From: Roseicyclus sp.
GTDB taxonomy: Bacteria; Pseudomonadota; Alphaproteobacteria; Rhodobacterales; Rhodobacteraceae
Assembly (NCBI GenBank): GCA_018401055.1
Contig: JAGYLB010000085.1
Location: 62,001 to 126,000 of the forward strand
Reading direction: 5' to 3'
Length of the DNA stretch: 64,000 nucleotides
Under the pieces are notes generated by a model, which did not search any database, was not told the origin of the DNA, and saw nothing but the letters and a program-made list of their open reading frames with translations. Positions 1 to 64,000 of the stretch are shown in pieces. The position numbers were made by a program, and so were the translations under genes. Positions within the stretch are counted from its first letter, which is position 1, and each line of letters opens with the position of its first letter.

Positions 1-57
1 GATGGTGATCTGGTATTCGCGCTTCAGGCCCTCGGCCAGGGTCTCGGTGATCTGCAT
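1..57 (-). CDS. tig: Trigger factor, N-terminal fragment
   Basis: The first 19 codons on the minus strand read MQITETLAEGLKREYQITI, the typical N-terminus of alphaproteobacterial trigger factor, the ribosome-associated peptidyl-prolyl isomerase and chaperone. The ATG is the complement of positions 55-57; the rest lies outside the window. It is the next gene downstream of ggpS on the same strand, separated by about 195 bases that could hold its promoter. The identification rests on a short stretch, but the pattern is distinctive. Confidence 0.75.
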   Translation of the reverse strand, partial: MQITETLAEGLKREYQITI

Positions 58-208
58 CGCATCCTCACGAAAGTCGGGGCCGGACCGGGCAGCAGATTGC
101 GACCCGGGACAACCCGATGGCGTCACGAAATTTGCGCCGTTCTAGGGTTGCGGGCGAGGCACTGCAAGCCGAATCCCGGGCACGAAGGCGCCCGACGGCG
201 ACGCGAGC

Positions 209-250
209 GCAAAACTGCGGTTTCGGGGCAGGAAAAACTGCGGTTTTCCC
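209..250 (-). terminator. Candidate terminator after ggpS
   Basis: Just after the ggpS stop codon, two related A/T-flanked repeats occur, each around the core AAACTGCGGTTT. The second (about 232-250) forms a hairpin in which GGAAAAC pairs with GTTTTTCC-type sequence. Position directly downstream of the operon and before tig fits a terminator. Seen by eye only; no folding energy was calculated. Confidence 0.4.
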
Positions 251-251
251 G

Positions 252-1743
252 TCACGCTGCCCGTTTCGGCCCCTGCGCCAGGACCAGCCGCCCGGGCCCC
301 CATTGAGCCAGATCGTTGTCGGCGACTGCCTTGCGCAGCCGCTCCATCCGGTGACGCCTCTCGGACCCTTCCATCGCCAACGCCTGCAAGATCGTGCGAT
401 CCATCGCGCGGTAGGAGAACGGGTTGACGATCAGCGCGTCGCCCAGTTCCACAGCCGCGCCCGCGAACTCCGACAAGACCAGCACCCCCTCGCCGTCCAC
501 GCGCGAGGCCACGAATTCCTTGCACACAAGGTTCATCCCGTCGGCCAAGGGCGTGATCCACGCCACATCCGCCGCGCGGTAGTAGGACACCAGTTCATCG
601 AACGGGATCGCACGTGAAATCAGCGCGACGGGCTGCCATTCCAGCGTGCCAAAGCGCCCGTTGATCCGCCCCGCGATCTGTTCGATTTCGGTCTGGATAT
701 CCTCGTAGGACGACATGTTGCGGTTGGCCGAGACCGAGACATGCATCAGCCGCACATGGCCACGCAGCTCCGGGTTGGTCTCCAGCACGCGCTCGAAGCT
801 CTGCAGCTGCTGCGCGCCGCCCTTGGTGTAATCGGTGCGCCCCACGGAAATGACCAGCTTCGGCACCGTCCAAGATCGTGCCAGATCTCCTTGACCCGCG
901 CCTCTGGTCTCGGTCGCGGCTGGGCACGGTCCTCGATGAACGACACCGCCACGCCCAGCGGACAAACGCTGACGCTGGTCTCATGGCCTTCATGGGTGAT
1001 CCGCTCATGCATCACCCGTTCGGTCAATGCGGTACCTTCGGTGAACCACTTGCCCGGCACGCGGACAGGGGGCGAGACCTCGACATCGAACAGGCTGCGC
1101 ACCACCGAGACGAAATTCTCGGCATAGCGCGGGATATGGAACCCGACGTCGTCACAGGCCAGCAGGCTTTCCACGATCTGCTTGCGCCAAGGCAGCACGT
1201 TGAACATGTCTGCCGAGGGGAACGGCGTGTGATGGGTAAAGGCGATGCGGACATCGGGCCTTATCGCGCGCAGATAGCCCGGCACCAGCCACAGATTGTA
1301 GTCATGCACCCAGACGAGCGCTCCCGTCGCCGCTTCTTCGGCGGCGGCCTCGGCAAAGCGGCGGTTGACCTCCTGAAAATTCTCCCAGTCGACGGGGTCG
1401 TAATTGTAGCGTTCCTTGAAGGAATGCAGGATCGGCCAGAACGCCTCCTTCGACGAGACATGGTAGAACTCGCGCACCTGATGCTGCGGTCAGCGGCAGC
1501 GCGCGACACCGTATAGCGCCCTTGTTCGTCCTCGATCTCCACCCGCTGCTCGAAGCCGGGGTTCGCCGGGTCCTCGGCCAGTTTCCACGCCACCCAGGCA
1601 CCGTGGTTCACGGACCCGAAAAATCCCTTCAGCGTCGGCACGATGCCATTGGGGCTCTTGTTTTCGCGAAACACCGTCTTGCCGTTTTCCTCAACCTCTT
1701 CATAGGGTTGACGATGGTAGACGATCACCAGATCGGATGCCAT
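252..1743 (-). CDS. ggpS: Glucosylglycerol-phosphate synthase (GT20), frame-broken
   Basis: GT20-family retaining glycosyltransferase expected to join ADP-glucose and glycerol 3-phosphate to glucosylglycerol phosphate, an osmolyte precursor. The N-terminus (YHRQPYEEV, then [14 protein letters not shown]) matches cyanobacterial-type GgpS rather than trehalose-phosphate synthase OtsA. Further shared blocks are [37 protein letters not shown] and, in the C-terminal half, INGRFG and [11 protein letters not shown]. The span gives about 497 aa, the normal GgpS length. Reading changes frame twice, near 1475-1510 and near 875-895, with similarity continuing across both. It starts 16 bases after the phosphatase gene ends, so the two are probably co-transcribed. 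OtsA is the alternative call, less likely given the N-terminus. Confidence 0.82.
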
Positions 1744-1759
1744 TTTTCCTGCCCTCCCC

Positions 1760-2530
1760 TCACGAATACAGCTTGTGGTGCAAGATCGCCTCGGCGATGC
1801 CCGCGACCCCGTGCTGGCGCGCGGCATGCGCATGAGGCAGCCCCGCCACCTCGGCCAAAAGCGCTTCTTCTGAGTTGCCCACCGCCACGGCGGGCAGACC
1901 CATCGACAGCATCGACAGGTCGTTCAGCGTATCGCCTGCGACCAGCACCTTGCGGTTGTCCACGCCCAAATGGGTGAGCAGCCTGAGCAATGACGGCCCC
2001 TTGCTCACATCCTTGGGCAGCACGTCGAGAAACCGATTGTCCGAGATCAGCGCATCCAGCCCCAGCCCCGCCACGATATCCAGCGCGCGCGCCTCGAAAA
2101 GCTCAGGGTCCATGTCGTAGCTGACCCGGTAGCGGAACCCGGAGGATTGCAGCGTGAGCCCCTGCACCGATTGCAGCGCCGCCTGCACCCGCATCCCCGC
2201 ATTGTTCCACGCCGCCTCGATCTCGGCCTCCAGCTCGGCAATGGGCGCAAGGAAATGCGCGTCATCGACCTCGGCAATCGTGGTGCCTACGTCGCCCACG
2301 ACAAAGTCGGGGCGGGGTACGCCGCGCTTGCGGGTCAGGTCGCGGATATGGCCCGGATCGCGCCCGGTCACGAAAATCAGCCCGACGCGGGCGCGGCTTG
2401 TCTCGATCCAGTCGTAGAACTGGCGGCGCTCGGCCTCCGTGCCACCCAGAAAGGTGCCATCAAGGTCGGTGGCAAGGACAAAATCCTTGGTGGCGATGCT
2501 TTTGGTCGGGAAGGTTTCGTGACGGGTCAT
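1760..2530 (-). CDS. HAD phosphatase, likely glucosylglycerol-3-phosphatase
   Basis: A 256-aa HAD-superfamily hydrolase of the sucrose-phosphatase/Cof type. Motif I is DLDGTFLGG, motif II VTGRD, motif III a lysine in DVSKGPSLL, and motif IV GDTLNDLSML. It is intact. Its ATG overlaps the gpsA stop by 4 bases (ATGA) and it lies 16 bases before ggpS. In heterotrophic bacteria GgpP activity is usually an N-terminal HAD domain fused to GgpS; here the same pair appears as two separate genes. The substrate assignment is inferred from this context; the HAD fold is seen directly. Confidence 0.78.
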   Translation of the reverse strand: MTRHETFPTKSIATKDFVLATDLDGTFLGGTEAERRQFYDWIETSRARVGLIFVTGRDPGHIRDLTRKRGVPRPDFVVGDVGTTIAEVDDAHFLAPIAELEAEIEAAWNNAGMRVQAALQSVQGLTLQSSGFRYRVSYDMDPELFEARALDIVAGLGLDALISDNRFLDVLPKDVSKGPSLLRLLTHLGVDNRKVLVAGDTLNDLSMLSMGLPAVAVGNSEEALLAEVAGLPHAHAARQHGVAGIAEAILHHKLYS

Positions 2531-3667
2531 GAGATCCTTTCTGCAAGTGTTGCAATGTCTTGGTCGGTTGCGGGATGGGAAAACGACAGGTCCATGGCGC
2601 GCGGCTCCGCCTCGATCGGGCGCGCCCAAAGCGCGGCAAAGGCCTCGCCCAAGGGCCGCCCCTCGTGCAGGATGGCGCGGACGGTTTCACAGATCGGCAG
2701 ATTGACGCCCAGCTTGCGGGCAAGGTCGGTGACCGAGGTCGCGTTGACCTCGCCCTCGACCACGACCGGCTCACCGTCAAAGCAGGCCGCACGCGCCACG
2801 CCTTGGCCCAGTTGCAGGCCCAGCGCCATGTTGCGCGAGGTGGGGCTGGAACAGGTCAGCGTCAGATCGCCCACGCCTGACAGGCCGGTAACCGTTTCAC
2901 GCCGCCCGCCAAGGGCTTCGGCCAAAGTCTTCATCTCGTCAAGGCCACGGGTGATCAGCGCCGCGCGGGTGTTCTCGGCAAAGCCCGCGCCGGTCATCAT
3001 TCCGCAGGCGATGGCGATGACGTTCTTGAGCGCGCCGCCGATCTCGACGCCCACCAGATCGTCCGAGACATAGGCGCGGAAACTCTCGGTCGACAGCGCC
3101 AGCGCCAGCCGGACAGCCGGGCTCGGCCGGGCGCATCCGGTCGCCGGGCCCGAAGGGAAAGGCCACGGTCGCCGCTGTCGGGTGGCCCAACGCGGTTTCC
3201 ACGGCAAAGGTCGGCCCCGAGACGCAGCCGACCGGGCGGCGGCCCAGTTCCTCCTCGGCCACCTGCGTCATCAGCAGGCCCGTCTCCGCCTCGATCCCCT
3301 TGGCGCAGACCGCAACGGGCACACCCGTTGCCAGATGTTCGGCCACCTGCCGCGCAACAGACCGGATGGAGCGCGAGGGGACGACGATCAGCACGACCTC
3401 GGCGCCCTGCAGCGCCGCCTTCATCTGGTGCACGCCCATCAGCGCGTCGGGCAGTGTGACACCCGGCAAGAGCCGCTCATTGCGGCGCGTCGCATTGATC
3501 GCATCGACGACCGCCCGATCCCGACCCCAAAGGCGTGTCGACACGCCTCCTTTCGCCAAAGTGGCGGCAAGCGCCGTTCCCCAAGCGCCCGCTCCGATGA
3601 CGGCAGCGGTGCGGTAGGGATGAGCGTAGGACGGCAAAGGGTCGCCGGAAAGCGGCTGATGTTTCAT
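2527..3667 (-). CDS. gpsA: NAD(P)H glycerol-3-phosphate dehydrogenase, frame-broken
   Basis: Reduces dihydroxyacetone phosphate to sn-glycerol 3-phosphate. The Rossmann motif GAGAWGTALA is near residue 25, followed by CAKGIE and SGPTFAVE; the second frame carries GALKNVIAI, GLSGVGDLTLTCSS and ARKLGVNLPICETV, all GpsA signatures. The frame changes near 3110-3140 in a GC-rich stretch. It starts the gpsA-ggpP-ggpS operon and is coupled to the phosphatase by an ATGA overlap. The enzyme makes exactly the acceptor that GgpS uses, so it is probably a dedicated or shared supplier for glucosylglycerol. Whether another gpsA exists elsewhere in the genome cannot be seen here. Confidence 0.9.
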
Positions 3668-3996
3668 GGTGCCTCTGAGGTTCGAGCCGGTGCGGGGCGA
3701 ACGGGGCCGCGGGGGAAGACCGGCGGCGGCGATGTCGTTTATAGACCTTGCATGTCGTAAATGTTACATCACTGGACGGAAAAATCAATGCCGCAGGTGC
3801 AAAAAGCCCCGGGAAAGACGCTCCGCAGCTCTCCCAAGGTGATATTTCCCTGACTTCGGATCGTTTGCTGGTCTGCCGCCGTCCCGGCCGTCAGGACATG
3901 CGGCCCGTTGGCGCCGCGCGTCACGCAAGGCAGCTCCTGCCAGTTACAGCAGGCCAAGCTGCACAATCGCTGCAGCGCCGCGGAGCCTTGCCGCCC
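3668..3996. other. Intergenic region between ugd and gpsA
   Basis: 329 bases without a convincing gene. Small open frames here show no family resemblance. The AT-richer part around 3740-3800, upstream of gpsA on the minus strand, is the likely promoter region of the glucosylglycerol operon, but no clear -35/-10 pair could be assigned. The ugd end also lies here. Confidence 0.4.
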
Positions 3997-5354
3997 TCAC
4001 CCGGCCCAAGACGGCGCCCGTTCAGCTTTCGGGCACAGCAGCCCCGGTCTACTGATGCACTCATAGGCCTCGAAGCCCGCCCGCTTGGCATCTTGCACCG
4101 AATAGATGTTGCGCAGGTCTGCCATGCGCGGGCTCGCCATCTTCTTGGCAAGCTTCTTCAGGTCCAGCGCCCGGAACTCGTTCCATTCGGTCAAAATCAC
4201 CACAAGATCGGCGTTCTGCGCCGCCTTGTAGGGATCCTCGGCCCATACCACGCCCGGCAACAGCCCCTCGCCCTCGCGTCGCCCTTGCGGGTCGACGACC
4301 CGCACCTTTAGCCCCGCCACCCACCAGCGCGGGCACGATGGTCAGGCTGGGCGCATCGCGCATGTCGTCGGTGTTGGGTTTGAAGGTCACGCCCAGCACC
4401 GCGATGGTCTTGCCGTTGAAGCGTGCCGTCGCACAGATCGCGCAGCTTTTCGATCATCCGGTGCTTGACCGCGTCATTCACCCGGATGACCGTTTCCACG
4501 ATGCTTTGCGGCACGGCGTGTTCTTGCCCGATCCGCGCCAGCGCCTGCGTATCCTTGGGAAAGCACGACCCGCCATAGCCGGGGCCCGCATGCAGGAACT
4601 TGTTGCCGATGCGCCCGTCAAGACCGATGCCCCTGGACACTTCCTTGACATCCGCGCCCACCCGTTCGCACAGCGCCGCGATCTCGTTGATGAAGGTGAT
4701 CTTGGTCGCCAGAAAGGCGTTGGCGGCGTATTTGATCATCTCGGCCGCATTCCAGATCGGTGGTGACAATCGGAAATCGCGCAAGAACAGCGGGCGGTAG
4801 ATGTCGGCCATCACCTCGGCCGCACGTTCGGTCTGGACGCCCACGACCACCCGGTCGGGCTTCATGAAATCGTCAATCGCAGCCCCTTCGCGCAGGAATT
4901 CCGGGTTCGAGGCCACGTCGAACTCGGCCTGCGGATTGGCCTTGGCCACCACCTGCTTGACCTTGCGGTTGGTCCCCACCGGCACCGTGGATTTCGTCAC
5001 GATCACCGCATATCCGGTCAGCGCGTGGGCCACTTCCTCGGCGGCGGCCATCACATAGGTCAGATCGGCATGCCCGTCCCCGCGCCGCGTCGGTGTGCCC
5101 ACGGCGATGAAGACCGCGTCTGCGCCATCCACGGCCGGCGCTAGATCGGTGGTGAAGGACAGCCGCCCGGCCTCCACGTTGCGCGCCATCAGCGCGTCGA
5201 GACCCGGCTCGAAGATCGGCACCATGCCCGCTGTTGAGCTTCTCGATCTTGCTTCGGGTCCTTGTCGACGCAGATCACGTCATGCCCGAAATCCGAAAAA
5301 CACACCCCCGAGACAAGGCCCGACATAGCCTGTGCCGATCATCGTGATACGCAT
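3997..5354 (-). CDS. ugd: UDP-glucose 6-dehydrogenase, frame-broken
   Basis: Oxidises UDP-glucose to UDP-glucuronate for polysaccharide synthesis. It starts MRITMIGTGYVG at 5354. The middle frame carries VAVGT-type IAVGTPTRRGDG, TKSTVPVGTN, NPEFLREGAA, EMIKYAANAFLA and the catalytic-cysteine motif GGSCFPKDT. The C-terminal frames carry GVTFKPNTDDMRDAPS and ILTEWNEF. Several single-base breaks occur: near 5270-5340 (extra bases at GGGCC, GGGGG and TTTTT runs), near 4400-4440 and near 4310-4325. The clustering at homopolymers suggests sequencing error. Total length fits the usual 430-450 aa. Confidence 0.9.
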
Positions 5355-5483
5355 GACTACTGCCCTGACTCTATTGTCCTTCGCCCGAGCGGTGTCGCTG
5401 AAATCCCCCCAAAGATCAAGCGTCGGGGGCTTGAGACCGGCGAACGCGTCCTTGAGGTCACAAGGCCATGGCGGGTGTCGCGT

Positions 5484-5714
5484 TCACCTGGTGCTCAAGT
5501 GTGCCAGAAGCAGGCTGCCGACACCAAAATTGCCGACCAGATAGGACCCGACGAGGCCCCAGATCCCGAACCCCGCCGAGGCCGCCAGTGCCACGGCACC
5601 AAGCCCACCCACAAGTGCAGCCAAGACAATCGCAAGGATCTTGGGCGATACCGCGACATCGTCAAATGCTGCGACGCTCTGATCGGGGGTGAAGGCTCGG
5701 GTCTGGGTATTCAT
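5484..5714 (-). CDS. Small two-helix membrane protein
   Basis: 76 aa starting MNTQTRAFTPDQ at 5714. A hydrophilic N-terminus of about 23 residues is followed by two hydrophobic segments (about residues 26-46 and 50-70) ending in LLLAHLSTR. No family was recognised. A longer frame extends upstream to 5840 but lacks any supporting feature. It stands alone between ugd and yebC. Confidence 0.5.
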   Translation of the reverse strand: MNTQTRAFTPDQSVAAFDDVAVSPKILAIVLAALVGGLGAVALAASAGFGIWGLVGSYLVGNFGVGSLLLAHLSTR

Positions 5715-6061
5715 CAAATCGCTACCTTGTGCAGATGCTGGCTTGGCGTAGTCCTGCAGACCCTCTCGCCGCAACAGATCTTCGGAAGCAAGGAAGCATC
5801 TTTCGATACAACTCGTTACTCTTCCGATAAATTCCTGCAATTGCAGGGTAAATGCATCAAGCCGACGTGACTTTACGCTTTATGGATACAGCATCGGACG
5901 ACACTGGTTAAGGAAAGGTAAAGATCACGCTGCCATCCGAAGATGGGCCACGTGACGCTGTTCGCCCCAAAACGGATGACCATATGCGCGCGCCATCGCG
6001 CGGGCGCTTGGTCGGCTCGGGCGGGGGGACCTGCTGGCACCTGCCACGCAACCACCCCCGA
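5715..6061. other. Intergenic region
   Basis: About 350 bases between the small membrane protein and yebC, both on the minus strand. It is AT-richer than its surroundings around 5780-5920 and probably contains the promoter of the small membrane gene. No gene, repeat or RNA structure was recognised. Confidence 0.4.
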
Positions 6062-6802
6062 TCACAGCTGTGCCATCACCTCGTCCGAGATTTCGAAATT
6101 CGCGGTGACGGTCTGAACGTCATCGTCATCTTCCAGCGCATCGATCAGCTTCATCAGTTTTTGTGCATCTTCAAGCCCAAGGTCTGTCGTGGTCGCGGGC
6201 CGCCAGACCAGTTTGGTCGACTGGCTTTCGCCAAGAGCGGCCTCAAGCGCGGCCGACACTTCGTTCAAATCGGTGTCCGCGCACCACACGATATGCCCCT
6301 CTTCAGAGCTTTCGGCATCCTCGGCCCCCGCTTCGATCGCGGCCATCATGACCGTGTCCGCATCGCCCACCGCGGAGCCATAGCTCACCTGCCCCTTGCG
6401 CTCGAACATGAAGGCCACCGATCCGGTCTCGCCCAGATTCCCGCCATGCTTGGCAAAGAGCGAGCGGACGTTTGACGCGGTGCGGTTGCGGTTGTCGGTC
6501 ATCGCCTCCACGATCACCGCGACGCCGTTGGGGCCATAGCCCTCGTAGCGGATTTCCTCGTAATTCTCGGCGTCGCCGCCGATGGCCTTCTTGATCGCGC
6601 GCTCGATCACATCCTTGGGGACGGAACTGGATTTCGCTTCCTTGACCGCCAGCCGCAGGCGCGGGTTCTTGTCGGGATCGGGGTCACCCATCTTGGCGGC
6701 CACCGTGATTTCCTTGGACAACTTGGAAAACACCTTGGCGCGGATCTTGTCCTGCTTGCCCTTGCGGTGCTGGATGTTGGCCCATTTGGAATGGCCGGCC
6801 AT
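6062..6802 (-). CDS. yebC: YebC/PmpR-family regulatory protein
   Basis: Intact 246-aa member of the YebC family (the TACO1-related group, described as transcriptional regulators and, in several species, as factors easing ribosome stalling). Opening [18 protein letters not shown] is the family signature; further marks are [29 protein letters not shown] and FMFERKGQV. The C-terminus is acidic ([11 protein letters not shown]). The start at 6802 fits family length. In many proteobacteria yebC precedes ruvC; no ruv gene is adjacent here. Confidence 0.95.
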
Positions 6803-6931
6803 GGGTCTCTCCCCGAAGATCTGAACGATATTGGAGGCGTCTATAGGCCGGAGCGGCGCACCCTTGCAATGCCCGGTGACGCGTCGGCGCGTGCACGCTA
6901 GGCTCACGCAAACCCGACGGAGAGGAGCCCC

Positions 6932-7420
6932 ATGCTGAGCACACTTGCCAATATCGCCGACCTTGTCGCGGCCGCAGGCGTGATCGGGTCGCTTCTGTTC
7001 CTGGCCATAGAACTGCGCGAGCAGAACCGCGAGACGGCACTGAAGAACTGGCGAGAGCTGCTGGCAACGTTGACCGCGTTCAAGGCCATCACCAACGACC
7101 CTTACATGGCCGATCTCGTCACCCGTGGTCATGCCGACTACCACGCCCTGACCGACGCCGAAAAACGCGCCTTCGGCCAGTATCTCGAACAGGGCATCCA
7201 CGTCATCGGCAATTTTGAAAAGCACAGCGGCACGGTGCCCCGCCAGTTCTCGGGCCTGCACTACCCGATCCAGAACACGCTGCTCGACCATCTCGCCACG
7301 CCCGGCGCGCGAGCCTGGTGGGCCGAAAGCAAACAACGGGGTCGCTTCCTGCCCGCCACCGTCGTGCGGATCAACGAGCTGCAGGCACCCGGCATGGGCC
7401 CGATCGGCCCGCATCTGTAG
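6932..7420 (+). CDS. Hypothetical protein with N-terminal helix
   Basis: 162 aa starting [21 protein letters not shown] at 6932. Residues about 6-27 form one hydrophobic helix, then a charged, mostly helical region ([17 protein letters not shown]). The start follows GGAGAGGAGCC, a good ribosome binding site. I do not recognise a named family. It is transcribed away from yebC and ends about 36 bases before the SLC13 transporter gene. Confidence 0.6.
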
Positions 7421-7456
7421 TGTCGCTCGCGCCCGGCGGCGTCTAAGGTCGTGTCC

Positions 7457-9235
7457 ATGACCAATGATCAGATCACCCTCTTCGCGCTTTTCGGCGCGGT
7501 CTTCGCCCTGCTGATCTGGGGCCGTTTCCGCTATGACATCGTCGCCTTCTCGGCGCTGCTCGCGGGCGTGGTGCTCGGCGTGGTGCCGACCGAGGATGCC
7601 TTTTCCGGCTTCGGTCATCCGGCCACGCTGATCGTGGCGCTGGTGCTGGTCGTCTCGGCCGGGCTGGTGCGATCAGGGGCGGTTCTGCTCATCACCCGCA
7701 CGCTGGTCGACAGCGCGCGCGGCCTTGGCGCACATATCGCCATCATGGGCGGCATTGGCGGCGTGCTCTCGGCCTTCATGAACAACGTGGCCGCCCTTGC
7801 ACTTCTGATGCCCGTCGACATCGCCACCGCGCGCAAGGCTGGCCGCAGCCCGGGCCTGTCGCTGATGCCACTGAGCTTCGCCACCATCCTCGGCGGCATG
7901 ATCACCCTGATCGGCACACCGCCCAACATCATCATCGCGGCCATCCGCGAGGAGTCGCTGGGCCAGACCTTTGCCATGTTCGATTTCGCCCCCGTGGGCC
8001 TTGCCGTCGCCGTCGCGGGTCTGGGCTTCGTGGCGCTGGCGGGCTGGCGGCTGATCCCGACCCGCGACGAAGGCGCGGCAGGCGTCAGCCTCAAGAGCGT
8101 CACCCCCTACATCGCCGAACTGGCCGTGCCCGAGGATCACAAGCTGGCGGGAACGCCCCTGCGCGATCTGCTGGAGCCTGCCGAAGAGGCCGGTGTGTCC
8201 GTGCTCGGCCTGACGCGCGACGGCGACCGGAGGCTTGGCCCCCGCCAGAACCTCAAGATCAGTGGCGACATTCACTTCGGTCATCCGAGGCCGAACCCGA
8301 GGCGCTGGACGAATTCCGCACCAGTCTTGGCCTGCGCATCGTCGAGGCCGACAGCCCCGCCGCAGAACGCCTGAGTGACGGCGCCACGCTGGTCGAGATG
8401 GCCATCCCCGTCGGCGCGCGGATCGCGGGGCGTTCGGCGCAAGCCATCGGGCTGGGGTGGCGCAAATCGACCGTAATCGTTGGGCTTTCAAGACGCGGCC
8501 AGCAGATCACGCGACGACTGCGCCAAGAGATCGTGCGCCCGGGCGACATCTTGTTGCTGCTCGCTCCCGAAGACACCGCAGATGAGGTCGTGGGCTGGCT
8601 GGGCGGGCTGGCGCTGGAAAGCCGCGGGCTGGCCGTGACGCAAGACCGCAAGGCCTGGGCCGCCATCGGTCTGTTCGCGGCCGCCGTGATCCTCGCCTCC
8701 TTCGGGCTTATCTACCTGCCCATCGCGCTCGGGATCGTGGTGGTGGGCTATGTCGCCCTGCGCGTCGTGCCCCTGCCCGAGCTTTACACCCATATCGAAT
8801 GGCCCGTCGTGGTGCTGATCGGTCGACGATGATCCCGCTGGGCGGGGCGCTTGAGGCTTCGGGCGGCACCGCCCTGATCGCGGGCGGTTTGATCACGGCC
8901 ACCGATGGTCTTCCGGTCTGGGTCAGCCTGACCGTCTTGATGGTCGTAACCATGTCGCTGTCGGATGTGCTCAACAACACCGCCACCGCCATCGTCGCGG
9001 CCCCGGTGGGCATCACCATGGCCCAAAGCCTCGGCGTCTCGCCCGACCCGTTCCTTATGGCGGTGGCCGTCGCCGCCTCGGCGGCCTTCCTCACGCCCAT
9101 CGGGCACAACAACAACACCTTGATCCTCGGTCCGGGCGGCTACCGCTTTCGCGATTACTGGCGATGGGCCTGCCGCTCGAGATCATCGTCATCGCGGTTG
9201 CGGTCCCAACGATCCTCATCGTCTGGCCGCTCTGA
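7457..9235 (+). CDS. SLC13/DASS-type anion transporter with RCK domains, frame-broken
   Basis: Membrane permease of the divalent anion:Na+ symporter superfamily. The N-terminal half carries [10 protein letters not shown] and [10 protein letters not shown], typical substrate-loop motifs; a central cytoplasmic region has TrkA-C-like sequence (residues about 210-370, [18 protein letters not shown] then [13 protein letters not shown]). The second half repeats the motif as [13 protein letters not shown] and [17 protein letters not shown]. Frame changes occur near 8260-8290, 8815-8830 and 9160-9165, and the true end after VWPL is at 9235. Start ATG 7457; GTG 7451 is also possible. The ion carried cannot be told from sequence. 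Confidence 0.82.
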
Positions 9236-9278
9236 GGCCGCTTCCCCTAGGCGCGTCAATCAGTTACCGCTGCCAAGC

Positions 9279-9903
9279 ATGAACCTGCGCGTCACCGACC
9301 TTGCCTGCGCCCGCGGCCCCGCCCAAATTCTGGCCGGTGTCAGCTTTGCCGTGGCGCCCGGTCAGGCGCTGATTTTGCGCGGGCCGAACGGGGCGGGCAA
9401 GACGACGCTGTTGCGCACGCTTGCGGGCCTGACCCCGCCGCTGGCGTTAACGATGATCGAGGCCGATCCCGACGCCATCGCCTATGCCGCCCATGCCGAT
9501 GGGCTGAAATCGCAACTGACGGTCGAGGAAAACCTGATCTTCTGGGCCGGCGTCTTCGGCACAAGCGACCCTGCCCCCGCCATCGAGGCGTTCCACCTCA
9601 CGCCGCTCCTTGACCGCCGAGCGGGCGAGATGTCGGCAGGCCAGAAACGCCGCCTGTCGCTCGGCGCGCCTGCTGGTCACGGGGCGGCCCGTCTGGTGCC
9701 TCGACGAGCCGACCGTATCGCTGGATGCCGAGAACGTCGCCCGTTTCGCCGCCGCCGTGACGACGCATCTGCAACAAGGCGGCAGCGCCGTGATCGCCAC
9801 CCATATCGACCTTGGTCTGCCTCAGGCCACCACGCTCGACATCACCCCTTTCGTCGCCAAGCGCATCCGCACCGACGACCCTTTCGCGGAGCGGATGGGA
9901 TGA
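9279..9903 (+). CDS. ccmA: Heme exporter ATP-binding protein CcmA, frame-broken
   Basis: ATPase subunit of the CcmABCD complex of cytochrome c maturation system I, which releases holo-CcmE from CcmC. Walker A is GPNGAGKTT, the signature MSAGQKRR, Walker B VWCLDEPT, and the H-loop ATHIDL. One extra G near 9663 (CTCGGCGCG) breaks the frame between RRLSL and ARLLVTG. It is followed by ccmB with an ATGA overlap and stands at the head of the ccm cluster. Confidence 0.93.
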
Positions 9904-10558
9904 TCGGCCTGCTCAAGCGCGACCTGACCCTTGCCATCCGCGCGGGCGGCGGTTTCGGGCTGTCGCTGGCGTTTTTCCTGATCTTCACCACGCTGGTGCC
10001 GCTCAGTGTCGGCCCGCAGACCGCGATCTTGTCCGACATCGCGCCGGGCATCTTGTGGCTAGGGGCGCTTTTGGCCTGCCTCCTGTCGCTCGACCGCATC
10101 TTTCAGCTCGACTGGGAGGACGGCACCCTCGACCTGATCGCCACCTCGCCCGTCCCCCTCGAGGGGCTGGCCGCGATGAAGGCGCTGGCGCATTGGATGA
10201 CCACCGGCCTGCCACTGGTGGTGGCAGCCCCGCGCTGGGGCGTGCTTGCTGAACCTGCCTGCGGCCGGGGTATCGTCTGGCTGATGGCCTCGCTGGCGCT
10301 TGGCACGCCTGCGCTATCGGCCATCGGAGCCTTCGGCGCGGCGCTGACCGTGGGCGTAAAGCGCGGCGGGCTCTTGCTGTCGCTGCTCGTCTTGCCGCTT
10401 TACGTGCCCACGCTGATCTTCGGCGCGTTGACCGTGGCGCGCGGCGCGACCGGGCAGGACGCGCTGACGCCACTCATCTTGGTGGGGGGATCACGCTGGG
10501 CAGTCTCGCGATTCTGCCCTTCGCCGCCGCAGCCGCCCTCCGCGTCAATCTGCGCTAG
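9900..10558 (+). CDS. ccmB: Heme exporter membrane protein CcmB, frame-broken
   Basis: Membrane subunit partnering CcmA. It starts [18 protein letters not shown] and includes [18 protein letters not shown] and TSPVPLEG, typical for CcmB, with about six hydrophobic segments. Compensating indels lie near 10230-10255. The last break is at a run of six G (10484-10489): one more G gives the expected ending [14 protein letters not shown] with a stop at 10556-10558. ATGA overlap with ccmA indicates translational coupling. Confidence 0.92.
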
Positions 10559-10614
10559 AGGCGCGCGCCTCTGACCCATTGTGAGCGCAATCAGCCCCGA
10601 TTAAGTTGCGCCTT

Positions 10615-11346
10615 ATGGCATCGATCTGGGAATACGCGAACCCGCGCAAGTTCATGGCGACCTCCGCCTTTCTCCTGCCTTGGACGGCAGGGATTGCGGC
10701 GATTTGCCTTGTCACCGGCCTTGTCTGGGGGTTCTTCTTCACGCCTGACGACTTCCGGCAGGGATCGACGGTCAAGATCATCTACGTCCACGTGCCCTCG
10801 GCCATCATGGCGGTGAACGCGTGGCTCATGATGTTGGTCGCCTCGCTGATCTGGGTGATCCGGCGCCATCATGTGAGCGCCTTGGCGGCCAAGGCGGCCG
10901 CCCCGGTGGGCATGGTCTTCACCGTAATCGCGCTGGCCACCGGCGCGCTCTGGGGTCAGCCGATGTGGGGGACATGGTGGGAATGGGACCCGCGGCTGAC
11001 GTCCTTCCTGATCTTGTTCCTCTTCTACCTCGGCTACATGGCGCTATGGGAGGCGATCGACAATCCCGACAGTGCGGCCGACCTGACCGCCGTCCTGTGC
11101 CTCGTGGGATCGGTTTTCGCCATCATCTCGCGCTACGCGCTGGTGTTCTGGAACCAGGGCCTGCATCAGGGCGCGACACTGTCGCTCGACCGCGAACAGA
11201 ACATCGCCAATGTGTTCTGGTATCCGCTGGTCATCACGCTGGCGGGCTTTGGATTCCTATTCGTTGCCCTCGTGCTCTACCGCACCCAGACCGAGATCCG
11301 CGCCCGCCGCCTCAAGGCGTTGATCGCGCAGGAAAGGATGGCCTGA
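10615..11346 (+). CDS. ccmC: Heme handling protein CcmC
   Basis: Intact protein of about 243 aa that binds heme and presents it to CcmE at the periplasmic face. It has six hydrophobic segments and the tryptophan-rich WWD motif WGTWWEWDPRLT, with histidines in YVHVPSA and FWNQGLHQG as expected heme ligands. The ATG at 10615 gives MASIWEYANP, the usual start; an upstream TTG (10606) is less likely. Confidence 0.95.
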   Translation: MASIWEYANPRKFMATSAFLLPWTAGIAAICLVTGLVWGFFFTPDDFRQGSTVKIIYVHVPSAIMAVNAWLMMLVASLIWVIRRHHVSALAAKAAAPVGMVFTVIALATGALWGQPMWGTWWEWDPRLTSFLILFLFYLGYMALWEAIDNPDSAADLTAVLCLVGSVFAIISRYALVFWNQGLHQGATLSLDREQNIANVFWYPLVITLAGFGFLFVALVLYRTQTEIRARRLKALIAQERMA

Positions 11347-11348
11347 TC

Positions 11349-11507
11349 ATGATGCCCGATCTTGGCACCTATGCCGTTCCCGTGCTGTCCTCCTACGGCG
11401 TGTCGCTTACGCTGCTGGTCGCGGTCGTTGGTGCCTCGATCTGGAAGGCGCGGCGCGTGCGTGCGCGGCTGGAACAGGTGGAAAGCCGTCGGGGCCGCAC
11501 GACATGA
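11349..11507 (+). CDS. ccmD: Heme exporter protein CcmD
   Basis: 52 aa with a single transmembrane helix (VLSSYGVSLTLLVAVVGASIW) and a basic cytoplasmic tail (KARRVRARLEQ), exactly the CcmD layout. CcmD stabilises the CcmABC complex. It begins two bases after the ccmC stop and overlaps the next gene by ATGA at 11504-11507. Confidence 0.88.
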   Translation: MMPDLGTYAVPVLSSYGVSLTLLVAVVGASIWKARRVRARLEQVESRRGRTT

Positions 11508-12100
11508 AGATGAACTGGCTGATGGCCCTGCCCGTGGCGCTGACCATGGGTTTTTTCGGCATCGCCGGATACCAGTTGATGAACACGCAAGAGGCGATGC
11601 AACAAGGCGTCGACACCCAGTCCCTGCGCTCGGCCCGTCAGGGGCGCGAGGCACCGGATCTGAACCTTCAACCGCTGGGGCAGACACCGCTTCTGACCCG
11701 CGACGTGCTGGAGGGCAACGGGTTGGTGATGGTCAATTTCTTCGCCAGTTGGTGCCCGCCGTGTCGCACCGAACACCCGGTCCTGACCGCGCTGGCCGAG
11801 GCGGGCGTGCCGCTGTACGGCGTGAACTACCGCGACCGGATCGATCAGGCGCTGGGGTTTCTGGACGAGCTTGGCAATCCCTATGACGCCATAGGCCGCG
11901 ACGAGCAGGCCCGCAACGGCGCCGACTGGGGCGTGGTGGCGATGCCCGAGACCTTCTTCATCGACGACACCGGCACCGTCGTCCTGCATTTCCGCGGACC
12001 TGTTACCGAACGCTCGATCCGCACCCAGATCCGGCCTGCGCTGGAGGCGGCGGGGCACGACCTGCCGCTGATCGTGGGTGAAGAGGCGCCGGGGGGGTGA
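11504..12100 (+). CDS. ccmG: Thiol:disulfide interchange protein CcmG/DsbE
   Basis: 198 aa, membrane-anchored periplasmic thioredoxin-fold protein that reduces apocytochrome c for heme attachment. The N-terminal anchor is about residues 4-24; the active site WCPPC has its cysteines at residues 84 and 87; cis-proline region AMPETFFID follows. Intact. It overlaps ccmD by 4 bases and closes the ccm operon. Confidence 0.94.
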   Translation: MKMNWLMALPVALTMGFFGIAGYQLMNTQEAMQQGVDTQSLRSARQGREAPDLNLQPLGQTPLLTRDVLEGNGLVMVNFFASWCPPCRTEHPVLTALAEAGVPLYGVNYRDRIDQALGFLDELGNPYDAIGRDEQARNGADWGVVAMPETFFIDDTGTVVLHFRGPVTERSIRTQIRPALEAAGHDLPLIVGEEAPGG

Positions 12101-12178
12101 TCGCCGTAGAAGCAGGCGACAGCCCGCCCACTTCCAACTATACGACTGGTCGTTACATCAAATCTGTGGAGGTTTGCC

Positions 12179-12682
12179 GTGGCGGCCTGCGTTTCCTGCG
12201 GAAAAAAAATCGGCTTTCTTGAAGGCGGCGGCGGTCGTTGCGGCACCTGTTTCGCTGTGCACTTTGCAAACGCGAAAGGAGATACCTCGGAAAGTTTGCA
12301 AGTCGCAACCGCAGAGGCTGCGGCGCGTCGGACAGCTATCGATGCCATCCTTGTCACCACCGAGATGCAGCCCGACATTCACATCCGCAAGCGCCTCACC
12401 ATCGTGACCGCCGAGGTTGCTTACGGCATGAACGTCTTCAAGGATCTCTTCGCGGGCGTCCGGAACATCGTTGGGGGCAGGTCCGAGGCAATTCAGAATA
12501 CGATGCGAGACGCGCGCGAAACTGTCCTTTACGAGCTCAAGCGAGAGGCTCATGCTCTGGGCGCGAATGCCGTCATCGCCGTCGATCTCGACTACACCCA
12601 GATCGGCGACGGAGGGTGGAACATGGTCCTGCTTGTCGCATCGGGCACCGCCGTCGTCGCCGACATCGGCTCCCCTCAATAG
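12179..12682 (+). CDS. YbjQ/UPF0145-like protein with N-terminal zinc ribbon
   Basis: 167 aa starting with GTG at 12179; a clear GGAGG eight bases upstream decides this start. Residues 4-24 form a short zinc ribbon with two Cys-x-x-Cys pairs (CVSCGKK, CGTCF). The rest resembles the YbjQ/UPF0145 heavy-metal-binding-like domain, with EVAYGMNVFKDLFAG, ARETVLYELKREAHALGANAV and a glycine-rich end. Function of the family is not established. It converges with the MarR gene and overlaps it by 7 bases. Confidence 0.72.
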   Translation: MAACVSCGKKIGFLEGGGGRCGTCFAVHFANAKGDTSESLQVATAEAAARRTAIDAILVTTEMQPDIHIRKRLTIVTAEVAYGMNVFKDLFAGVRNIVGGRSEAIQNTMRDARETVLYELKREAHALGANAVIAVDLDYTQIGDGGWNMVLLVASGTAVVADIGSPQ

Positions 12683-13173
12683 ATATACCGGATCTGATCC
12701 GTCCAATACCGTTCCACCCGCTTGAGCGAGTGGTTCACCCTGTCGATTCCGTCGGTGCCCAGAACCCCGTGCTTTTCCAGTCCTTCGGCATGGCGGGCGA
12801 ACAGCGCCCCCACAACCTCACGCACATGGCGCCCCTTTTCGGTCAGGCGCACGCGCACAGACCGTCGGTCGATCTCGCAGCGCTGGTGGTGCATGTAGCC
12901 CATCTCCACCAGCTTCTTGAGATTGTAGCTGACGTTGGACCCCTGATAATAGCCGCGCGACTTCAACTCCCCCGCGGTCACCTCATGCTCGCCGATGTTG
13001 AACAACAACAGCGCCTGCACCGCGTTGATGTCGAGGATGCCAAGCCGTTCGAATTCATCCTTGATGACGTCGAGCAGCAGACGGTGCAACCGCTCCACCA
13101 GCGACAGCGATTCGAGATAGCCGGTCAGAAATGCCGACCGGGTCGTCGCAAGGGGCGCGTGCATACTCATCAT
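12676..13173 (-). CDS. MarR-family transcriptional regulator
   Basis: 165 aa winged-helix regulator. The DNA-binding core is visible as EHEVTAGELKSRGYYQGSN (recognition helix region, about residues 62-80) followed by the wing RCEIDRRSVRVRLTEKGR. It resembles the LdtR/PetP-type MarR proteins common in alphaproteobacteria, but the target cannot be inferred. Start is ATG at 13173 or the next ATG at 13170. Confidence 0.82.
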   Translation of the reverse strand: MMSMHAPLATTRSAFLTGYLESLSLVERLHRLLLDVIKDEFERLGILDINAVQALLLFNIGEHEVTAGELKSRGYYQGSNVSYNLKKLVEMGYMHHQRCEIDRRSVRVRLTEKGRHVREVVGALFARHAEGLEKHGVLGTDGIDRVNHSLKRVERYWTDQIRYIY

Positions 13174-13249
13174 GGGCTCCGCATCTTGGTGCTTCGCCCC
13201 CTGACTGGCACAAGATTCGCAAAGATTGAGTTAAGCGCGCGACAAAAAC

Positions 13250-13516
13250 TCAGCGCCCTGCCATGAACTCGGTCCTGAGCCGGTCGAGAAACGGCTTGTG
13301 CGCGCCGGGCGGTTCAGCCTGCCCGGACACCCATTGGTAAAGGTCCTGATCGGCCTCGGCCATCACCGTCTCGAAAGCGTCCAGCGTCGCGTCATCGGCC
13401 GTTTCCAGATGCCGCTCGGCCCAACCGCCCAGGATCAGGTCCATTTCCTTGATCCCCCGGTGCCCCGCCCGCATCCGCAAGCGCTTGAGCCGGATCTCGC
13501 GTGTCTCGTTCGTCAT
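13250..13516 (-). CDS. sdhE: Succinate dehydrogenase assembly factor SdhE
   Basis: 88 aa, the normal length of SdhE/SDHAF2, which promotes covalent FAD attachment to SdhA. The RGxxE motif is HRGIKEMDLILGGWAE (residues about 19-34), followed by acidic helices and LYQWVSG. It lies 2 bases downstream of the small HTH gene and is likely co-transcribed with it. Confidence 0.9.
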   Translation of the reverse strand: MTNETREIRLKRLRMRAGHRGIKEMDLILGGWAERHLETADDATLDAFETVMAEADQDLYQWVSGQAEPPGAHKPFLDRLRTEFMAGR

Positions 13517-13518
13517 CT

Positions 13519-15249
<1,731 letters not shown>

Positions 15250-15253
15250 ACCG

Positions 15254-16177
15254 TCAGCCGCGAAAGACCCTGAGCGCGGCCAGCGCCGCATCCCACAGGT
15301 CGAAGACCCGCATCACCAGATGCTCGCGCGCGGCGAAGCCCGCGCCGGGCGCGCCCCTGCGTTCCGTCTCGACCAGCCGCAGCAGACGCACCAGCGAGCG
15401 GCGGTGCAGGCCCATCCGGACCTGCACGGGATCGGCAAGCGCCCCCGCAAAGGCCGTGACCGTAGACCCCAGCAGCAACAGCCCCGCAAAACTCGCCACG
15501 ACAAGGCCGGGCGAAGGGCCAACAGGGAACACGTCATACCAAAGCCCGCCCAGCCGGTCGCCCAAGGGGAAATCGGCGACAGCCGCAGCCTGCGCGACCG
15601 CCCCGGCCACGCCCGGCGCCATGGAGATCATGCCCGGCGTCAGCGCCTGGAACACCAGCCCACCTACGACCAAGGTGATCAGCGCGGTGACGATCTCGGC
15701 CATGGCCGAGCGTGTGCCGCTGTAATCGCCCAGCGCGCCGGCGACCCGGTCGGCCATCGCCTGCGCGGCCTCGACACTGCCGCAGCGCAGGACGGCGGCA
15801 CGAAAGGACGGGGCGGCAAGGATCGCATGCGCAATCTCTACCCGGTCGCGGGGAATGCCCCCGGGCAGCGGCACCTCCAACAGTTCGAGCAAAACAGCGG
15901 CCTCGACGCGCGCGGCCACCGCCGTCCGCATCACGATACGCCGCCCGCGCAACCAAGCCGCAGCATGCCGCAACCCGACCCGACCCAAAACCCAAGCCAG
16001 GAGCCGCGACAGCACCAGCACCGGTGACAGCATGACATTCGCGGGCGCTCGCGCGATGTCCCAGCCCAAAGCCGCGCGGTGCAGCCGCAGGCTGCCGGGC
16101 CATCTAAACTGCCGCGCGACAAACCCGTCGATGCGGGCGTTCGGGTCAGTGCCAAAGGCGGGCGGCTGAGCGCTCAT
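15254..16177 (-). CDS. DUF6635 family membrane-associated protein
   Basis: 307 aa, intact. N-terminus RIDGFVARQFRWPGSLRLHR, then several hydrophobic stretches (about residues 150-180 and 215-245). It resembles a family found mostly in Rhodobacteraceae (DUF6635), with no known role. Its ATG at 16177 overlaps the stop of the upstream small membrane gene (ATGA), so the two are coupled. The stop lies 4 bases from that of aspC, convergent. Confidence 0.65.
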   Translation of the reverse strand: MSAQPPAFGTDPNARIDGFVARQFRWPGSLRLHRAALGWDIARAPANVMLSPVLVLSRLLAWVLGRVGLRHAAAWLRGRRIVMRTAVAARVEAAVLLELLEVPLPGGIPRDRVEIAHAILAAPSFRAAVLRCGSVEAAQAMADRVAGALGDYSGTRSAMAEIVTALITLVVGGLVFQALTPGMISMAPGVAGAVAQAAAVADFPLGDRLGGLWYDVFPVGPSPGLVVASFAGLLLLGSTVTAFAGALADPVQVRMGLHRRSLVRLLRLVETERRGAPGAGFAAREHLVMRVFDLWDAALAALRVFRG

Positions 16178-16473
16178 GTCAGGCTCAGCCCCGCCATCAA
16201 GACCAGCACCGCGCCGCGCGCCAGATCGGCCTGCACATGTGGCCCGCCGTGGCGTGCAGCCGACCGGAAGACCCCCACCGTGGCCAGCGCATTGAACGGC
16301 AGCGACAGGCCGTAGCCCACCAGCAGCGCCGGGATCGGATGGTCGATCGTGATGAGCCACAGAAAAACAAGGCTGCTCGACACGTTCACGACCAGACCGC
16401 CCATCACGGCCCAGGTCCAGAAGGCATCGCCCAGCGGCAGGTCGCCCCGCCAGAGATCGGTGATCTTGCGCAT
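16174..16473 (-). CDS. Small membrane protein, three predicted helices
   Basis: 99 aa starting MRKITDLWRGDLPLGDAFW; an upstream ATG at 16518 would add 15 residues. Hydrophobic segments lie at about residues 18-40, 47-65 and 82-98. No named family was recognised, though similar proteins occur next to DUF6635 genes. ATGA overlap with the next gene suggests a two-gene operon. Confidence 0.55.
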   Translation of the reverse strand: MRKITDLWRGDLPLGDAFWTWAVMGGLVVNVSSSLVFLWLITIDHPIPALLVGYGLSLPFNALATVGVFRSAARHGGPHVQADLARGAVLVLMAGLSLT

Positions 16474-16614
16474 GGCCGAGATATGATACCGCTGCCCGCT
16501 CTGCGCCAGTGCCGACACACTGGGGGGCCGATATCTTTCCGGTCATTACCGCATCTTGACGTCTTGCCCGGCCGTGGTGCCTGCTGCTTGGCACGCAGTG
16601 TAACGAGGACAGGC

Positions 16615-17877
16615 ATGACGATCCCCTCCCATGTTCTGGACATGCTCAGACGCGTGCGCGCACGCTTCCTCGACACCCCGCTCGCCGACCGGATGCTGCC
16701 CAGCGACGCGGAATTCACCACGCTCAGACCCGTGCGCAAGGCAACCGAGACCTCGGTCGCGCGCTATTGGGACCGGCTGATGGGTAAAGCCACCCCGAGG
16801 ATCGGGCGGTGATGGCCGATGCTCAGACGATGGCCGATCCGGGGCGCTTCGACGCCAATATCGAAAATTTCATCGGCACGGTGAAACTGCCCGTGGGCAT
16901 CATCGGCCCGCTCAGGATCAACGGGCTGAACGCGCATGGCGACTACCATGTACCGCTGGCCACGACCGAGGCCGCGCTCGTCGCCTCCTACGCGCGGGGC
17001 GCGCTGGCGGCCACGAAATCGGGGGGCATGTCGACCGCGATCCTCTATGAAGGCGTCTTGCGCACGCCCGCCTTCGTGCTCAACACCCTTCTCGATGCGG
17101 GGCTCTTCGTGGAATGGGTCGTCACCCACATCGAAACGCTCAAAACCGCCGCCGAGGCGACAACGCGGCATGGCAAGCTGGTGTCGCTGGAACCCGTGAT
17201 CGACAACAACGTGGTTTTCCTGATTTGCCGCTATACCACGGGCGATGCGGCGGGTCAGAACATGGTCACCATCGCAACCAATGCTTTGTGCGAAGCCATC
17301 GTGGCGGCCTGCCCCGTCCCCCTCAAGGCGTGGTATATCGAGGGCAATTTCTCGGGCGACAAGAAGGCCTCGTTTCTGGGTCTTGTCACCGGGCGCGGGC
17401 GGAAGGTTTCCGCATCCGTCACGCTGAAGGCCGCAGTCGTGGAAAAGACGCTGGGCACCACCGTGCAGGCGATGCTCGATTACGGGCAGGTCGCCAATCT
17501 GGGCGCGCATCTGTCGGGCCAGATCGGCGCGCAGGCGCATTTCGCCAATGGCTTGGCCGCGCTTTACATCGCCACCGGGCAAGATGCCGCCTGCGTCGCC
17601 GAAAGCGCCATGGGGATCACAAGGATGGAGGCGCGCGGCGACGACCTGTTTTGCAGCGTCACCATGCCCAACATCCTTGTGGGTTCCGTCGGCGGCGGCA
17701 CGGGCCTGCCCAGCCAATCGGCGGGGCTCAACATCCTTGGTCTCAAGGGCACGGGGCACGGGCTGCGCTCGCCGAAGTGGTGGCGGCCACCTGTCTATGC
17801 GGGAAATCTCCATTGTGGCCGCCATCGCGGCGGGGCATTTCACGCGCGCCCATGAAACGCTGGCCCGCCTGAGATGA
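16615..17877 (+). CDS. Class I hydroxymethylglutaryl-CoA reductase, frame-broken
   Basis: Four-electron NADPH reductase of HMG-CoA giving mevalonate in known members. ATG 16615 follows CGAGGAC. All four catalytic residues of class I enzymes are in place: Glu in TTEAALVAS (16968-16970), Lys in GDKKAS (17361-17363 region), Asp in ATGQDAA (17583-17585) and His in RAHETLAR (17851-17853). IENFIGTVKLPVG and GSVGGGTGLPSQS are also typical. Frame breaks lie near 16780-16808, 17757-17775 and 17800-17810. It overlaps the UbiA gene by ATGA. Most alphaproteobacteria make isoprenoids through the MEP route, so its purpose here is open; no other mevalonate gene is in the window. Confidence 0.87.
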
Positions 17878-18777
17878 CGCCCCAAACCCTCTGGACCTAC
17901 CAGCGGGAACGCTTCCGCTGGCCAAGACTGCGCCGCTTCTGGCGGTGTTTTCGGCCGCCAGCATCGCGGTGTCGGCTGAGATGGCGGGGCGCCCCTGCCC
18001 GACCCCGGCGCCTTTGTCGCGGGCTTCGTCGTGGCGCTCCTGATCTTCTTCCAGATGCGCGTCTGCGACGAATGGAAAGACCTCGACGACGACCGCCGCC
18101 TGCGCCCCGACCGCCCGATCCCGCGCGGGCTGATCTCCCTCAAGGCCGTGCTGTCGCTCGGGGCGGCGTCGCTGCCGCTGACCGCACTCGCCGCTTGGGC
18201 GTGGCATCCCCCGACCCTCTGGCTATTGGCGCTGGTCTGGCTCTGGCTTGCCGCCATGACCTTCGAGTTCGGCTTTCCCGCATGGCTCAAGGCGCGCCCG
18301 ATCCTCTACCTCGTCAGCCATATGGCGATCATGCCCCTGATCGACCTGTTGCTCACGGGCATGGAATGGCTGCCTGCAGGCGCACCCGCCGCAGGCCTCT
18401 TGCTGTTCCTCGCCCTCTCCTTCGTCAACGGCTGCGTGCTGGAAATCGGGCGCAAGCTCTGGGCGCCCGAGGCCGAGATCCCGGGCGTCGACACCTATTC
18501 CTCGCTCTGGGGACCGTGGCGGGCGGCGCTGGTCTGGTCGGGCTGCGTCGCGGTGTCCTTTGCGCTCTTGATGGGTGTGGCGGTGGTGACGGGGGCGGTT
18601 TGGGTCACGCTGGCCCTTGGCGGGGCGATGCTGGTCCTCTGCCTTGGCGCGGCCACCCGCTACGCCCGCGCGCCGACACTTGCTGCGCAAACCCGGATGG
18701 ACGCGGTCGCGGGCCTCTGGGTCTTTGCCTGCTACGCACTGGCAGGCTTCGCGCCCCTAGCCCTGAGGCTCATCTGA
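17874..18777 (+). CDS. UbiA-superfamily prenyltransferase-like membrane protein, frame-broken
   Basis: Polytopic membrane protein of about 300 aa. The first aspartate motif of UbiA enzymes is recognisable as CDEWKDLDDDRRLRPDRP followed by IPRGLIS; about eight hydrophobic segments follow. The second aspartate-rich motif is weaker (EIPGVDTYSSLWG). Family members transfer prenyl groups to aromatic or glycerol-type acceptors. The N-terminal 50 codons change frame twice, near 17913 and near 17990. It is tied to its neighbours by an ATGA overlap before and TGATG after. The prenyl donor and acceptor are unknown. Confidence 0.72.
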
Positions 18778-21192
18778 TGTCCCACATCATCCCACAGGCC
18801 GAAGCCACCGAGGTCGCACAGGTCGGCGGCAAGGCCGCAGCGCTCGCCCATCTGGCGACCCATGGCTTCGCGCCGCCTACTTTTTTCGTCATCCGCGCCG
18901 AAGCCTTCGAGGGCGACGTCCCCTCACCGGCCTGCCCGACGCGCTCGCCACCCTAGGCCCCGGCCCCTATGCCGTCCGCAGTTCCGCGCGTGCCGAGGAT
19001 GGGGCGGAGCACAGCCATGCGGGCCAGTTCGACACACAGCTCAACGTTGCGCCCAACGGCGTGGAGCAAGCCGCCCGCGCCGTCTGGGCCTCGGGCTTTG
19101 GCGAGACGGTGGCGACCTATCGCGCGCTGAAAGCCGGTGGCACAGCCGAAGGCCCCGCCGTCATCGTCCAGCGCATGATCGCCGCGCGCGCAGCGGGCGT
19201 CGCCTTTCCGCCGATCCGGTGTCAGGGCGGCGCGACCGTGTCGTGATCTCGGCCATCGCGGGTCTGGGCGACAGGCTCGTCTCGGGCGAAGAGGATGGCG
19301 AGGACTGGACCGTCAACGACATAGCCACCTGCACCACAGAACCCACTGTCCTGACGGCGGCGGAGGCGTTGGCCATCTCCGCTCTAGCCCGGCGCGCCGA
19401 GGCCACATTCGGCACCCCGCAAGACGTGGAATGGGCGCTGGACACAGACGGCCTGCACATCTTGCAATCCCGCCCCATCACCACGCCCTTGCTGCCCATG
19501 CCAACGCCCGACGGCGCGCTCACCATCTTCGACAATTCCAACATCGTCGAAAGCTATCCGGGCCTTGTCAGCCCGCTCACCTATTCCTTCGCCGTCCATG
19601 TCTATGGCCGCGTCTACCGCGCCTTCGTCTCCCTGCTTGGCGTGCCCGAGACGACCATCGCCACCAATTCCGCCGTTTTCGGCAACATGCTGGGGCGTAT
19701 CGACGGCCGGGTCTATTACAACCTCGTCAACTGGTATCGGGCGCTGGCGCTCCTGCCCGGTTTCTCGCTCAATCGGACCTATATGGAGACGATGATGGGC
19801 GTGGACACGCCCATGCCGGGGGAGGTGACGGACAACATCGGCCCACCACCCGCGCAGGGCGCTGCCAAGGCGCTGGAATACCTGCGGCTGGCGCGCGCCG
19901 GTCTGGGCCTGATCTGGCAGGCGATCCTTCTGCCCTCGCACCCGGCGACGGTTCTACGAGCGGCTGAACGCGGCGCTCGACAGCGGCTTCGATCCCGACA
20001 CCGCCAACCCGACAGCACTTGCCACGGAGTACCGCAAGATCGAGGCGACGCTGCTGGACCGCTGGGATGCGCCGCTCGTCAACGATTTCCTGTGCATGAT
20101 CGCCTTTGGTGCCTCTCGGAACCTGATGGCGCGCTGGCTGGGCGAGCGGGGGCTGGCGCTGCACAATGACGTGATGATCGGTCAGGGCGATATCGTCTCG
20201 GCCGAACCCGCGCGGCGCATCGCGGAGCTTGGCCAGATGGTGCGCGCGGCGGGGATCGAGGCGGAACTGGCCGAACACTGTCTGGCGGCGCTGGAGGCGC
20301 ATCCGGAGATCGCCCGCGCGGTGGAAAGCTACCTTGCGAAATTCGGCGACCGCTGCACCGAGGAATTGAAGCTTGAAAGCCTGACGCTGCGCGACGACCC
20401 CGCCAGCCTGATCGCCGCCATCCTCGCCCATGCGGCACGCGCCGCACAAGCACAGCATGCGACCACCGCCCCCGACTGGGGGGCGCTGTTCCCCAACCCT
20501 CTCAAACGCAGCATCGCCCGCGCCATCATGGGCTGGACCAAGGCGCGCGTCCGCGACCGCGAAAACCTGCGGTTCGAGCGCACCCGCATCTTCGGCCACG
20601 CCCGCCGCGTGTTCCTCGCGCTTGGCCGTGAGTTCGCAGCGCGCGGCCTGATCGAGACGCCCCGCGACGTGTTCCACCTGACCGTGCCCGAAGTGCTGGG
20701 CGCGGTTGAGGGTTTCGGCCTCTCGGGCGACCTCAAATCGCTGATCGCACTGCGAAGGGCTGAAGCCACGGCCGCCGCCGCCCGCCCCGACCCGCCCGAG
20801 CGGATCGAGATGCGCGGCCCCGCAATCGCGCCCACATGGGCCGAGATCGCAACCACCCGCGACGACAGCACAAGCCAAAAGGCCACCGGCTGTTCGGCGG
20901 CCGCGTCACGGCCAAGGCCCGCGTCATCCGCGACCCGCGCGCGCAATCGCTGGCGGCAGGCGAGATCCTTGTGGCGCGCCACACCGATCCGGGCTGGATC
21001 GCGGTCTTTTCCAACGCATCCGCCATCGTGGTCGAGCGCGGCTCGCTGCTGTCGCATTCGGCCATCGTTGCACGCGAACTGGGCATCCCTTGCGTCGTCG
21101 GCCTCAAGGGCGCGACGACATGGATCACCGATGGCGAAACCGTCACCGTGGACGGCACAACCGGAGAGGTGGAGCGTCATGGCGAGCTCTGA
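18777..21192 (+). CDS. PEP synthase/rifampin-phosphotransferase-like enzyme, frame-broken
   Basis: About 800 aa. The N-terminal ATP-grasp (PPDK-N) part shows VGGKAAALAHLA, VRSSARAEDG, GQFDTQLNV, VIVQRMIAA, GLGDRLVSGE and LQSRPIT. A long middle part has NIVESYPGLVSPLTYSF. The C-terminal swivelling domain has the phospho-accepting His in SLLSHSAIVAREL (His codon 21055-21057). There is no obvious PEP-binding barrel, so it may phosphorylate another acceptor, as rifampin phosphotransferase does. Breaks lie near 18915-18950, 19205-19215, 19945-20090 and 20820-20880. It overlaps the DUF3419 gene by 14 bases. Confidence 0.78.
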
Positions 21193-22278
21193 GATCGAGA
21201 CCCGCGCCGCCTTCGACCACATCCGCTACGCGCAATTGTGGGAAGACGCCGACGTTCTGACCGCCGCCTTGGGGGACAAGGCAGGCGGCACGCTGGTGTC
21301 GATCTGTTCGGCGGGCGACAACGCGCTGGCGATGCTCACGCTCCACCCCGCCAAGGTGGTGGTCGTCGACCTCTCGCCCGCGCAGATCGCCTGTCTCCGG
21401 CTCAGGATCGGGGCCTATTCCAGATTAAGCCATCCCGAATTCCTCGAACTGATGGGCGCGCGCCCCTCGACCCAACGCCGCGCGCTGCTGGGGCGCGCGA
21501 CCGCCACGCTCGACGAAGAAACCCAAGCCTTCTGGACCGCACTGGCCGAGGACGTGGACCGACATGGCGCAGGCGGTGTCGGCAAGTTCGAGCGCTATTT
21601 CCGCATCTTCCGCACACGCCTTCTGCCGCTTGTCCATTCGCGGGCCACTATCGCCGATATCTTCACCCCGCGCCCGCCCGCCGCCCGCAGCGCTTTCTTT
21701 GAAACCCGTTTCGACACGTGGCGTTGGCGGCTCTTGCTCAACCTCTTCTTCTCGCGCTTCGTCATGGGCCGCATGGGCCGAGACAAGGCGTTCTTCGGCC
21801 ATGTGGAGGGTAGCCCTGCCCAGCATGTCGCTCGCCGCATCCGCCACGCGGGCGTCGACACCGACCCGAGCGCCAACCCCTACCTGCACTGGATCATGAT
21901 CGGCACCCATGGCGCGGCCCTGCCGATGGCGTGGCGGGCGGAACACTACGACACGATCCGCGCGCGGCTCGACCGGCTCGATATCCGCCCCGGATCGCTC
22001 GAAGCTTTCGTCGGAACAGGCGAAAAGGCGGACGGCTTCAACCTGTCCGACATTTTTGAGTACATGTCGCCGGGCGTTTTCGAACAGGTCTATGCCAGCA
22101 TCCTCGACGCCGCCAATCCAAGCGCCCGTCTGGTCTACTGGAACATGATGGCCCCCGCCGCGTGCCCAAGCCCCTTGCCCCGCGCGTGCAAACCCTGACC
22201 GCGCTGGAGGACGAGTTGAAAGCGCGCGACATGGCGTTTTTCTACTCCGACTTCGTGATCGAGGAGGTCAAGGGGTGA
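21179..22278 (+). CDS. DUF3419/BtaA-like aminocarboxypropyl-transferase-like protein
   Basis: About 365 aa. The N-terminus IRYAQLWEDADVL, the SAM-binding-type SICSAGDNALAML and VVVDLSPAQIACL, and later SPYLHWI-type NPYLHWIMIGTH and LSDIFEYMSP match the DUF3419 family, which includes BtaA (transfer of the 3-amino-3-carboxypropyl group of SAM to diacylglycerol in betaine lipid synthesis). No BtaB partner is adjacent. One frame break near 22150-22165; the true end is the TGA at 22276-22278, overlapping the next gene's GTG. A lipid-type acceptor is inference. Confidence 0.75.
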
Positions 22279-23600
22279 GCGCAGCCCTGCAAGTCGCCAC
22301 CGCCTTTGGCTCGGTCGGCGTGCTCCTGGGCCTCATGGCGCTGGTGCGCACGGCCGCCCAGCGCCGCCACATCAACGCCGAGGTCAGCCGCAAGCTGATC
22401 CATGTCTCCACCGGCCTCTATGCGCTGATCCTGCCTTGGCTCTTTCCTGACCGCTGGCCGGTCTACATGCTGATCGGCCTGACGCTGGTGGCGATGGGCG
22501 CGCTGCGCCTGCCCGCCCTTTCGGGCAGCCTCGGCCAGACGCTGCACGCGGTCGAGCGGCGGTCCTACGGGGATTTCCTGCTCGCCCTTGCCGTCGGGCT
22601 CTGCTTCTTCCTGTCGAACGGCGACCCGCTTCTCTATATCCTGCCCATCGCGGTCCTGACGCTGGCCGATGCCGCCGCCGCCCTTGCGGGTACCACCTAC
22701 GGCCGCCGCCGCTTTGCCGTCGAGGCAGGCCAGAAAAGCGTCGAGGGCACGGCGGTGTTCTTCACCGTCACGCTCCTGATCGCGCTGGTTTGCCTGATGT
22801 TCCTGTCAGACCTGCCGCCTGCCAATATCCTGACGCTCGCCCTGATGATCGCCGCCTTCGGCGCGCTGGTCGAGGCGCAAAGCTGGCGCGGTTTCGACAA
22901 CCTGTTCTTGCCGCTCGGCCTTCTGGTGTTCCTTGCGATCCACGCCAAGAGCGGACTTTTCGACCTGCTGACGCTAGCCGCGCTGTTCTTCGTCACCCTG
23001 GTGGGCTTTCGCGCGCTGGGGCCGCGTTTTGGCCTGACGCGCCATTCGGCTCGGGTGCATGTGGTGGCGATGTTCCTGATCCTCGCCGTGACCGAGGCGC
23101 AAAACGCGCTTTTGCCTGCGAGCGTCCTTGTCGCCCATGCCTGGGCCAGCCTGCGCAACCCCAGCGCCGAGGATTACGGCGATCTCGACATCGTGGCGGG
23201 ACTTGGCCTCTTCAGCTTCGGCTGGCTGGCTGTGGGGCTGGCTGTGGGCTGGAACGCCGTCGCCTTCTACGGTCTGACGGCGATGGGGTTTGCCATGGGG
23301 CTGGCGGCACTGGCGCTGCACGGGCGGCTGATCCTTGTGCCGATCATCGCCGCGTTCTTCTTCGGCCTGCGCGAGGGGGTGGCGGCGCTGAACCCCGAGG
23401 GCACGCTCTGGGCCGAACCGCTCTGGCCCGCAGCGCTGGCCTGCCTTGCGCTATGCGCGGGCGCGGCGGCACTGGCTCCAGGCTTTTTCGCCCGCGACCG
23501 GGTGTTGAAACTGACCGCCCTGTCGCTGATCGTGCCCCTTGGCCTTTATGCCATGCTCGTTTTGCAAGGGCCTGCCATCCCCGCCGGAGGTGCCGGATGA
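22275..23600 (+). CDS. Dolichol/phytol kinase-like (CTP-transferase fold) membrane protein
   Basis: Intact 441 aa with about twelve hydrophobic segments. The N-terminal half resembles the SEC59/VTE5 (dolichol and phytol kinase) and phosphatidate cytidylyltransferase fold: RRHINAEVSRKLIHVSTG near residue 35 and QKSVEGTAVFF near residue 155, the latter being the usual nucleotide-binding motif. The C-terminal half is an additional hydrophobic domain without a recognised family. GTG start overlaps the DUF3419 stop (GTGA) and the stop overlaps the GNAT start (ATGA). A polyprenol or lipid alcohol kinase is the best guess. Confidence 0.7.
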   Translation: MSAALQVATAFGSVGVLLGLMALVRTAAQRRHINAEVSRKLIHVSTGLYALILPWLFPDRWPVYMLIGLTLVAMGALRLPALSGSLGQTLHAVERRSYGDFLLALAVGLCFFLSNGDPLLYILPIAVLTLADAAAALAGTTYGRRRFAVEAGQKSVEGTAVFFTVTLLIALVCLMFLSDLPPANILTLALMIAAFGALVEAQSWRGFDNLFLPLGLLVFLAIHAKSGLFDLLTLAALFFVTLVGFRALGPRFGLTRHSARVHVVAMFLILAVTEAQNALLPASVLVAHAWASLRNPSAEDYGDLDIVAGLGLFSFGWLAVGLAVGWNAVAFYGLTAMGFAMGLAALALHGRLILVPIIAAFFFGLREGVAALNPEGTLWAEPLWPAALACLALCAGAAALAPGFFARDRVLKLTALSLIVPLGLYAMLVLQGPAIPAGGAG

Positions 23601-24440
23601 CCCACGAGACCCTCAAGACCGAGGGCGCATCGCTGACCCTCCACCTCGACGGCCCGGAGGGGACGGTGCGCCAGCCGCCACCATCGGCACAATCGCCTTC
23701 CGCGACGAAACGGCTTTGCGCCGGGCTGCTGGCCGAGGCGCTCGCCCGCATCCGCGCCGCAGGCCTGACCCGTGTGCTCGGGCCGATGGCGGGCGACACC
23801 TGGCGCAGCTACCGTTTCGTCAGCGAAAGCGACGGCTCGAAACCTTCCTACTGGAACCGACCAACCGCCCCCATGAGCCCGCCATTTTCGCCGCGGCAGG
23901 CTTCATCCCCGTCGCGCGCTATTTCTCGGCCCGGATGCGGCTCGCTGACATCGACCCCACGCCGCCCCCGCCACCGAGGCCTTAACCATCGAGCCATGGG
24001 ACGGCGCAAAGCCCGAGGCGCTCATCCGCGAGGTCTTCGCCCTCTCGACCGGGGCCTTTGCCGGCAATGCCTTCTACACGCCGATCACCGAGGATGATTT
24101 TCTGGCCATGTATCGCCCCGTCATGCCGATGATGCGCCCCGATCTGATCTTTTTCGCCCGCCGCCCCGACCGCACGCTCGCGGGCTATCTCTTCGCCATC
24201 CCAAATTACGCCGAGGGGCTGGAGACCAAGACCATCATCCTCAAGACCTACGCCAGCCTTGTGCCCGGCGCGGGCCGCCACCTTGTCCACGCCTGCCACA
24301 GCGCCGCCCGCGCGCTGGGGTTCGAGACGGTGATCCATGCGCTCATCCACGACGCCAACCGGTCCGCCGAGCGCAGCCGCATGGAAGGCGCGACCGTCTT
24401 CCGCCGCTACGAGCTTCTGGGCCTCAAGCTCGATGTCTGA
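23597..24440 (+). CDS. GNAT-type acyltransferase-like protein, frame-broken
   Basis: About 280 aa. Recognisable blocks are EALARIRAAGLTRVLGPMAGDTWRSYRFV, AAGFIPVARYFSARM and, in the C-terminal frame, a GNAT-like core: FARRPDRTLAGYLFAIP, KTYASLVPGAGRHLVHACHSAA and HDANRSAERSRMEGATVFRRYELLG. Three or four frame breaks lie between 23665 and 23990. It sits inside the overlapping gene row. The acceptor is unknown. Confidence 0.6.
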
Positions 24441-25861
24441 CCTGCTGCGCGACTTCGCCGCCGCCGTCGCGCGCCACCCCGACCGCACAGCCCTGGTCGA
24501 GGCCTCTGGTCGCGCCGTCAGCTTTGCGGAGTTGCAGGCCCGCAGCCACGCCTTCGCCCGCGCTTGGGCCGTGCGCGGCATCGCACCGGGCGACCGGGTT
24601 CTGCTCGCCATGCCCGTCAGCGCCGATCTATATGCCGCGCTTGCCGCCCTGTGGTCGCTTGGCGCCACGGTCGTTCTGCCCGAACCCGCGATGGGTCTGC
24701 GCGGGCTCATCCATGCCGCCCGCACGACCCGCCCGCGCGCCTTTGCAGCGCCGGGGCCTACAGCCTGCTCTGCCTCGCCCTGCCAGCGCTCTGGCCCCTG
24801 ATCCACCTGCGCCCCACGACCGCAAACGCCCCCCCCTTCGACCGCTCCCTGCCCGCAGACAACGACATCGCGCTGATCTCCTTCACCTCCGGCACGACGG
24901 GCGCACCCAAGGCAATCCCGCGCAGCCACGCCTTTCTCGCCGCCCAGCACCGCGCCATAGCCCCCCTGCTCGACAGCCCGGGCAATGAGCGCGACCTCGT
25001 CGCCTTCCCGGTCTTCGTGCTGATCAATATCGCCAGCGGCCGCACCTCCGTCCTGCCCGACTGGAAGATGTCGCGCCTCGCCCGCCTTTCGCCCGCCCGC
25101 CTTGCCACGCGCATCGCCACGCAAGCCGTCACCTGCGCCCTGCTGCCGCCTGCGCTATGCAAGACGCTGGCCCGCGCGCCCGCGACGCCCACGCTCCACA
25201 CGATCTTCACCGGCGGCGGCCCGGTCTTTCCTGACCTCCTCGACCGGCTTGCAGCCAGCCACCCCGGCCTGCGCATCGCTCTGCGTCTACGGCTCTGACC
25301 GAGGCCGAACCGATCGCCCATCTCGACGCCGCCCAGATCACGCCCGAGGACCGCGCCGCGATGAAGGCGGGCGCGGGCCTGTTGGCAGGCCACCCTGTCC
25401 CCGGCCTCGCCCTGCGGCTGCAAGACGGCGAGATCATCGTCGCCGGCGCACATGTGAACGCGGGCTACCTCGACCCCACGCAAGACGCCGCGACCAAGAT
25501 CCGCGAGGGCGCGCGGATCTGGCACCGCACCGGCGACGCCGGGCGCCTTGATGACGCGGGCCGCCTCTGGCTCACGGGCCGCCACGGCGCCGAGGTGCGC
25601 ACCACAACCGCCATCCTCCACCCTTTCGCCATCGAGGTCGCGGCCCGCAGCTGGCCCGGCGTACGGCAGGCAGCGCTGATGCCGGGCGGTGGCACGCCTT
25701 GCCTCGTCATCGAAGGCCAAACGCATCACCTGCCCGATTGGCAGGAACGTGCCGCGACCCTTGGCCTCGTCCGCGTCACACCCATCCGCCACATGCCGAT
25801 GGACCGCCGCCATGCGTCCAAGATCGACCGCGCGGCGCTGACCCGTCGCGGGTTTGGCTGA
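24433..25861 (+). CDS. AMP-forming acyl ligase, OleC-like, frame-broken
   Basis: Adenylate-forming enzyme of about 475 aa. The phosphate-binding loop is ISFTSGTTGAPKA, followed by PRSHAF; the A8-type motif is WHRTGDAGRLDDAGRLWLTGR. Blocks such as DLVAFPVFVLINIASGRTSVLPD and TIFTGGGPVFPDLLDRL resemble OleC-type ligases (beta-lactone synthetase group) more than ordinary acyl-CoA synthetases. Breaks lie near 24755-24770 and 25280-25290. It overlaps the GNAT gene by 8 bases. Whether it makes a thioester or a lactone cannot be told. Confidence 0.72.
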
Positions 25862-25977
25862 TCGCCCGCGTCATCGCAGCCCCTTGCCCCACACCTGCCG
25901 CCGCGCCACCAAACGACATGCCCCACGAGACCCCCTAAGCCGCCTTCTGGAACCGCGTCGCCCGCCGCTATGCAGCC

Positions 25978-26544
25978 ATGCCCATGCGCAACCCGCAAGC
26001 CTGGGAGGAGACGCTGGCGCGCACCCGCGCCCTGCTGCCCCCCGACGCGCATGTGCTTGAGCTTGGCTGTGGCACCGGCTCCACCGCCCTGCGCCTCGCC
26101 CCCCTTGCCGCCCACTACATCGCAACCGATGACGCCGCGGAAATGATCGCCATCGCCGCTGAGCGCAGCGCCGAAATCCCCAGCCTCCACCCTCTCCAGG
26201 CCCGGACCGGTGACAGCAGCCTGCCCCAAGGCCCCTTCGACGTCCTCCTCGCCTTCAACCTTCTTCACCTGCTGCCCGACCTGCCCAAAGCCCTGTCGGA
26301 GGCCCGTTCCCTCCTCAAACCCGGCGGTCTCCTCATCACCAAGACCCCCTGCCTCGGCGGGCCTTGGCTGGCCCTCTGGCCGCTCGTCCGCGTGCTTGGC
26401 CTGTTCGGCAAGGCCCCTCCGCTCCGCTTCTACTCGCCCTCAGCGCTCGAACGCCGCGTCATCGCAGCAGGCTTCATGATCGAGGCCCGTGCGGACCTGC
26501 CCCGCCGCCCGCCCTCGCGCTTTCTCGTCGCCCGCAGACTCTGA
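25978..26544 (+). CDS. Class I SAM-dependent methyltransferase
   Basis: 188 aa from ATG 25978. Motif I is VLELGCGTGSTAL, motif II IATDDAAEM, motif post II FDVLLAFNLLHLL and motif III LKPGGLLITKTPC. The family usually begins earlier (FWNRVARRYAAMP). That sequence is present upstream in the same frame from ATG 25918, but a TAA at 25936-25938 interrupts it, so either the start has moved or the TAA is an error. It closes the putative isoprenoid/lipid cluster. Confidence 0.75.
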   Translation: MPMRNPQAWEETLARTRALLPPDAHVLELGCGTGSTALRLAPLAAHYIATDDAAEMIAIAAERSAEIPSLHPLQARTGDSSLPQGPFDVLLAFNLLHLLPDLPKALSEARSLLKPGGLLITKTPCLGGPWLALWPLVRVLGLFGKAPPLRFYSPSALERRVIAAGFMIEARADLPRRPPSRFLVARRL

Positions 26545-26593
26545 CCCTTCTCTGTTTCGAAAACATCCCGGGGAGGCGCCCGGAACGGGCGAC

Positions 26594-26608
26594 GGGGGCA
26601 GAGCCCCC
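26594..26608. terminator. Hairpin between the cluster and the repair genes
   Basis: A perfect stem GGGGGC/GCCCCC with a three-base loop lies between the methyltransferase stop and the exonuclease start. There is no T tract, so termination activity is only a guess; it does mark the boundary between two gene groups. Confidence 0.3.
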
Positions 26609-26645
26609 ATCTTGCGCCGCCCCGGCGAAAGCCTACCTTCATCGC

Positions 26646-27668
26646 ATGGTCCTGACCTTCACCGAGGCCGGCATCTATTGCCCGGCCGCCGACGCCTACA
26701 TCGACCCATGGAAACCGGTCGACCGGGCGCTGATCACCCATGGCCATTCCGACCACGCTCGCTGGGGGCATCGCCGCTATCTCTGCACCGAACCCGCAGC
26801 TCCTGTGATCCGCCACCGGCTGGGCGATATATCAGTCCAGACCATCGGCTACGGCCACCGCCTCAGCATGGGCGCGGCGACCATCAGCTTTCACCCCGCG
26901 GGCCACGTGCCCGGCTCGGCCCAGATCCGGGTTGAGGTGGCGGGCGAGGTCTGGGTCGTCTCGGGCGATTACAAGACCACGCCCGATGGCCTGTCGGAAC
27001 CCTATGAGCCCGTGCGCTGCCACGCCTTCATCTCGGAATGCACCTTCGGCCTGCCGATCTACCGCTGGCCCACCGAGGCCGAGCTGGCCCGCCAGATCAA
27101 CGGCTGGTGGGCCGAGACCCGCGCCAAGGGCCAGACCCCCGTGCTCGGCGTCTATGCCCTTGGCAAGGCCCAGCGTGTCTTGCGGCTGCTCGACCCGTCG
27201 ATCGGCCCGATCCTGACCCATGGCGCTATCGAGGCCACGAACGCGGTCCTGCGCGCGCAGGGTATCTCGCTGCCGCCCACCATTCAGGTGACGGCCGACC
27301 TCGACCGCAAGGCGCATCGCGGCGCGATGGTGCTGGCGCCACCCTCGGCGCTGGGATCGGCCTGGATGCGGGCCTTCGGTCCCGTCTCCACCGGCTTTGC
27401 CTCAGGCTGGATGCAGTTGCGCGGCGTGCGCCGCAGGCGGGCCGCCGACCGTGGCTTTGTCGTCTCCGACCATGCCGACTGGGCCGGGTTGAACAGCGCC
27501 ATCGCCGCCACGGGTGCGGCGCGCGTCTTTGTCACCCATGGCAATACCGCGCAATTCGCGCAATGGCTGGCCACGCAGGGCTATGAGGCAGGCGTCGTCC
27601 AGACCGAGTTCGGCGACGAAAGTCTTGACGACACACCGCTCCGAACCGAGGAGGTGAGCGCCCCGTGA
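26646..27668 (+). CDS. Ligase-associated DNA exonuclease (metallo-beta-lactamase fold)
   Basis: Intact 340-aa metallo-beta-lactamase/beta-CASP protein of the mRNA 3'-processing-factor-like group that is usually encoded next to an ATP-dependent DNA ligase. The metal-binding motif HGHSDHARWGH lies near residue 31; further His and Asp ligands are in FHPAGHVPGS and VVSGDYKTT; VSDHADW is near the C-terminus. The same locus carries the ligase 2 kb downstream. Its GTGA overlap couples it to the hydrolase gene. Confidence 0.88.
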   Translation: MVLTFTEAGIYCPAADAYIDPWKPVDRALITHGHSDHARWGHRRYLCTEPAAPVIRHRLGDISVQTIGYGHRLSMGAATISFHPAGHVPGSAQIRVEVAGEVWVVSGDYKTTPDGLSEPYEPVRCHAFISECTFGLPIYRWPTEAELARQINGWWAETRAKGQTPVLGVYALGKAQRVLRLLDPSIGPILTHGAIEATNAVLRAQGISLPPTIQVTADLDRKAHRGAMVLAPPSALGSAWMRAFGPVSTGFASGWMQLRGVRRRRAADRGFVVSDHADWAGLNSAIAATGAARVFVTHGNTAQFAQWLATQGYEAGVVQTEFGDESLDDTPLRTEEVSAP

Positions 27669-28557
27669 ACGGTTCCGACCTGACCCTCCCCGACCACTTC
27701 TGGCGTTTCGTCGCGCGCTGGATCGACCGCCCGGTGCTTGCGGCCGTCGCCTCGCAGCGCGTCCTGCGGGTTCTCTTCGCCTTTTCCGCCCGCATGGGCA
27801 GTGCGCGTTACCTGCGGGGCCACCATGACCCGCGACCGCCACGGCGCGCTCTGGCTGACGCCGCAGGATGTGGCCCCCGACGCGCCCGTGCTGATGTACC
27901 TGCACGGTGGCGGCTTCACCATAGGCAGCCCGCGCACCCATGCGGCGCTGGCCGCCCACCTTGCCGCCCATGCCGGGATGCGCGCCTGTATCCTCGCCTA
28001 CCGGCTTGCCCCCGAGCACCCTGCCCCAGCCGCGCGCACCGACGCCATCGCCGCCTATGCCCGATTGATCGACGAGAACACGCCGCCTGCCGCGCTCGCG
28101 GGCGACAGCGCAGGCGGCAATCTGGCACTTCTCGTGGCCCAACACGCCCGCGACGCAGGGCTCCCGCAGCCACGTGCGCTCGCCCTCATCGCGCCCGCCG
28201 CGGATCTCACCGGCGACATCGCCGCCCGCTTTGCCGCCGCCCCGGACGAGATCTTGATCCCGCCCGCATGGCCGCGGCGCATCAAGCAGGCCTATCTGCC
28301 CGGCATCGATCCCGCCGATCCGACCATCTCGCCGCTGTCAGGCGACCTGAGCGGCCTGCCCCCACCCTGATCCACGCTTGACTGCCGAGGAGGCGCTGGC
28401 CGACGATGCGCGCCGCCTGGCCGAACGGATGGACGCGACCGAGCTGAAACTCTGGCCCGGACTGCCCCATGTCTGGCACCTTCACGCCGGCCGCGCCCCC
28501 GCCGCCGACCGGGCGCTGGCGGAACTGGGCGCATTCCTGAAGGCAAGGATTTCCTGA
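27665..28557 (+). CDS. Alpha/beta hydrolase, HSL (family IV) type, frame-broken
   Basis: About 297 aa esterase-like protein. Oxyanion-hole motif YLHGGGFTIGSP, nucleophile elbow AGDSAGGNLAL and a C-terminal LPHVWH region that supplies the catalytic His. It starts with GTG at 27665 overlapping the exonuclease stop. Frame breaks lie near 27815-27830 and near 28365-28375. The substrate is unknown; it is an odd insertion within a repair gene row. Confidence 0.8.
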
Positions 28558-28595
28558 CACGCGCCCGACATGCGGTCGTGCTATTCTCCGGCACC

Positions 28596-29684
28596 ATGGA
28601 TATCCGCATCACCACCTTCAACATCGAATGGATGGTCTCGGTCTTCGGGGGCCGCTGGGCCGATTGGGACGGCACCATGCCCGACGCCTTCCCCGGCCGG
28701 CGCCTGGGCGACATCACCCTCGACCCGATCCCAGACATGCCCGAACTGATCGCGCGGATCACCGGCGTGATCGACGCCATCGACCCCGATATCCTGTGCG
28801 TGCAGGAAGGCCCACCACGCCGCGACCAGATGGAGGCCTTTGTCGACCGGCACCTTGGCGGACGCTTCGACGTCGTCACCGCCAATAGCCAATGGCAGAC
28901 CAACCATGTGCTGATCCGCAAGGGGTTGGCGCTCGACTACACCGCAGATGACCCCAAAGACCGCGACACGACCCTGCGCTGGTCGGGCGGCCCATGGTAT
29001 CCTTGGGGCCTTGTCGCGGCAGAAGTGCGCAAGCTGCAGCGCTACCACCGCCAGCCCGTACGGCTGATGCTGACGCCAGACGCCGCCGACCCGGACGCGC
29101 CGCAGTTGGAGCTGATCTCGCTCCACACGAAATCGAAATTCTCCAAGCTGCGCAGCCGCCAGCAGTGGGAGGCGCGCGAGGTGGCGGCCGTGCTGGACGC
29201 ACTCAACGTGCGCCAGAAGCTTTCGGCCGAAATCGCGCTTCTGCGCCGCCATATCGAAGCGCAGATCGACGCGGAGGGACAAGATCACGCGATCCTCGTG
29301 CTGGGCGACCTGAACGACGGGCCTGCCGCCGACCTTCTCGAAGGGGAATTCCTGCTCCACAACATCATCGACCAGCTGGTCGGCACGATCCTCGCGCCCG
29401 AAACCCGGATGCGCCACGCGATGACGGACGAGGTTCTGGCGACCTCGACCACCACGCGGTTCCACAACCCGCTTGCGGGGGGTGAGCTGACCGAGGAACT
29501 GATCGACCACATGCTGATCTCGGACGGGCTTTCGACCGGGCGCTCGGGCGTCTTGTTCCGCCCCAGCAGCTGCGCCGTCGACCGCGCCGCATGGGAAGCG
29601 CAGAATGACGAGGCCGACGATCAGGATATCAGGCAATTGCGCCCCTCCGATCACCTTCCGGTCTCGGGCATCGTTGCGTTCTGA
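28596..29684 (+). CDS. Endonuclease/exonuclease/phosphatase family protein
   Basis: Intact 362 aa from ATG 28596 (a GTG at 28578 would add six residues). EEP-fold motifs are TFNIEW, LCVQEG, LGDLNDGP and the C-terminal SDHLPVSG, the usual metal and catalytic sites of the ExoIII/DNase I fold. Located between the ligase-associated exonuclease and the DNA ligase, a role in DNA repair is likely but not proven; phosphodiesterase or phospholipase activity is also possible for this fold. Confidence 0.82.
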   Translation: MDIRITTFNIEWMVSVFGGRWADWDGTMPDAFPGRRLGDITLDPIPDMPELIARITGVIDAIDPDILCVQEGPPRRDQMEAFVDRHLGGRFDVVTANSQWQTNHVLIRKGLALDYTADDPKDRDTTLRWSGGPWYPWGLVAAEVRKLQRYHRQPVRLMLTPDAADPDAPQLELISLHTKSKFSKLRSRQQWEAREVAAVLDALNVRQKLSAEIALLRRHIEAQIDAEGQDHAILVLGDLNDGPAADLLEGEFLLHNIIDQLVGTILAPETRMRHAMTDEVLATSTTTRFHNPLAGGELTEELIDHMLISDGLSTGRSGVLFRPSSCAVDRAAWEAQNDEADDQDIRQLRPSDHLPVSGIVAF

Positions 29685-29708
29685 GCGCGCGGGCCTAGCT
29701 TGGGCGAC

Positions 29709-31309
29709 ATGAAGGATTTCGCCGCCCTCTTCACCGCAATCGACCAGACCACGAAAACCGGCGTCAAGACGGCGGCGCTGGCCGCGTATTTCCGCACCGC
29801 ACCCGAGGATGACCGTCTCTGGACCGTGGCGCTCCTGTCGGGCCGTCGCCCGCGGCGGTCGATCACGACGACGCGGCTGCGCGAATGGGCGGCCGAACGC
29901 GCGGGCATCCCGCTCTGGCTCTTCGAGGCCTGCTACCCGGTCGTAGGCGACCTGTCCGAGACCATCGCGCTGGTCCTGCCGGAACCCACGACCCGGATCG
30001 AGCGGTCCTTGACCGGCTGGATCACGGCGCTCCGCGCGCTCGACCGGGCCGAGGATGCCCAGCGCAAGGATTTCGTGCTGGCCGCCTGGGACGGGCTGGA
30101 GCCGACGGAACGCTTCGTCTTCAACAAGCTCATCACCGGCGGCTGGCGGATGGGGTTTCCCAGAAACTGATGACCCGCGCGCTGGCGCAGGCGACCGGCA
30201 TCGACGAGGCCGACCTGACCCACCGCCTGATGGGCGACTGGTCGCCCGAGCGCGTCACATGGGCCAGCCTGATCGAGGCCCCCGACCCCACCGCCGACCT
30301 GTCGCGCCCCTATCCTTTCAGCCTCGCCTACCAGTTGGAAGATGCGCCCGAGGCGCTTGGCCCCGTCACCGACTGGCTGGCCGAACACAAATGGGACGGC
30401 ATCCGCGGCCAGCTGATCTTGCGCGCTGGCACCCACCACCTCTGGTCGCGCGGCGAAGACCTGATGACCGACCGCTTCCCGGAACTGGCACAGCTGAAGG
30501 ACTTCCTGCCCGATGGCACCGTGATCGACGGCGAGGTGCTGGCCTGGGACCATCCCGCCGACCGCCCGATGGGGTTTTCCAGCCTGCAGCCCCGGATCGG
30601 CCGCAAGAGCGTGCCGAAAAAGCTCCTGACCGAGGCGCCGGTGATCGTCATGGCCTATGACCTTCTGGAATGGCAGGGCCGGGATGTCCGCGAGCGTCCA
30701 CTGGGCGAGCGGCGCGCCACGCTGGCGGGCGCTTTTGTCCAACCTGCCCCCGGGCCGTGCCCCTGCGCCTCTCCGCCCCTGTCGCGGCGGAGGGCTGGGC
30801 GGGCATGGCGGCGGCTCCGCGGCAGGTCGCGCGACATCGGGGCCGAGGGGCTGATGCTCAAGCGGCTGTCCGCCCCCTACCGCGCAGGACGGCGCAAGGG
30901 CGATTGGTGGAAATGGAAGCTCGACCCGCTCACCATCGACGCAGTGATGATCTATGCGCAGGCGGGATCGGGGCGGCGGGCCACGCTCTACACCGATTTC
31001 ACCTTTGCCGTGCGCGACGGCGACCGCCTCGTGCCCTTCACCAAGGCCTATTCCGGCCTGACCGATGCCGAATTCCGCGAGATCACCGCATGGGTGCGGA
31101 AGAACACAACCGAGCGCTTCGGCCCGGTGCGCGGCGTGCGCCCCGAACATGTCTTCGAGATCGCCTTCGAGGGCATTCAGGCCAGCCCGCGCCACAAATC
31201 CGGCGTTGCCCTGCGGTTCCCCCGCATGGCCCGTTGGCGGCGCGACAAGCCGGTCTCCGAGGCCAATACGCTCGACGACCTCAAGGCGATGCTGGGGCGC
31301 TACGGCTGA
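29709..31309 (+). CDS. ATP-dependent DNA ligase, frame-broken
   Basis: About 530 aa. The N-terminal DNA-binding region (FVFNKLITGG) is followed by the adenylation site EHKWDGIR, with the Lys accepting AMP, then IDGEVLAW, AYDLLEW, EGLMLKR and WWKWKLDPLTID, and an OB-fold C-terminus. The frame breaks near 30160 at GGGG (one more G restores MGVSQKL) and near 30735-30830. It is the ligase of the exonuclease-ligase module. ATG 29709 is chosen over TTG 29700. Confidence 0.9.
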
Positions 31310-31472
31310 GGATTGTTTCCAGAAAACGCCCTGCGCCTTCCTTTCATCGGCCACATTCTCGGTGTGATTTAGTCAAGACGACACTGATGGGGTCAGGAAA
31401 TGGATTATCTTGGAATGATGGCCGGTCTTGTGGGGGCGCTTTTCGGCGCGGTCCTGATCGCGGGTGCCATTA

Positions 31473-32529
31473 GAGCGTGTCGCGTTCATTCGGGTTTGTA
31501 TCCTGCGGCGATGAAGTAGTTGAGGCATTCGTCCTCGGTGAAGAGGTCGCAGACGGCCCCGACGGCTTTCCAGAGGTCATCGTAGGTTCGGGCGGCGGCT
31601 TTGCGGAGCAAGGCCTTGAGCTTGGCGAAGGCCATTTCGATGGGGTTCAGATCAGGCGAGTAGGGCGGCAGCGGCAAGAACCAGCAGCCGATGTCGTGCA
31701 GCATTTCGGAGGCCTTCGGGCTTTTGTGGCTGGACAGGTTGTCCAAGATGATCACGTCGCCAGGCTGCAGGGTCGGGGCGAGCTGGGTCTCGATGTAGAG
31801 ATCGAAGAGCTCACGGTTGATCGGGCCGTCGATCACCCAGGGTGCATCGAGGCGGTCGTGGCGCAGGGCCGCGATGAAAGTCTGGGTCTGCCAATGGCCG
31901 AAGGGCGCGTGATCGACCAGCCGTTCTCCGCGCGGGGCCCAGCCGGTGGTCTTGGCCATGTTTGTCTTGACGGAGGTTTCGTCAATAAAGCCGATCCGCG
32001 TCAGCATGTTGGCCATGAAGGGCTGGCGCCGAGTGATCCAGATGTGGCGCGCCGCCGCGACCTCGGGCCGCTTCTGCTCGACGGCTTGCAGGTCTTTTTT
32101 TGTGCGTCAGCCCGAGGTCCCGCAACAGCCGCCAGACCGAGCCCCGATGCACCGCCATCCCATGCGTCGCGGCGATCTCGCTGGCCAGTCCGGCTGCCGT
32201 CAGATCCTGCTTCTCCGCAATCCGGCGGGCCACCCAGTCCTTCAGGGAGGACAGCTTGCCATGCCCGCCGCCATTGCCCTGAGCCTTTGGCGCGAGGCCC
32301 CCGGTTTCTTTCATCAACTTGACCATGTCGTTGACGAACTTGACCGAGACCCTGAACCGCGCTGCCGTCGACCGATGCGTGTTCCCCTCCGCCACATGAT
32401 CCACCACCCTCTGGCGCAACTCTACAGGATGCGGCTTACCCATCGTTGACCCCCATATCTGCCTCACAGACAGGGAATCACGGATCAAGCCTCAAGGGAA
32501 TCCTGAATCGCGATGACCGCGACATGCTC
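31473..32529 (-). mobile_element. IS630-family insertion sequence
   Basis: 1057-bp element. Ends are imperfect inverted repeats: GAGCGTGTCGCGTTCAT at the left and, read inward from the right, GAGCATGTCGCGGTCAT. It is flanked by TA on both sides (31471-31472 and 32530-32531), the expected TA target duplication of IS630 elements. One transposase gene fills it. Empty-site reconstruction restores a reading frame in the host gene, which supports these exact boundaries. Confidence 0.9.
31486..32443 (-). CDS. IS630-family transposase, two overlapping frames
   Basis: The first frame (to about 32095) holds the HTH part MGKPHPVELRQRVVDHVAEG and LASEIAATHGMAVHRGSVWRL. The second holds the DDE domain: FIDETS, VIILDNLSSHKS and PPYSPDLNPIEMAFAKLK. 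The switch lies at a run of seven A (coding strand; T run ending at 32101). Six A would give one continuous frame (THKKDLQAVEQKRPEV), so this is either an extra base or translational slippage, which is known in this family. Confidence 0.88.
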
Positions 32530-33006
32530 TAGCCTTGCCTTCTTCCTGTGCCGCATGACCGTCCCGCGCTTCGCCAATATCTGGAAGGCTGCCTTCATCG
32601 CCTCGGCTGCAGTGATCATGGCGGATGCCTTCGGCAGTGCGCCCTGCCGCAGACGCTGGGACCGATCGTGGTTCTGGCAGTCGGACTGACCACCGCCTTC
32701 TTCTGCTACACCAGCGTGTTGCAGACGCCCGAAGGGGAACCGATGGGTCATCGTGCCGCCGCGCTTGCGCTGGCGGCGCATGCTGCATTTTCGATCGCGA
32801 TGTTCTTCCTCGTCTATCCGATCATGATCCAGACCCTGCTCTGACAGTCAGCGTCGCTGCCCAAACGGCAGGCATCGCTGGCTGACCTGCCCGAAATTGC
32901 AGCGCAGAACCGGATAGACCCGACGCACCCGAACGGGTTAACCTCTAGGTCCACCGGAACCGGGCCCGCGCCCGTGCGCTGTGCCCCCAAGACGGGAGAC
33001 TAACCG

Positions 33007-33189
33007 ATGGACCACAAGGATCTCGTGCAATACGCCCGCAGCCTGTTCGACGCCCATGGCGACAAGGCCGAGGCCGAGGCTGCACAGAAGGCCGCAGCCG
33101 CCCGCGAGGCGGGAAAGACCGCAGATGCGGAAACATGGGAAAAGATCCGCTCCCATATCAAGGAGTTGCGCGGCGCGACCCAGCGCTGA
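33007..33189 (+). CDS. Small conserved-looking helical protein
   Basis: 60 aa, MDHKDLVQYARSLFDAHG then an alanine/glutamate-rich helix (AEAEAAQKAAAAREAGK) and WEKIRSHIKELRG. A GGGAGAC ribosome binding site lies just upstream. Short proteins of this type occur in Rhodobacteraceae with unknown role. Composition matches the surrounding genes. Confidence 0.55.
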   Translation: MDHKDLVQYARSLFDAHGDKAEAEAAQKAAAAREAGKTADAETWEKIRSHIKELRGATQR

Positions 33190-33198
33190 GGGACCGCC

Positions 33199-33978
33199 TC
33201 AGGCGACCGCCGCCACCGGCACGGGCTTGCGGCCTTCCGCCCAGGCCCGCGCCGCGGCGCCAAAGGCCTCGAACAGCGGGCGGCTGACCGGATCCTGGGC
33301 CGCGCGGTATTCCGGGTGCCACTGCACCGACAGGGTGAAGCCAGCCGCGCCCGCGATGTAGATCGCCTCGGGCGTGCCGTCGGGGGCGTGTCCGTCGATC
33401 ACCACGCGGCACCCGGGCGTCTTGATCCCCTGCCCGTGCAGCGTGTTCGTCATCACCTCGGTCGCGCCGAAGACCCGGTGGAACGGCCCGCCCTCGGTCA
33501 GGGTCACGGCATGGCGGAGCGCGAATTTCTCCTCGATGGTGCCATCGGGCGGCATCCGGTGGTTCATTCGCCCCGGCAGATCGCGGATTTCGGGGTAGAG
33601 CGAACCGCCCATGGCCACGTTCACTTCCTGAAACCCTCGGCAAACACCCAAAAACGGTTGGCCGCGCTCGACACAGGCCCTGATCAGCGGCAGCGCCACC
33701 GCATCGCGCGCCCGGTCAAAGGCCCCATGCGCCTCGGTCTCGGGCTCGCCGTATTCCTCAGGGTGCACGTTGGGCCGCCCGCCGGTGAAAAGAAATCCGT
33801 CGCAGACCTCCAGCAACTCGGCGACGCAGACGAAGCGCGGATCGGCCGGGATCACCAGCGGCAGGCCACCCGCCACCTCGGCCACGGCTTCCGCATTCAT
33901 GGCACCGCCCGCGTAGGTGCGGTATTGTTCGTTCACCAGATGCTGGTTGCCGATGATGCCGATGACGGGCCGGGCCAT
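33199..33978 (-). CDS. Class I glutamine-amidotransferase-like hydrolase (PuuD family)
   Basis: Intact 259 aa. The nucleophile elbow is LGVCRGFQEVNVAMGG (catalytic Cys) and the His-Glu pair is in VQWHPEYRA. N-terminus PVIGIIGNQ and FTGGRPNVHPEEYGE match gamma-glutamyl-gamma-aminobutyrate hydrolase PuuD-type enzymes of putrescine degradation. No other puu genes are adjacent, so the substrate is uncertain. Confidence 0.85.
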   Translation of the reverse strand: MARPVIGIIGNQHLVNEQYRTYAGGAMNAEAVAEVAGGLPLVIPADPRFVCVAELLEVCDGFLFTGGRPNVHPEEYGEPETEAHGAFDRARDAVALPLIRACVERGQPFLGVCRGFQEVNVAMGGSLYPEIRDLPGRMNHRMPPDGTIEEKFALRHAVTLTEGGPFHRVFGATEVMTNTLHGQGIKTPGCRVVIDGHAPDGTPEAIYIAGAAGFTLSVQWHPEYRAAQDPVSRPLFEAFGAAARAWAEGRKPVPVAAVA

Positions 33979-34198
33979 GTGGTCTCCCCTTTACGCTGCC
34001 ACCAGATGTAGCGCCGTTTCCTGCAAACGAAAAGACCGATGCAGGACACAGGCGCCCTGCGTTGATGCAGATGCCCGTTTTTCATGCAGTCTACCGTCAA
34101 GGTCCTGGCTCGTTCGGGCGCCGAAAAAATCTTCTTGCCAGACAAAACGACCCTGACAATACTATGGTCATTGGTTAACGCATTTTCACGAGGACCGG

Positions 34199-35109
34199 AT
34201 GGCGACATTCACCGTACCCGCGGGCACACTTTATACGATTTACAATCCCATCGGAACTTGGCTGGCCACCGCCGTGACGCCAACCGACTGGATCATCACC
34301 GACAACGATCCGGATGACAATTTCTTTTCCTCCTCCGACACGCTCACGCTCGACTACGGCAATGGCACGATCGAGAATTTCAGCTTTCTGGGGCGAATGA
34401 CGGCCGATCCGCCGGGAATGCCGCTTGTGATCAATCAAGCCACGGCGTCGAACGCCACCTTCGTTCTGAACCGGCACCTGAGCCAGTCGGAGTTCCCGAC
34501 CCTGACAGATCTCGTGATCGACACGAACGCGACCTTCGACACGATCTGCTTTGCGGCAGGCACCCGCATCGCCACACCGAATGGCTGGGCCGAGGTGCAG
34601 GATCTTGCCACAGGCGACCCGATCCTGACTGCCGACGGGCGCTGCGTGCCCGTGCTCTGGCTCGGGCGGCAAACGCTTGTGCCGGTCTTCACGCCTACTG
34701 ACAGGGGGCCTCGTGCGGATATCGGCGGGCGTGTTGGGCGAGGGACTTAGCGCTGCGCGATCTGGTCGTGACAGCCGATCACGCCCTGTGCCTGTCGGGC
34801 GTTCTGGTGACGGCGGGCGCGCTGATCGGCGCCGAGGGAATCACCCCAGTGCCGCGCAACGAGATGGGTCAAACAGTGACCGTCTACCATGTCGAAACAC
34901 AAGATCATGACCTCATCCTGGCCGAAGGTGTACCGGCCGAGACCTTCATCGATTACACGTCGCGCCGCGTCTTTGACAATTACCCGGAGTTCGAAGCGGC
35001 GTTTCCTCAGGGTCGATCGGTGGGCGAAATGACCCTGCCCCGCGTCAGCGCGTCACGCCATCTGCCCCGCGCGCTGCGCGATCGTCTGGGGTTGCGGGAC
35101 AGTGCATGA
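34199..35109 (+). CDS. Hint-domain protein, frame-broken
   Basis: About 300 aa. The N-terminal 115 residues are rich in Thr, Asp and Asn and unlike the neighbours in style, resembling an exported or surface domain. The Hint core begins CFAAGTRIATPNGWAEVQDL and continues GDPILTADG, LWLGRQ, and after a frame break near 34700-34760, VTADHALCLSGVLVTAGAL and DLILAEGVPAETF. This corresponds to Hint_2-type domains common in Rhodobacteraceae secreted proteins, linked to protein autoprocessing. Upstream 33979-34198 holds only the likely divergent promoters. Confidence 0.78.
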
Positions 35110-35133
35110 GACACGGCGGGGAAGCGTGCGCCT

Positions 35134-35520
35134 CTAACCGCCGCCGCCCCGTAGACGCGCCGTCACTTCGATCTCGATCTTCATGCGCGGGTCCTGCAGA
35201 CCCGCCACGAACATCGTCGCCGCGGGCCGCACCTCGCCCAGCCATTTGCGCGTCACCGGCCAGCACGCTGGCCACAGACCCGCATCGGGCAGGAGGTAGC
35301 GCACCCGCACCACGTCGGCCATCGTGGCGCCAGCCTCCCGCAGGGCCGCGTCGATGTTGGCAAAACTCTGCTCGGCCTGCGCGGCCGCGTCGGGCGATAT
35401 CTCCATCGTGGCATAGTCGAACCCGGTTGTGCCCGCGACAAAGACCCAGCCATCTTGCACCACCGCGCGCGAATAGCCGATCTCGGCCTCGAAGGGCGAA
35501 CCGGAGGAGATCAGCCGCTT
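35134..35520 (-). CDS. RidA/YjgF-family protein
   Basis: About 128 aa. Blocks are SSGSPFEAEIGYSRAVVQDGWVFVAGTTG, QAEQSFANIDAALREAGAT and the C-terminal MKIEIEVTARL, matching the Rid family (enamine/imine deaminases). The conserved part begins KRLISSG at 35520, but no start codon is in frame there; the only in-frame ATG (35577) would lie inside the neighbouring gene, so a base is probably missing near 35520. It follows the GlcG-like gene directly. Confidence 0.75.
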   Translation of the reverse strand, partial: KRLISSGSPFEAEIGYSRAVVQDGWVFVAGTTGFDYATMEISPDAAAQAEQSFANIDAALREAGATMADVVRVRYLLPDAGLWPACWPVTRKWLGEVRPAATMFVAGLQDPRMKIEIEVTARLRGGGG

Positions 35521-35950
35521 ACCACGCCCGCGCCTCGAACCCCGCCGCCTCGATCCCCGCCACGGCAACCGCCGCATCCTTGTCCGACGTGTCGCCGGTC
35601 ACACCCACAGCGCCCACCACGACCCCGTCTTGCAACACCAGCACCCCGCCGGGCACCGGCACCAGCCTGTCCGCCGAAGGCCCCGTTCACCGCGCCCATG
35701 AAGGCCGGCTGCCCTCGGCGCGCGCTTTCTGGACGCTGAGCCGGGCATCCCCAGCATCACCGCGCCATAGGCCTTGCCGCGCGCGATCTCGAACCGGCCG
35801 GGGCTTGCCCCATCCTCGCGCTCGAAAGCGAGCGGATGGCCACCCGCATCCAGCAACCACCGATCGACAAGGGGTTCAACCCCATCTCGCGCCCCTTGGC
35901 GCGCGTTCGCCACCGCGATCACCTGCGCGCCATCATCCAGATGTGATCAT
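35519..35950 (-). CDS. GlcG/HbpS-family heme-binding-like protein, frame-broken
   Basis: About 143 aa. Blocks from three frames are LDDGAQVIAVANAR, LLDAGGHPLAFEREDGASPG, IARGKAYGAVMLGMP, GAVNGAFGG and VLVLQDGVVVGAVGVTGD, ending FEARAW with TAA at 35519-35521. This is the GlcG/DUF336 family, often next to glycolate and malate synthase genes. Breaks lie near 35940, 35880, 35730 and 35665. It shares a strand with glcB, about 130 bases upstream. Confidence 0.7.
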
Positions 35951-36060
35951 CGCGTTCACTTCCCTTCAGGGCTAACGCAGGGCCGCACTGGCCCCGCGCA
36001 GAACTGTCCATTGTCTTCTGTCTTGTCCCAAATACCTCCTCCGGAGGTCCGACCGGGGAC

Positions 36061-36080
36061 AGCGCCCGCGGCCGGGCGCT
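36061..36080 (-). terminator. Hairpin at the end of glcB
   Basis: AGCGCCCG pairs with CGGGCGCT around a 4-base loop right at the glcB stop codon. No T tract follows, so this is only a candidate terminator; a second palindrome (CCTCCGGAGG) lies about 20 bases further on. Confidence 0.3.
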
Positions 36081-38226
36081 CAGGCGGCCTTCAACTCCAG
36101 CCGCCGGGCATGCAAAACTGGCTCCGTATAGCCCGAGGGCTGCGCGCGTCCCTTGAAAACCAGATCACAGGCCGCGGCAAAGGCGATGCCGTTGAAGCCC
36201 GGCGCCATGGGCGTATAGCTTGGATCGCCGGCGTTCTGTCGGTCCACCACACCGGCCATCTGGCGCAGGATCTCCATCACCTGCGCCTCGGACACGACAC
36301 CATGATGCAGCCAATTGGCGATATGCTGGGCGGAAATCCGGCAGGTCGCACGGTCCTCCATCAGAGCCACGTCGTTGATGTCGGGGACCTTGGAACAGCC
36401 CACGCCGCCATCGATCCAGCGCACCACATAGCCCAGAATGCCCTGGGCGTTGTTTTCCACCTCGCGCGTCACCTGCGCCTCGGACCAGCGCTGGTAGGCT
36501 GCCAACGGAATGTCCAGAAGCGCGTTGACATAGGCCCGTCGCCCACCCTTGGCGAGCTTGGCCTGCACGGCGGCCACATCGACCTGATGGTAATGCAAGC
36601 TGTGCAACGTCGCCGCCGTCGGGCTGGGCACCCAGGCGCAATTGGCGCCTGCGCGCGGGTGTTCGATCTTGGCCTCCAGCATCTCGGCCATGGCGTCGGG
36701 CATGGCCCACATGCCCTTGCCGATCTGCGCGCGGCCCCATCAGGCCACATTCCAGCCCGATGTCGACATTCTGGTTCTCATAGGCCGCGATCCACGATTT
36801 GCGCTTGATGAAATCCTTGCGCGAGAATGGCCCCGCCTCCATCGAGGTGTGGATCTCGTCGCCGGTCCGGTCGAGGAACCCGGTGTTGATGAAGGCCATC
36901 CGGTGTTTGGCCGCCCGGATGCACTCCTTGAGGTTGACGGAGGTGCGCCGTTCCTCGTCCATCACGCCGAGCTTCACCGTGTAGCGGTCCAGGCCCAGAA
37001 TGCGCTCCACCTCGGTAAAGGTCGCGTCAGCGAAAGCCACTTCCTCGGGCCCGTGCATCTTGGGCTTGACCACATAGACCGATCCCGCGTGGCTGTTGCG
37101 CAACCCGCTGTCTTTCTTCAGGTCGTGCAGCGCGATCAGCACCGTGACCATGGCATCCATCAGGCCCTCGTAGACCTCCGCACCATCCTCCAGCAAGATC
37201 GCGGGGTTGGTCATCAGATGGCCCACGTTGCGCACCAGCATCAGGGCGCGCGCCTTGACCTGCATCGATGTGCCGTCGGGGGCGAGATAATCCAGATCGC
37301 CGGCAAGCGCCCGCGTCATCTGCCGCCCGCCCTTCTCGAACGTCTCGGTCAGATCGCCCCGCATCAGCCCCAACCAGTTACCATAGGCCTGCACCTTGTC
37401 TTCGGCATCGACGCAGGCCACCGAATCCTCGCAATCCATGATCGCGCTGATCGCGGCCTCCATGCGAACATCGGCCAGTCCCGCCTGATCGCGCGACCCG
37501 ATGGGATGGGTGCGGTCGAAGACCAGTTCCACATGCAGCCCGTTGTTGACCAAGAGCACATGGCTCGGCGCCTTTGCGTGGCCCCGGTAGCTCAGCGAAT
37601 TTCGCGGGGTTTTCCAGCGGCTTGTCGTCGATCAAAAGCTGGCCGCGGTCGATGTGATACCGCCGCGCATCAGCATGGGAATGGCCCTCGATCGGAAAGG
37701 CGCTGTCGAGGAAGACGCGCGCGCGCGCCACGACCCGCGCACCGCGACCCCGATCATAGCCGCCGGGTCGGGGCGCGCTGCCCATCGCATCGGTGCCGTA
37801 GAAGGCATCGTATAGACTGCCCCAGCGCGCGTTCGCCGCATTCAGGGCAAAGCGCGCATTGGTGATCGGAACCACCAGCTGCGGGCCCGCGACGCTGGCG
37901 ATCTCGGGGTCGATGCGGCTGGTGTCGATGGAAAACTCTTCGCCCTCGGGCAGAAGATAGCCGATCTCGCGCAGATGGGCTTCATAGGCGTCGGCGTCAT
38001 GGGGCTGGCCGCGCCGCGCGATGTGCCACGCGTCGATTTTCGCCTGCAAATCCTGCCGCTTGTCCAGAAGTGCACGGTTTTTCGGGGCGAAAGCATGCAG
38101 CATCTCCGAGAACCCGTCCCAGAACCCCGCCACATCGACGCCGGTTCCGGGCAAGGCCCGACCCTCCAGGAATTGCGCCAGTTCCACCGCCACCTGCAGC
38201 CTTGCGCGCGCCACATATGTCGTCAT
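36080..38226 (-). CDS. glcB: Malate synthase G, frame-broken
   Basis: About 715 aa, the usual size of the single-chain malate synthase that condenses glyoxylate and acetyl-CoA. N-terminus [22 protein letters not shown]; middle block [24 protein letters not shown] carries active-site residues; [30 protein letters not shown] and, in the third frame, [16 protein letters not shown] and [14 protein letters not shown] follow. Frame breaks lie near 37560-37620 and near 36715-36745. The nearby GlcG-like gene suggests a glycolate/glyoxylate setting. Confidence 0.93.
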
Positions 38227-38354
38227 GTCGATCACCCCTATATGCTGCCATTTCCCCGGTATCCCGCAGCATACCGGAGCTTCGCGCAGCGGATTAAGGA
38301 AAAAGTTTCCGATCGGCAACAGGCCGCGACACGGTTTGTGCCACAAAAGGGGCG

Positions 38355-39249
38355 TCAGCCGATCAGGCGGGCGGCCTCGGCTTCGGTCAGGCGGGGATGG
38401 GCGGGGCTGTCAGGCGGGGCCGCACCCGCAGGCCAGTCGGCGGGCGGGCCGAGGGCGAGGCTTTCGCGGGGCCAGAAACTCTCGCAGGCCAGCGCCTGCG
38501 CGAAGATCACGGCATGGTCGGGCAAGAGCAGCTGGTGCCATGTGATGCTGCCCCCAAAGTCGCGCGTGGCCTGACCGGCGGTGACAAAGGCCGCCGCCGG
38601 AACCAGCACAGGCCCCTCGGGGCTGTCCAGCCGCACGCATTGGGTGCCGGCGATCAGCAGATCGTCGCCCAGCCCCATGAACCCGCGGCGCAGGCGTACC
38701 GGCGCGGCCTGCCCGCGCGCCAGAACGCTGTGCAGCCCATGCCAGACAACTGGCTGAAAGCCATGCCCATCGGTCCAGATCTTGTCGCCGACCGCGATAT
38801 CCTCGATCGGGCGCTTGCGATCACCTCGGTCAGGATGCGGGTGCCCGCCGCGAACCCACCGGCAAAGCCCGGGGTGTCCCGTCCACCGCCATGAGACAGC
38901 GAAAGCTGATAGCGCTGGCCGGGCTTGAGCGGTAGCGCCGCGGCGATGACCTGCAGGGCCAGACCGGGCGGGTTACTTGCGCGCAGCATGTAGCCGGTGA
39001 CCCGGATGCCCTTGGCGACATCGGCCAGAGTCCAGATCTGCCGTGCCAGATCACCCGTCACAAAGACCTGCCCACCCAGCGTGACGGGGCAGCAAGCCTG
39101 TCGCCGTCCAAAAGCACCTGAACCGGCACAGCGGACCGCGCCAGCGTCAGGGGCAGCCCTGCCACGGTTTGCGCGGCGGCGATCGGATCGGCGGGCAGGC
39201 TGCCGCCGAAATCCTCGGGGAGATAGGCATAGATCGAGCTGGCGGTCAT
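38355..39249 (-). CDS. Second Hint-domain protein, frame-broken
   Basis: About 298 aa. N-terminus MTASSIYAYLPEDFGGSLP (39249), a middle region GQVFVTGDLARQIWTLADV, then a Hint core GGFAAGTRILTEV and, after breaks near 39085 and between 38820 and 38690, GLGDDLLIAGTQCVRLDSPEG and TWHQLLLPDHAVIFA. The HxLLxxxHxV-like stretch is typical of Hint_2 proteins. The catalytic first residue of the Hint core is not clearly visible here (GGFAAGT lacks the Cys seen in the other copy). Function unknown. Confidence 0.68.
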
Positions 39250-39278
39250 GTCCTGCCCCGATAGACCTGTGCCGGGGA

Positions 39279-39449
39279 TCATCCCGGTCTCTTGGCGGAT
39301 TTGTCTGCTGGGCGCGCGTTCCTGCACCTATCAGAGCAATACCGCACCTCATCCCAAACCTTTTCCCACTTCTTGCGCCACGTAAAGGGCCGCCCGCAAG
39401 TGATGCAGGTCTTTTGCGGCAGATCGGATTTCTTGCGCATGCGGGCCAT
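39279..39449 (-). CDS. DUF2256 zinc-ribbon-like small protein
   Basis: 56 aa read directly from the minus strand: [18 protein letters not shown], then [17 protein letters not shown] and RYCSDRCR. The paired Cys motifs (CITC and YCSDRC) and the FTWRKKW block are the DUF2256 signature. The family frequently sits beside photolyase or cryptochrome genes, as here (the photolyase lies 60 bases upstream on the same strand). Function is not established. Confidence 0.82.
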
Positions 39450-39508
39450 GGGCGAAAGCTAGCCCTACGACCCTGCACGGCCAGAGCGCCCCGGAACGCG
39501 CCCAACGG

Positions 39509-41051
39509 CTAGAGATCGAGGTGCAATTGCGCCTCGGGCACGCCCCGCTTGCGCCGACCCGGGGCGCGGTCGTTGACGAAATGACGCCCCGCCCCGCCAT
39601 CCTTGCGGCTGGCATGCTTTTGCACCACGCGCGCCGCCTCTGCGCGGAAGGCGTCACCGCGCCGGACCGCCCAGACCGCGTCTCGCGCCGCCCGTGCCGC
39701 CTCGGCCAGATCGACGATGGGCGCGGGGTAGCGTTTGCCCAAAAGTCGCCCCGCGTCCTCCCAGGCCCAAGGCGTCTGCAGAGCCGCATCGGGCACCTCG
39801 CGCAATTCGGGGCACCAGTGGCGGGTAAAGACGCCTGTCGGGTCTTGATCATGGCCTTGCTTGACCGGGTTGTAGATCCGCACGGTGTTCATGCCGGTCG
39901 TGCCCGACTGCATCTGCATCTGCGGCCAGTGGATGCCGGGCTCGTAATCGGTAAAGAGCCGCGCCAGATGCGGGCCGGTCGCGCGCCAGTCGAGCCACAG
40001 ATGGTAGCTGGCGAAGGAAACCAGCATCGCGCGCATGCGAAAGTTGAGCCAGCCGGTGGCGTTCAGCGAGCGCATGCAGGCATCGACGAAAGGAACGCCC
40101 GTCTCGCCCTTTTCCCAGGCGGCCAAACGGGCGGCATCGGGCACCATCGGCCGCAGCCCTTCATAGGCGGAATGCAGACAGCGCCGTTCCAGCGCCGGTT
40201 CATCCTCCAGCTTTTGCATGAAATGGTCGCGCCACGCGAGCCGCGCCTCGAAACTGGCCATGGCACCCGACCAACCCTCGCGCGTCCCCTTGGCCTGACG
40301 CTTGCGCGCAGCACTGGCCTGCGCCGCCTCGCGGGTGCTGATCGTGCCCCAAGCCAGATGCGGGCTAAGCCGTGAACAGGCCTCGGCCCCCTCCAGTGGC
40401 GAGGACATGGCGCGCCGGTAGGTCTGGCCCCGCACCTCCAGAAAGGAGGCAAGCGTCGCCTCGGCCATGGCGCGCCCACCTTCTCTGGCGTCCGGGACAA
40501 GGATCGAAGGGCAATCCCAGATCGCGCGCATCGGGGATCACACCGGGGTCAAGGTCGAACCCCGTCAGCCCCTCGGGCATGGATATGACCGCGGCCCGCA
40601 TTGCGCCGTCTCGCCGCGCGGCCCAACCGTCGCGCCCCTTGAGCCTGCGCATCACGCCCGCCTGCGGCCGCTCGGACCAGCACACGCCCAAAGCCGAAAG
40701 ACGCGCAGCGACAGACCGGTCGCGGGCATAGCTCCACAGATTGCCGGTCTCCTCGCAGCTCAAGACCTCGGTGATCTTCGTTTGTGCAAGCAGGTCCGCC
40801 AGAACCTCGGTCGCGGGGCCTACCCGCACGATCAGCGGTGCGCCCAGCCGCCCTAGATCGTCGCGCAGGCCCCTCAGGCTTTCGGCCACGAACCGCCATT
40901 GCCGCGCCGAGGCATCGGGTTGCGCCCAAGCCTCTGGTTCGGCGATGAAAAGGGGCAAGATGCGGCCGCCACGCGCAGCGGCCTCGGCCAGGACGTGATT
41001 GTCCTGCACCCGCAGATCGCGCTTGAACCAAACAAGAACATCCGTGCCCAT
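39509..41051 (-). CDS. Deoxyribodipyrimidine photolyase/cryptochrome, frame-broken
   Basis: About 513 aa flavoprotein that repairs UV-induced pyrimidine dimers with blue light. N-terminal antenna domain starts MGTDVLVWFKRDLRVQDN. The FAD-binding C-terminal half shows LSPHLAWGTIS, GETGVPFVDACMRSLNATGWLNFRMRAM, YEPGIHWPQMQMQSGTTGMN and RIYNPVKQGHDQDPTG. The latter blocks resemble the FeS-BCP/cryptochrome-like group as well as class I photolyase. A single break near 40490-40520 separates the halves. Confidence 0.88.
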
Positions 41052-41108
41052 GGCGGGGCAGATAGCAGCAACGGCGGCCCTGTCAAAGCCCCGCCGCGTT
41101 GCCTTTCG

Positions 41109-41288
41109 TCAATCGCCGACCGTGGGCGCGATCAGCCCGGCCTCGGGCGTGGTGCCGCTGCTTGCGACCTGCAGGGCAATGAAGCCCACAAGGATCACGG
41201 CAGCCAGAACGATCAGCCCGCGCAACACGGTCAGAACCGGCTTGTGGCGGCGTTCCTGCTTTTCGACATTGGTGCTTGGGGCGGACAT
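41109..41288 (-). CDS. Small single-helix membrane protein
   Basis: 59 aa, starting MSAPSTNVEKQERRHKPVL, with one transmembrane helix at about residues 22-44 (LRGLIVLAAVILVGFIAL). Start follows a GGAGAC site. No family recognised. It lies just downstream of the pepN promoter region on the opposite strand and upstream of the photolyase gene. Confidence 0.55.
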   Translation of the reverse strand: MSAPSTNVEKQERRHKPVLTVLRGLIVLAAVILVGFIALQVASSGTTPEAGLIAPTVGD

Positions 41289-41487
41289 GGCTGTCTCCTT
41301 TCGCCTTGGGTGTCGATCTCGCCGCCAAGGGTCGATCCCCCCGGTGGCGAGACCCTTCACTTATGACCGAACCCGGGGGAATCAAGGAAGCAAGACCGTC
41401 TCGGCCCCTGCCGCGCCTTGCCCCCGGCCTGCGCCCGGCCTAGCCTCTCCCCCAGTCGCCGCCCGTCGCAGCGCCACAGGAGAGCCG

Positions 41488-44088
41488 ATGAAAGACGCCG
41501 CCCCCCAGCCCATTCACCTCGCCGATTACCGCCCGCCCTCGCATCTGGTGGACAGCGTGCAACTGACCTTCCGCCTTGCGCCGGCGGCCACGCGCGTGCT
41601 GTCGAAAATCCACCTCCGGGCCAATCCGGCGGGGCTTGAAAACGGCAATCTGCGGCTGAATGGCGAGGGGTTGCGGCTGATCTCTTGCGCGATCGACGGT
41701 CAGGCCCTCAGCGCACTCGACTACCTGCTGACGACCGAAGGGCTGACCGTGCCCGCCGAACGCCTGCCCGCCGACGGTTTCTTGTGGGAGGCCGAGGTGG
41801 AGATCGACCCGGCAGGCAACACAGCCCTCGAAGGGCTTTACATGTCGGGCGGCATGTATTGCACACAATGCGAAGCCGAAGGGTTCCGCAAGATCACCTT
41901 CTACCCCGACCGGCCGGACGTGATGGCCCCTTTCACCGTGCGGATCGAAAGCGAGATGCCGGTCCTGTTGTCGAACGGCAATCCGGGCGCGTCCGGCCCC
42001 GGCTGGGCCGAATGGCACGACCCATGGCCCAAGCCCGCCTATCTGTTTGCGCTGGTCGCGGGCGATCTGGTGGCGCATAGCGACGCCTTCACCACGATGT
42101 CGGGCCGCGCGGTCGATCTCAACATCTGGGTCCGCCCCGGCGACGAGGACAAATGCGCCTATGCGATGGATGCGCTCAAACGCTCCATGCGCTGGGACGA
42201 GGAGGTTTATGGCCGTGAATACGATCTCGACGTGTTCAACATCGTGGCCGTCGATGATTTCAACATGGGCGCGATGGAGAACAAGGGGCTGAACATCTTC
42301 AACTCCAAATACGTCCTCGCCAGCCCCGAGACTGCCACCGACCGCGATTATGACTTCATCGAAAGTATTGTCGCGCATGAATATTTCCACAACTGGACCG
42401 GCAACCGGATCACTTGCCGCGACTGGTTCCAGCTCTGCCTCAAGGAGGGTCTGACGGTATTCCGCGACCAACAGTTCAGCGCCGACACCCGCTCGCACGC
42501 CGTGCAGCGGATCGAGGACGTGTTGCAACTGCGCGCCCGCCAGTTCCGCGAGGATGCAGGCCCGCTGGCCCATAACGTACGCCCCGATGCCTACGTCGAG
42601 ATCAACAATTTCTACACAGCGACGGTCTACGAGAAGGGCGCGGAAGTCATCGGCATGCTCAAGCGCCTCGTCGGCGCGCAGGAATATCGCGCGGCTCTCG
42701 ACGAATATTTCCGCCGTCACGACGGGCGGGCCTGCACGATAGAGGATTGGCTGGCGGTGTTCCAAGACGTGACAGGCCGGGATCTGTCGCAGTTCAAGCG
42801 CTGGTATACGCAGGCGGGCACCCCGCGCTTGACAGCCGAATGGCAGGTCACGGGCGACCGGCTGCATCTGCGGATGGCGCAAGTGGTGCCGCCGACGCCC
42901 GACCAGCCGCTCAAGGAACCGGTTGTGATCCCCATCGCCATGGGCCTCCTTGCGCCCGACGGCACCGAGCTGTTGCCCGAGACGACCGTGATCCTCGACA
43001 GCCGCGAGACGGTTCTGGATTTCGACCTTGCCAAGATGGCGGCGCAGGCGGGCATCGCAGTGCCCGACCGCGTCATCCCCTCGCTTCTGCGCGGCTTTTC
43101 CGCGCCCGTGATCCTCGACGCGGCCCTGACGCGCGCCGACCGGCTGGTGCTGCTGGCCCATGACCCCGACCCGTTCAACCGTTGGGAGGCCGGGCGCAGC
43201 CTGATGCGCGAGACGCTGATGGGGATGCTGACGGGCGGCGCACCGGACCCTGCCCTGTTCGACGCTTTGGGCCGACTTCTCGCCGATGCGCGGCTCGACG
43301 CCGCCTTCCGCGCGCTCTGTCTTGCGCTGCCGTCGGAGGATGACTTGGCGCAGGCCGCCCATGACGGCGGGCTGGTGCCCGATCCGACCGCGATCCACAC
43401 CACCCGCAAGGTGTTCCAGAGCGCGATGGCGGACGCGCTGCAAGGCCAGCTTGTCGTGCTTTATGACGCCATGGACCCCGGGCCGGGGTATAGCCCTGAC
43501 GCGGATCAGGCGGCAGGCCGCGCCTTGCGCAATGCGGCGCTGATGCTGCTGACCCGGATCGAGGGACCCGACCGCGCCCACGCGCATTACGACGCGGCCA
43601 CCAACATGACCGATGAGATCGCGGCCTTTACCGCGCTGCTCGAGGCGGGCGACACCAGCGTCGCCCAACGCTTCCACGACCGCTGGAAGGATGACCGGCT
43701 GGTGATGGACAAATGGTTCATGGCGCAGGTCGCCCATGCCGCGCCGGACCAAGCGGTCGCGACCGCGCAGGCACTGACAGACCATCCGCTGTTCGACTGG
43801 ACCAATCCCAACCGCTTCCGGTCGGTGATCGGCGGATTGACCTCGGGCAATCCGGCGGGGTTCCATGACCCCTCGGGCGCAGGCTATGCCTTTCTGGCCG
43901 ACTGGCTGATCCGGTTGGATGCCAAGAACCCGCAGACGGCGGCGCGGATGTCGACGGCCTTCGAGACGTGGAAACGCTATGATGCCGACCGGCAGGAGAT
44001 GATCCGCGCCGAGCTCGACCGGATCGCGGCCACGGACGGCCTGAGCCGTGACCTGTCGGAGATGGTGGGCCGCATCAGGGGCGCCTAA
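41488..44088 (+). CDS. pepN: Aminopeptidase N (M1 family)
   Basis: Intact 866-aa zinc metallopeptidase, typical for PepN. Substrate-recognition GAMEN is present as FNMGAMENKGLN; the zinc site is VAHEYFHNWTGNRITC followed by the Glu in LKEGLTVFRDQQFS. The start at 41488 is preceded by CAGGAGAG. It releases N-terminal residues from peptides in the cytoplasm. Its full length, without any frame break over 2.6 kb, contrasts with many neighbours. Confidence 0.96.
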   Translation: MKDAAPQPIHLADYRPPSHLVDSVQLTFRLAPAATRVLSKIHLRANPAGLENGNLRLNGEGLRLISCAIDGQALSALDYLLTTEGLTVPAERLPADGFLWEAEVEIDPAGNTALEGLYMSGGMYCTQCEAEGFRKITFYPDRPDVMAPFTVRIESEMPVLLSNGNPGASGPGWAEWHDPWPKPAYLFALVAGDLVAHSDAFTTMSGRAVDLNIWVRPGDEDKCAYAMDALKRSMRWDEEVYGREYDLDVFNIVAVDDFNMGAMENKGLNIFNSKYVLASPETATDRDYDFIESIVAHEYFHNWTGNRITCRDWFQLCLKEGLTVFRDQQFSADTRSHAVQRIEDVLQLRARQFREDAGPLAHNVRPDAYVEINNFYTATVYEKGAEVIGMLKRLVGAQEYRAALDEYFRRHDGRACTIEDWLAVFQDVTGRDLSQFKRWYTQAGTPRLTAEWQVTGDRLHLRMAQVVPPTPDQPLKEPVVIPIAMGLLAPDGTELLPETTVILDSRETVLDFDLAKMAAQAGIAVPDRVIPSLLRGFSAPVILDAALTRADRLVLLAHDPDPFNRWEAGRSLMRETLMGMLTGGAPDPALFDALGRLLADARLDAAFRALCLALPSEDDLAQAAHDGGLVPDPTAIHTTRKVFQSAMADALQGQLVVLYDAMDPGPGYSPDADQAAGRALRNAALMLLTRIEGPDRAHAHYDAATNMTDEIAAFTALLEAGDTSVAQRFHDRWKDDRLVMDKWFMAQVAHAAPDQAVATAQALTDHPLFDWTNPNRFRSVIGGLTSGNPAGFHDPSGAGYAFLADWLIRLDAKNPQTAARMSTAFETWKRYDADRQEMIRAELDRIAATDGLSRDLSEMVGRIRGA

Positions 44089-44146
44089 CCCCTGCATGGG
44101 TGGAAGAGCGCAGGCCGGGCTTGCATTTTTTGAGAAAGATGAAGGC

Positions 44147-44917
44147 TCAGGCGGCGATGGTCACGGCCAGCCAGACCAGCGCGATCAGCACCGGCTGGTG
44201 GATGAGGTAGACGGCGAGGCTGTGGCGTCCGGGCAAGGCCAGCCAGTGTGCTGCGCGCGGGGCCTGCCAGCGCGCCAGCCTGTCCCATCCGCCGCGCGCT
44301 GCCATCACGCGCGCCACAGCGATACCGAAGAGGACCGGGCCGAACCACGGGAAGAGGGGCACATAATCGACGGACCGCACGCCGATGGCCTGCAGCCCTG
44401 ACCACCAGAACATGGGTGCATTGAGCACCTCGAGGCGTATGACCTGCGGCAGCCAGATCACCGCGACGCCCAAACCCGCCAGAACCGGTGCGGGCAGCCT
44501 GAGACAGGCCAAACCGATGAGGCTTGAGGCGGCGATGCAATGCAGGATGCCGAAAAAGATGAAGGCCTCGCGCATCGCCAGATAGGTCGCGGCCGTGATC
44601 ACCAGCGCCGCCGCCGCGATCATCGCGAATCGCCGCCAGAACCCGCGCCAGCGGATGCCTTGCCCATGCGCGAGCCACAGGCTGACCCCGGCGAGAAACA
44701 GGAAGAAGCCCGCCGTCAGATAGGCCAGCCAGCGCCAGCCGGGCTGCATCGTGGTGCCGGGCGCAACGATGCCGAACAACTCCAGATCGAACACGAAATG
44801 GAACACCGCCATGGCGATCAGCGCCATGGTCCGCGCCATGTCGAGGGCGACGATCCGGTTTGCACCCGCCGCGACCGCTGTCGTCCCGTCCGTCGTGATC
44901 GTGTCGCCCTGCTTCAT
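44147..44917 (-). CDS. DUF1624 heparan-alpha-glucosaminide acetyltransferase-like protein
   Basis: Intact 256 aa polytopic membrane protein with about seven helices. N-terminal RIVALDMARTMALIAMAVFHF and the C-terminal LALPGRHSLAVYLIHQPVLI are characteristic of the DUF1624/acyltransferase-3-like fold. The histidines in VFHFVFD and FGILHCIA are candidate catalytic residues. Substrate unknown. It converges with pepN. Confidence 0.8.
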   Translation of the reverse strand: MKQGDTITTDGTTAVAAGANRIVALDMARTMALIAMAVFHFVFDLELFGIVAPGTTMQPGWRWLAYLTAGFFLFLAGVSLWLAHGQGIRWRGFWRRFAMIAAAALVITAATYLAMREAFIFFGILHCIAASSLIGLACLRLPAPVLAGLGVAVIWLPQVIRLEVLNAPMFWWSGLQAIGVRSVDYVPLFPWFGPVLFGIAVARVMAARGGWDRLARWQAPRAAHWLALPGRHSLAVYLIHQPVLIALVWLAVTIAA

Positions 44918-45002
44918 CGTTCAACCCTAGCAACACACCGCCGGCTTGCCCAGACGCGCGCGACCGTCACGCGGGTGTCACCGCCAGGTGTCAAGATAAG
45001 GC

Positions 45003-45383
45003 ATGGATATGGTTGCCCGACTCGATCCGCTGATCGCCGAGCGTGCGCCCTGGATCACCGGGACAAGCGCGGGCATGAGACTTGCGCGCTGGTCGCTCCA
45101 TGAGCTTCTCGCCTATCCTCGCACCGTGCAGATGGCCCGGACGCTTGCCCCGCTGCCCGGGCCGGCTGTGATGCACAAGGCCGCGCGGATGATCGCGCGC
45201 GACGTCCAGGTCAGCGGCCTGTCGCATGTGCCCGCCAGTGGCCCGGCGCTGATCGTGGCCAACCACCCGACAGGGATCGCCGATGGGCTGGTCTTGACCC
45301 GGGTGCTGGGCGCAGTGCGGCAAGACGCCTATTTCTATGCGAATGCCGACATTCTGCGGGTGCTGCCACTGAATAGCCCCTAG
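45003..45383 (+). pseudogene. PlsC-like acyltransferase truncated by IS3 element
   Basis: The first 123 codons are intact: MDMVARLDPLIAERAP, then the acyltransferase block I VANHPTGIADG (HxxxxD motif). The gene is cut at 45370 by the IS3 element; the frame runs a few codons into the IS end and stops. With the IS removed the frame would continue only eight codons past the junction, so the 3' part is lost or changed. Known members acylate lysophosphatidate or similar lipids. Confidence 0.75.
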
Positions 45384-45429
45384 ATTTGTAGACGCCTTGC
45401 TTGGTAATTTTGGAAGCAAGGAGGACGAG

Positions 45430-45674
45430 ATGTCCGCAAACAAATTCACAGACGAGTTCAAGCGCGATGCGGTGGCCCAGGTCGATGATCGGGGCTATCC
45501 GGTGCGCGAGGTGGCCGAGCGGCTGGGAGTCAGCACCAAGTCGATCTACACGTGGCAAAAGCAGTTTTCGCGACCTGCGAAGGTCATGCAGGAGGTCGAT
45601 GCTCAGGCCGACGAGATCCGCCGCCTCAAGCGCGATTTGGCGCGGGTCACGGAGGAGCGGGATATCCTAAAAAA
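45430..45674 (+). pseudogene. IS3 transposase OrfA, cut by IS110
   Basis: MSANKFTDEFKRDAVAQVDD then an HTH region (VREVAERLGVSTKSIYTWQ) and a leucine-zipper-like helix (ADEIRRLKRDLARVTEERDILK), the normal IS3 OrfA layout. It should end shortly after ILKKATAYFA; that tail is now found behind the IS110 element at about 47268-47295. The GGAGG at the start is intact. Confidence 0.85.
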
Positions 45675-47270
45675 CCGTTCCGGGCCGCAGCCCGCCTGTG
45701 CGCGGTAGTAACAGCCTGTGCTATGCTGCGCTCGAAGGGCAGTTGCCGATGGCTTATTGGTGGGCTGGACCCCGTTAAAAAACGTGGCACATGGGTCGAT
45801 GCGCACTTGAGAGTGGTGACGCCGCCATCGCGGCGATCCCGGTTAGGAAGATGACGAACTTGCATGGCCCACGCCCTTCGTCTTGAACGGAGGAGATGCC
45901 ATGACGAAGTCAAAGACCGGCGACCAACCGGACCTGAAGATGGTCAACCCCAATGCGGCCGCGATCGACATCGGCTCGACCATGCACATGGCGGCTGTTA
46001 ACCCTGACGCCGATACCATGCCAGTGCGTGCTTTCGGGACATTCACTCAGGATTTGCACGACCTTGTAGATTGGTTCCAGTCATGCGGCGTCACCAGCGT
46101 GGCCATGGAATCGACCGGCGTATACTGGATACCGGCCTTCGAGATCCTGGAGGCAAATGGCTTCGAGGTCATTCTCGTGAATGCCCGCTACGCCAAGAAC
46201 GTGCCAGGCCGCAAAACGGACGTGAGCGATGCGGGATGGCTGCGCCAGTTGCATTCCTACGGTCTGCTCCGTGGCAGTTTCCGCCCTGAGGCGGAGATCG
46301 CTACCCTGCGCGCCTACATGCGGCAAAGGGAACGGCTCACCGAATATACCGCCGCTCACATCCAACACATGCAGAAGGCGTTGATGGAGATGAACCTGCA
46401 ACTGCACCATGTCGTCTCCGACATCACAGGCGCGACGGGTATGCGGATCATCCGCGCCATCGTCGATGGTGAGCGTGACCCAGAAGTTCTCGCCGCGTTC
46501 CGGGATGTACGCTGCAAATCCTCGATGGACACGATCAAGGCCGCGCTGGTCGGCAACGACCGTGAGGAGCATGTCTTTGCCCTGACACAGTCGCTCGAAC
46601 TTTACGATTTCTACAAAGCGAAGATTGAGGCCTGCGATCGCAAGTTGGAGGCTGCGGTGGGGGCGCTGACTGTTCGGGCCGACAATGACCTGGCTCCGCT
46701 GCCCAAGGCACGGATCAAAGGCAGGCAGCACAACGCGCCGTCCTTTGATGTGCGGGCGGCGCTTTACGGGGTGTTGGGCACAGACCTGACGCAGATCCAC
46801 GGTCTTGGCCCGTCACTGGCCCTGAAGCTTGTGGCCGAATGCGGCACGGACCTGCGCGCCTGGAAGAGCGCCAAGCACTTCACGTCCTGGCTCTGTTTGG
46901 CTCCGGGTAACAAGATCTCTGGGGGCAAGCTGCTGTCCTCGCGGACGCGCCGGTCCTCAAGTCGTGCGGCCGCTCTCTTGCGCTTGGCAGCCGTTACGAT
47001 TGGCAAAAGCGATACGGCCCTAGGCGCGTTTTACCGCCGACTGTCATCGCGCATCGGCAAGCAAAAAGCGGTGACGGCCACGGCGCGCAAGATCGCAGTC
47101 TTGTTCTACAACGCCATTCGGCATGGCATGACCTATAAGGATCAGGGTGCTGCGGCCTATGATGAACGACATCGGCAACGCGTGCTATCAAACCTTCGAC
47201 GGCGCGCCAAGACCCTCGGTTTTGCTTTGGCGCCCATTCCCGAGGCCGCGGCTGTTTCTTAGGAAGGCGA
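45675..47270 (+). mobile_element. IS110-family element inside the IS3 element
   Basis: About 1.6 kb inserted between the A run ending OrfA and the GGCGACCGCATAC that begins the OrfA tail. No inverted repeats or target duplication are obvious, which is normal for IS110. Boundaries are estimated from where IS3 similarity stops and resumes, with an uncertainty of a few bases. About 220 bases before the transposase start could hold the bridge-RNA region known for this family; its fold was not checked. Confidence 0.75.
45901..47262 (+). CDS. IS110-family transposase
   Basis: Intact 453 aa. N-terminal RuvC-like DEDD part: AAAIDIGSTMHMAAV, VTSVAMESTGVYW, VNARYAKNVPGRKTDVSDAGWL. C-terminal transposase_20 part: IHGLGPSLALKLVAECG, FTSWLCLAPGNKISGGK with the catalytic serine region, and LFYNAIRHGMTYKDQG. 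GGAGGAG precedes ATG 45901. Lack of any frame break suggests it may still be active. Confidence 0.93.
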   Translation: MTKSKTGDQPDLKMVNPNAAAIDIGSTMHMAAVNPDADTMPVRAFGTFTQDLHDLVDWFQSCGVTSVAMESTGVYWIPAFEILEANGFEVILVNARYAKNVPGRKTDVSDAGWLRQLHSYGLLRGSFRPEAEIATLRAYMRQRERLTEYTAAHIQHMQKALMEMNLQLHHVVSDITGATGMRIIRAIVDGERDPEVLAAFRDVRCKSSMDTIKAALVGNDREEHVFALTQSLELYDFYKAKIEACDRKLEAAVGALTVRADNDLAPLPKARIKGRQHNAPSFDVRAALYGVLGTDLTQIHGLGPSLALKLVAECGTDLRAWKSAKHFTSWLCLAPGNKISGGKLLSSRTRRSSSRAAALLRLAAVTIGKSDTALGAFYRRLSSRIGKQKAVTATARKIAVLFYNAIRHGMTYKDQGAAAYDERHRQRVLSNLRRRAKTLGFALAPIPEAAAVS

Positions 47271-47548
47271 CCGCATACTTCGCCAGGGAATCCCGGTGAG
47301 GTATGCGTTCATCGCGGAGAACCGGCTGGTCTTTGCAGTCCGGGCCATGTGCCGGATGCTGCTGGTTCATCCGAGCGGCTTTTATGCGTGGTTGCGCGAA
47401 CCCCTTTCTCAACGGGCGCTGGAGGATGAGCGCCAAACGGTGCTGCTGAAGCAGGCTTGGGATGACAGCGGTGAAGTCTATGGATACCGCAAGCTGCACG
47501 ATGATCTATGCGACATGGGCGAGGACATCAGCCCCAACCGGGCTTGGC

Positions 47549-48866
47549 GGGACTATCCTGAATTTTGTGCGCTGACGTGGTAACTGCTCTCAGAGGAGAC
47601 CCACGTATGAGCATCGACAAAGACCTGCTGGACCGACTGATGGAAGGCCGCTCGCCTGGCGATCTGTTTGGCAAGACCGGCATTCTGGCGGAACTGACCA
47701 AGGCGCTGGCGGAACGTGCGCTGAGCACGGAGATGGACGTCCATCTCGATGAAGAGCGCGCAGAAGACGCGCCTGAGGGCCAGAACCAGCCCCCCAATCG
47801 CCGCAACGGGCGCAGCCAGAAGACGGTGACCACCGACAGCGGCAAGGTGGTTCTGGACATTCCGCGCGACCGCAACGGCACCTTCGATCCGCTGCTGATC
47901 GCCAAATATCAGCGCCGCTTCCCCGAATTCGACCGCAAGATCGTCAGCATGTATGCCCGCGGCATGACGACCCGCGAGATCCAGGGCCACATCGAGGAAA
48001 TCTATGGCGTCGAGGCATCGCCCAGTCTGATCTCGGCGATCACCGACGCGGCCATGGAAGAGGTGACCGCCTGGCAGAACCGCCCCTTGGAGCCCTGCTA
48101 TCCGATCGTCTTCATGGACGCGATCCGGGTCAATATCCGCAGCGACGGGGTAGTCGCGAACAAGGCGGTCTTCGTGGCACTCGCGGTTTTGCCGGACGGC
48201 ACCCGGGACGTTCTGGGGCTTTGGTTCCAGGCCAATGAGGGCGCGAAATTCTGGGCCAAGGTTCTCGGCGACCTGCGCAACCGGGGCGTCCAGGACATCC
48301 TCATCGCCGTCGTAGACGGGCTGAAGGGGTTCCCGCAGGCCATCGAGGCCGCCTTCCCGCAGGCCCGGATCCAGACCTGCATTGTCCATCTGCTGCGCCA
48401 TTCCATGAACTTCGCCAGCTACAAGGACCGCAAGGCCGTCGCCGCCGCCCTCAAGGCGATCTACACGGCGGTGGATGCCGATGCGGCCGAGCTGGCCTTG
48501 GCAGAGTTCGAGGACAGCGATCTGGCCAAACGATATCCGGCGATCGCGCCGAGCTGGCGGCGGGCCTGGAACGAGGTCATCCCATTCCTCGATTACCCGC
48601 CCGAGGTCCGCAAGCTGATCTACACCACGAACGCCATTGAGGCGCTGAACTCGAAGATCCGGCGCGCCGTCCGCACCCGGGGCCACTTCCCCAGCGACGA
48701 TGCGGCCGCGAAATTGATCTATCTCGCACTCAATGCTACATCACCCGAGTGGAAGCGCTCGGTGCGCGAATGGCACGCTGTCAGATCTCAGCTCGCCATC
48801 ATGTTCGAAGACCGCTTCCCAATGGCCTGACAAATGACGTCAGAGCACAAAATATCTGACAGTCTC
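47549..48866 (+). mobile_element. IS256-family element inside the IS3 element
   Basis: 1318 bp. Imperfect inverted repeats begin GGGACTATCC at the left and GAGACTGTCA (read inward) at the right, followed by a shared ATTTTGTGC block and CTGACGT. The 8-base direct repeat GGCTTGGC flanks it (47541-47548 and 48867-48874), the size expected for IS256. It is the youngest or equally young layer, since it cuts the IS3 OrfB. Confidence 0.92.
47607..48830 (+). CDS. IS256-family transposase
   Basis: Intact 407 aa mutator-type transposase. DDE residues lie in IVFMDAIRVNIR, AVVDGLKGFPQA and TTNAIEALNSKIRRA. The HTH-like part ARGMTTREIQGHIEEIYGVEASPS is in the N-terminal third. AGAGGAGAC precedes ATG 47607. 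No frame break, so it may be functional. Confidence 0.94.
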   Translation: MSIDKDLLDRLMEGRSPGDLFGKTGILAELTKALAERALSTEMDVHLDEERAEDAPEGQNQPPNRRNGRSQKTVTTDSGKVVLDIPRDRNGTFDPLLIAKYQRRFPEFDRKIVSMYARGMTTREIQGHIEEIYGVEASPSLISAITDAAMEEVTAWQNRPLEPCYPIVFMDAIRVNIRSDGVVANKAVFVALAVLPDGTRDVLGLWFQANEGAKFWAKVLGDLRNRGVQDILIAVVDGLKGFPQAIEAAFPQARIQTCIVHLLRHSMNFASYKDRKAVAAALKAIYTAVDADAAELALAEFEDSDLAKRYPAIAPSWRRAWNEVIPFLDYPPEVRKLIYTTNAIEALNSKIRRAVRTRGHFPSDDAAAKLIYLALNATSPEWKRSVREWHAVRSQLAIMFEDRFPMA

Positions 48867-49562
48867 GGCTTGGCGCCTGGCACGTCTGGCGGGCATAAGG
48901 GCCCAGATTGGTTACAAAAAGAAGCCGGGCTCATACGGTGGCAGCCCCTCTGTTGTTGCCGACAACACCCTGAACCGTGAGTTCGATGTCGATGCCCCTG
49001 ATCAGTTCTGGGTCACTGACATCACATATATCCGCACGCATGAGGGGTTTCTGTATCTGGCCGTCGTGATCGATTTGTTTTCCCGGCGGGTGATCGGTTG
49101 GTCGATGCAGGGGCGCACCTATGCCGACCTGCCGCTGCAAGCCCTGCTGATGGCCGTCTGGCGGCGCAAACCAAAGACCAAGGTCCATGTTCATTCTGAC
49201 CAGGGTTCTCAGTTCACTGGCTATGAGTGGCAGGAGTTCCTCGAACAGCACAATCTGGTCCCCAGCATGAGCCGCCGCGGAAACTGCTGGGACAACGCTG
49301 TGGTGGAAAGCTTCTTCAACCTGCTCAAACGCGAACGCATCCGGCGCAGGAAATACAAAACCCGCGAAGAAGCCCGCCAAGACGTGTTCGACTACATCGA
49401 GTTCTTCTACAACCCGCAGCGCAAACACGTTAGAAACGGAATGCTGTCACCGATCGCCTTCGAACAGCAGCAGAAACTGAAGCTGCAAGGCGTCTAGGAA
49501 ACTCGGGGCTATTCACTCCCTCCGCTCGCTGCCTCGCAACGAACGGTCTGACAGAACGTCAG

Positions 49563-49618
49563 GGGGGTCAAAATTGGACGCCGATACCCCGCCTTAGGGG
49601 GTCAAAATTGCACGCCGA
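49563..49618. repeat. Two direct repeats, IS21-end-like
   Basis: GGGGGTCAAAATTG followed by (G/C)ACGCCGA occurs at 49563-49584 and again at 49597-49618, a 34-base period. Repeats of this kind are typical of the multiple terminal sites of IS21-type elements. No istA or istB gene is nearby, so this is probably a remnant end. The rest of 49515-49742 holds no gene I can support. Confidence 0.55.
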
Positions 49619-49742
49619 AACACGTATGGGGTGTCGTCACTCTGATCGGTGCATCGGTACCGCGCCTGAGCGGGGCACTGTTCCTCCGCATAACAAGCTC
49701 ATCTGGACCAACGCTCCGATCGGCAGAGCGCGTTGGTCACCC

Positions 49743-51108
49743 GTGGATGACGTCCCGGGAAGTGGTGTAGCTCACCGAGGGCCTCGCGCTCACTGGCGGG
49801 CCGAACTGGTCAGTCGGTCTAAGCAGCAGGCAGGCTGACGTTGAGATCATCGCAGACCGGCGCGAGCGTTTCCAGTGTCATGTATCTGGCGCGCTGGACC
49901 GTCCATTCCTCGGTCTGCTCCATCAGGATTGCGCCGACGAGGCGGCGGATCGATGCCTCGTTCGGGAATATCCCGACGACATCGGTGCGCCGCTTGATTT
50001 CGCCGTTCAGACGCTCGATCGGGTTTGTGCTGTGGAGCTTGGTGCGATGTTGCGCAGGGAAGGTCATGTAGGCCAGCACGTCCTCTTCGGCGGTATCCAT
50101 GAGTGTGGCCAGCTTCGGGAGCTTGCCGCGCATCTGGTCGGCCACCAGGCGCCACTGGGCCTTGGCTGCCGTGTGGTCCGGCTGTGCGAAGGCGGTGGCG
50201 ATGAAGGCCGAGACCACCCTGCGGCTGTTCTTGCCGGCATGGGCGAGAGCATTGCGCTGGAAATGCACCCGGCATCGCTGCCAACTCGTGGACAGGACGC
50301 GGGCCGTCGCGGCCTTGATCCCTTCATGTGCGTCGCTGATGACCAGCTTCACCCCGCCGAGACCCCGCCGCACGAGGTCCCGGAGGAACTCGGTCCAGAA
50401 CGGCTCGGCTTCGAGGCGCCGATGGCCATGCCCAGGACCTCACGACGCCCATCGGTGTTGACGCCGACCGCAAGGGTGACGGCCACAGACACGATCCGCC
50501 CGCCCTGGCGCACCTTGAGGTAGGTGGCATCGATCCAGAGATAGGGCCATTCGCCCTCGATCGGCCGGGTCAGGAAGGCATCGACACGTTCGTCGATCTC
50601 TTCGCAGAGACGGCTGACCTGGCTCTTCGAGATCCCGGTGCCGCCCATCGCCTGCACGAGGTCGTCCATCGAGCGCGTCGATACGCCATGAACATAGGCC
50701 TCCTGGATCACGGCCGTGAGGGCCCTCTCGACCGAGCGCCGCGGCTCCAGGAAGGACGGGAAGTAGGAGCCGGTGCGCAGCCGCGGATGCGCAGCTCGAC
50801 GCTTCCCGCCCGGGTCTCCCAATCCCGATCACGGTAGCCGCTGCGCTGCGCCAGCCGCTCGCTGCTCTTCTCGCCATAGTCAGCGCCTGTCTTGGCGCCA
50901 ACCTCCAGCTCCATTAAGCGTTCGGCCGCGAAGCCGATCATCTCGCGCAGCAGGTCAGCATCGGCGCTCTTCTCCATCAGCGCGCGGAGGTCCATCATGG
51001 GTTTGGTCATCGGGGCATCCCTCGGTTCAGGTTGGTTGTCGCAACCCGACCCTACCGAGAAACCCGATGGCCACCGCAAGCTACACCACGCCTGGGGACG
51101 TCATCCAC
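49743..51108 (-). mobile_element. Second IS256-type element, no target duplication found
   Basis: Inverted repeats GTGGATGACGTCCC (left, from 49743) and the same sequence read inward from 51108, each followed after five bases by GTGGTGTAGCT. About 1366 bp. The flanking eight bases differ between the two sides, suggesting an old insertion or a rearrangement. One transposase gene, itself frame-broken. Confidence 0.82.
49819..51010 (-). pseudogene. IS256-family transposase, frame-broken
   Basis: About 397 aa over three frames: MTKPMMDLRALMEKSADADLL (51010), [11 protein letters not shown], then the DDE core [23 protein letters not shown] and STNPIERLNGEIKRR, ending LNVSLPAA. Breaks lie near 50785-50800 and near 50400-50415. 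It differs clearly in sequence from the transposase at 47607-48830. Sequencing error or true decay cannot be told apart. Confidence 0.88.
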
Positions 51109-51244
51109 CCGTGCCTGCAAGCCTGAGTGAGGCTTGGCCAAGTTTTCTTCATCCCTCCCGGAAAATTCGCGCTATACCTTGCGTTTGAAACGGTTGTCCG
51201 GCGCCCGGAGGAGGGGCGCGCGGTGCCAAAAGGGAGGAACAGGG

Positions 51245-52099
51245 ATGCTAGCAAGAATACTCGTTCCCGTGCGCGGGGATGGCATGGGCGAAACCGTCTT
51301 GGCCCATGCGGCATCGCTGGCCCATAGGCATCGGGCGCATATCGTCGTCGCCCATTGCCGCGCGCGCCCCGAGGACATGATGCCCCAGGGCCTGTCGCTG
51401 CCGTCCTTCGCGCGGGCCAACATCATCGCGCAAGCGGCCGAGCTGGCCAATCAGGAGGAAACTGCCCTGCGCGAAGCGCTGCACAAGATGGCAGGCGTAC
51501 TTGACCTGACCGAGACCGACCGGCCCGATGGCAGTCACGCAAGCGTCCAGTTCATCGAGGAATTCGGGCGCATGGCCGATGTCATCAAGCACAACGGACG
51601 GCTGGCCGATCTCATTGTCGTGGCAAAGCCCGACCATGACCGCAACCTTGGGTCCAACGCCCTGAAATCGGGGTTGTTCCAGACGGGTCGGCCGATCCTC
51701 ATGTGCCAACCCCATGCTGCGGTCGACCCGAAATTCGGGGCCCATGTCGCGGTCGCGTGGAACGGATCACTGGAGGCGGCACGCACCGTGGCGCTGACCC
51801 TCGATCTTGCCAGCGCCGCCGACAAGGTCACCGTGCTGACCGCCGGACGCGGCGAGCATCACGCAGCAACCCCCGAGGAACTGCTGGATTACTACCGGCT
51901 GCGTGGCATCACCGCCGAGGTCCACCGGTTCGAGGCCCGCAATCCCGGTCTGGCGCTGCTGGACAAGACCGTCGAGGTTGGGGCGAGCCTGCTGATCATG
52001 GGGGCCTACGGCCAAAGCCATGAACGCGAGACGCTGTTCGGCGGCAACACGCAATCCGTTGTGGACAAGGCAAATATCCCAGTTGTCATGGGTCATTGA
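51245..52099 (+). CDS. Universal stress protein with tandem UspA-like domains
   Basis: Intact 284 aa. The first half starts MLARILVPVRGDGMGETVL and the second half AHVAVAWNGSLEAARTV, ending LLIMGAYGQSHERE, GGNTQSVVDKANIPVVMGH. The GxxG-9x-G(S/T) nucleotide motif is seen approximately in the second domain (MGAYGQS...). GGGAGGAACAGGG precedes ATG 51245. It stands next to the IS256 remnant. Confidence 0.86.
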   Translation: MLARILVPVRGDGMGETVLAHAASLAHRHRAHIVVAHCRARPEDMMPQGLSLPSFARANIIAQAAELANQEETALREALHKMAGVLDLTETDRPDGSHASVQFIEEFGRMADVIKHNGRLADLIVVAKPDHDRNLGSNALKSGLFQTGRPILMCQPHAAVDPKFGAHVAVAWNGSLEAARTVALTLDLASAADKVTVLTAGRGEHHAATPEELLDYYRLRGITAEVHRFEARNPGLALLDKTVEVGASLLIMGAYGQSHERETLFGGNTQSVVDKANIPVVMGH

Positions 52100-52229
52100 A
52101 ATAAAATTTCGCGGCGAAAGGAAATAATCCTTGAACATGTCTCCGTGAAAGATAATTACCCCTCGAAGCCGTAGCGGCCCGGGGGGTATCTGGTTGCGCG
52201 GCCGCATCTTCGATGGAGGAGGAGTTGCC

Positions 52230-53201
52230 ATGTCGATCACCAAACGCGTTTTCCTGACCCTGTCCTGCGCGGGACTTCTTGCAACCACGCCAATGGCGGC
52301 CCTGGCCCAGGATTGGGAACCGCGGCGGCCGATCGATTTCGTGATCATGGCGGGCCCGGGCGGCGGCGCCGACCAGATCGCCCGGTTCATCCAGTCTGTA
52401 GCAGAGCGCTACGACCTCACGAACCGCCCTCTGGTGCCCAACAATCAGGGTGGCGGGTCAGGCGCCGAAGCGCTTTTGCATCTGAACAACACCTCGGACC
52501 CCGATCACACGATTCTCGTGACACTGAATTCGTTCTTCACCACGCCGCCGCGGCAAGCCAATCTCGGCATCGACATCCAGACCTTCACGCCAATCGCGAT
52601 GATGGGCGTCGATCCCTTCATCCTTTGGGTGCACCGCGAATCCGGCATCACCACCTTCGACCAGTTCGTTGAACAGGCTCGGTCGATGAACGGCCAATAC
52701 GTGATGGGTGGCACCGGCACCGGTCAGGAAGATTCGATTGTGATCGCCTTCATGTCGAGCGCCTATGACCTCGAGGTCACCTACATCCCCTATGATGGCG
52801 GTGGCGCCGTGGCACGTGACCTTGCCGGGCAACAGGTGATGGCGACCGTGAACAACCCCTCGGAGGCGAAGGGCTTCTTCGAAGCCGGCGATGTTGTGCC
52901 GTTGCTGGCATTCTCGGACGAGCGGATGCCGGGCTTTCCCGACGTGCCCACCCTGCGCGAGCTGGGCCATGATTTCTCGTACTACAATCAGCGTGCGGTC
53001 GTCGGCGCGCCGGGCATGTCCGATGGTGCAGCCGCCTATTACCAGACGCTCTTCACACAGATCTACGAAACCGAAGAATGGCAGGCTTATCTCGCCTCCG
53101 AAAGCATGTCGCCCTTGTGGATGGATGCCGAGGAACAGCGCCGGTACTGGGAAACGCAGGTGGAAACCCACCGGGCGCTATTGGCGCAGCTCGGCGGCTG
53201 A
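52230..53201 (+). CDS. tctC: Tripartite tricarboxylate transporter substrate-binding protein
   Basis: Intact 323 aa. Signal peptide MSITKRVFLTLSCAGLLATT up to about ALAQ, then RPIDFVIMAGPGGGADQIARFI, which is the bug/TctC carboxylate-binding start. NNQGGGSGAEALLHL and YDGGGAVARDLAG follow. GGAGGAGG precedes ATG 52230. It captures a carboxylate in the periplasm for TctAB; the ligand is not predictable. Confidence 0.9.
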   Translation: MSITKRVFLTLSCAGLLATTPMAALAQDWEPRRPIDFVIMAGPGGGADQIARFIQSVAERYDLTNRPLVPNNQGGGSGAEALLHLNNTSDPDHTILVTLNSFFTTPPRQANLGIDIQTFTPIAMMGVDPFILWVHRESGITTFDQFVEQARSMNGQYVMGGTGTGQEDSIVIAFMSSAYDLEVTYIPYDGGGAVARDLAGQQVMATVNNPSEAKGFFEAGDVVPLLAFSDERMPGFPDVPTLRELGHDFSYYNQRAVVGAPGMSDGAAAYYQTLFTQIYETEEWQAYLASESMSPLWMDAEEQRRYWETQVETHRALLAQLGG

Positions 53202-53244
53202 TCGGCCGTCGACAACGATCCGAAGGCGGCAAGGGGGCGGCTGA

Positions 53245-53749
53245 ATGCGCTACGCTGAAATCGTGACGGCCGGGATTCTCGCGCTTTTCTCCATCTATCT
53301 GATGGTGAAAAGCACGGAACTGCCGATCGGCTTTGTCAGCGGACGCGGCCCCGGCGGCGGGCTGTGGCCTTTCTGGCTGTCGGCCATCATGCTGGTGTGC
53401 TGCGGCTTCATCGCCTTCAACTGGTGGCGCAAGACCAGTCCCCCTCGCAGTCGGACGAGCCGTTTTGGATGGCTATGGCTGGCAGAGCATGGTGGGGCTG
53501 GTCGGCGGCGGGCTGGTCGTATTCGTCGCACTGATTGATGTGATCTCGATGTATGGCGCGATCGCGGTTTTCTTGCTGTATTACCTCAAGTTTCTCGGCC
53601 GCCATTCCTGGGCCTTGAGCCTCGGTCTGGCGCTGTCGGTTCCGCTGCTGTTTTTCTTCTTCTTCGAAGGCGCGATGCAGATCACCATGCCGTCGGGCAT
53701 GTCCTTCACCGATCCCGTCTTCGACATCCTCTACGAAATCATCTACTAA
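53245..53749 (+). CDS. tctB: Tripartite tricarboxylate transporter small membrane subunit TctB, frame-broken
   Basis: About 167 aa with four hydrophobic helices. MRYAEIVTAGILALFSIYLM then PGGGLWPFWLSAIML in the first frame; GWQSMVGLVGGGLVVFVALI and FLLYYLKFLGRHSWAL to DILYEIIY in the second. Break near 53440-53465. Lies between tctC and tctA in the usual order. Confidence 0.85.
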
Positions 53750-53762
53750 GGCGGGCCCGAAC

Positions 53763-55278
53763 GTGGAAATCCTCTCCCTGCTGGGCAGCGGCATGCTCAT
53801 CGCGTTGCAGCCGCTGAACCTTCTTCTGATCCTGATCGGCGTTACGGTCGGCCTGTTCATCGGGGCCATGCCGGGCCTCGGCTCGGTCAATGGCGTGGCG
53901 ATCTTGCTCCCCATCACCTTTCTGGTGCCGCCAAGCGGGGCGATCATTTTTCTCGCGGCGATCTATTACGGCGCGATGTATGGCGGGGCGATTTCGTCGA
54001 TCACGCTGGGCATTCCGGGCGCTTCGACCGCCGTGGCGACCACCTTCGACGGCAGGCCGCTGGCGCGACAGGGCCGGGCAGGCCTTGCGCTGGTCACGGC
54101 GGCACTGGCCTCGTTCGTGGGCGGGACGGTCGCCAACGTGATCTTCACAGCCTTCGCGCCGGTTCTTGCCAGCGTCGCCCTGTCCTTCGGCCCGCCCGAG
54201 ATCTTTGCGCTGATGCTACTGGCCTTTGCTACTTTCGTGGGTCTTGGCGGCGACGACATTCCCAAGACGATCCTGTCGATCTGTCTGGGGCTGGTTCTTG
54301 GCGCCGTCGGCTTCGACCAGATTTCCGGCGCGCCGCGATTGGTGCTGTTCGACATCACGGGCTTCTTGCAGGGCATCGGCTTTTTGGTGCTGGCGATCGG
54401 TGTCTATGGCATCGGCGAAATGCTCTGGACGATCGAACAATCCCGAGACGAGGCCGAAAGCAGCGCCCCCAGAATGACGGCGCGCGGCATGATGGCCGAC
54501 GCGGCCGAGGCCACGCGGCGCGGCTGGAGGCGGCACGGCCATCGGATCGTGCATCGGGTTTTTCGTGGGCATCTTGCCGGCAGCGGGCGCGACGCCCGCG
54601 TCGCTCATGTCCTACGGTGTGGCCAAGATGATGTCGCGCAATCCGCAGGATTATGGCCGCGGCACGCCCGATGGGGTTGCGGCCCCCGAGGCCGCGAACA
54701 ACTCCGCCTCGACCGGCTCGATGCTGCCGATGCTGACGCTGGGCATCCCCGGTTCTCCCACCACCGCGATCTTGCTGGGCGGGATGGTGATCTGGGGCCT
54801 CACGCCCGGCCCGCTTCTGTTCGTAGAGGAGTCGGAGTTCGTCTGGGGCCTGATCGGTTCCTTCTACATCTCGAACATCGCGGCACTGGTGATCAACCTT
54901 GCCTTCATCCCGGTCTTCATCTGGATGCTGCGCATGCCCTTCACGATCCTTGCGCCGATGATCTTCGTGCTCTCCATCGCCGGGGGATATGCCGCCACGC
55001 GGGACATGTTCGACATCTGGCTGATCTTGATCTTCGGTATCGGCGCTTTCGTGCTGCGCCGTCTGGATTACCCCTTGGCGCCTGCGGTTCTGGCCATCGT
55101 TCTGGGCCCCATCGCCGAGCCGACGCTGCGCCAGTCGCTGCTGCTGTCGCAGGGCGATCCGTCGATCTTCTTCACCCGTCCGGTGGCCGGGCCGATCACC
55201 GTGGTCGCGTTGATCCTGATTTTCCTGCCCTTGCTGAAACTGCTGCGGCGCGGGCGCAAGGCCGAAAAGACGAACTGA
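53763..55278 (+). CDS. tctA: Tripartite tricarboxylate transporter large membrane subunit TctA, frame-broken
   Basis: About 505 aa with roughly twelve helices. [20 protein letters not shown] and [21 protein letters not shown] are hallmark blocks in the first half; the second half has [50 protein letters not shown] start at 53763. Break near 54530-54560. Completes the tctCBA operon. Confidence 0.92.
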
Positions 55279-55357
55279 ACCGGAGGGGCTTGCCGATCCT
55301 GCGGCAAGCCCCGGCGCAACTGCAGCCAGACGCTCAGCACGGCGTTGACCGCCCGTT

Positions 55358-56710
55358 TCAACGGCCGTAGCGCGCAGCGCGCAGATCCTCGGCCATGACC
55401 GGGCTGAACTGCCGTTCCATCGCCCAAGTGGCGGCAAATCCTTCCATGTCGGGCCAGACGCCTGCGCGTGTGCCCGCCAGCCAGGAGCCGCCCCAGTGCC
55501 GTTGTCTCCAGCACGGCGGGCCGGTCCACGGGTGCGCCGATGATGTCGGACAGGAACTGCATCGCGTAATCATTCGCGGCCATGCCACCATCGACCCGCA
55601 AGGACGGCTGCGCGCCCTCGCGCGCCCAATCGGCCTGCATCGCGTCCAAAAGGTCGCGGGTCTGGTAGCCGACCGATTGCAGCGCCGCGCGGGCGAATTC
55701 CGCCGGGCCGGAATTGCGGGTCATCCCGAAAATGGCCCCCCGCGCATCGGGTGCCCAATAGGGCGCGCCAAGACCGACGAAGGCCGGCACGAGGATCAGG
55801 TCCTGGGTCTGATCGGCGGTATCGGCCAGAGCTTGCGTCTCGGGCGCGGCCCGGATCACCTTGATCCCGTCGCGCAGCCATTGCACCACAGCGCCCGCGA
55901 TGAAGATCGAGCCTTCCAGCGCGTAGGTCGGCTTGCCATCCAGCTGGTAGGCGATGGTGGTCAACAGCTTGTTGGTTGATGCAACGGCGGTGTCGCCGGT
56001 GTTCAGCACCGCAAAGCAGCCGGTTCCATAGGTCGATTTCATCATCCCGGGCGTGAAACAGGCCTGCCCGATGGTGGCCGCCTGCTGGTCGCCCGCGACG
56101 CCGAGGATGGGGATTTCCCGCCCGAACAGGTCCGCGCGCGTCACCCCGAAGTCTGCGGCGCAATCGCGTACCTCGGGCAAAAGCTCCATCGGGATGTCGA
56201 AGAGATCGCAGATCGTGCGGCTCCACCGGCCCTTGTGGATGTCGTAAAGCATCGTGCGCGCGGCATTGGTGGCATCCGTCACATGCGCGCGCCCGCCCGT
56301 CAGGTTCCAGATCAGCCAGCTGTCCACGGTGCCAAAAGCCAGTTCGCCCTTTCGCGCCCGGTCGCGCGCGCCATCCACGTGGTCGAGCAGCCATTTCACC
56401 TTGGTGGCCGAGAAATACGGATCGGCCAAAAGCCCGGTGCGCGCCGTGATCATCGGCTCGTGGCCATCCGCGCGCAGCTTGGCGCAAAAATCGGCGGTGC
56501 GGCGGTCTTGCCAGACGATGGCCTTGTGGATCGGCTTGCCCGTCGCGCGGTCCCAGACCAGGGTCGTTCCCGGCGCTGGTTCGTGATACAGCCGCGATAG
56601 CGGCGCTGATCGCGCGCCTGCAAACCTGGCTTTTCCACTCACCCTCGCGCGCCGTCGCCGCTGCGGATTGGTCCTTGACCCGGTTTCAGCGCATGCGGCC
56701 GCCCCTGTCC
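55358..56710 (-). pseudogene. glpK: Glycerol kinase lacking its N-terminal region
   Basis: Phosphorylates glycerol to glycerol 3-phosphate in known members. From [22 protein letters not shown] and [15 protein letters not shown] through [22 protein letters not shown] and [19 protein letters not shown] the sequence is typical, and the C-terminus ends [16 protein letters not shown]. About 55-65 N-terminal residues (the usual AIDQGTTS region with part of the ATP site) are not found, because glpD sequence ends directly before. Breaks lie near 56570 and 55470-55510. Either a real deletion or a collapsed assembly. Confidence 0.8.
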
Positions 56711-56713
56711 AGA

Positions 56714-58343
56714 TCACACCGGCCCGCCGCCGACGCGTCGTGCGGCATTGGGCTGCTCCGCTCTGTCGTGCTCCAGATATGCGGCCATCCACGCCCCGAG
56801 CGCGCGCACCTCGACCTCGCCCAAACGCAGGCCAAGCTTGCTGCGCCGCCAAAGCACATCCTCGGCCGTGCGGGCGTATTCGTGGCGCATGAGCCAGACA
56901 ACCTCGGCCCCGGTCAGGGTTGCGCCGAAATCGTGGCCAAGCTCGGCAGCTGTCGTCGCATCGCCCAGCATATCCCGCGCCTGCGTCCCGTAGGCCCGGA
57001 TCAGGCGGCGCGCCCAGACATCGGTCAGGAACGGATAGTCGCGCATCAGATCGCGATTGAGGGTATCCACACCGTCATGGGGAAAATCCCCGCCCGGCAA
57101 GGGCACGCCCGCCGTCCATGCGCCCGAGGCAAGCGGCAGGTGTTCCCCGATCTTGTCCAGCGCGGATCTCGGCAAGGCGGCGGTAGGTCGTGATCTTGCC
57201 CCCAAAGATGTTGAGGACCGGTGCGCCGGTCGAGCGGTCGACTTTGAGCGTGTAATCGCGTGTCGCGGCGGTGGCCGAACTTGCCCCGTCGTCATAGAGC
57301 GGGCGGACCCCGGAATAGGACCAGACCACATCGGCGGGCGTGACAGGTCGCTTGAAATACTGGCTGGCGAAGGCGCAGAGGTAATCGCTTTCCGCATCCG
57401 TGCAGACGGGTTGCTGCGCGGGATCGTGATGTTCGGCATCGGTCGTGCCGATCAGCGTGAAATCCTGCTCATAGGGGATGGCAAAGATGATCCGGCCATC
57501 CGTGCCTTGGAAGAAGTAGCATTTGTCGTGGTCGTAAAGCTTGCGCGTCACGATATGGCTGCCGCGCACCAAGCCGCACGGTTTCGCGGATGTTGAGACG
57601 CAGCTTGCCATGGATCACATCGCCCACCCAAGGGCCGGCGGCATTCACCAGCATCTTGGCGCGGATAATCCTGCGCTCGTCGCCTTGCGCAAGTGTGACA
57701 TGCCACAGCCCGTCCTGCGCCTCGGCCGAGATGACCTCGCTGCGGGTCAGGATGGTGGCGCCGCGCGCCTCGGCATCGCGGGCGTTCAGAACCACAAGGC
57801 GGCTGTCCTCGACCCAGCAGTCGGAATACTCGAAGGCCTTGGCGAAACGGTCGTGCAGCGGCGCCCGTCAGGCGTGCCCCCGGCGACAAGCGTCGTCGTC
57901 GCGGGCAGGATCTTGCGCCCGCCCAGGTGGTCATACAGGAACAGACCCAGCCGGATCAGCCAAGCCGGGCGGCGCCCCTTCATCCACGGCAGGACGAAGG
58001 ACAAGAGCCGTGAGGTGGGCGTCTTGCTCTCGAACCGCATCTCGGCGTGATAGGGCAGCACAAAGCGCATGGGCCAACTGATATGGGGCATGGCGCGCAG
58101 CAAGATCTCGCGTTCCATCAGCGCCTCGCGCACCAGCCGGAACTCGAAATACTCCAGATAGCGCAGCCCGCCGTGGAACAGCTTGGTCGAGGCGGAGGAC
58201 GTCGCGCCAGCCAGATCACCCTTTTCCGCCAGCACCACGGACAGGCCCCGCCCAGCTGCATCGCGCGCAATCCCGCACCCGTTGATCCCGCCGCCGATGA
58301 TCAGCAGGTCGCAAGGGTCGCTCGAGGGATGTTGCAGTGCCAT
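56714..58343 (-). CDS. glpD: Aerobic glycerol-3-phosphate dehydrogenase, frame-broken
   Basis: FAD-dependent membrane-bound enzyme passing electrons from glycerol 3-phosphate to quinone. FAD motif [21 protein letters not shown] near the start, [21 protein letters not shown], then [54 protein letters not shown] and the C-terminal [18 protein letters not shown] and WRRSKLGL. Start [13 protein letters not shown] at 58343. Breaks lie near 57790-57870, 57560-57600 and 57150-57180. The end near 56714 seems to run into the glpK deletion. Confidence 0.9.
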
Positions 58344-58385
58344 GCGCGCCACCTGTGATCCGCACCCGGAGTTGCACGGAGAATA

Positions 58386-58445
58386 GCGAAAACGAACCAT
58401 TTCGCACAAGAACGAATGGATTTATGTCACAAAATATTCGTTCTT
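58386..58445. promoter_or_regulatory. Inverted repeats between glpD and glpR, probable GlpR operators
   Basis: AAGAACGAAT (58408-58417) and ATTCGTTCTT (58436-58445) form a perfect 10-base inverted repeat. GCGAAA (58386-58391) and TTTCGC (58400-58405) form another, and CGAAACGAAAAC follows at 58449-58460. TTTCG-type repeats are known operator elements of DeoR-family GlpR. Position between divergent glpD and glpR fits control of both. Binding is inferred. Confidence 0.6.
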
Positions 58446-58579
58446 GGCCGAAACGAAAACAAACCATGCGCTTATTCTTCTTTTGTTCCGGATTGCGTGA
58501 TCGCTCCTGCTGGCAATACCTTGAAACCGAAAACCCACGCGGACGGCAGCGCGACTCACCCCCCTGACCGGAGCCCCCA

Positions 58580-59350
58580 ATGTCGCAAAGCATGCGCTTG
58601 CCCGAAATCCTCAGCATCGCGCGCCGCGATGGGCGGGTGTCGGTCGAGGCTCTGGCCGAGCATTTCAACGTGACGCTGCAAACGGTGCGGCGCGACCTGT
58701 CCGAGCTTGCCGCGCAAGGCAAACTGGAACGCGTGCACGGTGGCGCGGTGCTGCAATCGAACATCACCAACATCGGCTACGAGGACAGGCGCGGCCTGAA
58801 CGATTCCGCAAAGGCCGCCATCGCCGCGCGTTGTGTGCGCGACATTCCCAACGGTTCCTCGCTGTTTCTCAACATCGGCACCACGACCGAGGCCGTCGCC
58901 CGTGCCCTGATGCACCATCGCGACATCATGGTCCTGACCAACAACATGAATGTGGCCAATATCCTCGTCGAGAATCCTGCCTGCGAGATCATCGTGGTGG
59001 GCGGGCTGCTACGACGATCCGATGGCGGTCTTGTGGGCACGATCACGACGCAGGCGATCAGGCAGTTCAAGTTCGACCTCGCCGTGATCAGCTGTTCGGC
59101 CCTCGATGTCGACGGCGACATGCTGGACTACGACATTCAGGAGGTCGGGGTCAGCCAGACGATCCTCAGCCAGTCGCGCCGCAGCTTTCTGGTCGCGGAT
59201 CGGTCCAAGTTCCAGCGCCGTGCCCCTGCGCGCATCGGGTCATTGGCCCAGATCGCTACATTCTTCACCGACGCGCCCCCGCCGCCTGCACTACTGGAGG
59301 CGTGCCGCGGCTGGGGCACGAAAATCGTCTGCACCGACAAGAACGACTGA
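58580..59350 (+). CDS. glpR: DeoR-family glycerol-3-phosphate regulon repressor
   Basis: Intact 256 aa. N-terminal DeoR HTH: EILSIARRDGRVSVEALAEHF then VTLQTVRRDLSELAAQGKLERVHGGA. The C-terminal sugar-phosphate sensor has NIGTTTEAVARAL, NNMNVANIL, VVGGLLRRSDGGLVG and SFLVADRSKF. Divergent from glpD-glpK with operator-like repeats in between, so it most likely represses them and is relieved by glycerol 3-phosphate. Confidence 0.92.
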   Translation: MSQSMRLPEILSIARRDGRVSVEALAEHFNVTLQTVRRDLSELAAQGKLERVHGGAVLQSNITNIGYEDRRGLNDSAKAAIAARCVRDIPNGSSLFLNIGTTTEAVARALMHHRDIMVLTNNMNVANILVENPACEIIVVGGLLRRSDGGLVGTITTQAIRQFKFDLAVISCSALDVDGDMLDYDIQEVGVSQTILSQSRRSFLVADRSKFQRRAPARIGSLAQIATFFTDAPPPPALLEACRGWGTKIVCTDKND

Positions 59351-59398
59351 TACCGACGTGCATCAAGGCCGCGCGTTGTCCCGGGCGCTGAGGCAATG

Positions 59399-60245
59399 TC
59401 AGCGACCCACCCTGCCGGACCGACGACCCTGCCTAAGCAGCCGGGCGGAAGCCGGTTCGTAGACGTTTTCCGCGTTCGGCCTTTCGCGGCGGGTTACATA
59501 GCATCGACTGCGCGCCAGCCACGCAAGGCTGTCCTCGGTCCGGCCCGCCACCTTGTATTCCGCGCCAATGGGGCGGCCCCATCCAAGCCGGGCAATCCCC
59601 GGCAGCACAATGCCGTAGTCCAGCTCGCCGTGATCGGGCGGGCCACGGTCGGGCACGGCTGCGATCTGCACATGGCCGATGATCGGCATCAGCGCCTCGA
59701 ACCGTGTCAGCACATCGCCCTCGGTCCGCCCGACATGGTAGCAGTCGAACATCAACCGCAGGTTCGGCAGGGCCAGCGCCGCGATGATCTCGCGCGCCTG
59801 ATCGGTCGTGCGCAGGAAATAGCCCGGCGCGTCGTGGCGGTTCAGCGGCTCGATCAAGATCACCCGGTCAGTGCGGGCGCAGGCGTAGCGCAGCATGTCT
59901 TCGAACTGGGCTTGCGCCTCCGGGCCCTCGGCCCTGCCTGCCATGACATGGATCGAGCCCGCGTCCACGGCCTCGGCATAGGCGATGGCCTCGTCAACGG
60001 CGGCGCGTGCCTCCTTCCCCCGACCGGGCAGCGCGGCCAGCCCATTCTCGCCCGGCCCCCCGCGACGAGTGTTCAGGCCTAGCATCGGCAGGCCCGTTTC
60101 CTGCAATGCCCTATGGGTATCGGCGGCGGGTGTGCCATAGGGCCAGTGGCATTCCACCGCGTCGAAGCCTGCCGCCGCCGCTGCGCGGATCGCGCCCGGC
60201 AGCGGCAGGTCAGTCAGAGGACCCGAGGTTGGCGGAGAACCTCAT
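59399..60245 (-). CDS. Hydroxypyruvate isomerase-like TIM-barrel protein (OtnI type), frame-broken
   Basis: About 280 aa. Starts MRFSANL at 60245, then a break near 60205-60220, then AAAAAGFDAVECHWPY, LGLNTRRGGPGENGLAALPG, SIHVMAGRAEG, LIEPLNRHDAPGYFL, LRLMFDCYHVGRTEGDV, GHVQIAAVPDRG and GAEYKVAG. These are the blocks of the Hyi/OtnI family of 2-oxo-tetronate or hydroxypyruvate isomerases. It lies downstream of otnC- and otnK-like remnants, in the arrangement of acid-sugar catabolic loci. Confidence 0.82.
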
Positions 60246-60582
60246 CCCACCCACTGCACGTCACGGCGGTGACGACCGCGTTGATCTGCGCGCCTGTCAG
60301 AACCCGGGGCGAGATGCTGCGAACCACCACGCCCGCCTTGCTACGGCTGTCATGAGGCGCACTGTGAACTGCCATCCCTCTGGTCGGCGGATCGCCCGCG
60401 ATCTGGCGGCGCGCGGGATCAACCCGCCCGAAACCGGTGCCCTTGGGAGAAACCAGCAGCCCCCCATCCTCTGTCCGGGGCGAGATGTTGCCGGTGCCGC
60501 CATGGGTCAGGCCCCGGTCGAACAGCGGCCGGGCCAGATCGCGGATCTGGTCGCGCAGACGGGATTCGGCGGACAGGCTCAT
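60214..60582 (-). pseudogene. Class II aldolase-like decarboxylase (OtnC type), truncated
   Basis: 122 aa: LRDQIRDLARPLFDRGLTHGGTGNISPRTEDGGLLV is a clear class II aldolase/adducin start, but the reading passes after GMAVHSAPHDSRSKAGVVV into RSISPRVLTGAQ without the metal-binding HLHS motif region. About 90 residues typical of a 210-aa family are absent, and the frame then overlaps the start of the isomerase gene. ATG 60582 overlaps the otnK stop (ATGA). Confidence 0.72.
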
Positions 60583-60805
60583 GCACCTTCAGATAACACA
60601 TGCGACGCCCGAGCAAAGAACCCCGCATCGCCGACATTGCCGGATTTCAACCCGCAGACAAAGCGCTCGTCGTCAGGGGCATGGGCAGGAACGCCCGGCG
60701 CGTCGTGCTGTCGCTCGGCTATGGTGATATCAAGGTCAAGGACAGGCTGGCCCGCCGCATGGCCAAACCCACTTGGCAGCCCTTCTTGTTGAAGTGCTAC
60801 GGCCC
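60579..60805 (-). pseudogene. C-terminal remnant of four-carbon acid sugar kinase (OtnK type)
   Basis: The last 40 or so residues, DERFVCGLKSGNVGDAGFF and ARASHVLSEGA, resemble the C-terminus of DUF1537/OtnK kinases (ALKSGNFG-x-x-x-FF pattern). Upstream similarity stops where the IS3 remnant begins, near 60805. The main catalytic part is missing. Confidence 0.55.
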
Positions 60806-60985
60806 GGAACTCACCTCGAACACCATCCAGCGGTGGTATTCCCGGCATCAATGTCGAGGGGCGCCGCATCGCACCGGGCAAGCCGAAACAGAACGGTTTG
60901 CTTGAGGGCTTCAACGGCCGGTAGCCGGGACAAGCTACGGACCGAAACCCTGTTCCTGTCGCTCGCTGAGGCGCGGTTCACAGCA
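60800..60985 (+). mobile_element. IS3-family transposase remnant
   Basis: Frames on the plus strand read GPELTSNTIQRW, then RIAPGKPKQNG, LEGFNGR and LRDKLRTETLF, then SLAEARF. These are consecutive blocks of the IS3 OrfB integrase core (second Asp region to final Glu). The piece is frame-shifted, lacks ends, and runs into the TRAP permease gene end (stop at 60978). It differs from the IS3 element at 45371-49514. Confidence 0.72.
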
Positions 60986-62820
60986 AGAAGATCACCCCGA
61001 GGCCCGCAGGCAAGGCAGGCAGACGCAGAGTTTCCCAAAGACGCACCCGCGCGCTGCCGATCACCGCGAAGCTGATGAGCCAAAGCCCCACGGCGATTTG
61101 CGCCATGGTGGCCAGCGCGGCGAGGGGTTCGGTCGCCAGTTGCAAAAGCGCCGGGTTGGCGATGAATCCCAGCGGCACGACGAACAGGCCCACCCCCAGC
61201 CGCATGGAATTGCCCGCCACCGGCAGCCACGGGGTCTGCGCGATGGCCGCCGCGATGAAGACATTGCCGCAAACGGGCGGCGTGATGGTGCACAAGAGCG
61301 CATACCAGAAGACGAAGAGATGCGCATAAAGGTCGGGCACGCCCAAGCCCGACAAGGGCCGGCACCGCGACCGAGGCGCAGATCACATAAGCCGCCGTGG
61401 TCGGCAGCTCCATTCCCAGCACCAGCGCCGCCAGCGCGGTCAGCAGCAAGGCCACCCAGAGTTGCCCGCCGCTGGCAGACAGGATCAGCGAGGTCAGCTT
61501 GACGCCGAGGCCCGTCATGTTGAACACGCCCACCACGATGCCCGCGCAGATGATCACGGCCGCGATGATCGAGACCTGCTGCGCGGCGGTGATGACCGCC
61601 ACCAGCGTGCGGCGATACCAACCCGTCAGCGACAAGCTTCCGTCGGGCTCGAAGACCAGCGTCGCCCAGGTGACGACCGTGGCAAACACCGCCGCGTAAG
61701 CCAACGTGTAGCTTGTGAAGACCAGCGTGCCCACAAGGATCGAGAAGGGCAGCAGGAAGAACGGCACCGAGCGCGCGACTGCAGCCCAACCCGGCATTGC
61801 ACTGCGCGGCAGCGCCGGAAGCTCGATGCGCAGTGCATAGATATGCACCCCGAACCAGGCCGCCACGAAGAACAAGATCGCCGGCAGCAAAGCCGCGACC
61901 ATGATGTCGGTGTAGGGCATGCGCACCAGTTCGGCCATGACGAAGATGCCAGCCCCCATCACCGGCGGCAGGATCTGCCCGCCGGTCGAGGCCACGGCCT
62001 CGGTCGCGGCGGCCAGTTGCGGCGGGTAGCCCAGCCGCTTCATCGCCGGAATGGTGATCATTCCCGTGGTCGCGGTATTGGCCGCCGCCACGCCCGAGAT
62101 CGAGCCGTAGAAGGCCGAGGACAGAATGGCGACCTTGCCGCCCCGGCCCGCGTTCGGCCCGCCAGTTGCGTGGCAAAGGCCATGAAGCCCGTGCCCGCCT
62201 GCCCTGCCGAGATGAAGCCTCCAAGGATCACGAACATGGCGATCGTATCGACCGATGTGCCCGTCAGCGTGCCCCAAAGCCCGCCCTCGGTGATCGTCAG
62301 TGTGCCGAGCAGATAGTCGACCGGCATCCCCGCATGGCCGAAGCGGCCCGGGATCTGATCACCCAGAAAGGCATAGGCCAGCACCAGCGCCGCCACCGTG
62401 GGCAGCACGATCTTGATCGCCCGACGCGCCATTTCCAGCACGACAAGGATCAGGACCAACGCCAGCGCGATCTGCACCGGCCCGTCCAACGCGCCGTATT
62501 GCAACACCAAATCGCGGCGGTTGAGCATGATCCAGCCGCACACGCTGAGACCCCATGGCCAGAAACACCCAGCCCGTCAGGCGCGCGCCGCGCCCGCCTT
62601 GCGCCGCCGCCCCCAGCACGAAGATCCACGGCAGCGCAAGCGCCAGATGCGCGGGTCGGGTGATGAGGTTGGGGATCAGCCCGGCAAAGGCGTTCCACAT
62701 GTGAAATCCCACCAGCAAAAGCGCTAGCGCGATGGCCACGCCGCCGTAGCGCTGGCCCTCCATCTCGACCGAAAGCCAGCCTTGCGTCTGGCCCGTAGCG
62801 GTCTGTCGGATCTCGTTCAT
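60978..62820 (-). CDS. TRAP transporter fused permease (TAXI type), frame-broken
   Basis: About 615 aa with some 16-18 helices, combining the small (4-TM) and large (12-TM) TRAP subunits. N-terminal MNEIRQTATGQTQGWLSVEM; GTSVDTIAMFVILGGFISAGQAGTGFM; KVAILSSAFYGSISGVAAANTATTGMITIP; GGQILPPVMGAGIFVMAE; GMELPTTAAYVICASVAVPAL; and HLFVFWYALLCTITPPV near the end. Breaks lie near 62550, 62160 and 61350. It pairs with the TAXI binding protein just upstream. Confidence 0.9.
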
Positions 62821-62894
62821 GGTCGTGCCACCCCCAAAGGACGGGAGGGAGGCCGCATGGCCCCCCTCCCACAGTCATGATCAAAACGTGCTGT

Positions 62895-63862
62895 TCAGGG
62901 CAGGGTCACGCCGCGCTCGGCGTAGAATTCCACCACGCCTTCGTGCAGGGCCGCGCCCAGTTGCGGCACCAGCTCAGGCGACACGCCAGCCCACCAGGGG
63001 TTGGTTTGCGCCATGTCTTCGCGCTGCTCCCAGAAGGCCGACACGATGGCCAGCGCTGTCGCCTCGTCCATGTTCACGGCAAAGGCGCCCACGGGAACAG
63101 CCATGGTCTCGATGGCCGCGTCGATCCCGGCATAGGTTCCGCCCGCGATGCTGACCGCGCCTGCGCTGGGGTTGGCGGCGATGATCGCGGCCTGTTCCTC
63201 GGGCGTGAAGGACAGGATGCGGACCGGCAGGGTCGCAGCCAGTTCCTGCACCTGCGGCGTCGGATGCGACGAACAGGTGGCATAGCCATCCACCTGGTTG
63301 TTGCGCAGGCGCGGCGGGCGCGCCGGAGAGTTCCATTTCCGGGGCGGTCACGCTGTCGGCGATGCCGAGCGTCTCGAAGATCGAGGCCACCTGACCCTGG
63401 CAGAACGTGCCGGTCCCGCCCGAGATGAAGCTGCGCCCGGCAAGATCAGCCACGGTGTTGATGTCGCTGTCGGCGCGCACGACCATGTGGATGGTGATGA
63501 AGGGCATCGGAAACAGCGCGCGCAAGCCGTCGTAATCGCCCCCCGCGAAAGGTTCCGCGCCAGCGAGGGCATTGGCGATCAGGTTCGGCGGCGAGGTGAA
63601 CAGGAAAGCACCGGGACGGCGCCCGGCCTCGGTCACGTTCTGCACAGAGCCTTGGCTTTCCTCGACCGTCGGCAGGATTTCACCGCCCGACTGAGTCTGG
63701 AGCATCTCGCCCAGCTGCACCATCATGCACGTAATAGGAACTGGTCGAAGACGCCGATTTCAGCGTCACGCGCGTTTCGGCGCTTGCGGCGGTGCCGCCC
63801 ATGGCCAGTGTTGCCGCAAGCGCGGCCGTGAATGCGCCCTTGCGCAGGGGTGTGTGAAACAT
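62895..63862 (-). CDS. TAXI-family TRAP transporter solute-binding protein, frame-broken
   Basis: About 320 aa. Signal peptide MFHTPLRKGAFTAALAATLAMGG ending ASAE, then TRVTLKSASSTSSYYV and, after a break near 63725, MMVQLGEMLQTQSGG, VEESQGSVQNV, FLFTSPPNLIANAL, DLAGRSFISGGTGTFC. The last frame (from about 63325) has DGYATCSSHPTP and GVSIAGGTYAG-type sequence, ending EFYAERGVTLP. Precedes the permease by about 75 bases on the same strand. The ligand is unknown. Confidence 0.87.
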
Positions 63863-64000
63863 GGGGTATCCTCCGCTACTCATGTCGGGCGGCCCTGTGC
63901 GTGCCACCTCTGCGCGCCACAAGATCAGCGCCCGCCGCGAAAGGGCAAGGATGCCGATTGGCCAGGATGTCGAAAAACCGGGCCGGGGCCTGGTAACCGG

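Follow-up and report, generated by a model that had tools for sequence, protein, structure and literature searches.

The operon and its sequence

The window, a 64,000-nucleotide stretch of a Roseicyclus sp. genome, carries eight genes on the plus strand between positions 16,615 and 26,544. A homologue of HMG-CoA reductase (HMGR) with a class I fold and a variant pocket that carries Glu684, Ala735 and Gln750 in human numbering (16615..17877; PF00368 and alignment) is followed by a UbiA-family membrane protein (17874..18777; PF01040), a PPDK/PEP-synthase-like dikinase (18777..21192; PF01326 and PF00391 in the Roseicyclus mahoneyensis locus, L001, and PDB relatives), a DUF3419 protein paralogous to BtaA (21179..22278; PF11899), a polytopic VTE5/SEC59-like membrane protein, which from the names of its homologues is a putative CTP-dependent lipid-alcohol kinase (22275..23600), a tandem-GNAT acyltransferase recognized by its predicted structure (23597..24440) and an AMP-forming acyl ligase resembling OleC and fatty-acid-CoA ligases (24433..25861; PF00501). 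A SAM methyltransferase (25978..26544; PF13489) comes last, outside the conserved core. Open reading frames of the window match the Pfam domains HMG-CoA_red, UbiA, PPDK_N, DUF3419, AMP-binding and methyltransferase.

The first-pass annotation had placed eight plus-strand genes at these coordinates in a single operon. The sequence bears this out, including the overlaps at 17874-17877, 18777, 21179-21192, 22275-22278, 23597-23600 and 24433-24440, and the gene order is also kept in relatives. Its family calls were mostly correct. Its inclusion of the methyltransferase in the pathway did not hold: this gene adjoins the operon only in the window and in one of 49 related loci (that of R. mahoneyensis), no match to it was present in L132-L135, and we dropped it as a core gene.

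Most reading frames of the operon are broken in the window. Relative to R. mahoneyensis, the operon has about 20 net frame-changing indels of 1-2 bases in 9,944 nt, distributed as 3 in HMGR, 2 in UbiA, 4 in the dikinase, 1 in DUF3419, 0 in the VTE5-like gene, 4 in GNAT, 5 in the ligase and 0 in the methyltransferase, with one further frameshift-type indel between genes. All such counts are approximate, being restricted to net changes within 12 bases, and blastn pairs many noise indels; removal of this paired alignment noise shrinks 140 single indel events to 32 net changes. It is extremely improbable that the operon in this genome is a decaying set of pseudogenes. Its indel density (2.0 per kb) exceeds that of the flanks (1.4 per kb), but the flanks are themselves frameshifted, with 12 net indels in 8,685 nt of coding and non-coding sequence, and third-position mismatches exceed those at first and second positions in all seven core genes (24, 11 and 126 at the three positions of HMGR). 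Moreover, all seven genes exceed 90% of their median length in 44 of the 49 loci, and the other five loci are cut by contig ends. Because the flanks are similarly hit and the codon positions show selection, we rejected an origin of the frameshifts in local gene decay; sequence error is the likelier explanation.

Conservation and distribution

A search for the same gene order in other genomes, which the first-pass annotation had proposed as a check, was successful. All seven genes, in the order HMGR-UbiA-dikinase-DUF3419-VTE5-like-GNAT-ligase, are present in 47 of the 49 loci, some with genes cut, and in the remaining two (L008 and L023) the contig starts only partway through the operon. These 49 loci were all recruited with the VTE5-like protein as bait, and operons that do not have that gene are invisible to the count; separate surveys with the dikinase, HMGR and DUF3419 partly offset this bias. 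With the dikinase as bait, 13 of 196 Rhodobacterales genomes (the central genome counted) scored above 1000 bits, the next score being 120 bits, and in 13 of 13 an HMGR gene lay approximately 0.9-1.15 kb from the dikinase orthologue on the same contig. Neighbors were read at six loci from these 13 genomes, three of which (L054, L057 and L059) were already among the 49. The DUF3419 bait was positive in 5 of 297 Hyphomicrobiales, and all four new loci carry all seven genes. Median gene junctions in the bait-found loci are -4 to -14 nt, that is, the genes overlap, and the gene distance matrices of 44 loci correlate at 0.88-0.96. Such an order far exceeds what chance would produce, and the operon is conserved and co-inherited. 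Its distribution is patchy, as the Rhodobacterales survey illustrates, and one copy is on a plasmid; a search of viral contigs found no relative.

P450-like ORFs lie beside the operon in 14 of the 49 loci, and ORFs resembling sulfotransferases in 10; 43 of the loci extend more than 2.5 kb upstream, and Pfam was run on one member per cluster. A related, more divergent cluster, which includes a phosphatidylserine-decarboxylase homologue, is found in a distant alphaproteobacterium, G400. The dikinase, DUF3419 and UbiA-like genes are present on the G400 contig, and the ligase, HMGR and VTE5-like genes were not detected there. Two of the Pfam scores in this cluster fall below their cut-offs (UbiA, 26.3 against 34.2 bits; GNAT, 19.7 against 20.7 bits), the UbiA-like protein matches that of R. 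mahoneyensis at an E-value of 0.007 only, and the Rhodoplanes GNAT had no match in G400 at E 1e-5.

Membrane proteins, transferases and ligase

The UbiA-family protein of R. mahoneyensis scores above the PF01040 cut-off, and a search of PDB sequences with the operon protein found no match. Across 21 sequences its first motif, DExKDxxxD, is kept (D66, E67, K69, D70 and D74, all invariant). The second is replaced by ExxRK...E (E191, R194, K195 and E202, likewise invariant), a form also found in the G400 protein. The two Asp-rich motifs of UbiA prenyltransferases bind Mg, and because the second is altered, prenyl transfer by the operon protein is uncertain.

In R. mahoneyensis the intact dikinase has an ATP-grasp domain (PPDK_N, PF01326) and a PEP-utilizer His domain (PF00391), and a PEP/pyruvate-binding C-terminal domain is absent from it in Pfam at E up to 0.1. 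Pfam and the PDB relatives give the order ATP-grasp, middle and C-terminal His domain, a rifampin phosphotransferase (RPH)-like layout. Such a layout, with a His swivel domain, has been described (PMC4844700). LSHSAIVxRELGIPC is conserved in an alignment of 48 dikinases. None of the 25 NCBIfam models listed scores it above cut-off; they include RedH, PigC and RPH itself (258 against 999 bits).

PF11899 matches the R. mahoneyensis DUF3419 protein at 181.8 bits (cut-off 28.2), and a PDB sequence search returned only noise. BtaA, of the same family, transfers 3-amino-3-carboxypropyl from SAM onto a lipid (PMC3972451); on this basis the operon protein is a predicted SAM 3-amino-3-carboxypropyl transferase. 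A simple BtaA label was nevertheless rejected, the operon copies being distinct from co-resident BtaA-like proteins (22-25% identity in three genomes and no significant match in a fourth). Separate DUF3419 copies lie near a methyltransferase motif in 4 of 25 operon genomes, and a BtaB-type methyltransferase is absent among the seven core genes. At E 1e-20, the Rhodoplanes DUF3419 protein matched 3 of 289 alphaproteobacteria: itself, G400 and G277, in the last of which a methyltransferase gene follows and the pair looks like BtaA-BtaB. The G400 protein as query had no match beyond G400 itself in 398 Pseudomonadota genomes. Two of the 120 relatives listed carry Acidobacteriota names.

Some sources call homologues of the VTE5-like protein phytol or dolichol kinase. 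The protein itself has no meaningful Pfam match, its model has no Foldseek match at E 0.001, and its predicted structure is weakly like CDP-DAG synthetase; the kinase assignment is weak. The Roseicyclus GNAT has no Pfam match and a predicted structure with a clear tandem GNAT fold. For the ligase, which matches PF00501, NF006754 and the OleC models of NCBIfam all score below their cut-offs, and the OleC label was rejected, as the protein reaches 162.3 bits where the cut-off is 900 and 141.9 where it is 850.

The HMGR homologue and mevalonate

HMG-CoA reductase, an enzyme familiar from textbooks, is a major target of drugs. Its catalytic Glu559, Lys691, Asp767 and His866 (human numbering) are kept in all 45 operon copies over 350 amino acids, as are Arg590, Lys692 and Asn755, and the four catalytic residues are also kept in 120 of 120 listed homologues of the Rhodoplanes protein (the best 120 of 7165). 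In the window copy, His866 sits behind a frameshift. The pocket, however, carries Ser684 to Glu, Lys735 to Ala and Asn750 to Gln changes in 45 of 45; the best 120 of 7165 homologues have Glu684 in 120, Ala735 in 118 (Gly in the other two) and Gln750 in 120. Ser, Lys and Asn at these positions are kept in six PDB HMGR sequences, several of which are one enzyme, and in the pathway HMGR of Shimia. According to two reports, Ser684 and Lys735 belong to the HMG pocket and hold the HMG acid, and one of the reports describes an ionic bond to Lys735 (PMC12467776, PMC7503714). Against TIGR00533 (cut-off 442 bits) the operon HMGR scores 313 bits, and a canonical-like HMGR from G101 also falls below, at 298 bits.

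The first-pass annotation had this enzyme feed mevalonate; on that reading the operon would be an isoprenoid supply route. The class I fold and the full set of catalytic residues are what would be expected of such an enzyme, but HMG-CoA synthase and MVD had no match in 24 of 25 operon genomes, whose completeness is not stated, and DXR was matched in those same 24. The one exception, Shimia, matches both and has a mevalonate cluster with its own second HMGR. Another HMGR was found in 19 genomes, 17 of which (all but G081 and G187) gave loci. Of these 17, 16 fail to match the operon HMGR in phmmer, and the three of the 16 that were scanned are class II degradative; that of G101 is canonical-like. 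On the missing pathway markers, the separate Shimia HMGR and the loss of Ser684 and Lys735, we rejected mevalonate supply by the operon. This reading is probably wrong, and we give it very little credence. Instead, the operon HMGR looks repurposed for a substrate other than HMG-CoA. If that substrate bore an aminocarboxypropyl group, Glu684 would not be simply explained, since the amine would sit nearer the thioester than does the acid end of HMG.

Discussion

We consider the chances about even that the seven-gene operon encodes an undescribed pathway whose product is a prenylated amphiphile with a SAM-derived 3-amino-3-carboxypropyl (homoserine-type) group, either an aminolipid or a lipid-like metabolite. 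The UbiA protein would join a prenyl diphosphate from the MEP route of the host to an acceptor, and DUF3419 would move aminocarboxypropyl from SAM, as BtaA does onto diacylglycerol. The tandem GNAT may acylate, plausibly on the aminocarboxypropyl amine; the dikinase and the VTE5-like membrane kinase would phosphorylate lipid intermediates; the ligase would activate a carboxylate as acyl-AMP or acyl-CoA; and the HMGR homologue would convert a CoA thioester other than HMG-CoA to an alcohol with two hydrides. All of these proposed steps are read from protein families. The prenyl/amino-lipid theme of the first-pass annotation is supported, as is its view that the gene combination is unfamiliar: no description of the gene set appeared among the matches listed from the open-access literature.

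Other products can be envisaged from the same genes. It is conceivable, though we think it unlikely, that the product is a specialized, non-membrane metabolite, a meroterpenoid or an acylated amino-acid conjugate tailored by P450s and sulfotransferases in some strains, with the dikinase catalyzing a condensation or activation in the manner of prodigiosin ligases. The P450 and sulfotransferase neighbors and the patchy, once plasmid-borne spread also fit such a metabolite, and the dikinase does match RedH and PigC, albeit below their cut-offs. However, PKS, NRPS and terpene cyclase domains are absent from the seven genes (Pfam, R. mahoneyensis), the presence of a BtaA paralogue together with two membrane proteins favors a lipid, and the RPH-like layout of the dikinase fits plain phosphorylation. 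Less probable still is tail salvage, a parallel to the plant VTE5-VTE6 route of tocopherol prenylation. Here an isoprenoid or fatty acid would become an alcohol through the ligase and HMGR homologue, be phosphorylated twice by the VTE5-like protein and dikinase and be attached by UbiA, with DUF3419 and GNAT finishing the head. The enzyme types fit a progression from acid to CoA ester, alcohol, diphosphate and prenyl transfer, and the phytol or dolichol kinase names of the membrane protein agree with it, but the pocket glutamate of HMGR does not point to a purely hydrophobic acyl chain, and the G400 dikinase, DUF3419 and UbiA-like genes occur with no ligase, HMGR or VTE5-like gene detected. An archaeal-type ether-lipid pathway, suggested because UbiA, CdsA-like and phosphatidylserine-decarboxylase homologues are present, is only an analogy.

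Returning to the prenylated aminocarboxypropyl product, we tentatively suggest, at somewhat below even chances, a broader interpretation. The operon may encode a class of homoserine-type lipid not known before, both prenylated and N-acylated, with its own reductase from an HMGR lineage that left isoprenoid synthesis, became the reductase of another CoA thioester and works with a UbiA protein, a dikinase and a BtaA paralogue; a smaller related core of UbiA, dikinase, DUF3419 and GNAT outside the Rhodobacterales and Hyphomicrobiales would be part of the same picture. A bacterial HMGR branch with intact catalytic residues and an altered pocket, fixed in a seven-gene operon of hosts in which no mevalonate route was found, would represent a new reductase activity and would caution against taking HMGR genes as a sign that mevalonate is made. 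A lipid product would be new for Roseobacter-group bacteria and their relatives, and the seven-gene set could be used to seek that lipid in metagenomes.

Several components have described counterparts from which they depart. The HMGR homologue shares fold family and catalytic residues with the class I mevalonate enzymes and differs from them in Glu684, Ala735 and Gln750, and in host genomes that mostly have no HMG-CoA synthase or MVD match. PF01040 and the first acidic motif link the UbiA protein to known prenyltransferases (the chlorophyll synthase, GGGP geranylgeranyltransferase and EboC models), whereas its second motif is replaced and it falls below the cut-offs of the 7 NCBIfam models listed. 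With OleC beta-lactone synthetase the ligase shares an adenylating function and a broad subfamily, but it scores far below cut-off, and the core has no OleA, OleB or OleD. Of the plant VTE5-VTE6-tocopherol route, a phytol-kinase-like protein and a UbiA-type transferase recur here, but the operon adds DUF3419, GNAT, the HMGR homologue and the ligase, and no gene for an aromatic acceptor was seen. The dikinase resembles rifampin phosphotransferase and PEP synthase in its ATP-grasp and His swivel domains, conserved His and RPH-type layout, and differs in its sub-cut-off NCBIfam scores and its setting within a biosynthetic operon. Finally, the BtaA/BtaB system for DGTS likewise has a DUF3419 protein, expected to transfer aminocarboxypropyl to a lipid, but the operon copies form a separate group, in a core that has no methyltransferase, and are embedded among UbiA, dikinase, kinase-like and HMGR homologues.

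A conserved seven-gene operon

The operon is real and conserved, judged from comparisons across genomes, and its fixed gene order is among the safest of our claims. The VTE5-like protein gave 354 matches (E up to 0.001) among 7997 candidates scored, and the names on the best 120 of the 354 include Roseicyclus, Ruegeria, Roseovarius, Shimia and Yoonia. Scanning genomes with 15 aligned VTE5-like sequences (that of the window and 14 relatives) yielded 49 loci, with hosts spanning Rhodobacteraceae to Roseibium and Rhodoplanes. When the proteins of the Roseicyclus mahoneyensis locus (L001) were used in tblastn, the order HMGR-UbiA-PPDK-DUF3419-VTE5-like-GNAT-ligase was found on one strand in 47 of the 49; in the other two, L008 and L023, a contig end falls inside the operon. 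In 44 loci each of the seven genes is longer than 90% of the median; the remaining five (L003, L008, L016, L020 and L023) are truncated at contig ends. All six junctions overlap at the median, and they measure 20 nt or less in 46/47, 47/47, 48/48, 49/49, 49/49 and 47/49 loci, in operon order. Pairwise distance matrices of the operon genes correlate at 0.88 to 0.96 (44 loci), values of a kind that common ancestry alone lifts.

Because the VTE5-like protein had been the bait for all 49 loci, further baits were added. An orthologue of the PPDK was found in 13 of 196 Rhodobacterales genomes, the centre genome counted, all scoring above 1000 bits with the next score at 120, and in all 13 the contig also carries an HMGR gene at a distance of 0.9 to 1.15 kb. 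HMGR-UbiA-PPDK-DUF3419-VTE5 is contiguous in all six PPDK loci read, three of which are new places. With the Rhodoplanes DUF3419 as bait, 5 of 297 Hyphomicrobiales were recovered (Rhodoplanes itself counted), and all four new loci carry the seven genes in order. Conservation of the order of the seven genes is borne out by the 49-locus scan and the other baits alike, and the three bait surveys show an operon that is patchy in distribution yet fixed in order. One of 72,556 plasmid records, from Roseinatronobacter sp. S2, has UbiA to ligase annotated, on a stretch that reaches the record edge before the HMGR position. The operon is apparently undescribed, a statement covering the open-access literature, mostly as partial listings, so description elsewhere is possible.

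The window copy

The eight plus-strand genes at 16615-26544 are all present in the window sequence, with the overlaps originally described. The HMGR frame stops early, and UbiA, PPDK, GNAT and ligase are fragmented in the ORF lists. The closest relative found, L001, has 87% DNA identity across 18.7 kb and open operon frames. Relative to it, and counting only net changes within 12 bases, so that the figures are approximate, the window has about 20 net frame changes in 9,944 nt of operon (2.0 per kb) and 12 in 8,685 nt of flanks (1.4 per kb), 3 of the 12 in one downstream hydrolase gene. Third codon positions hold most mismatches in every operon gene (positions 1, 2 and 3: HMGR 24, 11, 126; UbiA 31, 14, 73; PPDK 53, 33, 215; DUF3419 33, 23, 97; VTE5-like 40, 23, 114; GNAT 17, 15, 66; ligase 46, 36, 125). 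Given this excess, and flanks that are also frameshifted, the operon genes bear the mark of past selection, and an assembly of low quality is the most likely source of the breaks.

Net indels of 1-2 bases relative to Roseicyclus, across window positions 12676-31311, reach non-operon genes: the hydrolase at about 27800-28380 and another gene at about 29700-31309, which by eye has the look of an ATP-dependent DNA ligase. Since they extend beyond the operon, any ORF-based reading of the window calls for caution.

Neighbouring genes and a possible product

P450-like ORFs adjoin the operon in 14 of the 49 loci (downstream in 3), and in 10 of these 14 a sulfotransferase-like ORF lies upstream and divergent; Pfam was used to check one member per cluster. 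In these ten, L034 1768-4208 among them, P450 and sulfotransferase form a pair that diverges from the operon, which suggests that the operon product is hydroxylated and sulfated there.

A related cluster occurs in a distant alphaproteobacterium (G400; L065 6810-13658). Identity to L001 is 40% for its dikinase, 47% for its DUF3419, 29% across 222 residues for a UbiA-like protein (E 0.007; its Pfam score, 26.3 bits, falls short of the cut-off of 34.2) and 25% across 182 residues for a GNAT-like protein (E 1e-11; under Pfam cut-offs). HMGR, VTE5-like and ligase genes were not found on this 14.9-kb contig by tblastn at E 1e-5, a search that misses the GNAT-like gene too. DUF3419 has many relatives, with Acidobacteriota names on 2 of the 120 listed. 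Next after these four genes comes a phosphatidylserine-decarboxylase homologue. As a homologue of a serine-lipid decarboxylase adjoins the predicted aminocarboxypropyl transferase, the arrangement suggests that the amino acid moved may end as a lipid head group. Ligase and reductase of the seven-gene operon could both work on that same carboxylate. Our hypothesis that the product would be a prenylated aminolipid has about an even chance of being right.

The HMGR homologue

The first-pass annotation had HMGR feeding mevalonate. Among 25 operon genomes, HMG-CoA synthase and mevalonate-diphosphate decarboxylase are each matched in one and DXR in 24, Shimia sp. R10_1 being the sole exception for all three. 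Its compact cluster, at L053 303-6801, holds HMG-CoA synthase, the decarboxylase, a separate HMGR and ORFs that look kinase-like by eye. Since the genome gave no DXR match, it seems to have exchanged the MEP route for the mevalonate one.

Any HMGR at all occurs in 32 of the 196 Rhodobacterales genomes, 13 with the operon and 19 others. Each of the 13 has one copy, of the variant type, and in 16 of the 19 the HMGR has no match to the operon type, so the variant tracks the operon. Of these 16 (L070, L074, L095 and other loci), the three examined are all class II degradative enzymes, a hint of mevalonate catabolism.

By sequence the operon HMGR is class I (PF00368, 361 bits). Its 313 bits against the NADPH-HMGR equivalog (cut-off 442) say little, since a canonical-like protein, from G101, also falls below. 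With human numbering assigned by alignment, all 45 copies over 350 aa keep the catalytic Glu559, Lys691, Asp767 and His866, together with Arg590, Asp690, Lys692 and Asn755, and all 45 have Glu for Ser684, Ala for Lys735 and Gln for Asn750. Near 735 the alignment has a one-residue gap, with no lysine close by in the copies displayed. The same pattern is seen in the window copy, whose His866 sits behind a frameshift, and in the four copies newly found in Hyphomicrobiales; among the best 120 of 7165 matched homologues, Glu684 and Gln750 occur in 120 and Ala735 in 118 (Gly in 2).

Two papers count both Ser684 and Lys735 among the residues of the HMG pocket (PMC7503714; PMC12467776); in one of them, the HMG-like acid of a statin forms an ionic bond with Lys735 and a hydrogen bond with Ser684. 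In a modelling study, Ser684 is a pocket residue and Lys735 one of those that form hydrogen bonds (PMC3875450). With pocket residues replaced, and HMG-CoA synthase and decarboxylase so rare among operon genomes, the proposed feeding of mevalonate is not supported. Another of our safest claims is that the operon HMGR probably stands outside the mevalonate pathway. Ser, Lys and Asn at 684, 735 and 750 are kept in the six PDB HMGR sequences found, several of which are one enzyme, and also in the HMGR of the Shimia mevalonate cluster.
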